Assembly: GCA_964019165.1 (NCBI GenBank)
Contig: OZ025282.1
Location: 14,392,229-14,456,228 of the forward strand
Direction: 5' to 3'
DNA from: Mastigias papua
Taxonomy: Eukaryota > Cnidaria > Scyphozoa > Rhizostomeae > Mastigiidae
Length of the DNA: 64,000 nucleotides
Shown: positions 1 to 64,000 of the stretch, in pieces
How the letters are laid out: the number at the start of each line of letters is the position of its first letter
How positions within the stretch are numbered: position 1 is the stretch's first letter
Translations under genes and position numbers: made by a program
Notes under the pieces: model-generated
What the model was told of the DNA's origin: nothing
The model's database searches: none
The model's input: only the letters and a program-made list of their open reading frames with translations

Positions 1-990
1 ATTTACTCATACTTGGTAGAAACTCTAATCAACAGATCACAGTTAATGTAGGAGATTCTGTCATAGAAAATACGGAAGAGGAAACGTTACTAGGTGTTGT
101 GATCGACAAAAGACTCAATTTTGAGACACATATCAGTAAGCTGTGTAAGAAGGCTGGTAACAGACTTTTCGCCCTCGCTTGCATATCTGGATACATGTAC
201 TCCAATAAACTGAGAATCTTGATGAGAGCCTTAGTAATTAGCCAGTTTCAATATTGTCCATTAGTCTGAATGTTCCACAGTAGGCACTTGAATAATAAGA
301 TTAACAGAATACATGAAAGGGCCCTGAGAATCGCATACAAGGATTATGAATCTAGTTTTAACACCCTACTAGAAAAAGATAACTCTGTTAGTATTCATGT
401 AAAGAACCTGCAAACTCTTATGATTGAAATGTTCAAAACTAAGGTGAATATAAACCCCCCTGTTATGAAGGAGATTTTCTGTGAGCGTACTGTTTGTTAC
501 TTATACTCTGAGAAACAATAATGAATTTTTGGTACCAAGGGTAAGAACAAGAAGTTATGGATCTGAAACCATCAAATATAGAGGGCAGCGCCTGTGGCTA
601 TCTCTACCTCAGTACATAAGAGATGCTCAATCTATCATTGAATTTGAAAAGCAAATTAACAGCTGGAATGGCGCTGACTGCACATGTAGATTATGAAGGA
701 CGTTCATACCACAACTTGGATTTTTGTAATACCATAAGATACCAAACCCAGAATTTTGGATTTTAACCTGCTCGGATTTTTACTATACTACGTTTTTAAC
801 TCTATTTTGTAATTTTTGTACCATGTATTTTATACCTTATTTATTTAATCATGTATAAATATTTATTGGATGTATTGATTTTAGCAGTTGGCTTGGATTA
901 GCTTGTATAGTATTATTTTTAGTATTTGCTGTACATAGTTATCTAGCGCCAACTTTAAATAAATTGAATTATTTATTATTTATTTATTAA
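1..990 (+). mobile_element. L2/CR1-like non-LTR retrotransposon, 3' part
   Basis: The C-terminal half of a reverse transcriptase reads from base 3 to 696. Diagnostic pieces are LLGVVIDKRLNFETHI, INRIHERALRIAYKD and a Cys-rich end (CTCRL). A TGA at 267-269 replaces the Trp of the family's PLVWMF motif, and a frameshift near 490 moves the last 70 residues into another frame, so the copy is dead. The catalytic RT core lies upstream of the window. The 3' UTR ends near 960-990 in TTAAATAAATTGAATTATT and an ATTT/ATT-rich tail, matching the tail style of the two related copies at 56,850-61,430 on the other strand. Confidence 0.85.
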
Positions 991-1260
991 GGGACTGGGA
1001 GAAATTTTATACATAAATGGGTAACTAAAGAGATTAAGAATGTTTTCATGTTTATGGATGGTATCCCACGTGGAACATGGAGCCCCAACTACAGATGGTA
1101 TTACCCAGCTCTAGTCTTGAAGCCACAGCGCCTCATTATTTACTGCACAAAAAGTAAGGATAGGTGCGAATGTATGGGGGTAACAAGCACTGAAATCGTT
1201 TAAAAGCGTTCAGTGGCTTGAATGAATGTAAGGGTTGCCTTGAGTAACTTTTTGTTGGAC
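991..1260. other. Unassigned intergenic sequence
   Basis: No coding signal, repeat or RNA gene recognised between the retrotransposon tail and the Myb-like reading frame. Confidence 0.5.
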
Positions 1261-1311
1261 TCAAAGGTTAAACTCTCGTCGCCATATAACATACATCTGA
1301 GTAGTACTTTG

Positions 1312-1358
<47 letters not shown>

Positions 1359-1626
1359 GATAGATTTTTAATTTTTTGATTTTTGCAGCTATTCGACCAT
1401 TATTAAAAGTATCCAAGATCTCACTATCTGGAAATTGCACGCTCATTTCTTTCGGATAGTTTGAAATAAAAAGCTGTGCGATATCATTGTATTTGGACTT
1501 TACTGTTTTCCAGTCATGGCCTAAAGGTACCCTCGCTGTCTTGTAGTCCAGCACAGTCTGCAAATGCAGCGCAGATTCTTCGTCCGTCCAAGTAAAAATC
1601 TTTGATTTGGATTCCTTATTCGCCAT
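1261..1626 (-). pseudogene. Myb/SANT-like DNA-binding exon (transposon-type), partial
   Basis: The reading frame starts at the ATG at 1,624-1,626. Residues 11-58 form a Myb/SANT-like helix-turn-helix with the pattern FTWTDEES...DWKTVKSKYNDIAQLF, of the kind found in the accessory protein of PIF/Harbinger transposons and in many cnidarian uncharacterised proteins. A basic stretch (GRIAAKIKKLK) follows, then the frame runs into a (CT)n microsatellite that encodes a meaningless (LS)n tract, so the real coding sequence should end or be spliced near 1,365-1,385. I see no clear splice donor. It is either a broken transposon gene or the first exon of a host gene; no transposase lies beside it. Confidence 0.55.
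1314..1355. repeat. (GA)n microsatellite
   Basis: About 20 uninterrupted GA units directly downstream of the Myb-like frame on the minus strand. Confidence 0.95.
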
Positions 1627-1772
1627 GGTTGTTTTTAACCCGTTTACTTTCCAATGAGGGGGGGGAGTGAAAACTTCTCAATCGAAATCAGTGATTCGCG
1701 AGAAAACAGCCGGTGACCTCGTTTGTAGCTCTCAAGCAAGGCAATTCCAGTGGATCAGTTCCAGCTCAGTAC

Positions 1773-1866
1773 CCAGTGTAAACGGGGACCGATTTGGATC
1801 CGATCCAGTGTAAACGCCAGCAAAAAGGGGAATGGATCCGTCTCGGTTCCGTTCCAGTATAAACGG
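1773..1866. repeat. Triplicated CCAGTGTAAACG motif (transposon-end-like)
   Basis: The 12-mer CCAGTGTAAACG occurs at 1,773-1,784 and 1,805-1,816, and as CCAGTATAAACGG at 1,854-1,866, each next to GGATC/GGTTC-type sequence. Right after the third copy a retrotransposon endonuclease frame begins. This looks like the terminal or subterminal repeats of a DNA transposon; I could not find the matching other end. Confidence 0.4.
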
Positions 1867-1869
1867 GGC

Positions 1870-3705
1870 CTTGATCTGTATCGAAATCGAGCCACCCAAG
1901 AGTAAGCCTTTTCTTATCCTTGCATGGTACAGACCATCAAGTGCCCCTGTTGATGTATTCTTTAAGCTGGAGAACGTTATCTCTTATGTTGATAGGCAAG
2001 AAAAAGAGATAATTCTGTTAGGTGACACAAATCGCGACTAACCGGAAAACAGAATGAGCAATCAGATGATGGCAATTCAAAACACATTTGGCGCATATAT
2101 GAGCTATTCAATTTTCAATAGCTTATTGAAGAACTAAAACGGGTTACCCTTAACACTGCTGCTATAATTGATCATATTGTAACGACCAGCTGTAAGAATA
2201 TTATCACCTCAGGGGTCTATAAAATGGTCTTGAGTGATCATTACCTTGTTTACTGCATATGCAGATATAATGGAGCAATAATCAAGGATCACAAAGTAAT
2301 CAAAACAAGGAAAATGAACTAATTTGATGAAAGCCACTTTCTTAATGAAGTTACGGAGAAGGTGGCTACCCAAACAGACGACATAGATATACTTTTTAGG
2401 AACTAGTCTGCTCTGTTCTCTATGATCATTGATAAACATGCCCTATTAATGCAAATGTGCGTATCTGAAAAGTGTTGACCTTGGATAAATCAAAACTTAA
2501 AGGCGCTCATGCGCAATAGGGGTAGGATGAACATGGTAGCACTGAAAAGAAAATCAGCAATAATGATGGAATCTTACAGGCAACTCAGGAACAAGGTCAA
2601 TGCCATGAATATTCAGCTAAAGAGACAGTACTTCTCGAATAAGATATCTGCTTGTAAAGGGGACGTAAAGGGCTCCTGGAAGACAAGTAACGAGCTCCTA
2701 AACAGGCGTTCCAAATCATGCAACATTGATTTCCTAAAAGATTCGGATAAGGAAATTCGGCAGTGAAAAGACACATCAAACTTAATGACCGGTTACTTCC
2801 ATTCTATTGGCAAACATTTTGCCAGCAAAATTGAGTATGCTCCAATCCCCTTCTAGCTGATGATTATGTTGAATTCCCAAATTACCGATTTAAGTTTAAA
2901 CATATAAGTACCTTGGACATCAGGGATGCAATTGCCAAACTTAAAACTGCCAAGAGTGTTGGAAATGACAACATTTCAAGCTATTTCATAAAACTGGCCT
3001 TGCCTTTAATGGAAACTTCCCTAGCCATCTTGTTTAATACTTCAATAGAAACAAGTCAATTCCTAAATTATTGGAAATTAGCAAGGGTTACTCCAATTTT
3101 TAAGGGAGGTAATAGGTCAGACAAATCAAACTACCGTCCTATATCTATATTGCCAGTCATCTCGAAGCTTTTTGAAAAGCTCATTGCAACCAGCTGTAAC
3201 CAGTATATGACTGAAAATAATATGCTTTCGTCTAACCAATCTGGCTTTCGGCGCCTGCATTCAACTTTATCATGCTTGCTAAAAAATACCGATGACTGGG
3301 CAAGTGGGCAAGACCTGAGGAAACAAGTGGGATTAGCATTCATTGACGTTAGAAAGGCTTTTGTTACTGTCAACCATTATATCCTTTGCCAAAAACTCAA
3401 ACAATTTTGCCGAGTTAATGGCATTGATTCAGAAATCAATAGTATATATATCCGTATACCCCAAGGATCATCTTCCTCTGGCAGTATTGGACTCTTCTAT
3501 TTCCATGAATGCTGATGATACAAGCTTGTGCTATCGATCGTTTCATATTAATAAACTTAATGAGGTTATCAATAGCGATCTGGAAAAGCTGCAAAAATGG
3601 TTAATGGGTACCAAATTGTCCCTGAATGCAATGAAAACTCAGTCAATGCTCATTTCTACAAAACAGAAACACGCGGTACTGAGGACTCTGGAGCTAAAAC
3701 TTTAC
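1870..3705 (+). mobile_element. Degenerate APE-type non-LTR retrotransposon (jockey/CR1-like)
   Basis: Order along the strand: the tail of an APE-like endonuclease (1,870-2,041, with PFLILAWYRP and EIILLGDTN), decayed spacer, a basic linker with KISACKGDVKGSWKT (2,509-2,766) and an RT (2,913-3,705). RT motifs seen are PIFKGGNRSDKSNYRPIS, NQSGFRRLHST, FIDVRKAF, PQGS and the C motif as NADD instead of YADD. Many stops separate the parts. Two blocks are missing inside the RT: after QKLK, and between PQGS and the NADD motif. The same family recurs at 8,815-9,835 and at 52,700-55,690. The right end stops about 40 bp before the Penelope-like direct repeat. Confidence 0.85.
2913..3515 (+). pseudogene. 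Reverse transcriptase fragment (fingers/palm)
   Basis: The longest open stretch of the degenerate non-LTR element. It covers the RT fingers and the A motif (AFIDVRKAF, aligned to FIDLKKAFD in related copies, with the catalytic Asp in FID kept). About 20 residues are missing just before QFCRVNG, where intact relatives carry the motif between the A and B boxes. The frame then leaves the homologous path at PQGSSSS; the C motif continues in another frame at about 3,505. Nonfunctional. Confidence 0.75.
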
Positions 3706-3745
3706 TTGGCACCTATTTACCATTCATCATACGGATAACTGTACA

Positions 3746-3927
3746 CATTATTCATCATATCACGTGTACTCGCATCTGGCTATATATTTCGGTTCACCTT
3801 TCGATGGCTATCCGATGTTTCATACTCTTACGAGTGTTGGACGAAAAAAGACTTTTCAGTATGTCTAAAACATGGTACCGCTTTTTCGTGCTGTAGTGAA
3901 GTTGTCTAGTACAAACAGACTTTTCAC
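3746..3927 (+). repeat. Penelope pLTR, left copy
   Basis: About 180 bp, clearly alignable to 7,476-7,654 from CATTATTCATCATATCACG to the CAGACTTTTCAC end, with scattered substitutions and small indels. The hammerhead candidate lies at 3,821-3,863. Confidence 0.85.
3821..3863 (+). ncRNA. Hammerhead-ribozyme-like fold in left pLTR
   Basis: Helix I pairs CATACT (3,821-3,826) with AGTATG (3,858-3,863). The core is CTTACGA, one base from the required CTGANGA. Helix II is GT/AC closing a 5-nt loop, followed by GAAA. Helix III is AAAA/TTTT around a GAC loop, with C at 3,857 at the expected cleavage position. The G5-to-T change should inactivate it. Hammerheads in Penelope-like elements are established; the assignment here is by hand folding. 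Confidence 0.65.
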
Positions 3928-4740
3928 ATATATATCTATATATATAAAGAATAAACAACAAATACGTTATCCTTTAAGTAAACGTTTCGATTAAAGTCTT
4001 CATCAGTATTAATCTTACAATGACATTGGGCCTGCTTAATTTACCTACATAACAATGGGGTCACAATTGATATTACCTAAGGGGGACCTACCTATTAGCA
4101 CCTCATGATATATTAAAATCTAGTATATTGGTAGGGCCGAAGCTGTGAAGTAAGAAACAAAGGAGGATAATACAGAGCATATAGGGTGATGCAAAGAGTG
4201 CGAGAAGTGTGAAGAAAAGAAGAATAGATGCTGGATAGACGCAAAATAGACAAAAGAAGCAATTAACGCTGGGAAAGTGTATAGGAGATTGCTAATGATC
4301 CGCATATCCGACGTTAAGCCCCTTAGGCATAAACCTCTGTAGTCTAAACTGCCAGAATACCTCCTTATATCTAGAAACTTCAAATACCCTATCTATAAGT
4401 TGAAAACTAACATCCTCTATAGATCCATAATGGTTGGCTTCTGTAAAATGTCTAAACAACTCTGTCTGCACCACTGCTGCTCCATAGAATACTTCCTACT
4501 AGATGACTTATAATTATTAAACCTGGCTCTAAATGATGTAAACGTGCTACATACGTACTGCTTACCACATACTTTACAGCCTAATAGATACAGTACCCCT
4601 GACGAATCTCAATTAAAGTCACTATATATATCATACTATCTACCTGAAACATTGTATTTAAAACTGTTACCCTCTAACATATAACCGCAAACTGGACATC
4701 GCGCTTTACAACACCTAAAACAATCCCTACCTCCTTCTTG
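3928..4740 (-). pseudogene. Nested Penelope-type fragment with GIY-YIG domain
   Basis: On the minus strand from about 4,735 down to 4,280 the translation carries a Cys-rich start ([17 protein letters not shown]), then GVLYLLGCKVCGKQYVCSTF matching the GIY...YIG core of Penelope endonucleases (YVC where YVG is expected), then FRARFNNYKS and ELFRHFTEANHYG...QLIDRVFE typical of the domain's second half. Frameshifts and stops interrupt it. Its 5' edge abuts the (TA)n tract at 4,757. Its 3' UTR holds a CTGATGA...GAAAC motif (about 3,985-4,010) and ends in short (TA)n at 3,928-3,948. Confidence 0.7.
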
Positions 4741-4753
4741 TATATATAAATAA

Positions 4754-4930
<177 letters not shown>

Positions 4931-4984
4931 TGTATCTAAATATATAAATATATATATATATGTTGTCTGGTCTAACTTCACTAA

Positions 4985-6269
<1,285 letters not shown>

Positions 6270-7427
6270 AACTTTTGATTTCAAAGGAGCACAGAAATGT
6301 TTTGGCAATCCTGTGCTCTTTTAAAACCAGATATAAAAGCAGTTAGGTAGAGTTGCAATGGGTAGCCAGTTGGGGCCAGCTTTAGCAAATATTTTCGTGG
6401 GCTTTCATGAAAGTAGACGTTTTAATAACACCGTAAAACCAGGTGTCTATTTTCGTTATATTTACGATACTTTTGTCATTTTCGGTTCTGAGCTGGAGAC
6501 TGATCGTCTTCATATTCACCTGAACCAGCTACATCTAGCCCTAAACGTAACGTTAGCGAAGGAGCCAAACAACTCTTTAAATTTTCTAGATGTTTAGGTT
6601 GAGAAAAGGGGCACTGGATTTCACACTAGCATTTACAGGAAGCCAAAGTTTACTGGTCATTACATCCGTTGTAATTCCTTAAGCCCAAAGCTAGGAAAAT
6701 CAACCTCATCAAAGCTTTAGTTCATAGGGCACTTATGATTTGCTCTACAACTAAGTTGTTTCCTGAGCTGGACTTAATACAATAACTTTTGATTGACAAT
6801 GGATATCCAGAAGATGTCCTTGATTCTTGCATTAACGAAAAAGTAGCCAATATTTCATCAGGAAAGTGGTTTGGTCCTGAAAAGTGCCCTACTTTGGAAA
6901 ATAATTGCCCTGGATTAGAAATGTTTCATTATATTTGAAAACCAAATTAATAAAACCATTACATCTTGCTTCCATGCTGTGAAGCCTCGTCTGTTTATAA
7001 TACTAGGGTCATGCTACCATCTGCTAAAAAAGATAGTATTCCCGCCACTCAAGAAAGTTGTGTACTTTACGAATATCCCTGCGGATGTGCAGCTCGGTAC
7101 GTAGTGTGCACCTCGCAGAGACTAGCGCACATAATGAAACAACATGTATCCACTAGCATCAGGACGAAATACGTTGTAATAAGAGAACAGCCAGCTCGCA
7201 TGTTTGAAAGCGCTAATTCCAACATGAAAAGTGATTCTGCTATACGACAACATCTTATTACAATTCCAAAATGCGATAAAACATACACAGACGATAAGTT
7301 TCTGATCATAGAGCAAGCAAGATCGTCCTTTGAATTAAGTGTTTTGGAATCAGTTTACATAAGGATTCAAAGACAAGTCTTATGTAACCAAAAACAGTTC
7401 ATTTTCTCACTTGGACCCTTCAAGTAA
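6270..7427 (+). pseudogene. Penelope-type RT and GIY-YIG endonuclease, decayed
   Basis: RT motif B reads MGSQLGPALANIFVGFHE at 6,358. The catalytic C motif reads FRYIYDTFVIF, so the first Asp of the usual YVDD/YLDD pair is Tyr. NNSLNFLDV follows and ends at a TAG; the thumb continues with IYRKPKFTGHYIR. From 6,966 (alternative start; no confident ATG) the endonuclease reads YEYPCGCAARYVVCTSQRL, where YVG is expected instead of YVV, followed by KQHVSTSIR and the closing LSVLESVYIR...FIFSLGPFK. Both catalytic domains carry damaging substitutions. It lies just before the right pLTR, as in intact elements. Confidence 0.85.
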
Positions 7428-7475
7428 ACAATGGTGAATATGTGCTAATTGGCCAAGCATAGGGCCAAATAGAAG

Positions 7476-7654
7476 CATTATTCATCATATCACGTGCACC
7501 TGCATCTGGCTATGTATTTCGGTTCACCTTTCGGTCGATATCCGACGTTTCATACTCTGACGAGTATCGGATGATAAAAGCTTTCAGTATGCTAAAAGAA
7601 GGTTCCCGCTTTATCTTGCTATAGTGAAGTTGTGTTGTACCAACAGACTTTCAC
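7476..7654 (+). repeat. Penelope pLTR, right copy
   Basis: Direct repeat of 3,746-3,927. It begins 48 bp after the end of the endonuclease frame. The hammerhead candidate is at 7,551-7,591. Confidence 0.85.
7551..7591 (+). ncRNA. Hammerhead-ribozyme-like fold in right pLTR
   Basis: Helix I is CATACT/AGTATG as in the left copy. The core CTGACGA is canonical. Helix II is GT/AT, GATA replaces GAAA (A14 changed), helix III is an A-run against TTT, and C is at 7,585 at the cleavage position. Each pLTR copy is damaged at a different core base, so the ancestor probably had a fully canonical ribozyme. Confidence 0.65.
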
Positions 7655-8814
7655 GTAATGTATTACACGACAATATATTATGTGATATTATATATTATTT
7701 TATAATATATAATATCAATTATATATTATATTACGTAATATATTATATATTATATTATGCGTAACTATTGCTTTATGTATGCATTGCAAAATTTGTAAAG
7801 GTATGGCTTTCAAACATAGAGATAAAACAGAAGGCTAGTAGTGTTAGATGAAACTCTTACCGAAAACTAATTGTAGGCATATACTTCACTTGACATACCA
7901 AGCTTATTCATTTGAGTGCACAGAATTATGGAATACTGCTCTAGGTTGTAATCTATGTTTCAACACGTTTCTAGTTGCTTTTCTTAAAAGGAGAGTATTT
8001 CCCATGACAATCACATTAGTAAACAACTCAAGTCTACGGCAGCATAAGTAGGTTAGTTAAATTTGAACAAAAATACCAATATCATTGTCTTTTGCATAGC
8101 CTCTTCATTGAGATTTGAAAGAGACAGTTGGTATTGAATTCTAGGATTCTTCCAGATTCAAAATGCAAACATGAAGCATGAATAGTGATTATGTCCAATT
8201 GTCATATAATCCTGTTGTGATGAGATACTTGTGCAGTTATTACCTACCTCTTTTGTTATACTCGAAACGAGAAAACATTCCTGTTAAGAACCAAATATTT
8301 CAAACTGATAAGCAAGTCAAGACATGATGTATGAACCTTGAGATCCGCAGGTAGCAATTAGTTATTTTATCAATTATCATAAGCGTCTACACAAAGACTG
8401 CTCATATGTTGTATATATAGTGGGCAGCATAAGCAATTATTTGCTAAAAGTCACGATATAGTCAATCTACAACAAAGATGTTAAGAGAGAATACGTATAA
8501 TTTTCATTAACATCTCGATAAAAACTCTTCTAGTCCGTGCTAAGATTTATTTATTATCTGAAAAGAGCTTCCATTCCAAACAATATAAGCTCTGATTTGG
8601 ATGGACTTCATCTTGGTCTGTGTCTCCGTTGTTGTGCTTGTAGCAAGAGATAGTGGATGTTTTCCGTGGTGTTGGACTTTCCATTCGAGAGATCGAATTA
8701 CACCTATAGTGCATCTTGTAATCCTCATTTTCAAAAGTTCGCAATGTACAGAAATATAGAATTTTATAAGTAGTGGATTAGCCTAGAAGACAAAAATATA
8801 TTTACATATATCAA
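7655..8814. other. Non-coding stretch with AT-rich imperfect palindromes
   Basis: 7,655-7,760 is almost pure A/T with nested self-complementary ATATAAT/ATTATAT units. 7,760-8,814 shows no domain I recognise; short frames there have no family signature. Confidence 0.5.
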
Positions 8815-9835
8815 ATGGAAGGCTTTAATAAGGCTATGAACAGAAATCTTGAGGACCTTGATTCCTGGTTGAAATGCAACAAGCTTTCTCTACATATTGT
8901 GAAAACACAATCAATGTTAATTACAACCAAGCCAAGGCATCGAGCGCTTAGCAATGCTACAGATAATTTAAAGCTTGAGGTACTTGGTTATGAGCTTGAT
9001 GTTGTCAGAAAAACCAGGTATCTCTGTGTTCGAGTTGATAACAGTCTAGACTGGAAGGAACAGATTAAATCGATATCTTCCAAAGTTTCGAGAGTCAATG
9101 CTTTTCTAAAATATGCAAAAAACATCCTTCCTATTGCTGCTGTCAAAACTTTGTATGAGCCCCATATCTGATATTGCTGTTCAGTATGGGGCTGCCGTGG
9201 TGCAACTACCATTAATCAGCTCCAAAAACTGCAAAACAGAGCTGCAAGAATTTTGATGGAAAGCAGCTTTAATGCCCCTAGTGGACCATTCATCGAGAAC
9301 CTCGGTTGGAAGACTATTCGTGAGCTCATAGATGAAGAATCAAAATTAATGGTCAACACATCTATCAGTGGGCTTGCACAACAGTAACTGCACAATATAC
9401 TAATAAGAAACTCTAGTTGTAATTCTTACACTCTTTGATATACAACAACTGACCTGACGATTCCAAAGAAAACATAAACAAATGGATAAAAATATTTTTC
9501 GTATCGAGGTGCAAAACTTTGGAATAGCCACCCAATTGAGAGAAAACAGTCACCTTCCCTTTGAGCTTTCAAAAACAATTTATAATGGACTAAGAGTTTT
9601 TCTAGTGGTCTGGCGGATGCTAACTATATTGAAAGGTGCTTTATTCCAACCGATCATAAGATCATCCGTTCTTGTTAAGTTAAGGAAAGGGGCAGCTTTG
9701 TACCTAGATTGCTTGGGCGATTCTCAGTTCCTTGATTTTATATTTTATTTCATTTTATACTTTTACCTAGGAGATCCCTTTCTATTTTCTATGTAGTAAT
9801 TATTAGCTTTGTGTTGATTAATCATACAATAAAAC
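8815..9835 (+). mobile_element. Non-LTR retrotransposon 3' end, 5'-truncated
   Basis: Same family as 1,870-3,705. It opens abruptly just downstream of the RT C motif with LEDLDSWLKCNKLSLHIVKT, continues through VRKTRYLCVRVDNSLDWKEQI, and after a TGA at 9,169-9,171 through YCCSVWGC, INQLQKLQNRAARI and LGWKTIRELID. GAKLWNSHP and FKNNL appear past 9,500. No catalytic motif is present. Several stops and at least one frameshift occur after 9,385. The 3' UTR ends near a possible polyadenylation signal (AATAAA at about 9,827). Confidence 0.85.
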
Positions 9836-10449
9836 AGATGTAAGGATTATCAGGTATTGCAGGTGAATCACTTCCTATAGTATCAATACAGAATCTATTT
9901 GCTAGCAGCTATAAAGAGCTTCCAGAAAGACTATAATGGACATATAAATATACATATCTCGGACTCTAGGTTTTTCATGTAGTGTCATCTCCTAAAATTA
10001 AATGAAACATAAAGAGAGATGACTTGCAAAACTTGATTGCCATATGGAATAGCTGAAAAGTTATGTCAACTTCCTTGCATAGGCTTGAGCGTTATGACAT
10101 GAAAAGCATAGCAACTCATAAACTTTACTGAAGCTGTCCCAACGTGTATTGTTGAAACTGTCTTAATAACATTATGCTATTACGGTCGAGAGCATCATCT
10201 GTAATGACGACACATAGATAAGGCGCATTTCCAATTTAGTCATGATGCCACTTCCATACATGGAATTACCCTTTTTCTTGGTACGTGATAATGATTGCTA
10301 ATGATTGCTTATCAACTGTAAAGCAATATACAGCAATTGACAACGAACATGCAAGATTAATGGTAGTAGATGAAACAGGTAAACAAATTAGGTAGACATC
10401 AGTTTACACATGCCTTTTATGTCGTAATCCCTTTTCACTTCTCTCATGC
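9836..10449. other. Unassigned stretch between retrotransposon and Polinton-like block
   Basis: No domain recognised on either strand. It could be eroded Polinton sequence upstream of the core-type gene. Confidence 0.4.
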
Positions 10450-11111
10450 AGCTAGGAACTAATTTGCTACTAAGATTTCTTCAAAATTATTACCTGTTGC
10501 TGCTACAGGAGCGATTGGAGCTCTGAGTGATTTTGGTGTAGGGGAAGCTCTTGGCTCTGGTGTGACGAGAACTCAAAAAGGAGGTTTTTTGATTCCTCAA
10601 GATAAAATCGATCAGTTGATTGCACATAAGAACCTACTCACAAAGAAGTAGAATGAACAGATTGCGACGGCTCTTCAATCAGGTGGAAAGCTTGTGATTA
10701 AACCAACTCCGAAACAATGAGGAGGCTTCCTAGGTACTCTCCTTGCTAGTATTGGCACCCCTATGCTTGTGAAAGCCTTAACTGGTTGTAATCTTTAAAA
10801 ACAGAAGTTATGCAGCTACTCATAGAGTACCACATGTACCTTTACCGCCTAAAAACATAACGTAGAGGAATGCAAACAGACCTTATATTGATATGTTTCT
10901 ACCATATGTCCCCCCTCCATTCTATACTTCATGGAAAGATCCAACTAATGCTTCAGGTAGCGGTATGAAAAACAAAACACAAAAAAGAAGGCAAAAGCAA
11001 AGGAAAAGGTCTTCTTCTAGGAAAGAACAGTCAGTTCAAAGACATCCCACTAGTCGGAAAGTTTTTTCAAACCTCGATTTAAAAAATACCATTATCAACA
11101 ATTTATATTGA
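10450..11111 (+). pseudogene. Polinton-like core/maturation-type virion protein, broken
   Basis: Two frames carry the pieces. The first (about 10,465-10,795) has LLPVAATGAIGAL, a Gly-rich GGFLIPQDKIDQLI, and LVIKPTPK followed by GGFLGTLLASIGTPMLVKAL, with stops at about 10,648 and 10,718. The second (10,893-11,111) has LPYVPPPFY and a Lys/Arg-rich tail (KRRQKQRKRSSSRKEQ) ending near VFSNLDL. Hydrophobic Gly-rich segments plus a basic tail just upstream of the protease match the adenovirus pVI/pX-like protein of cnidarian Polintons as I know them. It is a virion protein that would bind DNA or membrane; this copy is nonfunctional. Related to animal adintovirus/Polinton sequences. Confidence 0.6.
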
Positions 11112-11515
11112 AAAATGGATTAAATATCTGAAGATTAACAATTTTCAAGGTGTTTTTCCAGAGGTTAAAATTATACATCACACAAAAGAAGGATTTTATG
11201 TAATAAATCTTGATGATAGCTATGGACCCGGAACCCATTGGGTTGCTATGTGTATTAAACTTGATATCATTGAGTATTTTGACAGCTTTGGATTAAATTT
11301 TCCAGAGGAAGTTGTTCATTTATCTAATATTTTAGGAGTTAATTATCTATATAATAGTTCACAATATCAAGATATATTGAGTGTTTCATGTGGATACTAA
11401 TGTATATATTGAATTGACGAAATAAATAAAACATATCATAATAAAATGAAATTATTTGATATCACAAATACTAACTATAATGAGCAATTAATTAAAAATT
11501 ATTTTATGTAATCTA
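11100..11515 (+). pseudogene. Adenovirus-type cysteine protease of a Polinton-like element
   Basis: A frame overlapping the end of the previous gene carries the catalytic layout of the adenain/Ulp1-like (C5-type) protease: GPGTHWVAM (catalytic His, about 11,230), EYFDSFGL (Asp/Glu, about 11,275), then SQYQDILSVSCGY (Gln and Cys, about 11,360-11,397). A TAA directly after SCGY and another stop soon after break the C-terminus (IDEINK...). Spacing and motif order are those of Polinton and adintovirus maturation proteases, which process virion proteins. All catalytic residues are visible but the frame is interrupted and lacks a clear start. Confidence 0.75.
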
Positions 11516-11529
11516 TTAATATATATGGG

Positions 11530-12363
11530 TTGTTCTCAAATGATGTTAGTACTAGAAATCATGCGGGGTGGGACATGCAGGGACACAAGGTTGTAAATCT
11601 TCAAAATTCCGATTCAACAAATGATGATCAGACGGCAGCAACCGTTAAATTTGTCAACGACCATTTTCTACACAAAAAAATTAATCCGACCTTAACAAGT
11701 AGTACGTTTAGTAACGAAGTGGTTGCTGTTTCACTCGATCTGAGCGGTAATCAGTTGTTTGGGTTACCATATCCACTTATTGAAAGTGACACAGTTCCTC
11801 TTTCTCTCTTGAAAAGACATATGTAGAATCAACTTAGTGAAACTATGCTTCGGGAATACGACACAAGACATGGTACAGTGCTTTATAAATTAGACATGGG
11901 TATTTCAACAGAAGTAGTTATGGATTCTACAACAAGAAAATTATCTAAACTTTATGATCAAACACTATTTGAAAATCACGCAGAACAAACAACATCTGCT
12001 AATCAACCGACTTTAGATACATTTGCAAACATAATTGATAATAGGTACTACTTAAATTTTAATGATAGTCAACATATGCTAAGTAATATCAATTTAGATT
12101 TTGCTGCTGGAAGTCAGGATATTGTTATTATATCTATTGTTTATAAATTGAACTCGTTTACTTGTACGTATTGGACGAGGAACGAATTGTTTGGACATGA
12201 TAATGCAGGTTATGATAAATCTGTTACCGTTGGTCCATCTGGTGATTTAGTTGTAGCAGGTACTACTAATAATAACATCGTTATAGTTCCTAACAGTGTT
12301 AATGGTGTATCACCTATTGCTAATGCAGGCCTTAGCTCCTGCAGGTACGTTTCAATGAATTGA
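11530..12363 (+). pseudogene. Fibre-like virion protein of Polinton-like element, one stop
   Basis: A single frame of about 277 codons interrupted by one TAG at 11,824-11,826. The N-terminal half contains two copies of a tail-fibre-like motif: WDMQGHKVVNLQNSDSTNDD followed by QTAATVKFVNDHF, and LDLSGNQLFGLPYPLIESD followed by TVPLSLLKRHM. The pattern 'GNKIxxLxxPxxxxDAAxxxYV' is common in phage and virus receptor-binding fibres. The C-terminal half (11,845-12,363) is beta-strand-like, ending in SVNGVSPIANAGLSSC. It follows the protease in the same orientation. A role in capsid surface or attachment is inferred only from the motif and position. Confidence 0.6.
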
Positions 12364-12375
12364 TAAGCAGCACCA

Positions 12376-12580
12376 TTAAGACCTGGTTTATATGTCGTGC
12401 CAATGTCGAGCCGTGCCGAAGAAATTTCATCTAGCACGGCAGCGGTGCGACGTTTAAATCAAACAAAAAATTTAACTCGAGCTAAAGTTCTGGCGCGGCA
12501 GCATTTGCCGTGCTGCACGGCACTGGTGCGGCTGTAGCACGGCATTGATTTATACGTCGAGCCTGTGTCGAGCTAGGCGA
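12376..12580. repeat. GC-rich terminal region with repeated GCACGGC/TTTATAYGTCG motifs
   Basis: GGTTTATATGTCGTGCC (about 12,385) recurs as GATTTATACGTCGAGCC (about 12,547), and GCACGGC or its complement occurs at least five times between. It lies directly upstream of the Harbinger Myb gene and contrasts with the AT-rich surroundings. It probably represents the left end and transposase-binding repeats of the transposon. No matching inverted end was found near 15,130-15,300. Confidence 0.5.
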
Positions 12581-12681
12581 ATATAAGGTTTCATTGAGCA
12601 TGCGCTCTAAAGATAATAATTGAGGGCCAAAATATTCGTGCTTTCTTGTTTTCCTTCCATTCTTTCTGTACGATTTCCACC

Positions 12682-13744
12682 ATGAGTCACGATTACAGTG
12701 AGGAAAATGACGAACTTAACCAGCCAAACCAGCCAGATGAAGATGAAGAGGACGACAGTGACAGAGAAGAGGAATGCGTGAAAAGGATAGGCCTATCTGC
12801 AAGAAAGAAGGGAGACAATGAAAAGGGAAGGCCCAAGGTTAGGCCAACGAAAGAGAAAGTTAAAGAGAGACACAAGGTCAAGTGGACTCCGAGAAAGGTA
12901 GCTGATATGGTAGATATCGTTGTGAATAACGAAGACTTTAAAATAAAGTTGATATTCACTAATACTCCCAATGCTACAAACGGTCGAATTTACTAAAAAA
13001 ACAATAAACCGCTTGAAGGAAAGATCAGCAGGTGATCAAGAGTTTCTCTTCTCTTTAAATCAAGTGAAATATAAGTTCAAGAAACTTGTTGCTGAGTGCA
13101 AGAGTGTATCTTTGACTTTAAAGAGTGCTATTTGTATTCAACGTATCAAAGACAAGCATGGCAAATGGTTCAATGACCTCTATCCCATCGTAGAAAAGAG
13201 GGATTCATGTGATGCTACTCAAGTTTGTGAACCATCAGAATTCTCGAAACGCTTGGAGATACAGAGGGAAATGGAAATCCAAGATGAGAGGTCTCCACCA
13301 ATTGCCTCACCATCATCAAATCTGACAGCAGATAATGTGGAGGGAACCATTGCTCAAACAGGGGTTAAGAGGATTTTTGTCCCAACAATAGGTGCAAATA
13401 AATGGAGAAAGATAGACAATGAAATGAAGGAGACAATGCAAGCACTTATATAAGAAAATGACAAGACAAACATGCTAATTAAGTTCATAAAAGAAGAAAA
13501 CGAAAAATCACGTGAACATGAAATCCACTTGTGTCAAATGCTTTTTGGGTCAAATCAGCATTTTCAGTCAAACAATTCCGGTTGTTCATGTGTAAATTAT
13601 GCAGGTTTCCAGCAGCAGCAAACTGATTCACCAACACATTCTCAAGGTAGAAATTTGCCTGGAGATTTACTAACTCTCAGTTTCATCTTGGGGAGCAGGA
13701 CACATTTTATGACTCAAATTATCAAGAACAATGGTAGTGACTGA
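12682..13744 (+). pseudogene. Harbinger Myb/SANT-like accessory protein, broken
   Basis: Start at the ATG at 12,682, in the context TTCCACCATGA. The protein begins with an acidic stretch (EENDELNQPNQPDEDEEDDS), then a basic linker, then the helix-turn-helix (VKWTPRKVADMVDIVV...) which crosses into another frame near 12,970. It continues there with INRLKERSAGDQEFLFSLNQ and VKYKFKKLVAECK, the third helix. A TAA at 13,451-13,453 interrupts the C-terminal coiled-coil-like part (IKEENEKSREHE). In active Harbingers this protein carries the transposase to the nucleus and the DNA ends. One frameshift and one stop make this copy dead. Confidence 0.75.
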
Positions 13745-14251
13745 AGAAACATTTTAAGTTCAAGCATGTATCAAAATATAACTGGAACATCTTTTATTGA
13801 CTTGATAATTTATGTGTTAACTATAATCTTTTTCTTCTGCACATTTGATAGTCTTTTCTGAATTTCACATAGATGATTCTGTAACAAATAACTCCCAGTT
13901 CAAGTATTGTATGAAAAAATCATGGAAGTAGGTTGTGCTTAAAAGAGAGCAGGAGAAAGTTTGGTAATTTGGCTATTGATAGAACAATTAGGGAAATATT
14001 AGGAAAAATAGTTGCTTTTGTATCCTCCATCAATCAATTTCCTACTATGCTAGAAAATCTAACAAGAAAACTAATTATGCCCATAACAAATTTTTTTTTT
14101 CATTTTCAATGATGTAAATAGAACTCACCTAGATGAAATAGGCAGAAGTTTGCTTACATAGGCTTGTACTGTGATAAGCATAGTGTGTAGTATTTTGAAA
14201 GAATTTATCCTAAATCTGGGTAAACAACTTCCCTGATCTAGCAGACACAAT
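13745..14251. other. Non-coding centre between convergent Harbinger genes
   Basis: AT-rich sequence with a T-run at about 14,091-14,100. No coding signal. Confidence 0.5.
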
Positions 14252-15124
14252 TTAGGCACAATATGGGAAAGTGTGTGGTACAATCTTGGTTGTTCTCTCT
14301 TCCCAGAGCCTTTCTTTCAGGGCATTACGAATATGAGAAGCTCTATCATTCCTGCTATTTAAGCTTGCACATCCTCTCATTATCAATATATCTCTTACAT
14401 CTTGCCTATCGCGCCTCTGGCTTTCCTCAGTACTCAAAGATAGGTCCCAAGATCTTGGCATTGTATTTCCCCATTGCATGCAAATATTGTGCAATACAAC
14501 ACGAGAGAGAGAGCAGCTCCTGACAACTTCATGTTTTGGAGTAACATTTTCTATGCAGCACACGCCATCTCCCTTTGAGCATTCCAAATGCTGCTTCCGC
14601 AACCATTCTGGCTCTGCCTAGCCTATAGTTAAAGTTCCTCTTCTCTTTGGTGAGCACTGCATTTGAGAAAGGTGTCTGTAAGCAGGGCAGAAATGGAAAA
14701 TTACCATCACCCAAAATAAGAGGGCCAACTTCATCATCTCCTATTGTGGTTGTAAATGAATTTATTGACCTTGCCCCTCAATTTCTGTAAACAATCTTGT
14801 CCCCTGCAATATTGTTGAATCATAAGTGTTTCCAGTCCAACCTGAGCTTGATCATATGAATCTGTATTTAGCATCCACCAGTGCCATAACAACAATTGAA
14901 TAAACAGTTTTGAAGTTGTGATGCTCTATTGGTGCTTATGGACCGCAAGGTGGGCACTTTATTGGAACATGGCAGCCATCAAGTGCTGCAAAGGCATTTG
15001 AGAATTGCCACTCCTGTTCCATATCCAAAATCTTCTCAAGCATTGCTTGTTCATCAGCTGGAAACAGGTCTTCTACGCTATCTTTCCATAAGTTATTTAT
15101 GATTGCATTTGAAACCTCTAGCAC
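14252..15124 (-). pseudogene. Harbinger DDE transposase, broken
   Basis: Reading down from 15,124: FAALDGCHVPIKCPP carries the first catalytic Asp, then VVMALVDAKYRF the second, then SGWTGNTYDSTILQGTRLF. FNYRLGRARMVAEAAFGMLK followed by GRWRVL carries the Glu region (usually VEGAFG). After a frameshift the C-terminus continues with RVVLHNICMQWG. At least two frameshifts and several stops interrupt the frame, and its N-terminal third is missing beyond 15,124. The signature residues still identify the DDE_Tnp_4 (HARBI1-like) nuclease fold. Confidence 0.85.
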
Positions 15125-15130
15125 AATCAG

Positions 15131-15360
15131 ACATACTGTTGTGTACTACATACTACTGTAGTCTTTACTACATCTATTGTGTGCTTTGCACTTGCTCTAT
15201 CCTCAGGGGTAGAGCTCCTATTTTTCTTTCTACTTCTATTCTTCTTTTGTTCTCTTCTTCTTAGTGCCATTTTTACGCCTCCAGTTAGATGGTGTGAAGT
15301 TCGCTAATTATTTTTCTAAGGTATTGTTTCTATTTATGTGTTTCCATTGTACTTATTCAA
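15131..15360. other. Unassigned stretch right of Harbinger
   Basis: Pyrimidine-rich (CTTCTTCTT-type) sequence near 15,220-15,270; no right terminal repeat seen. Confidence 0.4.
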
Positions 15361-15500
15361 TTTTGGTTATGTATATATGTGCGCTCTGTAAAGTAAAGGT
15401 AAAGATTTTTCTGATGAAGCTATGCGCGAAACGTTAAACAGTTGTTTTTATTATGAGAGTCTATATAAATTTTTAAAAACTTTTAGTGGAAAGGCTGTTG

Positions 15501-15503
<3 letters not shown>
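15361..15503 (+). mobile_element. Solitary Penelope-type 3' end
   Basis: CTGATGAAGCTATGCGCGAAAC at 15,411-15,432 is the CTGATGA...GAAAC signature seen at the 3' ends of the other Penelope-type fragments here. It is followed by an AT-rich trailer that ends exactly at a (TA)n tract. Only the 3' end is present. Helix I and III pairing is not convincing, so this is hammerhead-like only in its core. Confidence 0.45.

Positions 15504-15591
<88 letters not shown>
15504..15591. repeat. (TA)n microsatellite
   Basis: About 43 TA units following the solitary Penelope-type 3' end. Confidence 0.97.
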
Positions 15592-15594
<3 letters not shown>

Positions 15595-15655
15595 GAACCC
15601 TACAAAAGTTTTAGACTATATAAATAGCACAGTTTGATACGTTCAGAGCCAATAT

Positions 15656-15960
15656 GAGGAAATTGACGAGCAGATACTAAAAAGTGCAGTGATATATCAA
15701 TATCTTTATTTTAATGAGTTTCAAGATAATAAATCAATTGGTGACAGTCTTGTAGAGCAACATAATGAGTTTGGTTTAATAGGTCGTGGAAATGGTTGTT
15801 GTACAAGTATACTTGACAAAATATTTGGAAAACTTAAGTGCTGTCACCTACAACGCGCATTTCATGACGCATACGGTTATTTTTAGTCAAATTATAAAAG
15901 AGATAGAGGTTATTGATATGTATTGAAAAAATCTCCTGATTATTTAAAGAATAAATAGTA
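15656..15960 (+). pseudogene. Unrecognised small frame, possibly virus-derived
   Basis: The frame from 15,689 to a TAG at 15,884-15,886 reads FGLIGRGNGCCTSILDKIFG and KLKCCHLQRAFHDAYGYF, and continues past the stop with NYKRDRGY and KKSPDYLK. The two Cys pairs and the HDAYG segment suggest a compact Cys-rich domain. I considered a viral phospholipase A2, but the spacing does not fit HDxxY. I do not recognise the family. It sits between Polinton-like genes (to the left, past the Harbinger) and the zinc-ribbon fragment to the right, so it may belong to the same element. Confidence 0.35.
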
Positions 15961-16039
15961 TTGCTGGATTTATATGGAGTATTATAAATAGTAACAATTT
16001 TTAAAATCATTTGTTAATTATTAATTGGATTTTATTTCC

Positions 16040-16600
16040 TATTAGAAATTCCAGTTTTTTCCCAATATTGTTCATATTTTTACTGTATTCTTAGAATTTG
16101 ATATAAAAATATTTTTAGCATTTTTTAGCATATTAGATATCTTCTTAAACAAAAAATCAAGATTTATCATTCTCTTCCTATTTTGATGGATATCTGGTAG
16201 TATTTTATCAATCTCAGTAAAATTTCAAATTTATTTTTCTCTATCATTACATGAAATATAATAATTATTCTCATTAATCAAAAGATCAATTTTGTTATTT
16301 AGATGATAGTTCCCATGATATACCGATTGTTTATTAATACTATATTTCTCAACATGAAAATCAATGTATTTAGTTGCATAATCGTATCCATGGAACACAC
16401 CACAATTGTTACCAATATGTCCTCAATTATAATCTTTTATCATTTCTTGATTATTACAATATGTCTCTTCCTTTACCATTCGTTTTCCATATACTAGATT
16501 ACAAAATGGACATTCAATATATCCTTCTTCAATTAAATGGTAATGTATGTTATTATCACAATGCATATATTATACCATTAGATATTTTGTTTAAGTAACA
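16040..16600 (-). pseudogene. Degenerate zinc-ribbon protein, late-transcription-factor-like
   Basis: Minus-strand translation from about 16,580 gives HLIEEGYIECPFCNLVYGKR, then YCNNQEMIKDYN, then NCGVFHGYDYATKYIDFH, KQSVYHGNYHLNN, and after stops IDKILPDIHQNRKRMINLDF. The CPFC...NCGVFHGY pattern resembles a TFIIB-type zinc ribbon with one Cys lost, and the KRMINLDFLFKK stretch resembles the C-terminal half of the VLTF3-like late transcription factors of large DNA viruses and some Polinton-like elements. The family name comes from memory of the pattern and is tentative. Three or more stops: nonfunctional. Confidence 0.4.
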
Positions 16601-17438
16601 AAACCGTGAAAGCACAGCTGTGAAGCCATGTCTTTATATAATCAACGGATGGAATCAAGACGAGAAACCAACCCAAATTATGTGAAAAAGTAAACGGAAA
16701 ACGGAAATATTTGCTATAAATCAGAAAATTGAAATTTTGATAAAAATCCGAAAAATGGAAATATTTCGTTAATCAGAAAATTAGTTTTCTCTTGCGAGAC
16801 AATGAGTGTGAGAAATCGTTGTGACAGCACAAGTAGTCCTGTGTGCTTGGAGTTCTTCAGACACAATTTAAAAATTTGTTTATTTAACTAAAAACAACCG
16901 AAGGCGTCGTATTAGCACAAGAAAGGGGACAATTTAATATTGATAGGGAGGATATTTCGTCCATTTATAGTAGACCAGGTTGAATGCAAGGCAGGGTCCT
17001 CCCTAAGGGTAAATTTGTGAAACCAAGTGGAATTGGCCAATTTTAGGGTGCTGAGATCGAAAAAGATTGGTATTCGTGAGATGGAGTTGGGGCTTTCAGT
17101 TTCATTTTCACAGTTTAAAATCTCGTTTTGGTGAAAGCAATCCGAGAGTTATTTAAACAAACTGCAGGGAGGACTTTGGCGAATAAAGATGACTTGCATG
17201 ATTCTGTACTGCTAAGTAGAAAAAGTTCTGCCATCCTGCCACTGGGTGTTGGATGCAGCCTCTTCTACATAGTTGGACATAATATTCTTTGATAAAAGAA
17301 AATTTATAAAATTTGATCTTTATATTGGAACCAATCCAACAAATTTATATTAATTCATGATGAATCGAGCGATGCATTAGATGAAATAGCCATGAAACAT
17401 GATGTATGCAATTGTGCTAACGTGCGATTTAATTTATT
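16601..17438. other. Unassigned non-coding stretch
   Basis: AT-rich, no domain, repeat or RNA recognised. Confidence 0.5.
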
Positions 17439-17704
17439 AAACATGTTTCGATTGCTTCGACAAGCATCTTCAGTTACAGATTAGGCATATTACATAGTGC
17501 AAGTATTATCACTTGGAAACTATAGTATTATCAAAGGATATATTATAATCCTGATGTTAAGCACCTGACACATTCTATCTCAATGGGATAGTTTTTGTTG
17601 TAAGACCCATAGGGAGTAATCACTTGTCTTTATCTCGTTTGCACCATGTAATACTCGTATTCTGTAACTGAAGATGGTTGTCGAAGCAATCGAAACATGT
17701 TTTA
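17439..17704. repeat. Inverted repeat of Penelope-terminal hammerhead-like motifs
   Basis: Arms of about 42 bp (17,439-17,480 and 17,661-17,704) are reverse complements with one mismatch and one extra base, separated by 180 bp. Each arm reads CTGAAGATG...GAAACATGT outward from the centre. The sequence resembles the 3' ends of the Penelope-type fragments elsewhere in the window. Confidence 0.85.

Positions 17705-17707
<3 letters not shown>
17659..17707 (+). ncRNA. Hammerhead-like motif, right arm of inverted repeat
   Basis: Helix I pairs TGTAA with TTACA. The core is CTGAAGA. Helix II is GGTTG/CAATC with one unpaired T before it, then GAAAC. A minimal helix III (CA/TG type) leads to GTT at the expected cleavage point. 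The extra T makes function doubtful. The left arm on the other strand has the same core but weaker helix I. Confidence 0.45.
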
Positions 17708-18329
<622 letters not shown>

Positions 18330-18359
18330 AAAAACCAAAGAAATGACTCTGATTCCGTG

Positions 18360-18433
18360 ATAGCCAAATTTTTCTTGCGACTAGTTTCACCCGTTCAAGC
18401 GGGCTCGTCAGGCTACAGTAACTACTTTGCTAT
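18360..18433 (-). ncRNA. Hammerhead ribozyme candidate of Penelope-like element
   Basis: On the minus strand: core CTGACGA (18,411-18,405); helix II GCCCG/CGGGT (five pairs, first one G-U) around a 6-nt loop; GAAA; minimal helix III in GAAACTAGTC with C at 18,379 as cleavage base. Helix I has GC/GC next to the core, an internal loop, and ATAGC (18,433-18,429) paired with GCTAT (18,364-18,360). All core bases are canonical. Minimal helix III is characteristic of Penelope-type hammerheads. Confidence 0.75.
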
Positions 18434-18545
18434 TTCTAGCGTCCTTTTATACGTTTTTTTAAATAATGTGACGCATGTATACAATGCGCATAATGTAATT
18501 TTACATTGAACTACATTGACTAATGCTACGTATTGATTAAATATT

Positions 18546-21143
18546 TCACAATGAGGTTGTATGGGTCTCTTGATATCGGTTTAAGAGTTGTTTATAGTTT
18601 TGTATAAAATATTCTTCCATTTCTTTCCGAAATACCTCATCTTCGCATTGTAATTTGTAAAGGGGGCAAATCTTGAACATTGGGATTTTATCTTTTGCAC
18701 AATGATAAATATGGTTGCTTGCAAAAAGTTTTCGGTTATTTTTAAGTAAAATTTGATTTCTATGGACAGCTGCCCTATGTCTTAGCGAATCACCTGATTC
18801 TCCGATGTAGTTCTCATTGCATCCATTGCAAATTATAACATAGATAAAATCTCTGACTCCACTGTCCATATTTGTCTTGATGTTGAACATTGTCTTATTA
18901 TTTTTGGATCCTAGTTCTACTTGGTTACCAACAAGTATTTCCTTGCACGTGTGGAAACGGGGGTCTTTACATTGCGTTACTTTATTGTTGTCATTTTTTG
19001 AGGTGCTTTCAAATTTTGCTCTAGTAAGGATTCTTTTCAAGTTTGGTGGTTGACGTTTGCTTGGGGTTAGTTTAATATTTTTCATTGCCTCATTCAGTCT
19101 AGTACTGGTTTTTAAAATTGGTAATGACTCCTTGATGATTGAAAACATATTTGGATTTCTGGGGCTGTTCGTTGATACGAAAGTAAGGAAGTTTTCTGTG
19201 TTTTCTTTTTCTATGTTTGAGCATAGTGTTTGTTGCGGAATGTTTTTGGCTTTTTCTATGACTTTTTTGATCAAATTAATTGGGTATTCTAGAAGGAGTA
19301 ACGTCTCCTGTAGTTCTCCTAATCTTTTTCTAGTGTTCTTATTTCATCAATGATTGTACATAGCCTCCTTGCTAAGTTAAATTGGATATTTAAAAGTGTA
19401 TGCTTTGGGTGACACGATTTAAAATGTACATAATTACGTGTGTCAGTTGGTTTTAAGTATATGTCCGTTATAATTTTATCCTGGGCTACTAAAAGCTGAA
19501 TGTCAAGAAAATTCATCCTACTTGAATTTGCTTCCATTGTAAATTTGATATTTGGATGTAGGTCATTTAACATATTATGGAATTCATTCTCATTTCAAAC
19601 GTTAGCATCCCAATATATAAAGCAATCATCTAAATATCTTAGCCATTCTTTTTCAAGTTTTGTTCTGTTTGCTAATCCAATTTTTTCTTCAAATGTTTCA
19701 TAGAGTCTTGTTTCTAAAAATGCTATTGCCAGAGTTGCATAAATTGGGGCACATTTTTTGCCCATAGCTGTCCCCTGAATTTGAATATATTTTTGGTTGT
19801 CAAATTTGAAGGTGTTGTGTTCTAGAATAATTTTGAGACTCGTTAGGATGAAGTTATTGCTAATATTTCTTGTCTTTATATCAGGTTATTTTTCAAGCCA
19901 GTACTGTATCGCCTCCTGGCCTAAGTTATTATCGATATTGGTATACATACTTGATGTATCAAAGGTCAAGAATCTATGTCTTTTGTCAGCTCTTCGCGGC
20001 ATTTTAGTTAGGAAATCAATATCATCTCTAAGATAGCTTTTAACTTTTTAAAGGTAAGGTCTTAGCAATTTATCAATGAAGTCACTTAGTCTGCTTGTAA
20101 CGCATTGTGGTCCCGCTATTATTGGTCTCGTTGTTAGGCTTGGTGGTGAATCTATTGTTATGCATTCATTTGGTTCGAGCGCTATTTTATCTATTATTTC
20201 CTTACATTTATGTACTTTGGGTAATCCATAAGTATTGCTTGGTTTATGATCAAAATTTATTAGGTGGTCTTTTTCTTTTGATGTCAGATCTTGCTGAAAA
20301 TTTTTTGTAAGGCTTTTAATTGTGTTCATTGTCTCTTTTTCAATATTCTCATTATTTATCGATCTGTAGGTATTTTTATCGCTTAACAGTAGAAGTATTT
20401 TAGTTTTGTAATATTCTTTGTCCATAATTACGCATGCACCTCCTTTGTCCCCTTCTTTGATTATTAAGTTTTCGTTTTGTTTCAGTTGTGTAACAGCTGA
20501 TAATTCATCTTTCTTGAGATTATTTATCACTCTTTTTGTATTTTGAGTTGCTTTTTCAAGTGGGTATTTTGTTAGGAAGTCTATATATTTGTCTAAAAAT
20601 ACGTCCCTATGCGCTGGGGGATTGAATTTACTTGCATTTCTTACTAAACCTGGGTCCTGCCCATTGTTAATAGTGGAGTTTATTTTGTCTGCTGAAGATT
20701 CAATCAATCGCAGTTTTCTACAGAATTTTTTAACATTACGTTTTAGTTCTGTGTGATTACTCCGCGGTGTGGGAGTAAACTTCAGTCCAAATTTTAACAA
20801 GACAGATTTTGCTTTGTCTTCGATAGCTCTTTCTGTTAGTATAAGAACTTTCGGTTTAATTGTATTACGACTTACTGCTAGGGGTTTGTTCCTCGATCCC
20901 GTCCTCGGGACAAAAAACAACCGGCTTCGTTTCTTTTTGCTCTAGGACTTTGTTCTTCTTCTCTTGTATTTCTGAGTCGTCTGTTATCTTGCCAGAAGTC
21001 GCTGTCGATGTTACGATTTGATCTGGATTGCTGTTGCTGTCGTCAGAAGCGGTTGGATCTATTACTTGGAAATTCGTGGTTGAAGTATTCGGGGCTAGTA
21101 CTTCCTTCGTTGCTTCTATAATTGTTTTGCTTTTCCTTGGCAT
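18546..21143 (-). pseudogene. Penelope-like polyprotein: RT plus GIY-YIG endonuclease
   Basis: N-terminal part (about 21,143-20,865) is low-complexity; the main frame starts near 20,920 after a frameshift. Domains in order: LIIKEGDKGGACVIMDKEYY, YGLPKVHK, RPIIAGPQCVTSRLSDFIDK, FDTSSMYTNI (motif A), TAMGKKCAPIYA (B), WLRYLDDCF (C, both Asp present), MNFLDIQLL, YLKPTDTRNYVHFKSCHPKH, a Cys/His stretch (CKDPRFHTCKEI), then DFIYVIICNGCNENYIGESG and DSLRHRAAVHRNQI with the catalytic Tyr and Arg, and EEYFIQNYKQLLN with Glu. Lesions: TAA at 20,048 and 19,886, TGA at 19,595, a 1-nt loss near 19,320 and a frameshift near 20,900. It copies RNA into DNA at endonuclease nicks; this copy needs five repairs to read through. 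Confidence 0.88.
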
Positions 21144-21437
21144 AATTTTGGTTCATGGTTTGTTCGAGTTCTACTTTAAGGAGCCATTCTTCCTTTTCTT
21201 TCCAAATTCCCTTAGACTTTTCTTCTTGCTCTCGGCATTCTTTCTTCCATAGTTCAATGAGTGTTGCATTTGAAATCTCTTCCTTGGATTTGCTTCGATT
21301 TCGGATATCATTGTCTCATCTATTGCTTCATATTTGGATTGGAAATTTGTTATTCGTAGTTTCATCATCTCCACATCGCATTTCATGGAATTCTTTGCAT
21401 ATCTCATTCTGATTTCTTTTTGTTCTTCTGGTTCGCC
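21144..21437 (-). pseudogene. N-terminal coiled-coil-like remnant of the Penelope-like element
   Basis: Charged, helix-favouring frame (21,407-21,171) rich in Lys, Glu and Arg (for example FQSKYEAIDETMISEIEAN) ending before the main polyprotein. It reaches the (TA)n tract at 21,440 without a start codon that I can defend, consistent with 5' truncation there. Confidence 0.45.
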
Positions 21438-21439
21438 TT

Positions 21440-21440
21440 C

Positions 21441-21510
<70 letters not shown>
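21440..21510. repeat. (TA)n microsatellite, interrupted
   Basis: TA tract with two TATTTATA interruptions, between the 5' edges of a Penelope-like element (minus) and a non-LTR element (plus). Confidence 0.95.
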
Positions 21511-21514
<4 letters not shown>

Positions 21515-23302
21515 AGCTCGTCAATGACAAACAACCATCAATGAGGAATTTTGTAAATTCTTCTCCTCCATTGCCTTAAAACTGAAGGAGATAGAATTGC
21601 CATTAACAAATTTTGCATGGAAAGTCGGTAAACTTTGTATGAATAAGACCCCACGTTTCCGGTTTCAGACAGTGACTGAACAAGACATCCTAAAACAACT
21701 AAGAAAGCTTAATAGAATATGTGCAACCGGTGTGGATAACATACCAACCTGCTACATAAAAGATACAGCATATGTTATCGGAAAACCTATTACATTCATA
21801 ATAAATCTTTCTTTGAAAACAGGAATGTTTCCAAATGAATTAAAAATGGCCCGCATAACACCGGTATACAAATCAGGCGCAAAAGACAGTTTTGATAATT
21901 TTCGTCCTATCAGTATTCTACCGGCTTTGTCAAAAATCTTTGAAAAGTGTGTACATAAACAACTCATGGACCATTTTGAAAACAACCATCTAATATCGGA
22001 AAGGCAGTTTGGATTCCGCCAGAACCGCTCCACTGCACAGGCAACTACACTCTTTACAGATCAAATAAGAACAAATATGGATAAAGGACAACTAACGGGT
22101 GCAGTTTTTATTGACATGAGCAAAGCGTTCGATACCATCTCTCACGCCTCCATTATCAATTAGCTCTCTTCATATGGTATCTCAGGAGCTGAGTATCAGT
22201 GGCTAACTAGTTACCTTTTTGGTAGAAAACAGCAAGTATCATTCCTAGGCACGACATCAGGCCTATATCCAACATACTGTGGTGTACCACAAGGATCCAT
22301 ATTAGGGCCTCTTTTATTCCTCCTGCACTTCAACAATGCAGTAGAAACTCTCTTGCATTGCGGTATAGTAATGTATGCTGACGACACGGTCATTTTTTGT
22401 GCTGACAAAAATATTGATATAATTCAAACACGCGTCGAGGAGGATTTCAGCTCACTGACTAACTGGCTTGCGGAAGATGAGCTTATAATCAACTATACGA
22501 AATGTAAAACTGAGGTGATGATGTTCGGATAAAGCCAACGACTAAACAAAGTGGATAATAGCACATTACAACTGTACCACAATTCTACTCCTATCGTAGC
22601 CACACAAAACTATAAATACATGGGACTGACATTAACCGCATCTCTCAATATGTCCCAACATTTAGCTGCAATAATCAAAAAGGCGTCTTCGAGAGCATAT
22701 CTCTTGAGAAAAATGCGAAATTTCATGGATGCCAAAACAACCAATCTGATATATCAGGCCATGAATGTCCCTATTCTTACTTATGGGTCACTGTCACTCT
22801 ATGGTTCAACTCCACCCAATATAAAGAGCAAAATCGAAAAAATTGAGGATAGAGCCCAATTGATAATTGGGAATAGCGAAACAATACCAAAAACTGAATC
22901 CATCAAAAAGAAGCAACTATGCACCTTCGTACACAAGTGCCCACAAAATGAAGATATTTGTAATGAATTTAAGGAGTACTACGAAAACAACCACAAATGC
23001 AGGATGCAATAGAATGAAATTTGAAATTCCTAATATAAAGTTGGAAGTAGCGCGGGAATCACCCTATTACCAAGGAGCTATAGTTTTTAACGAATTTCCC
23101 GAAAACACAAAGAAAGAAACTGACTTTAGAACTTTTGAAAAGCAATTAAATTAGTATTTTAACACTTACTTATGACGTATGGCACATAGATTTATTTTCC
23201 TTCTTCTTTGATTTATTTAACAGGACTTCTGTGATAACAGTATATATATTTTCATAGTGTAAATATGATCTGACTGTAGAAAAATCCTGTATAAAGATTC
23301 GT
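21511..23302 (+). mobile_element. Non-LTR retrotransposon (CR1/Rex1-like), 5'-truncated
   Basis: Starts at the (TA)n tract inside the linker before the RT and ends at a (TAA)n tract, 3' UTR about 150 bp. The endonuclease is missing. Confidence 0.8.
21597..23155 (+). pseudogene. Reverse transcriptase of non-LTR element, three stops
   Basis: Begins inside the linker (no authentic start). Motifs: ARITPVYKSGAKDSFDNFRP, ERQFGFRQNRSTAQA, GAVFIDMSKAFDTISH (A), GVPQGSILGPLLFLLHFN (B), IVMYADDTVIFCAD (C, catalytic YADD kept), INYTKCKTEVMMFG, then the thumb with NYKYMGLTLTASLNM and YLLRKMRNFMDAKT. In-frame TAG at 22,161-22,163, TAA at about 22,530 and TAG at 23,010-23,012 interrupt an otherwise continuous protein. 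It differs from the family at 1,870-3,705 (C-terminal half unlike) and from the L2/CR1-like copies at 56,850-61,430. Confidence 0.85.
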
Positions 23303-23324
23303 TAATAATAATAATAATAATAAT
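23303..23324. repeat. (TAA)7 tract
   Basis: Junction between the plus-strand non-LTR element and the 3' end of M1 on the minus strand. Confidence 0.95.
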
Positions 23325-25504
23325 GGAAACAGTCATATTTCATTCAATTAAACTACACTTACAAATCTCACTATTACAAGGTAATTTGTAATTGGCTAGC
23401 CTGGGTTAGAATACATGAGAAAAATCGTAAATAACAAGTGTTATATAGAAAACAAACAAGACAAAAAAAAAGAAAAAGAAAACAGAGAAAATAAACATTA
23501 AAAGTAGAATAGATCACGGTTGTACCATGGTTTATTTCTGCAGCAGAAGATGTAGTAGGTTGTATGGATTGAAATTGTAGATAATTTAGAAATGAGAAAG
23601 CGTTTGTAGTGGTTATCAATAGAGAGGGAGTCACATTTCAAGAAACGAAAGACAAGAGTTTGCGTAAATCCAAAGAGAGCTCATGGTGAGGTTAACAACA
23701 GTGACAGATTTGTACTGACTTCTTAGATCTGAGACTAGTTGTGAGTGTTTCAAGTGCTTCTTTTCTGCATTGTTGCTTAGATTTGTCTCAAAACCAATCG
23801 TGAGTTCTAAAATGTAAAGACAGTTGTCCTTGGTATGTAGAAGTAGGTCAGGACGTAAATCATTTCCGGTTATGATTGAAGGTGAAGGGAAACCTGAAAT
23901 GTCCGCATACATTGAAGATCCTTCAACTACTTTTAAGGATGTGGCTAGAAAATTGAGTACAGAGTTGTGACGCCAAGTGTACCGACCTTGTTCAAGGTAA
24001 ACTTTGCAGCCTGCTACAACATGAAGTGAAGTTTCAGGAAGAAGACAAAATTGGCAGTCAGACAATTGGCTCAGCTTCCATAGATTAAGACTTTTGCGAG
24101 TAGGTAGAGCGTTATTGAGATATTTTATGGTAAAGTTGAAGATGTTTGTTGGTAGATTACTCTGTGCTAAAGACCAGATTCCATGCAGTTTTTTGAGTGA
24201 ATGATCCAACAAGAATGAAAGTAGGGCACCTTGAGATGGCAAATTGTGCATCAAGCGCTCTTTGTTGTCCAATTTAACTGCTTTCAGTACCTCTGTGGTA
24301 TTGCGATATATGTCATATTGCAGGTTTGTTCCATTACTAGTGTTTTTCCACAAGGTCTGAACATTAACATTAGGGGAAGATCGAAGTATATTGCGAGAGA
24401 CAGTTTGGCACTGAGTGAATTTGACAGAAGGCAGTTTAAGATCTAGACCAAATTGATTTTTAGTAAGGACTAAACTTGTCAATGTTGCACTGACAGGAAG
24501 GTCAAGCCATCGGCGAATATATTTGGATAAAAGGTTGTCAAGATTATCTGAGACCCAAGGTTTAGGTAGATCTGCAACAGTAAAATGCCATGAAACTTTG
24601 GACAGTACATATCTGTGGTAAACTAACAGTTTATTTTTTGGATGCAGAGGCAGATCATCGAGTCCTTTCATGAACGTGGAGAAGAGAGAAAGTAGTTGTG
24701 ACTTATGCATTTCATTACTCATGTCAAAATCAAAGAAGCGGCCAAGGTATTTAAAAGATTCACCATCTTTGACAGGAGGAACAATTTGTTTATCAATTAA
24801 AAGCTTAGGATGAAACTGAATGGATCTTGTTGAATACTTTCTAACACCAAAAGTGATACATTTATCAACCCGTATAACAAAAGTTGCCCATTGACACCAC
24901 CTTGTAAAGCAGTTAAGTAGAATTTGGTTCTCTTTTTCGCAGCTGGTAATAACAGCTGCATCATCAGCAAACTGAAACCAATGCACTGGCTGAAACATGC
25001 GATCAATTTCGTCATGGACAGAAGAACCGAGATGTTTATATTTTTTCAGCTTTGATAAACTGAATAAATGTGTTGACACAAAGATTACAAAGAAGATGGC
25101 TCAGGCAGTCTCCCTGAAGGACACCTCGGCGAACAGAGATAGAGGGGGTTTGAAATTCGTCTGTGATAATGGAAGTCTTGAAGTCCAAATATAAGCTGGA
25201 GATCAGGGCCTGTACATGGGAAGGTATGTGATGGTACGATAGTAGAGATGCAATTAAATTATGATGAACTTCTCCGAAAGCATTGTTTAAGATCTAACAG
25301 GGTTATTACGAGAGAGTGTTGTTTACTTCGAGCCTTGTTTATTACATGGCTCATAAAAGATGTGTGTTCTATTTTCCCAGAAATATTTGAAGTGAAGCCG
25401 TTCTGAATCTGATTTTCAATAAAATTGCTTTGTGTCAGAAAGTTAAAGATCGAATTTCTTATACATGATGTAAATACCTTCAATGGAACAGATTATAATG
25501 TTAT

Positions 25505-25506
<2 letters not shown>
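23325..25506 (-). mobile_element. Endonuclease-bearing non-LTR element M1 (5'-truncated)
   Basis: Minus-strand member of the M family (RT, Cys/His finger, restriction-like endonuclease). Its 5' edge lies at the (TAA)n tract starting 25,507, within the RT; its 3' end lies at (TAA)7. Confidence 0.85.
23631..25483 (-). pseudogene. M1 RT and restriction-like endonuclease
   Basis: The frame 25,079-23,631 holds HWFQFADDAAVITSCEKENQ (RT motif C, FADD), IRVDKCITFGVRK, SFKYLGRFFDF, a finger CQFCLLPETSLHVVAGC, then RPDLLLHTKDNCLYILELT, the R-PD...E-L-T core of a restriction-like endonuclease, and QYKSVTVVNLTMSSL. The upstream RT (FTSCIRNS, VITLLDLKQCF) is in another frame at 25,483-25,259, and a further frameshift lies near 25,030-25,080. 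Restriction-like endonucleases define the older non-LTR clades (R2, R4, NeSL, Hero). M is unlike elements A-E and looks R2/NeSL/Hero-like; I would not fix the clade by eye. Confidence 0.85.
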
Positions 25507-25543
<37 letters not shown>

Positions 25544-25570
25544 GTAATAATAATAATAATTTTTTTTTTA
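25507..25570. repeat. (TAA)n tract plus T-run: M1/M2 junction
   Basis: (TAA)n with one TAG unit to 25,560, then TTTTTTTTT, which is the poly(A) end of M2 read on the minus strand. Confidence 0.95.
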
Positions 25571-28500
25571 AAACTTCATTTCATCCATCAAGAATTTAAA
25601 AGTTACAACTATACATCTCACTAATTAACAGGCAATGTATAATTGGCATGTCTGCATAAAAAAAAACAAAAAAAAACGAAAAATAGAACAATAATATTAA
25701 AGTAACATACAATAACAGAACGAAAAAATAATGAAGAGAAAGACGAAAGAAGTAAGGTTAAAAAAAAAAAGAAGACGGCAAAAAAAGACAAAATTAAAAG
25801 TTTAATAGGTCGGGGTTTGTCCACGCCTTGTTTCTGCTGCAAAATACATAATACGTGCACCTCACTGCAATGTTCATGATCTTCTTAATGATTACGTTTT
25901 GTGTACTATTGTCGATGCCTAACTCTTTCATCATTTGTAACAAGGACTCAGATGAAGACTCAAGAATGCCAAGAGCGCCCATAGAAATATTTACGAAGTT
26001 GATTTCACGATATCGTGGTTGTAAGTCGAGCAAAAGAGGCCTATACTTAGTAGCTGCCATAAATTTCAATGTTTGTTTCAAATCCAACCGTTAATTCTAA
26101 GACATAAAGAGAATTATCTGGAGCAATCAAGGCAAGATCGGGCCGAAGAGAATCACCAGTGATAAGAGAAGGTGATGGGAAAAAAGGGAGATCAGCATAT
26201 ACGAGGCAATGCTGTATAGAAGAAAATGATTTAGCAATGAACAGTAAAACAGAATTGTGATGCCAGGTGTACCTGCAATCCTCTAGATAAGACCTGCAAC
26301 TTGATACAACATGCTGAAATGGTTCTGGATGGAGACAAAAGGAGCAAGATGGGGAATCGGAAAGAGACCATTTAAAAAGGTTCTTGCGAATTGCTAAAGT
26401 ATTATTAAGATACTTAATCATGAAATTGAAAATATTTTTCGGCATATTCTGTTGCACAGTTGACCATAGACCACGAGTTTTATGATTGGAGAGTTTAAGG
26501 ATAGAAGACATGATGAAACCTTGAGATGTTAATTCATGGTTGATGCGATTCTCGTGGTCCCTTTGGATGGCAGAGAGAACCTGCTTTGTAGTCTTGTATT
26601 GATCATATTGAATGTTTGAGCCCTTGCTGGTCGTTGCCCATAGAGAATTGATGTCAGGATTGGGAGAGGTTTTAAGAGCATTTCTAATGACTGTTTGGCA
26701 TTGAGTAAATTTTGTGGAAGGTAAAACAAGAGTGATTCCATACTTTGATCTCTGTAGGATAAGAGTACTTAAAGTTGAACTTATTGGAAGATCAAGCCAT
26801 TGCCTGACATACCTTGTAGCAATACTGTCCAGATTTTGGACTACCCATGTCTTACTAAGATCAGCAATGGTAAGATGCCAGGACAGTTTAGATAGCACAA
26901 ATTTATCATATATCAGCAGTTTATTCTTTCGATGGCAAGAAAGACTATCTATTCTCTTCATTAGGTCTTGGAGAAGATCAAGAGCTTCAAACATGTGGAT
27001 TTGATTATCCATAGCGTAATTGAAATGCCTACCAAGATATTTGAACGACTTGCCAATGTCAACAGTCGGAACATCGTCATGATTAATTATTAATTTAGGG
27101 AGGTATTGCGTAGATGAAGTAGATGACTTTTTTATTCCGAAGGTAGAACACTTATCGACCCTGATTTTCATATTAGCCCAAGCACACCATCTAGTGAAAT
27201 GGTTCAACAAAGTCTGGTTCTCGTTCTCAAGACCAGTTATGACAGCAGCATCATCAGCAAATTGAAACCAGTGAACTGGGTACAGTGAATTGATTGTAAA
27301 GCCAAGCTGCTTAAATTTCTGGTCGGAAATATAGTGAATAAACGTGTTGAAGCAAAGATTAAATGTTAGTGGGCTTAGGCAATCACCCTGGAGTATGCCC
27401 CGACCCACTGTGATGAATGGAGTTTGGAATGAGTGTGTGATGATGGATGTTTGAAAAGTTGAATAGAGACTAAGAATTAGGCGCCATATGTGGTCAGGGA
27501 TATGATGATATGTTAGGATTTCAGGAATGAGGTTGTGGTGGACTTCTCCGAAAGCATTTTTCAAATCGAGTAGAGTTACAACAAGTGATCTTTGTTTACT
27601 TCTCACATTATTGATAACATTGGCAAGCTGAGCAGTGTGTTCGAAAGTACCGGATAATTTGGGAAGAAATCCTTTTTGAATTTTATTCTCAATATATCCA
27701 TTTGCATTTAGAAACGCATACATTGAGTCGCGTATACAAGACGTAAATATCTTAAGTGGGACACTCTCAAGGGTGATAGGCCTAAAATTTACTGGATTCG
27801 AAGGGTCACCTTTCTTATGTATGAGGATAGTGCAGGCCTTTTTCCAAGCACGAGGAGTTTCTCCGGATTGCCAAATGATGTGAAATAATTCGACAAGGTA
27901 TGATCGAAGATATGGGCAACGTTTAAAGGGAATAATGGAGATTTTATCTAGTGGACAAGGGGAGCCGGAAGCTTTCATTCTACGAACAACCTTTGTGATT
28001 TGTTGGTATGGCGGAGAAGTTAAATCATATGGAATAGATGGCTGGGCAAGGGAAGGAATCCAGTTGGGAATTTTAAAGGACTGTAAAGGGTTGACGCTAC
28101 TAAAGAAAGCATGAAAAAACTGTGTGCAAGTAGAAGAATCGAAGGTTGGTGAAGGCAACATAGTTTGCTTGAAATTAGACTTGATGTAGCCCCAAAAATT
28201 TTTATGAATTTTTATATCATGCTCTGTACCTGACATTTCCGAATGAGACTTTTCTTGTAGTTTCAAACGTAAACATTTGGCTACATACTTGATTTCACTG
28301 AGTTGTGCGTGAGATGCCTTAAGGTTTCTGAGGGTTAATCTCAGCGCTGACTTAGACATATCCTTATATTTCTCAAACAAGACCGATCTAGAAGCATCTG
28401 ATAATCCACAATTGTCACGAAAATAGTCATAAATGATCAAATTCATTCTTTCAACTACTAATTCGACGTTTGATTTATCAATGGCGGATATTGGCATTGT

Positions 28501-29098
28501 GGCAGCAAAATAAGTGTTGGCTAATTTCCATTGATCATCGCTTTTTGGTAGCTTTATGCCAGGCTTAATATCAGGTAGTGAATCCCAATCAATGTCATTT
28601 AGATCTTGGCCTGTATCATTAATCTCTCTCTGCTCCAATATTTCAAAAGTTTCATTATTGAGGCTTTGGATAACACGGCAACTGCGTTGGTGCATTTTCA
28701 AACCGCGTAAACCGTTGCACTGCTTCCCACAGCAGCATTTAATTTTTGAGCAATTGCTTGCATCTGTAGTACTATCAATTACCATCGACAACGTGTTGTT
28801 CATTGAAGTATTACTATTACTTGATTGATTATCCGAATGTTCAGATGTTTTTAGTCTTTCCTTGCACCTCCAGGCGTGGCGGCCTAACGACTTAAATTCA
28901 CCTCCACAAAATGAACAGATCATAAATATAGTAAAAAATGCGATGAATCCCAAACGTATCATCTTCCACAATCAACCGTGTATTAAGCACCACTTTATAG
29001 CGATATAAAATATATATAAACCATTAGCAGACAACGAAAGATAGCAATAAATCACATAAGTCGTGCACAAAGCGTCATTCCATGCTTTGCTCTAATAA
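25561..29098 (-). mobile_element. Endonuclease-bearing non-LTR element M2, near full length
   Basis: Includes two N-terminal zinc fingers, RT, finger and endonuclease, and a 3' UTR ending in poly(A) joined to (ATT)n. The 5' edge carries TAATAATT next to the poly(A) tail of M3. Confidence 0.88.
25794..28962 (-). pseudogene. M2 polyprotein, one frameshift
   Basis: First ATG at 28,962-28,960. Two zinc fingers come first: CSFCGGEFKSLGRHAWRC and CCCGKQCNGLRGLKMHQRSC, usual DNA-recognition modules of R2-type proteins. RT motifs: FKRCPYLRSYLVELF, HKKGDPSNPVNFRPITLES, TLLDLKNAFGEVHHN (A), GRGILQGDCLSPLTFNL (B), HWFQFADDAAVITG (C). Finger: CSFCLHPEPFQHVVSSC. Endonuclease: LRPDLALIAPDNSLYVLELT. The open frame ends at 26,047, where a frameshift next to VGFETN separates it from the last 80-90 residues (26,060-25,794: VNISMGALGI...SRNKAWTNPDLLNF), which match M3. 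A single lesion in about 1,050 codons indicates a young insertion. Confidence 0.88.
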
Positions 29099-29099
29099 T

Positions 29100-29101
29100 T
29101 T

Positions 29102-29135
<34 letters not shown>
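29100..29135 (-). repeat. Poly(A) tail of M3 (poly-T on plus strand)
   Basis: About 32 T residues with one early G, marking the 3' end of M3 inserted beside M2's 5' edge. Confidence 0.95.
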
Positions 29136-29139
<4 letters not shown>

Positions 29140-29297
29140 TTCATATGTATATATCTGTTACTTACAATAATACACCTCGCATATAATTGGTAGTGTACCA
29201 TTGGCTAGTTTGTACTAAGCACATGAAAAATAATAAAAATAATAATTGACATGTAACATAACTCAAAGGTATAATAGCAGGAAAAGGAAGTGAATGT

Positions 29298-32108
29298 TCA
29301 GAAGTTCAGGAGTTCAGGGTTGTTCCATGATTTATTTCTTTGGCAGAAAATGTAGTACGTTGACCTAATGGCAATATTAATTGTTTTCATAATAATTCTT
29401 CGCTGTGTAACTTTGTCAAAACTCAGATCTTGGAGTAGAGAAAGAAAGGAATCACAGGAGGCGCCCATAACGCCGAGAGCACCCATGGAGACATTGATAA
29501 AAATAACTTTATTATAGGAAGAGGACAGGTCTTGAAGTAGTGGAGTATACTTATTGGCTTTCCTTACGCTATTAGCCTGAATATTTGTCTCGAAACCCAG
29601 TGTGAGTTCAAGAATGTAGAGCACTTTCTTGCCTGTGAGCAAAAGAAGATCAGGACGAAGGGAGTCGCCAGTTATCAAAGATGGGGACATAAAAGAGGGC
29701 AAATCGGCATATACTGAGATTTGGTTTAGAGATGAAAATGTATTAGCAAGGAAAAGAAGGACAGAGTTGTGGCGCCAAGTATATCTGCCATTCTCGAGGT
29801 ACCAATTACAACTTGATACCACGTGCTGCAGAGTTTCTGATTGAAGGCAGAATGAACATGCTGATGACTGAGAAATGGACCATTTGCAAAGATTTTTCCG
29901 AGTAGGTAAAGTGTTGTTGAGATATTTTATAGAAAAATTAAAGATATTTCTCGGCATGTTTTGTTGAACAATTGACCAAATGCTTGCTGTTCTTTGACAT
30001 GAATATTTCAGAATAGAGGAGATAACCAAGCCTTGAGAAAGGAGTGTATTTTTTATGCGATCTTCATGCTCGTGCTGTACAGCCTTCAAAACTTGTTTAG
30101 TATTCTGGAACTGGTCATACTGAAGATTAGTGCCATAGCTTGTATCCGCCCAAAGTGATTTGATGTCGGGATTTGGTGAGGACTTCAAGGCATTTCGTAT
30201 AATAGTTTGGCACTCAATAAACTTTGCTGAAGGGAGGATAAGATTTATGCCGTATCTAGATGTACTTAAGATTAAAGAGCTGAAAGTTGAGCATATAGGT
30301 AATTCTAGCCACTGCCTTACAAACCTAGAAACTACGCTGTCTAAATTTTCGACCACCCATGTCTTGCTAAGATCCGCAATGGTCAAGTGCCAAGAAAGTT
30401 TCGATAACACAAAACGATGGTAAAGAAGAAGTTTGTTTTTTGGGTGGCAGGGTAGGCAATCAATTTTGAGCATCAGATCCTTGATAGTGTCTAGAAGAAT
30501 CGACATATGATCACTGTTATCCATATGGAAATTGAAGTATCTACCAAGATATTTAAAGGGCATGTTTTTTCCAACAGTTGGAACCAAAGAACTATTTAGA
30601 ATCAGCTTGGGAAAGTACTGAATTGAAGAGGTGGCTGCTTTCTTTATCCCAAATGTGAGGCATTTATCAACCCTAATAATCATACCTGCCCAGTTGCACC
30701 ACCGAGTGAAATGGTTTAGCAGAATTTGATTCTCGTTTTCTAGTCCAGTAATCACAGCAGCATCGTCGGCAAATTGAAACCAATGTATAGGGTAGAGCGA
30801 GTTTAAGCTAAAGCCGAATTGTTGGAATTTCTGTGCTGCGATATAGCGAATAAATGTATTGAAGCAAAGGTTAAAGGTGAGAGGGCTTAAGGAATCACCC
30901 TGTAGAACGCCACGACCAACCTTAATAAAAGGAGTTGTGAAATGCTGGGAGATAATGGAAGTGTAGAAATCTGAATAAAGACTATTGATGAGCCCTTGTA
31001 TTTGATCAGGAATGTGATGATATTTCAATACTGCTGGAATGAGATTATGGTGGACTTCCCCAAAAGCGTTTTTAAGATCAAGTAATGTGATAACTACAGA
31101 GCGCTGTTTTATTCTAGCTTTGTTGATTATCTGCGACATTTGAGCTGTGTGTTCGTACGTACCTGACAATTTAGGCATGAAACCCTTTTGAATGTGATGT
31201 TCAATGTATCCATTGGCTGATAGAAATGCAAACATGGAATCTCTCAAGCATGATGTGAATATTTTCAGCGGAGTGCTTTCTAGAGTAATGGGCCTAAAGT
31301 TAGCAGGGTCAGATTGGTCACCTTTTTTATGGATAAGCACTGTGCAAGCCTTCTTCCATTCGTTGGGGATTTCCCCAGACTGCCAGACAGTGCGAAAGAC
31401 TTCCGTCAAGTATGATCTGAGGTATGGACACCGTTTGAAAGGAATAATTGAAAGTTGATCGAGAGGGCAAGGAGAACCAGATGCTTTGATTCGTCGAACC
31501 ACTTTCGTAATTTGCTTATATGAAGGTGGAGAGAGATCAAATGGAGAAGTTGGAAGGGGAAGAGATGGAATCCAATCTGGAATTTGAAAATTCTTTGTGG
31601 TATTGAGAGAGCTAAAGAATTTAGAAAAGAAATCAGTGCACGTTGAAACGTCAAAAGAAGGTAATTTTACGGCACTCTTTTTGAAAATGTTTTTTACATA
31701 ACCCCAGAAGTTCACTCTAATCTTTTCATCGTCATTCCTATCACTATTTGCTGGTCTTGATTTGTTTAGCCTGTTCCTCAGAAGGTGCGAGACATACCGA
31801 ATCTCAGCAATATCAGCTCCGCTGTTTTTTAGTTGTTTAAGACAAGACTTAAGTTTGTAGTTTGAGTAGCCATTATATTTAATATCCAAATCAGCGTTTT
31901 TAGTAGAATTTACCACTCCAAACTCTTGCTCGAAATAACTGTAGATAACGTTATTCATGTTGCTAATAATAGTAGGGAGATTGTATGTTGTGATTTCAGC
32001 TATTGGCAATGCAGCTGTAAAGTAGTCGTTAGCAAGCTTCCACTGGTCAAAAGATTTTGGCAGTTTAACTCCAGCTTTAATCAAAACAATGTCATCTATA
32101 ACTGTATC

Positions 32109-32110
<2 letters not shown>
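29298..32110 (-). CDS. M3 RT and restriction-like endonuclease, open but N-truncated
   Basis: One uninterrupted frame of about 935 codons from the (TAA)n edge to the stop at 29,298. The first plausible residues (VIDDIVLIKAGVKLPKS) have no ATG; alignment with M2 shows that the zinc-finger region is missing. Domains: linker, RT with HKKGDQSDPANFRPITLES, VITLLDLKNAFGEVHHN (A), GRGVLQGDSLSPLTFNL (B), HWFQFADDAAVITG (C), then CSFCLQSETLQHVVSSC finger, LRPDLLLLTGKKVLYILELT endonuclease core, and a conserved end SRNK/QRNKSWNNPELLNF. No lesion in the retained part, so it inserted recently, but without a start codon or promoter it is unlikely to be expressed on its own. Confidence 0.88.

Positions 32111-32161
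<51 letters not shown>
32111..32161. repeat. (TAA)17: head-to-head junction of M3 and element A
   Basis: 51 bp of pure TAA separating the 5' edge of M3 (minus) from the 5' end of A (plus). Confidence 0.97.
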
Positions 32162-32270
32162 GGTTCTAAAGACTGTTATAGCCGGGGTGGCTAAGGAAGA
32201 TGAGCACCTTATGCCTAAAAAATGCCCCAAATGGCATGCGCAATATATAGCCTCTGACAGTCCAGTCCAG

Positions 32271-32313
32271 CTCCTAGCCTTCACGTGGCAGAACCGTTTC
32301 GAACAGATAGGAG
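32271..32313 (+). promoter_or_regulatory. Leader hairpin of element A, CTCCTA/TAGGAG type
   Basis: CTCCTA (32,271-32,276) pairs with TAGGAG (32,308-32,313) around GCC...GGC. In element E the same place has CTCCTG/CAGGAG (47,913-47,918 with 47,950-47,955), a compensated change. Confidence 0.5.
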
Positions 32314-32363
32314 TAGGGCAAAAGGCGAGTATATGGCGCCTTCCAGAAAAACATTGCTCCTGG

Positions 32364-32401
32364 TAGACTGAGCTCGTAAGCCATGGTAGGCACTCAGTCT
32401 A
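32364..32401 (+). promoter_or_regulatory. UAG-stem leader hairpin, element A copy 1
   Basis: TAGACTGAG (32,364-32,372) pairs perfectly with CTCAGTCTA (32,393-32,401). The enclosed CTCGTAAGCCATGGTAGGCA has an inner GCC/GGC pair. Confidence 0.65.
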
Positions 32402-32432
32402 GGAGAAGGAAAACTCTAATTACAAACCAGAG

Positions 32433-32470
32433 TAGATGGAACTCTTTAGTCTTGGCTGACAGCTCATCTA
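32433..32470 (+). promoter_or_regulatory. UAG-stem leader hairpin, element A copy 2
   Basis: TAGATGG pairs with TCATCTA (six Watson-Crick pairs plus one G-U). The enclosed ACTCTTTAGTCTTGG carries the inner GTC/GAC pair. It ends 65 nt before the start codon. Confidence 0.65.
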
Positions 32471-32535
32471 GTTGATGGTGTCACAAATAGAAACACCCAG
32501 GAAGGAAAACCTGTATAACCAACCTACCATTGAAT

Positions 32536-35500
32536 ATGGAAAATTATCACAGAAAATCATCCCGCATCGCTCGTCGCGCGGTCAAACAAGGAGCGCGTCC
32601 CTCAATGGTGAACCAGGTTGAGGTCGAAAAATGTACTATTGGAACAAATTCCTCCAACCTCCAGGCTCTAGAGAGTTTCCAAGATGAGAATACAACTCAA
32701 ATAGGCCCTCTAGATAGCAGAAGTACAAACCAGATATTAAAGAAACCAAGACAGAAATGGACAAAGGAGGAATACAAACAAGTTATGATAGCTTATTACA
32801 AGGCACTTGAACAGCTTTCTAACAAGAATACCACCAATCGTGCATATGAGATTTGGAGGAAGGATAATGTTGATAATAGAGCCAATATTGATGCAAGCAA
32901 ACTATCAAATGTAAGAAGAGATATAATAAAGAATAAACGATTAACAGATATGGAACTAGAAAGAATATGATTAGATGTTAGAAAACAACAGCAACCGCCA
33001 ATTGCAACAGTCGTCGATAACAGTACAAATTTAGTTAATGTGGCAAGAGAGGACGGTAGTATGCCATGCATCATTGAGGAAAATGTCGAAAACGTGCCCC
33101 ATTCAGGACAAAATGAAGTGCAGAAATTAGTATTAGACATGATTAACCAAATATTAGAGAAGTGGGTGGAAGTGAAATTCATGGAAATAGGAGACAGAGC
33201 TAAGCTACCGAATATAAATATAGATCTTAAAGCTAAAGAATTACTCAAGATAGCAAATGAAGCTCTTTCAACAATAAAACAAGCATATCAGTTAGGTATT
33301 ACAGAAATCAATGAATTAATATACGCTACGGCTACTGTTGTAACAGAAAGGAAAGGAGTCAAAGTAAAAAAGCAGAGAAAACCAAACAGAAGACAACCTG
33401 CATGGAAAGAAAGAATTGAAAAGGAAATTAATAGCATGCGAGGTGATCTGTCGATGCTCACAGAGTTAACACGAGATAGTAGAATAAGTGAGAGAAAAAA
33501 GAGAAAAATAATGAGAAGATGCAAAATAAAAGAGGAGCGAGACATTAATACCGAAAAAGAAAAGTTGAAGCAAAAGATTCAGGCAAAGGCACAAAGATTA
33601 AAGCGATTTGATAAAAGAAGCAGGCAGTTTAGGCAAAACAAATTGTTTAAAACTAATCCAAAATTATTCTATAGAGAACTGGGAAATAAAAAATTGACGA
33701 TAAATGATCCACCATCTGCTGATGAGGTTGAAAAATTTTGGAAATCAATTTTAGAAGATGATAAACATCATAATGAAGAAGCTGGATGGATTAAAGAACA
33801 AGAAGACAAGTATAGGTACTTAGCTGAACAAGAATGGACAGATATAACTAATGACGAAATTACTTTGGCAATTAGAAAGACAAGTAACTGGAAATCCCCT
33901 GGTATAGACAATGTGCCAAACTTCTGGTTGAAGAATTGTGAAGCCCTACATGAAGATATAGCAAGGTGCTATAATAAGATGGTAAGGGAACCAGAAGAGA
34001 CACCAACATGGCTAACGAAGGGAGTAACATATTTGTTACCTAAAATTCAGGAAACAAAAGTTCCAAAAACTATAGACCGATTACGTGTTTACCAACCCTC
34101 TACAAAATACTAACATCAATCATAGCAGAAAGAACTTACAACCATTTAGAAGAAAGTAATTTATTGCCAGCTGAACAAAAAGGATGTAGAAAAGGCTCAT
34201 ATGGCTGTAAAGACCAACTTCTCATAAATAAATCGATTCTCGAAGATTGTGAGAGTAAAAGAAAGAATTTAAGTACCTCTTGGATAGATTATAGGAAAGC
34301 ATTTGACAGTGTACCTCATAGCTGGATCATAAAGACAATGCAAATTTATAGACTGTGCCCAACTCTAATAAATTATATTACATACAGCATGAGCACATGG
34401 CAAACAACAATGACACTTACCTACTCCTCTGGTTCTATCGTAACAAACCCTATTCGAATTAAAACGGGGATATTTCAGGGCGACTCATTGTCTCCACTTC
34501 TATTCTGCATGTCTCTTGCACCCCTTAGCAATCTACTAAACGCTACAGAATTTGGATATGACATGAATAAAGAACGAGTGAATCACCTGCTTTACATGGA
34601 TGATTTGAAACTGTACTCGAAAAATGACAAACAACTAGAAGGACTGCTTAACACTGTCAAGATATTTAGCGACGACATTGAAATGCAGTTCGGATTAGAC
34701 AAGTGTGCTAAAGCATCTTTTAAGAAAGGGAAATTGACAAAGACTACCAATGTACAACTTGATGACACATGTGTTATTCAGGAGCATGCTGAAGAAGGTA
34801 CTTATGAGTACTTAGGTATAGACGAAGGTAATGGTATTAAACACGCTGCAACGAAAGAAAAGGTTAGGAAAGAATATTTTCGCCGAATTAAGATGATTCT
34901 GAAAAGTGAACTGAATTCATGTAATAAAATCACCGCTATTAACGCCTTAGCAATCCCAGTGGTATCATATAGCCTTAATGTGATTAATTGGCAGATGAAA
35001 GAAATCAGGAAAATGGATGCAAAGACAAGAAAACTAATGACGATGTATAGGATGAACCACCCTAAAGCAGATGTTGATAGGATATACCTCCCCAGGAAGG
35101 AAGGTGGAAGAGGGCTGATGCAATTAGAGTACACATACAAGATTAGCGTAATTGGTTTAGACATGTACTTGGAAAAAACGAAAGACAGACTATTGAGACA
35201 GGTATACACACATGACACAAATAAGATATTATATTCGATTCATAAAGATGCAAGTAAGTTCAGACAAGATATACAGCTACAAGTCAATGTTAATGAGAAT
35301 CAGGAGACAACGCCAATCGCAAAGAGAGTTAAATCATTAAAGAAGGATGTAAAGTTACAAATTTTGACCAATCTTAAGGAAAGGTGGAAAGGAAAGCCCC
35401 TACACGGACAGTACCCGGAGAAAGTTGATAAGGCAGATGTTGACAAAGAACTGACCCACAGATGGTTGCAGAGCTCAGGATTGAAATCAGAGACTGAAGG

Positions 35501-36152
35501 TTTGATAATAGCTGCACAGGATCAAAGTTTAGCAACAAGGTACTATCAACATAGAATTATCAAGAATGGAATTGATCCAAAATGCCGACTATGCCATGAA
35601 TTCGACGAGAGTGTTGAACACATTGTATCTGGTTGTCCTGTTTTAGCCAAGAAGGAATATTTAGAACGACATGATAAAGCACTTAGTTATGTTCACTGGA
35701 ATATATGTAAATATTATCAAATAGACGTCCCTAATAAATGGTATGATCATAAGCCAGAAAAAGTTGTTGAAGGGAAAGATGCAACAATACTATGGGATAT
35801 GCCTATTATCACAGACAAGGAAATCAAAGCAAACAGGCCAGACATTGTAATTAAAGAGAAACCTACAACTATGTGCATGTTAATTGATATGGCTGTACCA
35901 TCAGATCGAAATATTGCGGCAAAAGAAGTTGAAAAGATTTCAAAATACAAAGATCTTGAAATAGAAGTTAGTAGGATGTGGAAAACAAAAACAACTGTCA
36001 CCCCTCTGGTAATTGGAGCATTGGGAATAATACGAAAGGGAGTAAATCGATATATTGAGAGAATACCTGGTAACATCAAGGTCGAGGAACTGCAGAAAAT
36101 TGTTCTACTTGGAACTGCTCACATACTAAGAAGAACTCTCTCAATAACTTAG
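32536..36152 (+). pseudogene. Element A polyprotein (Myb, RT, endonuclease), two lesions
   Basis: Start at the ATG at 32,536. Domains: basic N-terminus (SSRIARRAVKQGARPS), Myb-like QKWTKEEYKQVMIAYYKALE...LSNVRRDIIKNKRL, a long charged linker, RT with NWKSPGIDNVPNFWLKN, EQKGCRKGSYGCKDQLL, SWIDYRKAFDSVPHSWI (A), TGIFQGDSLSPLLFC (B), LLYMDDLKLYSKN (C); finger CRLCHEFDESVEHIVSGC; endonuclease RPDIVIKEKPTTMCMLIDMA with downstream KISKYKDLEIE. Lesions: in-frame TGA at 32,968-32,970, and a 1-nt loss in the A-run at 34,065-34,069. The coding part after 34,079 is open to the TAG at 36,150. Closest relative in the window is D. Confidence 0.9.
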
Positions 36153-36220
36153 CCTCAGGACCATAGTTTAGTCCCGGCAATTCAATGTACTGAAGTTTAG
36201 AAATTTTTCTTTGTAACACA

Positions 36221-36233
36221 TAATAATAATAAT
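36221..36233. repeat. (TAA)4: A/B junction
   Basis: 3' end of A (ACACA) joined through four TAA units to the truncated 5' edge of B. Confidence 0.95.
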
Positions 36234-39200
36234 TTAGACAACAGCGTAAATGAGACTGGAACTAATTGTGAAGGTCTCTCGCTCGGCAGGTGTCCCACGG
36301 AAGAGCAGCGTGGGCCCGGTCGTTATCCTACTACTGCCAGAACTGGATGGTCGAAAAGTATGAATGTAGCAGTAATGGAGTGTTATTTTTTGAGCAAGCC
36401 TGTAGATGAAGAAGGAAAACCAGTAAGAGGCTATAGACGTAGAATGCACAATATTTGGAATGAGAGGCAAACCTTAAAAGTGACTGAACAGCGACTATGT
36501 GACCAAGCTCGCATAGTTAGAAAGAATGGTTGGCTAACTCAGGTTGAATTGGATGATATAAAGCAAAGACTTTCAACACACGAGGAAATGATAACAGAAG
36601 CTAGTCACGTGGTAGAGGAGGGCAATCTAGTTGAATTAACAGAGACGTTGCTTGAAAGAGAGCCTGTGGCTACTATCCTAGAAAATCATGGTAGGAATGA
36701 ATTAAACTCAAAAGCGATAGGAGAAATTATTAATATAATGAATGAAGGGAACCTGAATACGCCGGTAAATCTTAAAAAAGTAGATAGGAGAGCCTTGAAT
36801 GAGCTTGTTAATGAGATAGATAATGTGCTAGCTGACATTAGAACGGATAACATAAGTGATACAAACAAATTGATACGTGCTACTGCGGTGTATGTTGCAA
36901 GAGAATTTGGCTTTGGGGAACGGAACAAAGCATATAGGATGAAAGAGCCTTGGTGGAAAAGAAGAATAATAGAATCCATAAGCAAACTCCGTAAAGATAT
37001 CAATATCCTTGAACGTAAAAAGAGAGGAGAATCAATAAAGAAAAGCAAATATAATGAAATTTCTAGGAAATACAATCTCACGAAAAAAGGTATTAGTTTG
37101 GTGATCGAAGAGTTGAAACAGAGATTGCAAGCCAAGGCATTCAAATTACGTAGGTATGAGCAAAGAACGCAACAATATCAGATTAATAGAATGTTCCAAT
37201 ATGATCAAGCGAAGGTTTATCAAAAACTTCAATGTGACAACAAAAGAGAAATTTCAAAACCAAGTGCAGATGAAAGCAAACAATTTTGGTCGGAAATATG
37301 GGACAACAAAATCCAACATAATAATGCTGCAAAATGGTTAGAAGAGCTTAGAAATAACAAGCGTAGTGTGGTACAAAATGACATGGAAATTACAACTAGC
37401 ATGGTGAAGCAGCAAATCAAGAAGATCCCCAACTGGAGAGCACCTGGCCCTGATGGAGTCCAGGGCTTTTGGATTAAGAAGCTAACGTCACTACATGAGA
37501 GAATTGTATCTCAGTTGAATGACTTGTTACATAACCAGACAGAAATACCTGCATGGATGACCACTGGAAAAACTGTATTGTGTCAAAAAGACCCAAGAAA
37601 AGGAAATGCAGTTGACAATTATAGGCCCATATCCTGTTTGCCAATGATGTGGAAACTGATGACAGGGATCATTTCTGATTCTATCTACAAGTTTCTGGAT
37701 GAGAATGAGGTGCTACCAGAAGAACAAAAAGGCTGCAAGAGGAATAGTAGGGGTACAAAAGATCAAGTACTGGTGGATAAAACGATACTTGCAGATTGTA
37801 AAAAGAGGCATAAGAACCTTACCATGGCGTGGGTTGACTACAAGAAAGCCTATGACATGGTTCCTCACAGTTGGATATTAGAATGTATGAGGCTATATGG
37901 AGTATCAGACAGTGTTACTAACTTTCTGAAAAAATCAATGAGCAAATGGATGGTACAACTGACGTCTTGTGGTGAAATTTTTGGGACTGTAAACATACGG
38001 AGAGGTATATTTCAAGGGGACAGTTTGTCACCATTACTGTTTGTCATTTGTATGATTCCTCTTACTGAAATCCTCAGAAAAGTCAAAATGGGATATACTT
38101 TGGATGGTATTAAAATCAACCATTTCTTCTTCATGGATGACTTAAAGTTGTTTGGAAAAAACGAAAATGAAATTGACAGCCTAGCATCTACTGTTAACCT
38201 TATTAGCCAAGACATAGGCATGCAATTTGGAATTAAAAAGTGTGGTGTGGTACACTTGAAACGTGGAAAATTATCGAAAACTGCAGGAATTGAACTTGTC
38301 AATGGTGAAAAGATCAAGGAGGTTAATGATGAGGGATATAAGTATTTGGGTATATTGGAACTAGATAGATTGAAGGAGGAAGAAATGAAGACTACATTTC
38401 AAAAAGAATATTTCAGAAGGGTGAGACTGATAATGCAATCAAAACTTAACGGAAGAAATAAGATCAAGGCAATAAATACTTGGGCGGTCTCCTTAGTGCG
38501 CTATGGGGCAGGAATCATAATGTGGAAGAAAGCCGAATTAGAATCCATGGACAGAAGAACTAGGAAACTCATGACAATGAATAAGGAACTTCATCCAAGA
38601 GGTGATGTTGCAAGACTTTATGTTGGAAGGAAAAATGGTGGTCGGGGATTGATTAGTTGTGAGACTTGTGTTAAAACTGAGATAAACAATTTGGCTTGGT
38701 ACATTAAGCACGTCAGAGGTCCTATCGTGTCAATTGTAAGAGATCTTGGGACAATAAATGCCGACGAGGCAATAGCTTCAAGAGAATATAAGAGTAAGGC
38801 GAAACGGGAATTGGAAAATCAATGGAAGGAAAAACCAATGCATGGGGAATTCACTAGGAAGACAGATGGAATTCATTGGGAAAAAAGCTTGTCATGGTTA
38901 AGGAGCGGAGACCTGAAAGGGTGCACAGAGGCATTAGTATGTAGTGCACAGGAACAGTCTCTGCGAACTAATTACACTAAGTTTCATATCGACAAAACAA
39001 GTGATACGCCTTTATGTAGAATGTGTGGTGATAAGGGTGAAACAATTAGCCATCTAGTAAGTGAATGTGCAAAACTAGCACAAAGAGAATACAAAAGACG
39101 ACACGACAACGTAGCGCGATATATTCATTGGCTGTTAGCGGAGAAATGTGGATTTGACAGAGCTGCAAAGTGGTACGAACAGAAGCCGGATGGAGTGTTA

Positions 39201-39692
39201 GAGAATCTAGACTTTAAGCTGCTGTGGGATTTTATGATACAGTGCGATAGGATTATTCAAGCAAGAAGGCAAGACATTATTCTAGTTGATAAGGTAAAAA
39301 TGGAAGTAAAGATAATTGATATTGCAATTCCCGGTGATAGTAGGATTAGAGACAAAGAACAAGAGAAAGTTGAGAAGTATGAAGAGTTAAAGGAAGAAAT
39401 TGGAAGGGTGTGGAACATGAAGAAGGTTACAGTTATCCCTGTTGTGATTGGTGCACTAGGATGCATATCGCAAAGATTTGATAGCTATATGGACAAGATT
39501 GGAATTACTGTACAGTTGCAAGTGATACAAAAGACAGCACTCCTAGGAACAGCACGGATTTTAAGAAAGACATGTCTATGTAAGCCATTAAGTATGAAAA
39601 GGTGGGTCCTTTATCAGCTTGTTGCTGATTGTTCCCTCCTTACTCACCCAGACCTGTTAACACCTTATTGTCTGTGAGAAAATAGATTACCC
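36234..39692 (+). mobile_element. R4/Dong-like non-LTR element B (5'-truncated)
   Basis: Sister of C. Its first bases (TTAGACAACAGCGTAAATGAG) correspond to codons about 10-15 of C, so the leader and about 10-15 codons are missing. The 3' UTR ends ACCCATAATAAT. Confidence 0.85.
36360..39677 (+). CDS. Element B polyprotein (Myb, RT, endonuclease), open
   Basis: The frame is open from the (TAA)4 tract (36,221) without any stop to 39,677. 36,360 is the first in-frame ATG; residues encoded upstream (EEQRGPGRYPTTARTGWSKS) are homologous to C. Domains: Myb-like VAVMECYFLSKP...RLCDQARIVRKNGWLTQ, basic linker, RT with NWRAPGPDGVQGFWIKKL, EQKGCKRNSRGTKDQVL, AWVDYKKAYDMVPHSWI (A), RGIFQGDSLSPLLFVIC (B), FFMDDLKLFGKN (C), finger CRMCGDKGETISHLVSEC, endonuclease RQDIILVDKVKMEVKIIDIA, where the usual Pro of RPD is Gln. 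The C-terminus runs about 30 residues past the family end (TARILRK), so the original stop was lost. Probably not active: it has no leader and an altered endonuclease motif. Confidence 0.88.
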   Translation: MNVAVMECYFLSKPVDEEGKPVRGYRRRMHNIWNERQTLKVTEQRLCDQARIVRKNGWLTQVELDDIKQRLSTHEEMITEASHVVEEGNLVELTETLLEREPVATILENHGRNELNSKAIGEIINIMNEGNLNTPVNLKKVDRRALNELVNEIDNVLADIRTDNISDTNKLIRATAVYVAREFGFGERNKAYRMKEPWWKRRIIESISKLRKDINILERKKRGESIKKSKYNEISRKYNLTKKGISLVIEELKQRLQAKAFKLRRYEQRTQQYQINRMFQYDQAKVYQKLQCDNKREISKPSADESKQFWSEIWDNKIQHNNAAKWLEELRNNKRSVVQNDMEITTSMVKQQIKKIPNWRAPGPDGVQGFWIKKLTSLHERIVSQLNDLLHNQTEIPAWMTTGKTVLCQKDPRKGNAVDNYRPISCLPMMWKLMTGIISDSIYKFLDENEVLPEEQKGCKRNSRGTKDQVLVDKTILADCKKRHKNLTMAWVDYKKAYDMVPHSWILECMRLYGVSDSVTNFLKKSMSKWMVQLTSCGEIFGTVNIRRGIFQGDSLSPLLFVICMIPLTEILRKVKMGYTLDGIKINHFFFMDDLKLFGKNENEIDSLASTVNLISQDIGMQFGIKKCGVVHLKRGKLSKTAGIELVNGEKIKEVNDEGYKYLGILELDRLKEEEMKTTFQKEYFRRVRLIMQSKLNGRNKIKAINTWAVSLVRYGAGIIMWKKAELESMDRRTRKLMTMNKELHPRGDVARLYVGRKNGGRGLISCETCVKTEINNLAWYIKHVRGPIVSIVRDLGTINADEAIASREYKSKAKRELENQWKEKPMHGEFTRKTDGIHWEKSLSWLRSGDLKGCTEALVCSAQEQSLRTNYTKFHIDKTSDTPLCRMCGDKGETISHLVSECAKLAQREYKRRHDNVARYIHWLLAEKCGFDRAAKWYEQKPDGVLENLDFKLLWDFMIQCDRIIQARRQDIILVDKVKMEVKIIDIAIPGDSRIRDKEQEKVEKYEELKEEIGRVWNMKKVTVIPVVIGALGCISQRFDSYMDKIGITVQLQVIQKTALLGTARILRKTCLCKPLSMKRWVLYQLVADCSLLTHPDLLTPYCL

Positions 39693-39757
<65 letters not shown>
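39693..39757. repeat. (TAA)n, about 21 units: B/C junction
   Basis: 65 bp of uninterrupted TAA repeats. Confidence 0.97.
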
Positions 39758-39758
<1 letters not shown>

Positions 39759-39936
39759 GTCCTGGGTATGACATAAAACTGCAACCGGTTGTGGAGTTTT
39801 GACGTGGGATAATGAGGTTACCCTTTGCCACAATTACCTCCAGGTCACTCTTGAGCAAGGTGTAGTACCTGTCAGCTCTCCCCGAGACTACGAAATACCG
39901 GGTTGGCATCCGGCGGGGGCTAGTCTGTCTCATGGG

Positions 39937-39974
39937 TAGGAGGGACTCTTCAGCCTTGGTTGGCAACCCTCCTA
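39937..39974 (+). promoter_or_regulatory. UAG-stem leader hairpin, element C
   Basis: TAGGAGGG (39,937-39,944) pairs perfectly with CCCTCCTA (39,967-39,974). Inside, ACTCTTCAGCCTTGG leads to an inner GCC/GGC pair. It ends 72 nt before the start codon at 40,047. Confidence 0.7.
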
Positions 39975-40046
39975 GTGATGGTGTCACAATTAAAAACACC
40001 GGTGGTTGTGTCACCTAATCACCACAAAACCTCGTTTTGAGTGAAA

Positions 40047-43000
40047 ATGAATCATATCAGAAATGAAGATAACGACGTGAATGGTACTGGAACTTTATGT
40101 GAAGGTGCCTCGTCCGGCAGGTGTTCTGTGGGTGAGCAGCGCAGACCCGGTCGTAATCAAGCGACTGCTAGAATGAAGTGGACGAAAGAAATGAATATTG
40201 TTGTAATGGAATGTTTTTATAGTGCTAGACCGTTTGACGAGAATGGTGTGCCAAAGAGGGGCTATCGGCAGAGGATGTTCAGAGCATGGAAGGACAGAGG
40301 TGTGTTTAACACGACTGAGCAAAGACTGTGTGATCAGGCTAGAGCCATTAGGAAAAATGGTTGGTTAACGGACGTTGAATTGGAGAGCATAAAAAGAAGA
40401 GTGTTGCAACATGATGAAGTTGATGGCATTGATGAGCGAGAAGAAGTATTACCAAGATTGGATGTTGAGGGTGAGATTAATGAGGAATACGAAGCTGATG
40501 TTAGAATTGAGGTCAATGAGGAAGTAGAAATTACACCCGAAGAGCTACAGATTATTGAAGAAGTAAAAGAATTATTAACACAAGAAGAAGACGAGAAGTA
40601 TATCATGTTTAAAAAAGTTGATAGGAAAAAATTACGTAACAAAACGCAAGAGGTGAATGGAGCTATTAAACACATTGTAACCGTAAGTATTACCCATACT
40701 AATAACCTTATCAAAGCAGCTAGTTGTTGGGTAGCAAAACAACTAGGATTAAGTACAGTTAAACAGAGGAAGAAACATACCCCATGGTGGCAACGGCGTA
40801 TAGAAGGAGATATAAAGAACTTGAGGAAAGATGTCAACATCCTTGAAAGAGAGAAAAGGGGTGAGAACGGAGTAAAGGGGAAAAGAATCGTGAAGAATTT
40901 AGTTGATAAATATAGAATAAATAGGAAAGGGCTAGAAACAGTAATAGAAGAATTAAAGCAACGGTTATTAGCAAAAGCCGCAAAGATAAAGAGATATAAT
41001 GAGAGAATAACTCAGTATAGGCAGAATCGAATGTTTGCAGTTGATCGGAAGAAGGTGCTGAATGAATTGAACGGGGAAACTAGGGGGCAAAATGTCGTTC
41101 CAGGTGCTGAAGAAAGCAGGAAATTTTGGAGTGAAATCTGGAGCATCAGAAAAGAACATAATAGACAAGCTGAATGGTTGAACGAATTGAAACGACAGCA
41201 AAACAATGTGAGAATGGAGGAGGTAGAGATCACAACAGAAATGGTAAAAAATCAGTGTAGAAAGATCCCTAATTGGAAGACCCCTGGAAGAGATGGTGTT
41301 CAAGGTTATTGGATTAAGAATCTTACATCAGTGCACGAAAGAATAGCAGCTCAGCTGAATGAAATTGTTTGTGGAGTAAGCAGATTACCTGAATGGATGA
41401 CGTATGGGAGAACTGTTCTATGTCAAAAAGATCCAAGTAAGGGAGGAGCAGTTGATAATTATCGGCCTATATCCTGTCTACCTTTAATGTGGAAGTTACT
41501 AACAGGTATGATTGCTGGAGAGGTGTACAAATATTTAGAAAAGGAGAATATATTGCCTGATGAACAGAAAGGTTGTAGGAAGGGGAGTCGTGGAACTAAA
41601 GACCAACTGTTGATTGACAAGGCTGTACTGACAGATTGTAAAAGGAGAAAGACTAACTTATCTTTGGCGTGGATCGATTACAGAAAGGCATATGACTTGG
41701 TGCCTCATAGCTGGATTAGTGAGTGCCTAGAAATGGTAGGAATAGCAACGAATATTAGAGAGTTCTTGAGTGACAGTATGCAATCATGGAAGCTAGAACT
41801 AACATCATCTGGTGAAAGGTTAGGGGATGTGCATATTAAGAGAGGAATTTTCCAGGGAGACAGTCTATCCCCACTATTGTTTATTATATGTATGATTCCA
41901 TTGACATTGATATTGAGGAAAGTGACAGCTTGTTATGAATGGGGTGACAAAGAATTCAAAGTTAATCATCTCCTTTTTATGGATGATCTTAAATTATTTG
42001 CCAAGAACCGAAACCAAATGGATTCATTAGTGAAAACTGTTCATGTTTTCAGTGGTGATATAGGTATGGAGTTAGGATTAAGCAAGTGTGGGGTGTTGGT
42101 ATTAAAGAAAGGGAAAATTGTGAAGCAAACCGGGATTTCACTTCCAAATGGAGATTTGATGAAAGAAATTGATGAACATGGGTATAAATATCTGGGTATT
42201 GTGGAACTAGATAAGCTTAAAGAAAGGCATATGAAAGGCAAGTTAACAAGCGAATACAAAAGAAGGTTTAAGTTGGTATTGAAATCGAAGCTAAATGGTA
42301 AGAATAAGATATTAGCGATTAACACGTGGGCTGTACCAGTATTGAGATATGGAGCAGGTATCCTGAAATGGACAGCTACTGAATTGAAAAGCTTGGATAG
42401 GAAATCAAGGAAAATTATGACCATGTATGGCGCATTTCACCCTAAGAGTGATACAGACAGGTTATATCTGACCAGAGAGAAAGGAGGCCGTGGGTTGATT
42501 AGCTGTGAGGGTTGTGTTAGAAGTGAAGAAAATAATTTGGGGTGGTATGTAAAGAATTCTGAAGAATCATTGATTCAAGGTGTTAGATTTGCTGATGTGA
42601 TAGATACTAATGATGTAAGAAGAAGTGACGAATTCAAGAAACTGCAAGTGTATGAAAGACAACAAAGTTGGAAGGAGAAAGTTATGTATGGTCAATTTGT
42701 AAGGGAGATGCCAGAATCAACTGATGCAAAGGAAACATGGAAGTGGCTAAGAAGTGCTGGCTTAAAGATACAAACAGAGGCACTTCTGTGTGCAGCGCAG
42801 GAACAGGCCCTCCGAACAAAGTATATCAAGCATCACATTGACAAATCAATAGAGTCACCACTTTGTAGGCTATGTGAAGAAAATGGCGAAACAGTCTGTC
42901 ATATTGTCAGTGAATGCAAAAAGTTGGCTCAAAAGGAGTATAAACGAAGACACGATAATGTTGCAAGGTTAGTACATTGGCACCTATGCAAGAAATATAA

Positions 43001-43433
43001 TTTTGAGTCGACAGACAAGTGGTATGAGCATTCCCCTAAAGCTGTAATGGAAGACAATGTGATAAAACTGCTATGGGATGTTAACATTCAATGTGATCAT
43101 GTGATAGAGGCGAGGAGACCTGATATAGTTATTATCAATAAACTTGACAGAACGTGCATTATCGTTGACATTGCTGTACCCGGCGATAGTAGAATTAGCC
43201 AAAAAGAAAAAGAAAAGGTTGAGAAATATCAAGATTTGAAGAGGGAAATCAAGAGAATATGGAACTTGAGAAATGTAATAGTTGTACCTGTGATTGTAGG
43301 AGCATTAGGAAGTATAACAAAGAAGTTGGGTGAATGGATAAAGAAGCTAGACATCTCAATAGCCATAGAACTACTGCAGAAAACAACAATACTAGGAACA
43401 GCCAGGATTTTGAGGAAAGTACTTGATTACTAA
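40047..43433 (+). CDS. Element C polyprotein (Myb, RT, finger, endonuclease), intact
   Basis: 1,128 residues from the ATG at 40,047; the frame is closed upstream by a TGA at 40,038. Myb-like domain at about 42-108 (MKWTKEMNIVVMECF...RLCDQARAIRKNGWLTD), which in this group probably helps choose the DNA target. Basic and coiled linker to about 400. RT with NWKTPGRDGVQGYWIKNL, KGCRKGSRGTKDQLLIDK, AWIDYRKAYDLVPHSWI (A), RGIFQGDSLSPLLFIIC (B) and LLFMDDLKLFAKN (C, Asp 646 and 647). Finger CRLCEENGETVCHIVSEC from residue 940. Restriction-like endonuclease RRPDIVIINKLDRTCIIVDI with Pro-Asp at 1025-1026, Asp about 1041 and a downstream VEKYQDLKREI Lys region. Ends VLDY. It would nick a TAA-rich target and prime reverse transcription of its own RNA. 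The only element here with leader, frame and catalytic residues all intact. Confidence 0.93.
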   Translation: MNHIRNEDNDVNGTGTLCEGASSGRCSVGEQRRPGRNQATARMKWTKEMNIVVMECFYSARPFDENGVPKRGYRQRMFRAWKDRGVFNTTEQRLCDQARAIRKNGWLTDVELESIKRRVLQHDEVDGIDEREEVLPRLDVEGEINEEYEADVRIEVNEEVEITPEELQIIEEVKELLTQEEDEKYIMFKKVDRKKLRNKTQEVNGAIKHIVTVSITHTNNLIKAASCWVAKQLGLSTVKQRKKHTPWWQRRIEGDIKNLRKDVNILEREKRGENGVKGKRIVKNLVDKYRINRKGLETVIEELKQRLLAKAAKIKRYNERITQYRQNRMFAVDRKKVLNELNGETRGQNVVPGAEESRKFWSEIWSIRKEHNRQAEWLNELKRQQNNVRMEEVEITTEMVKNQCRKIPNWKTPGRDGVQGYWIKNLTSVHERIAAQLNEIVCGVSRLPEWMTYGRTVLCQKDPSKGGAVDNYRPISCLPLMWKLLTGMIAGEVYKYLEKENILPDEQKGCRKGSRGTKDQLLIDKAVLTDCKRRKTNLSLAWIDYRKAYDLVPHSWISECLEMVGIATNIREFLSDSMQSWKLELTSSGERLGDVHIKRGIFQGDSLSPLLFIICMIPLTLILRKVTACYEWGDKEFKVNHLLFMDDLKLFAKNRNQMDSLVKTVHVFSGDIGMELGLSKCGVLVLKKGKIVKQTGISLPNGDLMKEIDEHGYKYLGIVELDKLKERHMKGKLTSEYKRRFKLVLKSKLNGKNKILAINTWAVPVLRYGAGILKWTATELKSLDRKSRKIMTMYGAFHPKSDTDRLYLTREKGGRGLISCEGCVRSEENNLGWYVKNSEESLIQGVRFADVIDTNDVRRSDEFKKLQVYERQQSWKEKVMYGQFVREMPESTDAKETWKWLRSAGLKIQTEALLCAAQEQALRTKYIKHHIDKSIESPLCRLCEENGETVCHIVSECKKLAQKEYKRRHDNVARLVHWHLCKKYNFESTDKWYEHSPKAVMEDNVIKLLWDVNIQCDHVIEARRPDIVIINKLDRTCIIVDIAVPGDSRISQKEKEKVEKYQDLKREIKRIWNLRNVIVVPVIVGALGSITKKLGEWIKKLDISIAIELLQKTTILGTARILRKVLDY

Positions 43434-43536
43434 AGGAGACTGACTGCAAGGGATCTTTGGTCATAGGTTATGACTCGCTCCCTTGAGAAATACAATCGGC
43501 AATGAGATCAGCCAGTGCTTAAAGCTGAAACACAAA

Positions 43537-43549
43537 ATAATAATAATAA
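43537..43549. repeat. (TAA)4-5: C/D junction
   Basis: Short TAA tract between the 3' end of C and the 5' end of D (AGGGGTCAAGGG). Confidence 0.95.
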
Positions 43550-43970
43550 GGGGTCAAGGGTCCTTGGAGGAGTAGTCCCTTTTCTAGTTGGCCTTCTGTG
43601 GCGTCCTAGACTGGTCTCCCCAAACCCAGCACCTTGTGAAGCGCAATATAGAGCCACTCCATGGTGAAGACCGTCTGTGCGTGGTGAAGAGCCACATCCT
43701 ACTAGAGGTGGCCATGTGACAAGCCAAACACAGCGGATCTAGGGGAGTAAACCCCGAAAACAAATCCGTAACTCAAGGTGTAAATCGTGCTGGTGGGTGG
43801 ATGGCTACAACGGCATGTAGTCATTAACGATACAAGACAACCACTGCCTTGTGGATTAGGTGTACAAGCCAAAGGCTAAGGGTGAAGATCCCTAACAGAA
43901 AGCTTCTTAGTTTTCCCCTGATAGCTATGGCGTTTAGGGGAATTTCCCCAGTCATAGGCAAATGACCTGG

Positions 43971-43998
43971 TAAACTGGACCAGAAAGTCCTGGAAGAC
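43971..43998 (+). promoter_or_regulatory. UAG-stem-type leader hairpin, element D
   Basis: TAAACTGG (43,971-43,978) pairs perfectly with CCAGTTTA (43,991-43,998). The inner GTC (43,987-43,989 region) and GAC enclose CTGGAA, as in the other elements. It ends 66 nt before the start codon. Confidence 0.6.
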
Positions 43999-44064
43999 AA
44001 CCAGTTTAGGAGAATGTCACTCTGATGTAAAACATCCAGCTATGGGAAAATAATAAAACCTTTA

Positions 44065-47000
44065 ATGGATAAGTTAAAGAATAGTTTATCATGCCGCATC
44101 GCTCGTCGTGCGGATGTACAAGGAGCGCGTCCCCCAACGAGGAACCAGGCTGGGGTCGAAAAATCGATTACTGGAACAACCTTACCCAACAATGATCTGG
44201 CAGGTAACCTTACCGAGACCTTCTCTCAAAAAGGCTCTCCAGACACAAAAAGTCTGTCCAGAAGTAAACAGAAAACAATTAGACAAAGATGGACAAGGGA
44301 AGAATATATACAAGTCATGACAGCATTTTATGAGGCAAAATGTTCGCCAGCAGAAGGCTCAAATACAGAGCAGACATATAAATTATGGAGAGAGAAACAC
44401 CTGGAAATTAGACCAGCGATGGATGCTAATAAGCTTGCTAATGTAAGACGTGATATTATCAAGAATAAGAGACTAGAAGACACCACATTACAACAGATTC
44501 AAAATGATATAAGAGAGAAAATTGAAATACAAAATGTAGATAATAGCTGTAGTGCAACCAATGATGGTACAGAGGAGAGTGAGATACTGCATGAAACAAC
44601 TGTCATCAGTCAGCCAGATATTGAAACCTCAGATCAGATCAACACCATTGATACAGCTTCAAGTGAAGAGGTAAGTGCAATTTCAGAAAAGATAATGATT
44701 AAATTGGAAGAACTGAAGCATCAACATCTATCTGATAGAATCCAACTTCCTAAAATTAGAAAAGATAGAAAAGCAAAAGATCTTATACACAAGGGAAATA
44801 TTGCGACCCTCAAATTAAAAACACAGGCCATGGAACCGCTCACAATAACTGAGCTTAATCAGATGGTATATGCTACAGCATCAGTAATAACGGAAGAACT
44901 TGGAGTAACGATACAAAGAAAGAAAGGCCGACAACATAAGCAACCCCAATGGAAAGAAAGGATTAGCAAGGATATAGAATGCTTAAGGAAGAAACTGTCA
45001 ATTTTAACCGAGAAAGTGAAAGGTAGCATGGTATCTCACAGAAAGATCACTCGAGTGCTGTCTCAACTTAAGTGTAAGAGTGAGGCAGATATACCATCAA
45101 TTACAGAAAAGATAAAGCAAAAAATTGCAGCCAAAACACAAAGGACAAGGCGGTACGAAAAGAGAGGGAAGCAATTCCGTCAAAAAAAACTGTTTAAAGA
45201 TAATGCGAAGCAGTTCTATAGAGAAATTGGCAAGAAGCAAATTGATGTAACTGAGCCACCTATACTTACTGAAATCGAAGGTTTCTGGTCGAGAATTTGG
45301 GAAAATGAAAAAGTCCATAACGAAGTAGCTGAATGGATTAGAGACCAGGAAGAATTATATAAAGATCAGCAATGCCAAGAAACTAACGATATCACAATTG
45401 ATGAGGTACGCACTGCAATAAAAAATGCGAACAACTGGACATCACCAGGGTTAGATAAGATTCCAAATTTCTGGCTTAAGAACATAGATAAGCTGCACAC
45501 GGACCTGGCAAGGGAATATAATACCATTCTCAAAGAACCAGACAAATGTCCAGAGTGGCTAACACAAGGATTAACATTCCTGATTCCTAAATCTAATGAT
45601 ACAAATGAAGCTACAAATTACCGACCAATAACTTGCTTGCCAACTATGTACAAAACATTAACCTCGATCATTACAGATAGAACATACTTGCACCTGGAGG
45701 ACAATAGATTATTACCCAATGAGCAAAAAGGATGCAAACGGGGATCATATGGTTGTAAAGATCAGCTCCTAGTGAATAAAATGATAATGGAAGACTGTAA
45801 AACAAGAAAGAAGAATCTGACAACATCATGGATTGACTACAGGAAAGCATTCGACAGTGTGCCACACAGCTGGATTATAAAGACATTGGAACTTTACAAA
45901 GTATCGCCTGAGATTGTTAACTTTATGAAAGTGAACATGAAAAACTGGAAAACAACATTGCTTCTAAGACATGCTACCGGCACACTGACGTCTCGATTGA
46001 TAGAAATAAGGAGTGGCATATTTCAAGGCGATTCTTTATCCCCGCTTCTATTTTGCTTGGCTCTGGCTCCCCTAAGCAACTTGCTTCATTCTACTAATTG
46101 CGGATATGATATCCATGGAAAGAAAATCAACCATCTCTTCTATATGGACGATTTAAAGGTATTTGGCAGAGACAGTCAGCAACAAGAGCGCTTGCTTCAA
46201 ACTGTTAAAACATTTAGTGACGACATTAATATGAAATTTGGACTAGACAAATGTGCCACAGCAGAATTCAAACGGGGTAAACTAGCTACAACTACATAAA
46301 TCAGACTTGATGAAGACACGACTATCAAAGAGTTGCAACAAGAGGATAGCTACAAATACCTTGGAATAAATGAAGCTGACGGTATTCAGCATGCAAAGAT
46401 GAAAGAAAAGATAAGAAAGGAGTATTACAGGAGAGTTAGACTGATACTCAAGAGTGAATTGAATGCAGTTAATCGTATTGCAGCCATCAACTCTCTTGCT
46501 ATCCCAGTCATCACATATAGTATGAATATACTCAATTGGAAGATAAATGACCTCAAAAGGCTTGACACAAAGACAAAGAAACTCTTAACAATGTATAGAA
46601 TGCACCATCCAAAAGCAGATGTGGATCGACTATACTTACCAAGAAGCGAAGGAGGGAGGGGACTAATGCAAATAGAGTTAACTTTCAAGATAGTGACTGT
46701 TGGTCTCGAAACATATTCAAGAGAAAGCAAGGACGAAATGATGAAATTGATCTTAGAGCATGAGAAGAAAAAGAAGTTATACTCTGTTACAAAAGAGGCT
46801 ACCAAATTTTGTAGAGAGCTAGAAGTCGATCAACCAGGGCATAGGGAAACGGATAGTGTCACAAATAAAGCCAAAGAAGTAAAGAATATAGTGAAAAAAC
46901 AAGGAAAAGAACAGATAAGAATAAGATGGGAACAGAAGCCGCTGCACGGTCAGTACTTGAAAAGATTGAAGAGACCAGATGTTGATGAAACTGAAACACA

Positions 47001-47700
47001 TAAGTGGTTAAAAAGTTCAGGATTAAAATCAGAGACAGAAGGCCTAATAATAGCAGCACAAGACCAAAGTTTAATGACAAAGCAATATCAAAGTGAAATA
47101 ATGAAGAATGGAATGAATCCCAAATGTCGACTATGCAATCAATATAATGAAACAATTGATCACATTGTAAGTGGATGTCCTGTATTAGCAAAATCAGAAT
47201 TCATGCAACGACATGACACAGCTGCATCATACATACACTGGAGAATTAGTAAGGCATTCAAACTACCTGTAGCGGACAAATGGTATAATCACAGCCCAGA
47301 AACTGTCGTGAGCAATGACCAAGTAACTTTAATATGGGATATGCAAGTACACACAGATAAAGAAATAAAGGCTAACAAGCCTGACATCATTATCAAAGAT
47401 CACATAAACAGCACGTGCCAACTGATTGATATGACTATACCTTCGGATAGAAATGTATCAATAAAGGAAGTTGAAAAATTTTCAAAATACAAGGATTAAG
47501 AAATTGAAATAGGCAAAATTTGGAAAATGAAAGTAACTACAATTCCTGTAGTTATAGGTGCGCTTGGAGCTATAAAGAAAGGAATGAAATCGAACATTGA
47601 CAAGATACCGGGGAAAATATACTTAGAAGAACTACAGAAGATCACACTACTGGGCACTGCTCATATCCTCAGGAAAGTTCTGTCAACTGACTTAATGTGA
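44065..47700 (+). pseudogene. Element D polyprotein, two in-frame TAA stops
   Basis: Start ATG at 44,065; one frame of 1,211 codons to the TGA at 47,698-47,700, broken only by TAA at 46,297-46,299 and 47,497-47,499. N-terminus SCRIARRADVQGARPP is shared with A. Myb-like QRWTREEYIQVMTAFYEAK...LANVRRDIIKNKRLED. RT: NWTSPGLDKIPNFWLKN, EQKGCKRGSYGCKDQLL, SWIDYRKAFDSVPHSWI (A), SGIFQGDSLSPLLFCLA (B), LFYMDDLKVFGRD (C). The first stop falls just after the RT core, the second between the endonuclease motif (KPDIIIKDHINSTCQLIDMT) and its Lys-containing end (FSKYKD). Finger CRLCNQYNETIDHIVSGC. All catalytic residues seem present. Confidence 0.9.
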
Positions 47701-47774
47701 CCTTGTATGTCCTAAGATCTATGGATTAGATTTGGATTTGCAGGAAGAACAGAAAAGACTTAATAGACATTTTA

Positions 47775-47800
47775 TAATAATAATAATAATAATAATAATA
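47775..47800. repeat. (TAA)8: D/E junction
   Basis: TAA tract between the 3' end of D and the 5' end of E. Confidence 0.95.
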
Positions 47801-48005
47801 AGGTTCTAAAGGATTGCTATAGCCGGGGATGGTTGAGGAAGATGAGCGTCCGATACCTATCAAATCTCCCAATGGCGTACGGAAAATATAGCCTCTAGCA
47901 GTCCAAGTCCAGCTCCTGGCCTTCACGTGTCAGAACTGTTTGGAACTAACAGGAGAAGGGGCGAAAGGCGGGTATCTGGCGCCTTCAAATAGCCAGTGCT
48001 CCGGG

Positions 48006-48042
48006 TAGAACAAGCTCGTTAGCATTGCCAGCAATTGTTCTA
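48006..48042 (+). promoter_or_regulatory. UAG-stem leader hairpin, element E copy 1
   Basis: TAGAACAA (48,006-48,013) pairs perfectly with TTGTTCTA (48,035-48,042); the loop holds GCTCGTTAGC. Same position as A copy 1 but different stem sequence. Confidence 0.65.
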
Positions 48043-48075
48043 GGAGAAGGAAAATCTCTGATTTCAAAACCAGGG

Positions 48076-48113
48076 TAGATGGAGCTCTTTAGTCTTGGAA
48101 GACAGTCCATCTA
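48076..48113 (+). promoter_or_regulatory. UAG-stem leader hairpin, element E copy 2
   Basis: TAGATGGA (48,076-48,083) pairs perfectly with TCCATCTA (48,106-48,113); inner GTC/GAC around TTGGAA. Confidence 0.7.
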
Positions 48114-48141
48114 GTAGAAACTACACGAATAATTGTATGGG

Positions 48142-48179
48142 TAGATGGTGCTCTTCAGCCTTGACAGGCAAATCATCTA
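48142..48179 (+). promoter_or_regulatory. UAG-stem leader hairpin, element E copy 3
   Basis: TAGATGGT (48,142-48,149) pairs with ATCATCTA (48,172-48,179), seven Watson-Crick pairs and one G-U; inner GCC/GGC around TTGACA. It ends 73 nt before the ATG at 48,253. Confidence 0.7.
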
Positions 48180-48252
48180 GTGAAGGATACATGATCAATT
48201 TTACCCGCAACCCGAAGGTACCCTGCCGATATGGGTGAATGGCCTCTGCGCT

Positions 48253-51200
48253 ATGAGGTCGCTGATCGCGGAATCTGGTAGAAGTGGCGCCCCTATCAAA
48301 ATAAATGCCTTATCCAGAGAGCCGGGCAACCCTGGACGGACTGAATTGGACCCGTGCGTCACAAATTACTATTGTATGGGAGACTTAGATTACATTCAAT
48401 TTCAACCAATTTCACAAGATATTGCAGATGACGCAGTAGTACCTTTGGGTGCTGAGAATCAAGCAAATCTAGAAACTAACAGAGTACGTATAACGAATAA
48501 CTGTGAATGGTCTGATGAACAGAAGCACAGAATAGTGGAGATAGACATTCAGGAAAGACAGAAAGGGAAGAGTTTTATGAAACGTATTAAACAAATATGG
48601 GATTTAGAATTTCCAGAATCAAATCGGACGGCACAAAACTTGCTTGATAATGCAAGGAGATTTAAAAAAGAAGGATGGGGAAACATAGCAGTGAGGGAAG
48701 ACCTAGGGACAGGACAGGCTATACCCGAAATCAACAATAAGCATTTGGATTGGAAAACCGACATGAAGATAAATTTAGTTATAATGGATGAGGAAGAGAG
48801 AGTAAAAGGAAGAGGTTTTATGAAGAGAGTAAAAGAACGATGGGATCAGAAGTATCCAGAATACCAACATGCAAGCTGGCAAAATCTTAGAGATAATGCA
48901 GCACGGTTTAAGAAGGAACCTGAGCTGATAAGCCTTATCTTAGTGAGGAAGAGAGAAAAAGAGCAGTGTCAGACTGAGGAACAAACACAGGTGGAAGAAG
49001 AAGAACAAATAGATTTGGAAACAGTGAGACCCAATCTTGTTGATAGTGAGGAACAGGAAGCTGAGAATAATATCGGTGGGACTGAACGAATTGAATTACC
49101 CACAGAAGGGCTCAAAGAGGAAGATCGAGATCTTGAGGTAATGTTCATTGATCAGCTAGAAAACATCAAAAATTCAACGTTACTCCAAATAGAACCGAGA
49201 GAAAAACTTCCTAAGGTGAGGATTGATAATCAATTGAAGGAAAGTGCAAATCGGGTATTGGGTAGGTTCTTGAAGGAGGTTGACACTATTCCAGAGATAT
49301 GTGATAAAGTGTATGCTATGGGAAGAGCGATTGGCTTCAAGCTAGGTACTTTGGTAGAAAGGGGTCAAGCTGATAAAAAGAAGGGACGTGCAAAAGGAGG
49401 AAACAGAAGAGAACGGACGTTGATGAGAGAAATTAAAGAATCACGTCAGGTTGTAGCGAAAATGAGTAATGAGCTGTACAGAAGGAGAAAACGGAGAAAA
49501 GCAACCAATAAGGAAAAGACGATCATTAAAGAATTGAGAGTCTTGATTGAGAAAGATGCAACTAACTATAACCTGAGGAATGCAAGAGAGCAATGGTTAG
49601 ACAGATTGAGATACAAAAAGATAAAGTTGGCAAAATGTGAAGAAAAACCGAGAAGGAAGCAAGACAACATCATGTTTCAACGAGACCAGAAGGGATTCTT
49701 CAGAACACTTGAAGGAGAGAAGGCGCATGAAGGAGAAATGCCAGGAATAGAAAAGTTTGTAGAGTTTTGGGGAGGTATGTGGGAGAAAGAAGAAAGAACG
49801 CCAAACATGCCTTGGATGGAACAGATAAGGAGACAATTAAGTGAGAAGGTAAATCGAGTTAATGAGTTCAGCATCACCCTTGAAAAAATGAAGAAGGAAA
49901 TTTCCAAGAGAAAAGGATGGACAGCACCTGGAATAGACGGAATACAGAACTATTGGTGGAAAAAGCTAGAATCAGCCCAAGGGGCATTAACAAGAGCATT
50001 CACAAAAATCAAGGAAGATAACACGAACATACCAACTTGGTGGCCATCTGGAAGAACCGTACTTCTTCCAAAAACCAAAAACTTGGAGGACGAGAAGAAT
50101 TACCGCCCTATAACGTGTTTGAATACTTCATATAAGATCATGACTGGGGTGGTAGCAAAGTACATGAGGAACCATACAATGGAGAATAAGATTTGGGATG
50201 AAGGTCAATTAGGAGCAGTGGAAGGTGTATTGGGTACGGTGGATCAATTGATTATCGATAGATGCATCATGGACGAGGTGAAACAGCACCACCGAAATCT
50301 TGCCGTCGCATTCTATGATTACAAGAAGGCGTATGATAATGTACACCATGATTGGATGCTGAGAGTATACCAATGGATAGGTATCCCTGCGGATGTGATT
50401 CAACTGATATCAAAGTTTATGGATTTGTGGAAGACTAGGCTGGAGGTCTGGAGCAAAGGTGAGAAATTGACAAGCAGATGGATAAATATATCTTGTGGGT
50501 TTCTTCAAGGAGACAGTTACTAACCAGTTGGCTTTTGCATCTCCGAGATTCCAGTATGTCGATTATTACAGCAGAGTAGGGGATACAGAATGGGCCAACC
50601 AGGAAACCGAGATGTCATCCGAACTCATAGCTTGTTTGTAGATGATTTGAAGGTGTACCAAGAAAGTCATGAACTGCTTAGAGTTGTCAATGAGGTTATC
50701 GTACAGGCAAGCCACGATACAGGGGCATGTTATGGAGTATCGAAATGTGCTGAACTTGTATTTGAGCGTGGGAAGATGGTCAGAGCAGAAGGATTAGAAG
50801 TTTTGGAAGAGAGAATGAGAGCAATGGATCCAGACAAAAATGAAATTTATAGGTTTTTGGGGATAGAACAAGCTGATGGAATCAAAACCAAGAAAGTATT
50901 TGAGCGAGTGAAAGGTGAAGTGAATAGAAGAATTAAGATGCTGACCAACACCAAATTGAATGATATAAATTTGGCACGTGCAATTAACACAAAAGTGATA
51001 CCAGTAGCAGCTTACCCAATGAACGTTTGCAAGTTTACTGGAGGAGAACTGAAGGAGCTTGACCAAGTAATCAAACGTGAATTGAGGTCAAGAAACATGC
51101 TAGGAAAACAAACAAGTGATGAAAGATTATACCTTAGAAGAGAGGATGGTGGAAGAGGAATAAAATCGATGAGGGACATATATAAAGAGACGAGGATGAG

Positions 51201-52242
51201 AGTTGCTTGCTACATGGCCTGCTCAGAAAACAGATGGATCAGTGCTGCCTGGAAGAGAGAGATGCTAAAAGAGGAGAATTCCATAATACAGGAGGCAATA
51301 CAGACAATGACGGAAGTTGGAGTAGAGATTGAATTTGAGGGAGGTAATATTTGCATCGATGGAGAGCTGATCAACCAAGGATGGAAATTAGCATGGAAGA
51401 AATTGAAAGAGAAGCTGAAAAGGGGAGTGAAGAACCAAAGAATATAACACTATGGAGTCAAGGATCAACAGAGTCAATTGTATAGATCACAGGAGAAGGA
51501 GTGTCATGTGTGGTTGACCCAGAATCTCAACCCAGGAAAAACCGCAGCAGTGATGACAATGTTGGAGCAAATGGTGGAAACAAGAGCTTGGAAAAAAGTA
51601 AGAGGGCTGATAGATGATAATAGCTGCAGAGTATGCAACCAATATCCTGAAACAGTAGAGCACCTTGTAGCTGGATGCACAAAGTTGGCAAATACCGAAT
51701 ATCTGACCAGACACAACCGTGCTCTTATGATCCTTGCAGTAGAGTGGGCAAAACAACAGGAATTAGTTGGTCAAGAAGCAGTCTGGTACGAACAGCGATG
51801 GGGTAGAGGGACAGTATTGGAGAATAATATAGCCAAGCTTGTGTGGGATTTTGAGTTCCATTTGCGATAAACAACAACGTCTAGAAGACCAGACCTAATT
51901 TTAGAGTTGAAGAGAGACAAGAAGATTTTGATATGTGATATGGCGTGCCCCCAACAGCATAACATTGGACCAAAGAGAACAGAGAAGATGACAAAGTACA
52001 GACAACTCGCTTTTGAAACAAGGGAAAGATGCCCAAGTTATAAGATCTATGTGGTCCCCGTCGTAGTAGGAGCATTGGGTGGTGGTATTAAGGAGTTGAA
52101 GGTCGATTTAAGAAAGATTTTCGCAAATACTGAACTCATTGACAAAGTCGCTGCAATGATGCAGAAGACAGTATTGATGGATAGTGAAAGTATCATTCGA
52201 AGAGTTATATCTGGAATTATTCAAGGAGACGATATTGATTAG
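48253..52242 (+). pseudogene. Element E polyprotein with two Myb-like domains, three stops
   Basis: I chose the ATG at 48,253 (frame opens after a TGA at 48,181; the hairpin-to-ATG spacing then matches A, C and D). Two tandem Myb-like domains: CEWSDEQKHRIVEIDIQE...AQNLLDNARRFKKEGW and LDWKTDMKINLVIMDEEE...WQNLRDNAARFKKE. RT: GWTAPGIDGIQNYWWKKL, GQLGAVEGVLGTVDQLI, AFYDYKKAYDNVHHDWM (A), CGFLQGDSY (B, broken), LFVDDLKVYQES (C). Finger CRVCNQYPETVEHLVAGC. Endonuclease RRPDLILELKRDKKILICDM with MTKYRQLAFE. The whole protein is one frame interrupted by TAA at 50,521, 51,445 and 51,868, with no frameshift. The last stop lies just before RRPD. Confidence 0.88.
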
Positions 52243-52394
52243 GAGGATGCTGTTGTTAATGGTTTTTTTGTCTTGTTTGTCAGCCTATGACTGTTTGAAC
52301 TATAGGCCTCTGTTTGGTTCTGTTAACTAGCAAATATTTTGGTAGTTAGTTATTTTATTGGCTAGGTACTTGCATTTAGCTTTATTCTATGACA

Positions 52395-52413
52395 TAATAA
52401 TAATAATAATAAT
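52395..52413. repeat. (TAA)6: E/F junction
   Basis: TAA tract between the 3' end of E and the 5' leader stub F. Confidence 0.95.
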
Positions 52414-52645
52414 ATTAAATGTCCTGGGTATGACATAAAACTACATCCGGTTGTGGAGTTTCGACGTAGGATAATGAGGTTACCTTTAGCCACAACTACC
52501 TCCAGGTCACCCTTGAGCAAGGTGTAGCACCTGTTAGCTCTCCCCGAGACTACGAAATACTGGGTTGGCATCCGGCGGGAGCTAGTCTGTCTCATGGGCA
52601 GGTTATCAGCTCTTGAGCCTTGGTTGGCATTCACCTAGAGATCCA
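52414..52645 (+). mobile_element. Leader stub F of a C-type R4/Dong-like element
   Basis: Closely similar to the first 230 nt of C (GTCCTGGGTATGACATAAAAC..., GGTTGGCATCCGGCGGG, GTCTGTCTCATGGGCAGG), up to the hairpin equivalent of 39,937-39,974 (here only AGGT/ACCT plus inner GCC/GGC). It then stops before the start codon. A retained 5' end without a 3' end is the reverse of usual target-primed truncation, so it implies a later deletion or recombination. Confidence 0.85.
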
Positions 52646-52853
52646 ATTTACCCGACAAAAATGTTTTCGGTTGAACAGGTATGATCTAAACCATGCGAGT
52701 TCTCGCTGTTGAATACCACAGTACACGAGTCTATGCTATCAAGCTTCGGATATAGAAATCTTAAATGAAGCTATCAATAACGATCTCATACAACTGGAAA
52801 CGTAGCTTAAAGGCAATAAACTCTCCTTAAATGTTGCGAAAACAAATTCTATG

Positions 52854-52861
52854 GTTATTTC
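52854..52861. repeat. Target-site duplication, left (GTTATTTC)
   Basis: Eight bases before the left terminal repeat; seven of eight match GTTATGTC at 54,970-54,977. Confidence 0.85.
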
Positions 52862-54969
52862 CAGAGGCGTAGCCAGCGGTCGTGCTGGTAGTGCTGAGCA
52901 CGACTAAACGTTGTATTGCAAAATAATTTCGAGTTTCATTTTAATAATAGTTTGTAAAACCAGCTTTCTGAAAAGACGTTACTTGAGAGATAGCATCTCT
53001 TGTATCCCTGTCTCTGGTCGTGCTCATAACTGAGAGAACAGAGGAACATTGGAGAAAATGTCTCTCATATCCCTGTATTTAGTCGTGCTCTAAATTTAGA
53101 GCACGACCAAACAGAGGGTTCCCAAACAAATATCCTTCATATTGACACTACTTCAGTACTACTTTTGACCGTCTATTTCACTGGACACTCTGTGGTTGGT
53201 CGTGCTGCAAATTCACAGCACGACCTAGTCATTTTGGCCCTTATGATATGTGCAGTACATTAGTAGCCGTAACGGGTTTTGATTGGCTTATGTGTTTCAA
53301 TTTGCAACTAGTTGAAACCTTTGGTCGTGCTCTTTGGCAATGGCACGACTGCACTCAAAGGTATCGTGATTCAGGATAAAGATGCTTAATTCGTCAATTA
53401 ATTATGGAACCCTACCAGCAATAGATCAGAGAATCGCGAATTTAGAAGACATCGTCTCTTGTCCAGTAGTCAAACCGTTGTTTTCAACACATTTAACTGA
53501 GAAGATGATAAGTTTCTAAGAAGACTGGCCTAGGCCGAAGTTGGTAATGAGAATTAAAGACAGAGTATTACCAGATTACTGGTACAATGGCTAAAGTGCA
53601 GTGAAGGTAGGAGCTTTGTTGGCCTTGTTTTCGTCTCTACCCTGGGTGTTTGATTAAGCCATGGTTGTATCAAGTGCCTCTGTTCAAAGGACCCTTTCTA
53701 GCTTGAACTCAGACATTTGTTGAGGAGTAAAATGTTCCAAGAACTCTTAGGCTCTTTTTGCAGTATTTCAGTACATAAAGATATTTATAAAATTTTGCTA
53801 AGAAACCAAGAATACTTAACTTTCTCCACAAAGAACTTATCATTGGCAAAGCTGGAAAAGGCCATTCAAAAATAAGAGATAAATTTCCATCATATAGCCA
53901 AGTATAGCTAAGTTACTAATTTTTCATTGGATATCAAAAATAGATATTGCATCCAATTTGGTCATATTCCTTCTAGGGTATGCCTGAGTTAAGATGTGAA
54001 GAGTGATGAGTGACACAGCAATGTGATAAGCAATCCAGATTGGCTCCTACCTATCACTTCAAGAAATACTTAAAGTGAAAAGGACTAGACCCATGCCATC
54101 TCAAGGACATCTGCCATTCATAGAAAGCTGCTGGAGTTGCCAGAGCCCTTCTTATGTTCAAATACATTGCTTTAGAGAAGGATTTGGTCAGCTGCAAGTG
54201 GCACTTGCAGATGTATATATAATTTGCTCTTTGTCCATTTGTTATTTAGAAGAGAGTAGCAACTGCATGAAGCTCTGCAGTCTCCCTTCCTGCCTGCTAC
54301 TGATTAACTGCCTCAGTGCTAGATGATTTCCTTTTAACTGACAAATAATGGAAAACGTGAACAAAGAATGAACCCATAATTTAGTATTTTACAGCTTGCC
54401 TCAATCACAGTTATGTGGTAGTGGACAGCTGTATTGTGCCTTAGGCAGCAAGTGATGTTTGAAAAGTAAATGGTTTTAAGTCAGTTGCTTCAATGATTAA
54501 GAACTTGTTGAAAGAGTGGAAGTTTTTATGTTGTTCATTTGCTACACTTATGAAATCTGTAAGAGAAGTGCATTAAGTGGATGCATTTTGTCATATGTTT
54601 AAGTATAAAAATTAGCCCACTGAATCTATAGCCTCCTAAACCCATGATCAGGAATCACTAAGTGGCATGTCTGTATTGTTCATTGCAGCAAGTCTGTATG
54701 CAGAAGTGGTGCCACAGGGGACACTAGGGGGCATATCCTTTCAGTAGTCTCCTTCATAAATTTTGTATGTTGTCTGAATTTGAGGAGAATTCTATTTCAT
54801 TTTAGCTATGTTGCTTTTTCTCACCCTTTATTTGCATAGTTTAGTGCAGTGGCATGACCCAAAAAAGCTTCATATGCCAAAACCACGCCCATATGAGTAG
54901 CTGGCACCGCCCATGCCTGTATATATCGCTGATTGCACGACCAACCGATTACGGCTGGCTACGCCACTG
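52862..54969. mobile_element. hAT-like DNA transposon, 2.1 kb, no transposase seen
   Basis: Left end CAGAGGCGTAGCCAGC and right end (reverse complement) CAGTGGCGTAGCCAGCC differ at one early base and flank an 8-bp duplication, the hAT hallmark. Subterminal GGTCGTGCT/AGCACGACC motifs repeat many times within the left 500 bp and once near the right end. No DDE or hAT dimerisation domain was recognised in the interior (53,400-54,900), so it is probably non-autonomous. Confidence 0.85.
52878..53350. repeat. Subterminal GGTCGTGCT/AGCACGACC palindrome cluster
   Basis: Pairs at 52,878-52,905, 53,198-53,225 and 53,323-53,350, a lone copy at 53,016-53,024, and a perfect 26-bp palindrome at 53,082-53,107. 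A partial copy near the right end sits at 54,935-54,942. They probably serve as transposase-binding sites, as in other hAT elements. Confidence 0.75.
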
Positions 54970-55690
54970 GTTATGTCTACTACGCAATAGCATAAAATGC
55001 TCACAAATGGTGATGAAGATTTGAAGTTGAAAATTCGCAACAAAGAGCTTGAAGTGATACAAAAAACAAAATACCTTGGTGTGACGATCGAAAATTCTCT
55101 TAAATGGACGGAACACATAAAGACAGCTTCTACCAAAGTTTTCAAGGCTATTGGCTTTCTAAGGGATTCAAAAACGTTTCTACCACAGGAAACACTTAAG
55201 ACCCTATACAAAGGTATTTTGAGCCACACTTTCGGTACTGTTGCTCTGTCTGGGGTTGCGCTGGCTCGAATGAGCTTAATCAGTTGCAAAAACTTCATAA
55301 CCGAGCTGCAAGGATCCCAACAAACGGTAGCATTGACGCCCCTGGCAGACTACTTATTGACAGGTTGGGCTGGAAGACCATTGATCAGCTTAAGGCTGAA
55401 GAATCGAAAACAATGGTCTATAAGTCCATGCATGAAATGGCTCCACCATACCTCTGTGATCTCTTTACAGAAAACTTAGCGAGCTCTTGGTATGTCCTAC
55501 GAAATACAGAGACAGATTTGCAATTCCCCAAGAAAATGTGATGTAATGGGCAGAGATGCTTTTCTTATCGAGCAGCTAAAATGTGGAATGACCTTCCTGC
55601 CAAAACTAAGCAGGCATCTTCTCTGGCTGTTTTCAAAAAGTTTCTTTTTAAATGTTTCATGTTTTTCTTTTTTTCCTTTCCTACATTAGG

Positions 55691-56021
55691 TTTTACTAGC
55701 TTAGTACTGGTAGCCAGCTAAACGCGTGCTCCCCTTACCCCAGTTCAAAAGTTGCAGATTAACCTTGAAAAGACTAACACTGTGCCCCCATAGAAGCTGC
55801 ATGGTCTACATTTTCGATGAGCAATGATCAAAAAAGCTCGCATAGGATCACGAGAAGGTGACATCATGGGCCTCTGTTATGGAGCACATTACCTTCGGCC
55901 TTGCATTGTGCAAATCGAAGACACTTGCAAGACAAAATTGTGCCTAAAATGTTCGGATACCTGCGCTAGGCTACGTGGCTTCTTGATTTTCAACCCTTTT
56001 CTGTACAGCCCAGCCCAGTAC
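55691..56021. other. Unassigned stretch
   Basis: No domain recognised; a short frame from 55,824 leads into the (TA)n tract and has no family signature. Confidence 0.5.
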
Positions 56022-56152
<131 letters not shown>

Positions 56153-56324
56153 AAACAGTCCTTGATGGTGAACAAACAGCCATGTATTGTGCATGTAGCT
56201 CTTAGTTTACGAGAAGTAGGCGGAATACACCGATGTGTGATCCATGTTTGTTGACTGGAAGAAGATGAATAATTCCATTTCTTCGCAGTTGTCTAGTTCG
56301 ACGCTATTATTCCAATATGAAATA

Positions 56325-56584
56325 TGCGTTGTTGTTGTTGTTGTTGTTTACTTTATTTTGAGTAGGCTGTTATATCTAGCGTTTTCAGCTAATTTAGGCC
56401 TACTGTACATGCCGCATCCAGGCATGGGACCCCTAGTTTAACGTCCCTTCCGAAGGACGGCAGAGTGAGTTGCTTTGGTCGTTTATCTGGATAGTCGCCC
56501 ATCCAGCTGCTGACCTAGCACAGCCAAGCGGGTCAGCGGGTTGATAAGAGATTATACGGGTCTGACCCGTGAAACATGGTTAAG
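56325..56584. repeat. Dispersed-repeat-like block with GTT repeat
   Basis: (GTT)6 at about 56,329-56,347, then GGGACCCCTAGTTTAACGTC and CCTTCCGAAGGACGG, a sequence type I have seen dispersed in marine invertebrate genomes. The class (SINE, MITE or other) is not determinable here. Confidence 0.35.
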
Positions 56585-56622
56585 TATTATTATTATTAAT
56601 TATTATTATTATTATTATCAAT
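56585..56622. repeat. (ATT)n tail of element N1
   Basis: ATT repeats with one AATTA interruption, forming the minus-strand 3' tail of N1. Confidence 0.9.
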
Positions 56623-56849
56623 TTATTTGAATTAGGCCTACATATACATACAATGTAATATATGTATATACAATAGCTACAAAATAAGAGCTAATCCAAG
56701 CCTACTATCTAAGAAAGTAAAATTTAAATATGTAAAAGAACGTAATGAGATACAGAATAATTAGTTACAAATACATAAATTTACAGGTATCTACAATGTT
56801 TCCGATATTTACAATGCTTTCAACAACAAGTAGAAAATTCTTTAAACAG

Positions 56850-58890
56850 TCAGCTCAAGAACCCAACCTGAGCCACGAAAGGTCTACATATCTTGCAGTT
56901 GCATTCCTCTCCTTTCCAGAGTTTGATTCTGCTTTTAAAGCTTGAGAGGGTATTTGACTGCTTTATGTCATTTGGAAGTGCCTGCCATAATCTACACCCA
57001 CGAAATGATATCGTATCCAAGCCATTGCACGTAGTGCGAGCTTGTGGTAGTTGTAGACTATCGCAGCTTCTTAACCCATATGGACTGTGTTATTCAACAA
57101 AGATCTCCTTCATGAAGCTAGGATTGAGCTCCCATTTTGTTTTATAGATCTCCGTCACCAGCAACTGCAAGTTTCTTATGTGGATTGGGACCGCATTGTC
57201 TCTAAGTAACATTGTATCAAAATCTGATGTCATATCTTTGTAGGTTATCCGTAATGCCCGTTCGTGAATACGATTAATTCTATTGTTCAGTGTTCTATCG
57301 CAGAACATCCAAACAAGAGGATAGTAGTTGAACTGGGACAAAATAAATGCCTTCATAATTAGTTTCAGTTGATCAGTATCAAGAAAGTTAGAAATTCTTG
57401 AGAGTGCATGTAGCTTTTGACTGGCCTTTTTGCAAATTGACTTTACTTGCTGTTTAAAGCATAAGTTTTTGTCAAGAATCACTCCAAGCAACTTTTCCTC
57501 TGTACTCTCTTTTATCGTTATATTTCCGATATTTAATGTCACACCATTACTCTTGTCCCCTAATACCATTAGATGGCATTTGTCCCCATTCAACCTCATA
57601 CAATTGTTTGGAAACCATTCTGCAATTTTAAAGGCATCGCTCTCCAGTGTTTTGATAACACTTTCGATGTTGGTATGGCAGGCAAAGATCGTGGTGTCAT
57701 CTGCATAGTTACATATTTGAGCAACTTTTACAAACATGAAGAGATCATTGATGTAGATATTAAACAGAAGAGGCCCCAAGACTGAACCTTGTGGCACACC
57801 TATCGTTGTTTCTCTCCATGCACTGAATGACCCATTTATCTTTACCCTCTGCTTCCTCTCACTGAGATAGCTATTAATCAACCGCAATGCACTTTAACTA
57901 AAACCATAAGCACTTAATTTTGCAATCAGAAGTTCGTGACTTAGGCAATCAAAAGCCTTTGAAAGATCCATGAGTAGTGCTCCAGCCAAACCTCCTTTAT
58001 CTAAGGTTTTTTTACAAGTTTCTATGAGTCGTAAAAGTGCATATTGAGTTCCATAGCCCTCTCGAAATCCACAAAGAAGAGGAGAAAGGAAGCTAAGGGC
58101 ATGATATTTTATTTGACTCCCTAAGACCCTTTCGTAAATTTTGGATACAGACGATAAAACCGTTATTGGTCTATAGTTCTTCTTGAAAAAAACGTCAAGA
58201 CGTTTGAAAAGAGACGTGATCTCACCAGCCTTCAACTCCTTTGGAAAGCAGCACTCTGACAAATTAGAATTGAAAATTCTTTGAAGGAGGATGGTAAAAA
58301 TGTCTGCATTTTGTTTAAGGTTTAAGAATCTTAGCAGGAATGCTGTTTAGGGGAGATGACTTTTTTGGATTCAGTTTTTGTATCTGTAAGTCTATCTCAT
58401 TGATAGTCACTTGTTTAAATTCAAATTGGTTCAGTTCACAGCATTCTCTGATCTTTCTAATGCTGGGATGATTTTCATATTTCTTGATAGCTTTTTCTAC
58501 TGGATCCTTTAAACCATTTGTTTCTAACAGTAGTGACTTGTCTTCAGAGATTCCTAGGCTCTCTGTTATATTTGCGAAATAATGATTGAATATCTCCGCA
58601 ATTTTTGTATCTTCAGTTATCACTTTTCCGTCCTCAATCAGAGTCACAGATGAAGTTGTTTGTATCTCATTTGAAAATACTGGTTTGACAGTCTTCCAAA
58701 ATTTACGATTATCTGTAAGGTCTCCAAGGTCAAGGTTCCTATAGTAATCAGATTTCGTCCTGCGCAGGAGCTTCGTGCAAAAATTTCTTTGCTTTTTATA
58801 GGTTTTATGGTTCTCGTCCGTTATACTCTTAATGTATTTATTGTGTAGTCTTTTGCGATGCATCATCGCTTTTCGCAGGGCTTTCGTCAT
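56850..58890 (-). pseudogene. N1 reverse transcriptase
   Basis: Pieces in order: MTKALRKAMMHRKRLHNKYI linker (58,890-58,315), after a frameshift near 58,290 FPKELKAGEITSLFKRLD and KNYRPITVLSSVSKIYERV, GALLMDLSKAFDCLSHELLI (A), a TAA at about 57,894-57,896 where relatives have Arg or Ser, GVPQGSVLGPLLFNIYIND (B), ICNYADDTTIFACH (C, YADD kept), then INRIHERALRITYKD, MKEIFVE followed by TAA (57,090), and a last in-frame part ending CNCKICRPFV. Three lesions. Catalytic residues remain, but the endonuclease is absent. Confidence 0.88.
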
Positions 58891-58906
58891 AAAGGGGCCA
58901 TCGTTT

Positions 58907-58922
58907 GCATAATAATAATAAT
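58907..58922. repeat. (AAT)5: N1/N2 junction
   Basis: Minus-strand 3' tail of N2 touching the truncated 5' edge of N1. Confidence 0.93.
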
Positions 58923-59038
58923 TTCTTTATTTAACGTTGGCTTCTCATCTAGCTAATTACTTAGCTAATTAATGCCAACCAAACTTAAATACATGTTTAT
59001 AACAAATCTATCTATAAAGAGGATATTAGTTACAATCA

Positions 59039-61378
59039 TCATAAAAATCCTAAGTTTTTAACAAATCGTTTGCAAAGTCTACAGTTGCAATCAAACTGAT
59101 GGTTTTTAATGTCTTTTTTGAAACTGTTCAATGTCTGGGACTCTTTTAAGGAAGATGGCATTGTATGCCATATCTTCGCTCCAAGAAAACGTGCATTTTC
59201 GATACCATACCCTGTCGTGTTTGGTTTTGGTGCCAAAATATTTCTGCCACCACGAAGGGTGTATGGAGTATCTTTCTCCACAAAGATTTGATTCATGAAT
59301 CTTGGATTGAGATTCCTTTGAGTTTTAAAAATTTCAGTAGCAAGCAACTGTAAATTCTTGTGGTGAATGGACACTGCATTTGCTTTCGTCAATAATTCCT
59401 CAAAATTTGAACGACTATCTTTGTATGCGATTCTCAAAGCTCTTTCGTGGATCTTGTTTATTTTCTTATCAACCGACCTATCATGAAACATCCAAACAAG
59501 AGGACAGTAGCTAAACTGAGAAACAACGAACGCATTCATCATAGTCCTCAGTTTCTCAACATCCACATAGTTTGAAATACGTGCAAGTGCATGCAGTTTT
59601 TGTCCAGCTTTTTTACAAAGTGTGTTTACGTGGTTCTTGAAATCTAGCTTCTTGTCCAGCGTTACACCTAAAAGTTTTTCTTCACCAGATTCTGTTATGG
59701 TTGTTGCACCAATCTGCACTGATACGTCAGTGTTTTTCTCTCCAAAAATCAAAAGATGACATTTGTCATGATTCAGTTTCATACAGTTATCAAGAAACCA
59801 CTTAGAGAGCTTCTGAGCGTCTGTTTCAAGGCTAGATACAATATGTTCTAGTTCATGACCGCACACATAGATAGTCGTGTCATCAGCATAGTTGCAAATG
59901 TCAGTCTCTTCCACCAAAAAGAAAAGGTCATTTATAAATACATTAAATAAGAGGGGTCCCAAAACAGAGCCTTGCGGTACACCTTTAATTTATTCCTGCC
60001 AGGAACTGAATGACCCATTGACCTTAACTCGCTGTTTCCTATTCGAAAGATAATCATAAACCAGTTTTAGGGCAGACCTACTGAAACCGTAAGCTTCAAG
60101 CTTTGCAATGAGTAGTCCGTGATTCAGACAATCAAACGCCTTCGAAAGGTCCATTAGAATTGCACCTGCGAACCCTTTCATATCTAGGAAAGATCTGCAT
60201 TTTTCAATCAATCTAAGGAGTGCATGTTGGGTGTTATAGCCTTTACGATACGCGCACAGATATGGAGACAAGACATTTTCCATGTAATGAGCAATTTGAC
60301 CAGAAAATGTTCTTTCGTAAATTTTGGATATAGCCGGCAATACTGTTATAGGCCTGTAATTCTATTTTGCAAAGGCATCATCATTCTTAAAGAGGGATGT
60401 AATGTCTCCCTTCTTTAGTTCTTTTGGAAATTTGCTTGTATCGATACTCTCATTAATGAAGAGTTGTACCAATGGAGCAAACAAATCAGAATGTTCAGTT
60501 AATATTTTCACAGGTATGCTGCCAAAAGGAGAAGCTTTAGACGGATCTAAGTTCTTAAGCTGACTCAATATCTCCTCCAAAGAAACTTGCTGGAAAGAAA
60601 ATATTTCACCGACAGTTACCCTTTGCTTTATCAGTTGTATACTTGGGTGGCGCTTGTACATATTTACGGCAATATGAATAGGGTCACTTAATTCGTTTGT
60701 TTTTATCAAATTCTCCTCAATCTCTGACATTTCAAGGCTAGCAGTGATTTTGACGAAGTAATCGTTTAGGATTTCTGCTACTTTCTTATCTTCAGAGACC
60801 AGTTCATCACCCTCTAGTAAGGTAATGCTCCCAGGGGTTTGAATTTTATCCGAAAAAATAGGTTTTACCGTTTTCCAAAACTTTCTATTATCTGAGACAT
60901 TTTTCAAGTCGAGATTTCCGTAATAATCAACCTTCGCTTTTCGCAATATCTTTACACATTTATTGCGCTGCCTTTTGAAAGCATTCCATTTCTCTTGTGT
61001 TTTACATTTATTGTACCTGTTACGTAATCTTGTTCTTAGCATAATTGCCTTCCTCAAGGCCTTGGTCATAAAAGGACCATCATTTGCCCGAACAGATTTC
61101 TTCTTAAGGGGAGCGTGCTTATTAAGAACTTTTTCTACAGTACCATTGAAATGGTCGTAAATGGTTCCCACCCTGTGACATTTACTTAATTCTTCACGTA
61201 AGTCACACCTAAATTTTACAGGATCAAATTTGGTATAGTCACGATAATTTATTATTTTGGGACCCCTCTTTACAAATCCACTCTTTACAACCGTTGATAC
61301 CATTAAATGAAAGTCAGATAATCCTGTTTCAATAGTTAATGTATTAGAGAAACATCTTTTTCTGTTCGTCAGTATCAA
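59039..61378 (-). pseudogene. N2 reverse transcriptase, two in-frame stops
   Basis: Upstream of the first ATG-like position the frame already reads FKSDANPRTIDLILTNRKRC, the endonuclease C-terminus, and GLSDFHLMV. Then the linker (PLKKKSVRANDGPFMTKALR), FPKELKKGDITSLFKNDD, a TAG at about 60,362, NYRPITVLPAISKIYERTF, GAILMDLSKAFDCLNHGLLI (A), a TAA near 59,988, GVPQGSVLGPLLFNVFIND (B), ICNYADDTTIYVCG (C), and the thumb to the final CNCRLCKRFVKNLGFL. Only two nonsense changes and no frameshift in about 780 codons. Confidence 0.9.
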
Positions 61379-61430
61379 ATCAATAGTTCTAGGATTAGCA
61401 TCCGACTTAAAGCACGTTACTGCTTATAAA

Positions 61431-61760
61431 TGTCACTTAGATAGTCAAAACTGTTGGGGCCACAGTTATGATGAACCTAGTAATGTGGCAGAGGAAAGAT
61501 TCTAGTGTTTCATCTCAAATTCTTCAAGTAAATTTCCTTGCTGTTTATACCTGTTTGACATTTTATTTAAAAACATACTGGAGTCCTTTGGTGGAAATTA
61601 AAGAGTTTGCTAATAGATGTTTATAAGATATTAAGGTTTTATTGCGCATGAGTCACTTAAGAGTCATGCCCTTTTGTAAGGTAATCAAATTTTCCCCTAG
61701 ATCCGCAGCTAAGGTTTTCAGAGGATTATTTTCAAATAGTGTGAAAGGTACTTCCTATAC
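61431..61760. other. Unassigned stretch
   Basis: No coding or repeat signal recognised. Confidence 0.5.
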
Positions 61761-63388
61761 CAGACCAGTAGATACTGGGGGCATGGGGCATTGCCCCCTT
61801 CATAAGTCACCAAGGTTGTATATAGAAGTTTACTACACTGTACCTTTTAATCATTTGTCAGCTGAGCTCCACCCAATCTTGAACCTAGAAGCACCATAAC
61901 ACTGATATATGGCATCCAGATATCTTGACTTTGTTGTTCGACAAACTGTTAATCTTTCTTCAGTGACAACACGAGTATTGTAAGAGTGTCTAAGAGTTTC
62001 TATTTGTATAGATGGCAACCCTGTTAGGAAATAGGGCATTGTTCCTTTCAAGTACATTCCATGTAGCCCATGTCAGATATCTGAGGGTAAGAAGTGTCTT
62101 TTCTTCAATGAAGACTGAGGGTAAGAAGTGTCTTTTCTTCTGTTGGTAAGACATGAGTTTTGCCTGTATCAAAAGGGAAACTATAGTTTAGCTTATTCCT
62201 TTGTCGTTTTAAATCTTCAAATTTCAATGAAGCTAGGTTCCCTTCGTTTTTATAAGAACAATGTTATAAGACAAATAATACATTAGTATGAAATGTCATT
62301 CCCTCATAAAAATAATGCCTGTGTCATAGGCATCTTATTTTGTCATGCTTATCGTCTAATGTCTAGATTGTCTACACCCCACAAATTTAAGAACAAATTT
62401 TAAGAACAATTCAGCCTGAAAAATTTCAAAACAATTAAGAACAGCCAGTCTGAACCTCAAGTTTACTGGTTCTAATAAAAAAAAAGAGTTCAAAGGAGCC
62501 AGTGTCTCCATCTTTGTATGAAGATTAATGATGGAAACTGCTACATTCCATTCTGCAAAAGGGCGTTTTCCGACATTCTGGAGGGCATTACAGGCCTTGT
62601 CATTCAGCGCGTGCGATCGCACACGTACGCACCCATACACGCACAAATCAAGTTGCGCGTGCGATGGGTCGCACGTGCGAGCAGATTTATTAAGAGCTCA
62701 ATGAAACCCCAATTCCAATTTGTCCACTTTCAAAGTGTTTTGGCATTTATCTTTTCCCCGTAAGTTACATGATAACATGCTGACCACAATTATTATCACT
62801 TATTTCCGACTGTCGAGTGCAGTGTGTTTAGCGTTGTAAGTAGAACCACTTTGCAAAATTGTTTTATTGTCAATCATACAATGCCGATGGCGAAGATTTT
62901 TTAGGACGATTCTTATGATAATTCAAATGATAGTTATGACGATGATTTTGATCCCTTTGACTAGCCCGATGATGAAGAAGTGTTTTACGTTTAAAACCTA
63001 AACTAGTTTCTTTGTCTATAACACAGGTGTCTTCAACAAATCTTACTTCTAATGTATGTTTTTCCTCTTTTGCGTTTTTTCTTGTTTCCTTTTGTCAGAA
63101 GGTAGAAATGTTCTTAGAAGTGAGATCGCACACGCAAAGTCATTTGCGTGTGCTAATTATTGTACGCGCGGTAGTTTCCTCATGACAAGGCCTGGCGTTA
63201 CTTTGAAAGTTGTTTCTATTGGCAAGCCCCCATACCCCCATGTTCCATTAGAAATCCTATGAAAAATCACTTGTTTGGCGTATACTTTTGTAGAACATGT
63301 AATGCTGGCTCCCCCCATCCCAGAAGGGTCCTAACTCCACCTCTACATCTGTGCCCCCCCCAATCCGGTTCAGCTATCTACGGGCCTG
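61761..63388. mobile_element. hAT-like non-autonomous element with 5-bp duplication
   Basis: The left end CAGACCAGTAGATA and the right end read on the other strand, CAGGCCCGTAGATA, agree at 12 of 14 bases. TATAC lies immediately outside both ends (61,756-61,760 and 63,389-63,393). C-rich/G-rich stretches lie just inside each end. No transposase was recognised. Confidence 0.55.
62081..62142. repeat. Short tandem duplication
   Basis: A 25-bp unit (TGAGGGTAAGAAGTGTCTTT followed by TCTTC) occurs twice, about 36 bp apart. Confidence 0.85.
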
Positions 63389-63776
63389 TATACGAATAAA
63401 GATCTTTTGACAGGATGATGTTAAATTGAAAAATCCCGCCTATGCCTTTGCGAGTGTTGAATGTCTGCATCCGCCTCTGTGGAAAACCCCATTGCGCTTG
63501 TACTCATGGATAAACATGTAGACTCCGGTGTTCAGAAGTTAGATGTTCTTTAGTTTGCATCTATCGTTGTATTCATGCTTATTGCTGGGAAGTACTATTT
63601 TGCAAAACTAAGAGTCAAACGACATTTAGACTATTTTGTTTACGTAGAGCTCTCTTGTCTTCCTATTTCTATGGCTGGGAAGATGATAGAGATTCTATTT
63701 CGTCATTAGCCTACGTCATTACGTGGTTGTACAAGAGAGAGCGCAGCGCAGGAGCCAACTAGTTGCGAAGCTCTTG
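63389..63776. other. Unassigned stretch; possible upstream region of a host exon
   Basis: GTACAAGAGAGAGCGCAGCG and CCTACGTCATTACG (a TACGTCA, CREB/ATF-like) precede the reading frame at 63,777. Promoter function is only a guess. Confidence 0.25.
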
Positions 63777-63893
63777 ATGGCGTCCAGCCCACGTTTCTTC
63801 TACCAGCTAAAGCGGTGTATTCAGAATCCTGTTTTCATCGTTGCATCTGGTTTCTCAACTCGACGGTACACGTCTCCATCCACAAAGATGACA
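63777..63893 (+). CDS. Possible first exon with mitochondrial presequence
   Basis: From the ATG at 63,777 the peptide begins MASSPRFFYQLKRCIQNP and continues VFIVASGFSTRRYTSPSTK: rich in Arg, Ser and Thr, no acidic residue, with an RRY near the end, as in mitochondrial targeting presequences. After 39 codons it stops at AGATAA unless spliced. The sequence there is AAGATAAGT, one base from a consensus donor (AAG-GTAAGT), and a pyrimidine-rich acceptor-like TTTTTCGTAG follows at about 63,921-63,933, too close for a normal intron. Product unknown; it may be a real exon, a retained pseudogene, or chance. Confidence 0.3.
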
Positions 63894-64000
63894 AGATAAG
63901 TTTAAGTTTTGTTTTTCTTACCCTTTTTCGTAGGTTTCTCAACGATCTGCTCGCAATCCCAAATAGGCTGATATGGCCTTTGTAGGAGACGAATCTGCAA

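Follow-up and report, generated by a model that had tools for sequence, protein, structure and literature searches.

Among non-LTR retrotransposons, Dong (Bombyx mori) and R4 (Ascaris) of the R4 clade self-cleave at their 5' junction by an HDV-like ribozyme (PMC3774820). Proposals for R2 include translation that begins independently of a cap and a 5' pseudoknot linked to translation, and the R2Bm RNA near the ORF start is structured, with proposed roles in translation and integration (PMC12203849). Exchange of modules between non-LTR lineages is indicated by the title of a study on reticulate ORF1 evolution in Jockey LINEs (PMC4120745). Here, we analysed elements in a 64-kb stretch of Mastigias papua DNA (the window). 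Like Dong, they lie at TAA repeats, and element A and, by homology, element E have a predicted HDV-like ribozyme fold at the 5' junction, as Dong and R4 do (PMC3774820). In contrast to R2Bm, the module described below is located in the untranslated leader, and its main part is a hairpin starting with UAG that is present one to three times. Unlike in Jockey LINEs, the module that appears to have been exchanged is noncoding, namely the leader of R2/R4-like elements, whose end lies near a covarying hairpin. Among the papers listed in literature searches, judged by titles and abstract beginnings, none deals with the UAG hairpin or with shared R4/Dong leaders, and the accessible parts of PMC3774820, PMC12222951, PMC12203849 and PMC11331408 mention neither.

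Judged by their sequences, the elements are R2/R4/Dong-like non-LTR retrotransposons located in (TAA)n. Elements A to E are flanked by (TAA)n runs, and in 60 of 65 locus rows the leader is preceded by a TAA run (exceptions: L023, L043, L054, L055 and L057). The protein of element C matches Pfam RVT_1 (E 1.8e-27); among solved structures, R2 proteins match it best (E 1.6e-25), with LINE-1 ORF2p behind at 5.7e-12. Pfam gave no endonuclease match for this protein. The family protein alignment shows conserved PD...D...K residues, which resemble the motif of a restriction-like endonuclease and may mark a C-terminal enzyme of that type. Outside the C and B lineages, the encoded proteins are 33-52% identical to the nearest protein in the window. 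Named relatives listed were Penaeus for the C protein and Paramuricea clavata for a neighbouring element. Searching public genome and viral contigs with the C protein yielded no related loci. With a 23-protein alignment, viral contigs again gave none and genome contigs gave one (L003), in whose first 800 bases no leader was seen. Hairpin patterns searched against viral contigs returned two chance-like matches in one search and none in another.

The window contains seven intact hairpin copies and one broken copy, all on the forward strand and all between the 5' end of an element and its ORF. The preliminary description had listed six, which are present with the stems as written there, but it overlooked A2. 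Hairpin A1 (32364-32401) is supported by an architecture descriptor, its single-sequence fold and covariation, and A2 (32433-32470), at the junction of an E-like leader and a C-like spacer, by the core motif, leader BLASTN and covariation. Descriptor and covariation support C1 (39937-39974), D1 (43971-44008), E2 (48076-48113) and E3 (48142-48179). E1 (48006-48042) is the orthologue of A1 with three two-sided changes, and is supported by covariation and a hold-out model. The broken copy F1 (about 52599-52637) belongs to remnant F, whose C-type leader has lost its 3' part; the match is partial (19 bits), and the core is present while the stem is broken and folds no better than shuffles (z +0.73).

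In the shared architecture, an 8-bp outer stem that starts with UAG is followed by the internal loop CUCUUYA and by a 3-bp GYC/GRC stem closed by a UUGG-type hexaloop. Single-sequence folding of the seven intact hairpins gave z-scores from -2.53 to -0.40. The weakest, A2, has a mismatch at the innermost pair of its outer stem, where seven genome copies form 8 of 8 pairs. Copy number differs between elements, with three hairpins in E and one in C, and the E2 and E3 cores are found again, at a distance of 66 nt, at 14 more genome loci. The ORFs carry a second hairpin within their first 100 nt. The preliminary description placed the end of the last hairpin 65-73 nt ahead of the start codon in each of the four elements; in fact, the gap is 65 nt in A, 72 nt in C and 56 nt in D. 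In E it is 73 nt to the first in-frame ATG, or 196 nt if translation starts at the Met at window position 48376, which corresponds to the start in 10 of 14 listed relatives.

The hairpin is a real RNA structure kept by selection for pairing. In the five leaders, the architecture-only descriptor found 6 matches, whereas 200 dinucleotide shuffles gave 0.33 on average and never more than 3; across the entire window, with one AT-rich stretch masked, there were 10 matches on the forward and 6 on the reverse strand. Allowing up to 3 mismatches, the core motif matched six times in 64 kb, always in leaders (0.7 expected); these matches do not include D1 and E1. The seven window hairpins had 97% of cells paired and two-sided changes in 7 of 11 pairs, and their pairing exceeded shuffles on four of five measures. 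A covariance model built without D1 and E1 recovered both. In a covariance-model search of both strands, the copies scored 43.5-55.3 bits on the forward strand, versus 11.7-15.4 for five copies also listed on the reverse strand, and outside the leaders there was no match better than E 0.27.

In the host genome, the hairpin core pattern matched exactly at 284 positions, while the reversed pattern matched at none. The first 100 matches were listed and loci were cut out for 30 (on the genome sequences labelled C1 and C3); 11 short stretches with unusual 5' strands, chosen from the listed matches, were added. The hairpin was present in 30 of 30 loci with a C-type leader. Among 29 distinct hairpins (F1 excluded), pairing holds in 97.5% of cells and covariation is seen at 7 of 11 pairs; the unpaired letters CUCUUYA, UUGG and AA are conserved. 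The larger alignment, the other genome copies and the covariance model all bear out the previous reading of the hairpins as a selected RNA structure. The inner GYC/GRC pair, also part of that reading, stands on covariation, since pair 18-27 is C-G in 15, U-A in 10 and U-G in 1 of the 29 hairpins (2 unpaired, 1 gap). But the pair is imperfect in E1, and the minimum-energy fold of single sequences shows it in only A1 of the seven, and in the broken F1.

Directly 3' of the hairpin, a small stem in most copies probably forms an H-type pseudoknot, for which support is weak. The candidate after C1 (39975-40000, forward strand) pairs GTGA with TCAC around the loop TGGTG, whose GGTG can pair with CACC. 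The alignment comprised 26 of 31 distinct spacers (all but those of L048 and L071 and those after A1, A2 and E2), the spacers of D1, E1 and E3 having been missed by the collecting expression and so lying outside the set. One pair had 9 two-sided cells and one had 2; neither these two pairs changed on both sides (reached by 409 of 500 shuffles) nor the six pair types (230 of 500) were above shuffles. The spacer 3' of A2 (32471-32497, forward strand) is a C-like block whose relatives form the candidate pseudoknot, A itself being absent from the alignment. Loop pseudoknots between the seven window hairpins and their flanking 70 nt, in four combinations, did not exceed shuffles.

Upstream of the hairpins and separate from them, a predicted HDV-like ribozyme fold, of the kind known from non-LTR retrotransposons, opens element A (32162-32313, forward strand) and, by homology, element E (47802-47955, forward strand). 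In A, the descriptor match begins at the first base after TAA, with no match in 10 shuffles, and the best score is 15.5 versus at most 12.5 in 30 shuffles. The modelled fold has P1 (GGTTCT/AGAACC) at the 5' end, P2 (CTCCTA/TAGGAG), a 3-bp P3 (GCC/GGC), P4 (GTT/AAC) and CAGA, matching CNRA, before P2' in a nested double pseudoknot. The E fold shares place and register with A and shows a two-sided change in P2 (CTCCTG/CAGGAG); one P3 pair is broken, and its score of 13.0 is inside the shuffle range (up to 14.5). The same fold, with P3 intact, lies at the exact 5' end of L071, as it does in A and E. At the 5' ends of C, D and F, the descriptor found no HDV-like ribozyme above shuffles, though a divergent form may be present. 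Rfam gave no match in the whole window at gathering scores, the setting at which the D and F leaders were covered, nor in the leaders of A and E when matches with E up to 2 were admitted; in the C leader, it gave one miRNA match on the other strand, far below the cut-off (E 1.6). The role in 5' processing considered in the preliminary description is probably not played by the hairpins, which have no P2' partner; a separate HDV-like fold lies at the 5' end of A and, by homology, of E.

A stronger clue to function, missed in the preliminary description, is that leaders, as their alignments indicate, are exchanged between element lineages, in a block that has the hairpin at its 3' edge. The C-type block, from the 5' end through the hairpin (39755-39974, forward strand), is common to many ORF lineages. 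Among 17 ORF-cluster representatives, mean identity is 92-94% in this leader (about 219 nt), 87% in the hairpin, 79% in the next 60 nt and only about 68% in ORF DNA, which argues for exchange. The clustering used 69 rows, including two duplicates (window C is L004, and L056 is L005), and excluded L015, L027, L030, L031 and L033, whose hairpins fell outside the regular expression. Mosaics also occur within the window: A is E-like upstream of A2 and C-like downstream, while F is C-like upstream of its hairpin and weakly E-like downstream (2 of 500 shuffles). The A and E leaders are related, yet their ORF starts have no detectable DNA similarity. In A-type copies, including those with other ORFs, the shared block continues 66 nt past the hairpin at 94-97% identity (seven of eight stretches, L087 not matching the expression).

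Our preferred reading, to which we assign a probability of only about 0.4, is that the hairpin module, carried by a leader that is passed between lineages, helps ribozyme-cut, uncapped RNA to start translation. Judging from the fold and the published Dong and R2 data, the ribozyme of A- and E-type leaders would cut the RNA at the 5' end of the element and leave it uncapped. The hairpin module would act next, most likely by letting ribosomes start on the downstream ORF independently of a cap. Since the same leader precedes many divergent ORFs, it may more likely act through the ribosome or a common host factor than through a protein domain specific to one lineage. The leaders contain 5 to 9 upstream AUGs each, at least the number expected from composition, and this lack of depletion fits a start of translation that needs no scanning from the 5' end. 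Against a role in translation stand the variable spacing between hairpin and start (56, 65, 72, 73 or 196 nt), the presence of three hairpins in E but one in C, the C- and D-type leaders without a detected ribozyme and the E score within the shuffle range.

The main rival, which we regard as rather unlikely, is that hairpin and pseudoknot are a binding site for the element's own protein and steer RNP assembly or second-strand cleavage. Protein-binding RNA sites often keep conserved unpaired letters, and the hairpin has these beside its covarying stem; the second hairpin early in the ORFs points the same way. So does silkmoth R2, whose structured 5' RNA has a conserved pseudoknot bound by its protein (PMC12203849, PMC11331408). 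But a single leader type is found with many ORF lineages, and the related leaders of A and E precede dissimilar ORF starts. Still, leader exchange is compatible with protein binding because the conserved core could be recognised in all lineages by an RT or NTE domain that is itself conserved. More doubtful is that the hairpin serves mainly as an exchange junction, where reverse transcriptase pauses or switches template so that divergent elements share one leader. Homology blocks change at the hairpin in A (at A2) and F, and C-type identity falls across it; however, the fall-off is gradual, only these two window cases place the junction there, and the A-type block runs well beyond it. Moreover, selection for pairing is not needed for a passive junction, and gene conversion or exchange within (TAA)n chains could spread a leader too.

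Two further readings fit the data far less well. A derivation of the hairpins from HDV-like ribozymes, as decayed or partial cores with P1, P3 and the 5' P2 strand but no P4 or P2', is very improbable, although the order of outer stem, 7-8 nt, 3-bp GYC/GRC and 6-nt loop resembles P1-P2-P3-L3, and CTCCTAGCC...GGC of the A ribozyme resembles CTCTTCAGCC...GGC of the hairpin by eye. One or two extra nt separate P3' and P1', between-element leader BLASTN joins no ribozyme core to a hairpin, and no P2' complement lies downstream: the summed best match of 27 was below the shuffle mean of 28.3, on which ground we rejected the hairpins as HDV-like ribozymes. Least credible is that the block encodes the short peptide LFSLG. 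Outside the outer stem, variation does concentrate in every third column of the TAG-to-TAG frame (59 minority letters versus 13 and 8), but the covarying inner pair accounts for two of these columns. Among the 38-nt rows (27 of 29), an internal stop occurs in 8, and an ATG follows the TAG in only 3. The peptide was rejected for these stops and missing starts.

It is an open question how translation begins on retrotransposon RNAs that a ribozyme has cut and left uncapped, and the module is a concrete candidate for this step, present in hundreds of copies; R2-type elements are under development as gene-insertion tools. A bolder and doubtful extension is that the elements of this genome behave as a single pool that recombines and whose 5' control region is interchangeable. 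The 219-nt leader with its UAG hairpin would then have spread over most of the sampled ORF diversity, with reverse transcriptase switching between the RNAs of different lineages at a hairpin that would be both translation element and recombination joint. From the sharing of one leader by many ORF lineages, the 5' control region would seem to evolve as a part that can be swapped, so that trees of the ORFs would not describe the leaders.

Elements A to E lie head to tail in (TAA)n on the + strand (32162-52400), followed by the remnant F at 52418; across 32105-52420 the five same-strand elements are chained, each inside the (TAA)n adjoining the previous one. Their proteins are reverse transcriptases (Pfam RVT_1 where scanned), R2 proteins are the closest solved structures to the C protein, and by sequence the elements appear R2/R4/Dong-like. 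Hairpin core matches about 3.8 kb apart were seen elsewhere in the 346.8-Mb host genome (e.g. contig C3, 12173190 and 12176990), the one genome behind all genome-wide counts, so such chains may be common. A Penaeus indicus protein (P0019) matches the C protein (40047-43433) at 74% identity over 74% of the latter's length, a likeness for which horizontal transfer is possible; for a neighbouring element, the named relatives among the matches listed are from Paramuricea clavata. An R2/R4-like element protein (33% identical) is encoded on a contig filed as Streptomyces narbonensis (L003, NZ_BMSF01000045.1), pointing to contamination of the assembly with eukaryotic DNA.

The leaders, the parts 5' of the ORFs, of A, C, D and E carry UAG-stem hairpins (A1, A2, C1, D1, E1, E2 and E3); B has no leader. 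The preliminary description had counted six hairpins of common architecture but different stems. The architecture stands, with a common geometry made up of an outer stem of 8 bp, 8 nt leading to a 3-bp inner stem with a 6-nt loop, and then 2 nt, but there are seven intact copies, and the gap of 65-73 nt described for all four elements between the last hairpin and the start codon does not hold throughout, the distance to the ORF start being variable. E1 has one nt less than the others, the innermost outer pair of A2 is a mismatch, and the A1 stem can also be read as 9 bp. A letter-free descriptor matched six times in five leaders (200 shuffles: mean 0.33, maximum 3), and ten times on the + and six times on the - strand of the whole window. 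One of the six leader matches, at about 43938 in D, lacks the family geometry, and the descriptor missed A2 and E1 in the leaders, in our reading because of the mismatch and a weak inner stem, respectively. For the seven hairpins of the window, the share of paired cells is 97.4%, and 7 of 11 pairs show two-sided changes; none of 500 shuffles reached four of the five pairing measures, while 105 reached the observed number of further pair types. Sliding the partners lowered the paired cells to 22-45%, and other loop pairings had no support within the window. A long AT-dinucleotide array at about 4754-4880 dominates the hairpin scan if unmasked.

Since hairpins selected as hairpins pair by construction, we ran tests that escape this bias. 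The orthologous A1 and E1, whose leaders are 79% identical across 320 nt, differ in their stems by three two-sided and zero one-sided changes; three random changes per strand would leave all eight pairs standard with P = 0.0035. A covariance model built without D1 and E1 recovered both (E 6e-6 and 5e-7), ahead of the F remnant (6.5e-4) and E2 on the other strand (0.084). The pattern GTAGNNNNNNCTCTTYAGYCTTGG, which comprises the 5' half and core and excludes the 3' strand of the stem, had 284 exact genome matches versus 0 for its reverse. In the 30 of these 284 loci cut in full, the outer stem is fully paired (8/8 positions) in 28 and the inner stem (3/3 positions) in 29. Across 29 distinct hairpins, 97.5% of cells are paired (0/500 shuffles), 35 cells carry two-sided changes (shuffle mean 9.0, 0/500) and seven pairs covary (1/500 shuffles), which supports the earlier proposal of an RNA structure selected for kept pairing. 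Eleven extra genome stretches, chosen for unusual 5' strands, gave 13 matches. Two without the TTGG core pair at only 3/8 outer positions; L076 diverges from the family past TTGGTT, lacks any inner pair and pairs by chance at 7/8 outer positions (many G-U); the remaining ten keep 6 to 8 of 8 outer pairs, four being complete. In columns 9-30 of the 29-hairpin alignment, outside the outer stem, every third column holds most of the variation (minority letters by phase, 59 versus 13 and 8); despite this pattern, translation of the block as a peptide is impossible in most copies.

Immediately after the hairpin on its 3' side, a small stem (GTGA-TGGTG-TCAC or GAGA-TGGTG-TCTC) stands in most copies; past an A-rich linker come CACC, CACT or TACC. 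Under an H-type pseudoknot model, 26 distinct sequences have 96.6% of cells paired (0/500 shuffles); one pair in the first stem has nine two-sided cells (eight being U-A to A-U) and one in the second has two (G-C to A-U). Since neither two-sided pairs (2) nor pair types (6) exceeded the shuffles, we grade this predicted pseudoknot as probable only. Each ORF of A-E has a second hairpin in its opening 100 nt (32600, 36294, 40125, 44132 and 48313); its stems differ (CCCACG/CGTGGG in B, TCTGTG/CGCAGA in C), its loops are partly alike (B and C sharing GAGCAG, A and D GAACCAG), and it may reflect structure or coding constraint.

Upstream of A2 the A leader resembles the E leader (score 237, shuffle maximum 33), and downstream of it the C leader (40 versus 23). 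The A ORF start resembles that of D (139 versus 33) and matches neither that of E nor that of C; protein identity is 27-31% for A/E and 56-62% for A/D. Outside the hairpin, the D and A leaders share only a short match (score 26, 3/500 shuffles).

As judged by sequence comparison, leader exchange is not a one-off and recurs across the genome. We grouped 40 scored matches to the C leader (39755..39974), the window itself being one, by identity to window C. Same-lineage copies account for 25 (leader 92-98%, ORF 94-99%), L043 is an older one (88%, ORF 90-94%), and L015, L023 and L030 seem truncated or composite. Ten loci (L032, L034-L042) combine a leader identity of 93-96% with merely 54-68% in the ORF. 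Judging by the same-lineage identities, a slower pace of change than in the ORF is not inherent to the leader, at least in these copies, most of them recent. Clustering of 69 rows (two of them duplicates), all encoding a related protein, placed 62 in one leader cluster spread over 17 ORF clusters, the loci having been chosen by hairpin or leader, so that such counts do not give the share of elements with a C-type leader. Because L023, among the 17, is a truncated C-lineage copy, at least 16 ORF clusters share the leader at this cut, including B-lineage (95%), D-like (33-44%) and E-like (43%) ORFs. Averaged over all pairs of the 17 representatives, identity drops from 93.7% and 91.9% in two leader parts to 87.3% in the hairpin and 79.0% in the next 60 nt, then to 72.3% in the following 100 nt and to 69.5% and 67.6% further on, low values being inflated by the alignment method. 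At least 40 genome copies of the A leader, window copy included, reach 95-100% identity. Seven of eight such stretches were readable, four with the A ORF (97%) and three with a different one (74-76% to A; D scores 69-72% by the same measure), and all seven are 94-97% identical across 66 nt 3' of the hairpin. The E2/E3 core pattern matched 57 times in the genome versus 5 for its reverse, and at 14 loci beyond the window the two cores lie 66 nt apart, so the E hairpin pair is a family; L071, the sole such locus checked, has the E ORF.

Upstream of the hairpins, A has a predicted HDV-like ribozyme fold from the first base past TAA, scoring above shuffles. The E fold, in the same position, scores 13.0 (shuffles up to 14.5) and is therefore predicted by homology to A. 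P2 changes from CTCCTA/TAGGAG in A to CTCCTG/CAGGAG in E, where P3 has lost one pair and P2 one outer position; P3 is unbroken in L071, a genomic relative of E. Passages of PMC3774820 describe self-cleavage of Dong behind TAA repeats. At the 5' ends of C, D and F no descriptor score rose above the shuffles, and Rfam scans of window and leaders gave no relevant family. In C-type leaders the TAA repeat is separated from the conserved GTCCTGGG by a few variable bases, as if gained or lost at the 5' junction.

The A and E leader RNAs would probably be cut by their own predicted ribozyme and left uncapped, and R2 is thought, in passages of PMC12203849, to start translation cap-independently. The hairpin module lies between ribozyme and ORF and is found with many different proteins; upstream AUGs in the leaders are not depleted. 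As the best single reading we tentatively favour a translation-start element (probability roughly 0.4). We rank second, and consider rather unlikely, a binding site for the element protein, for which R2Bm offers a parallel in that its 5' RNA is protein-bound (passages of PMC12203849 and PMC11331408). A role as exchange junction would be compatible with the translation-start and protein-binding readings alike.
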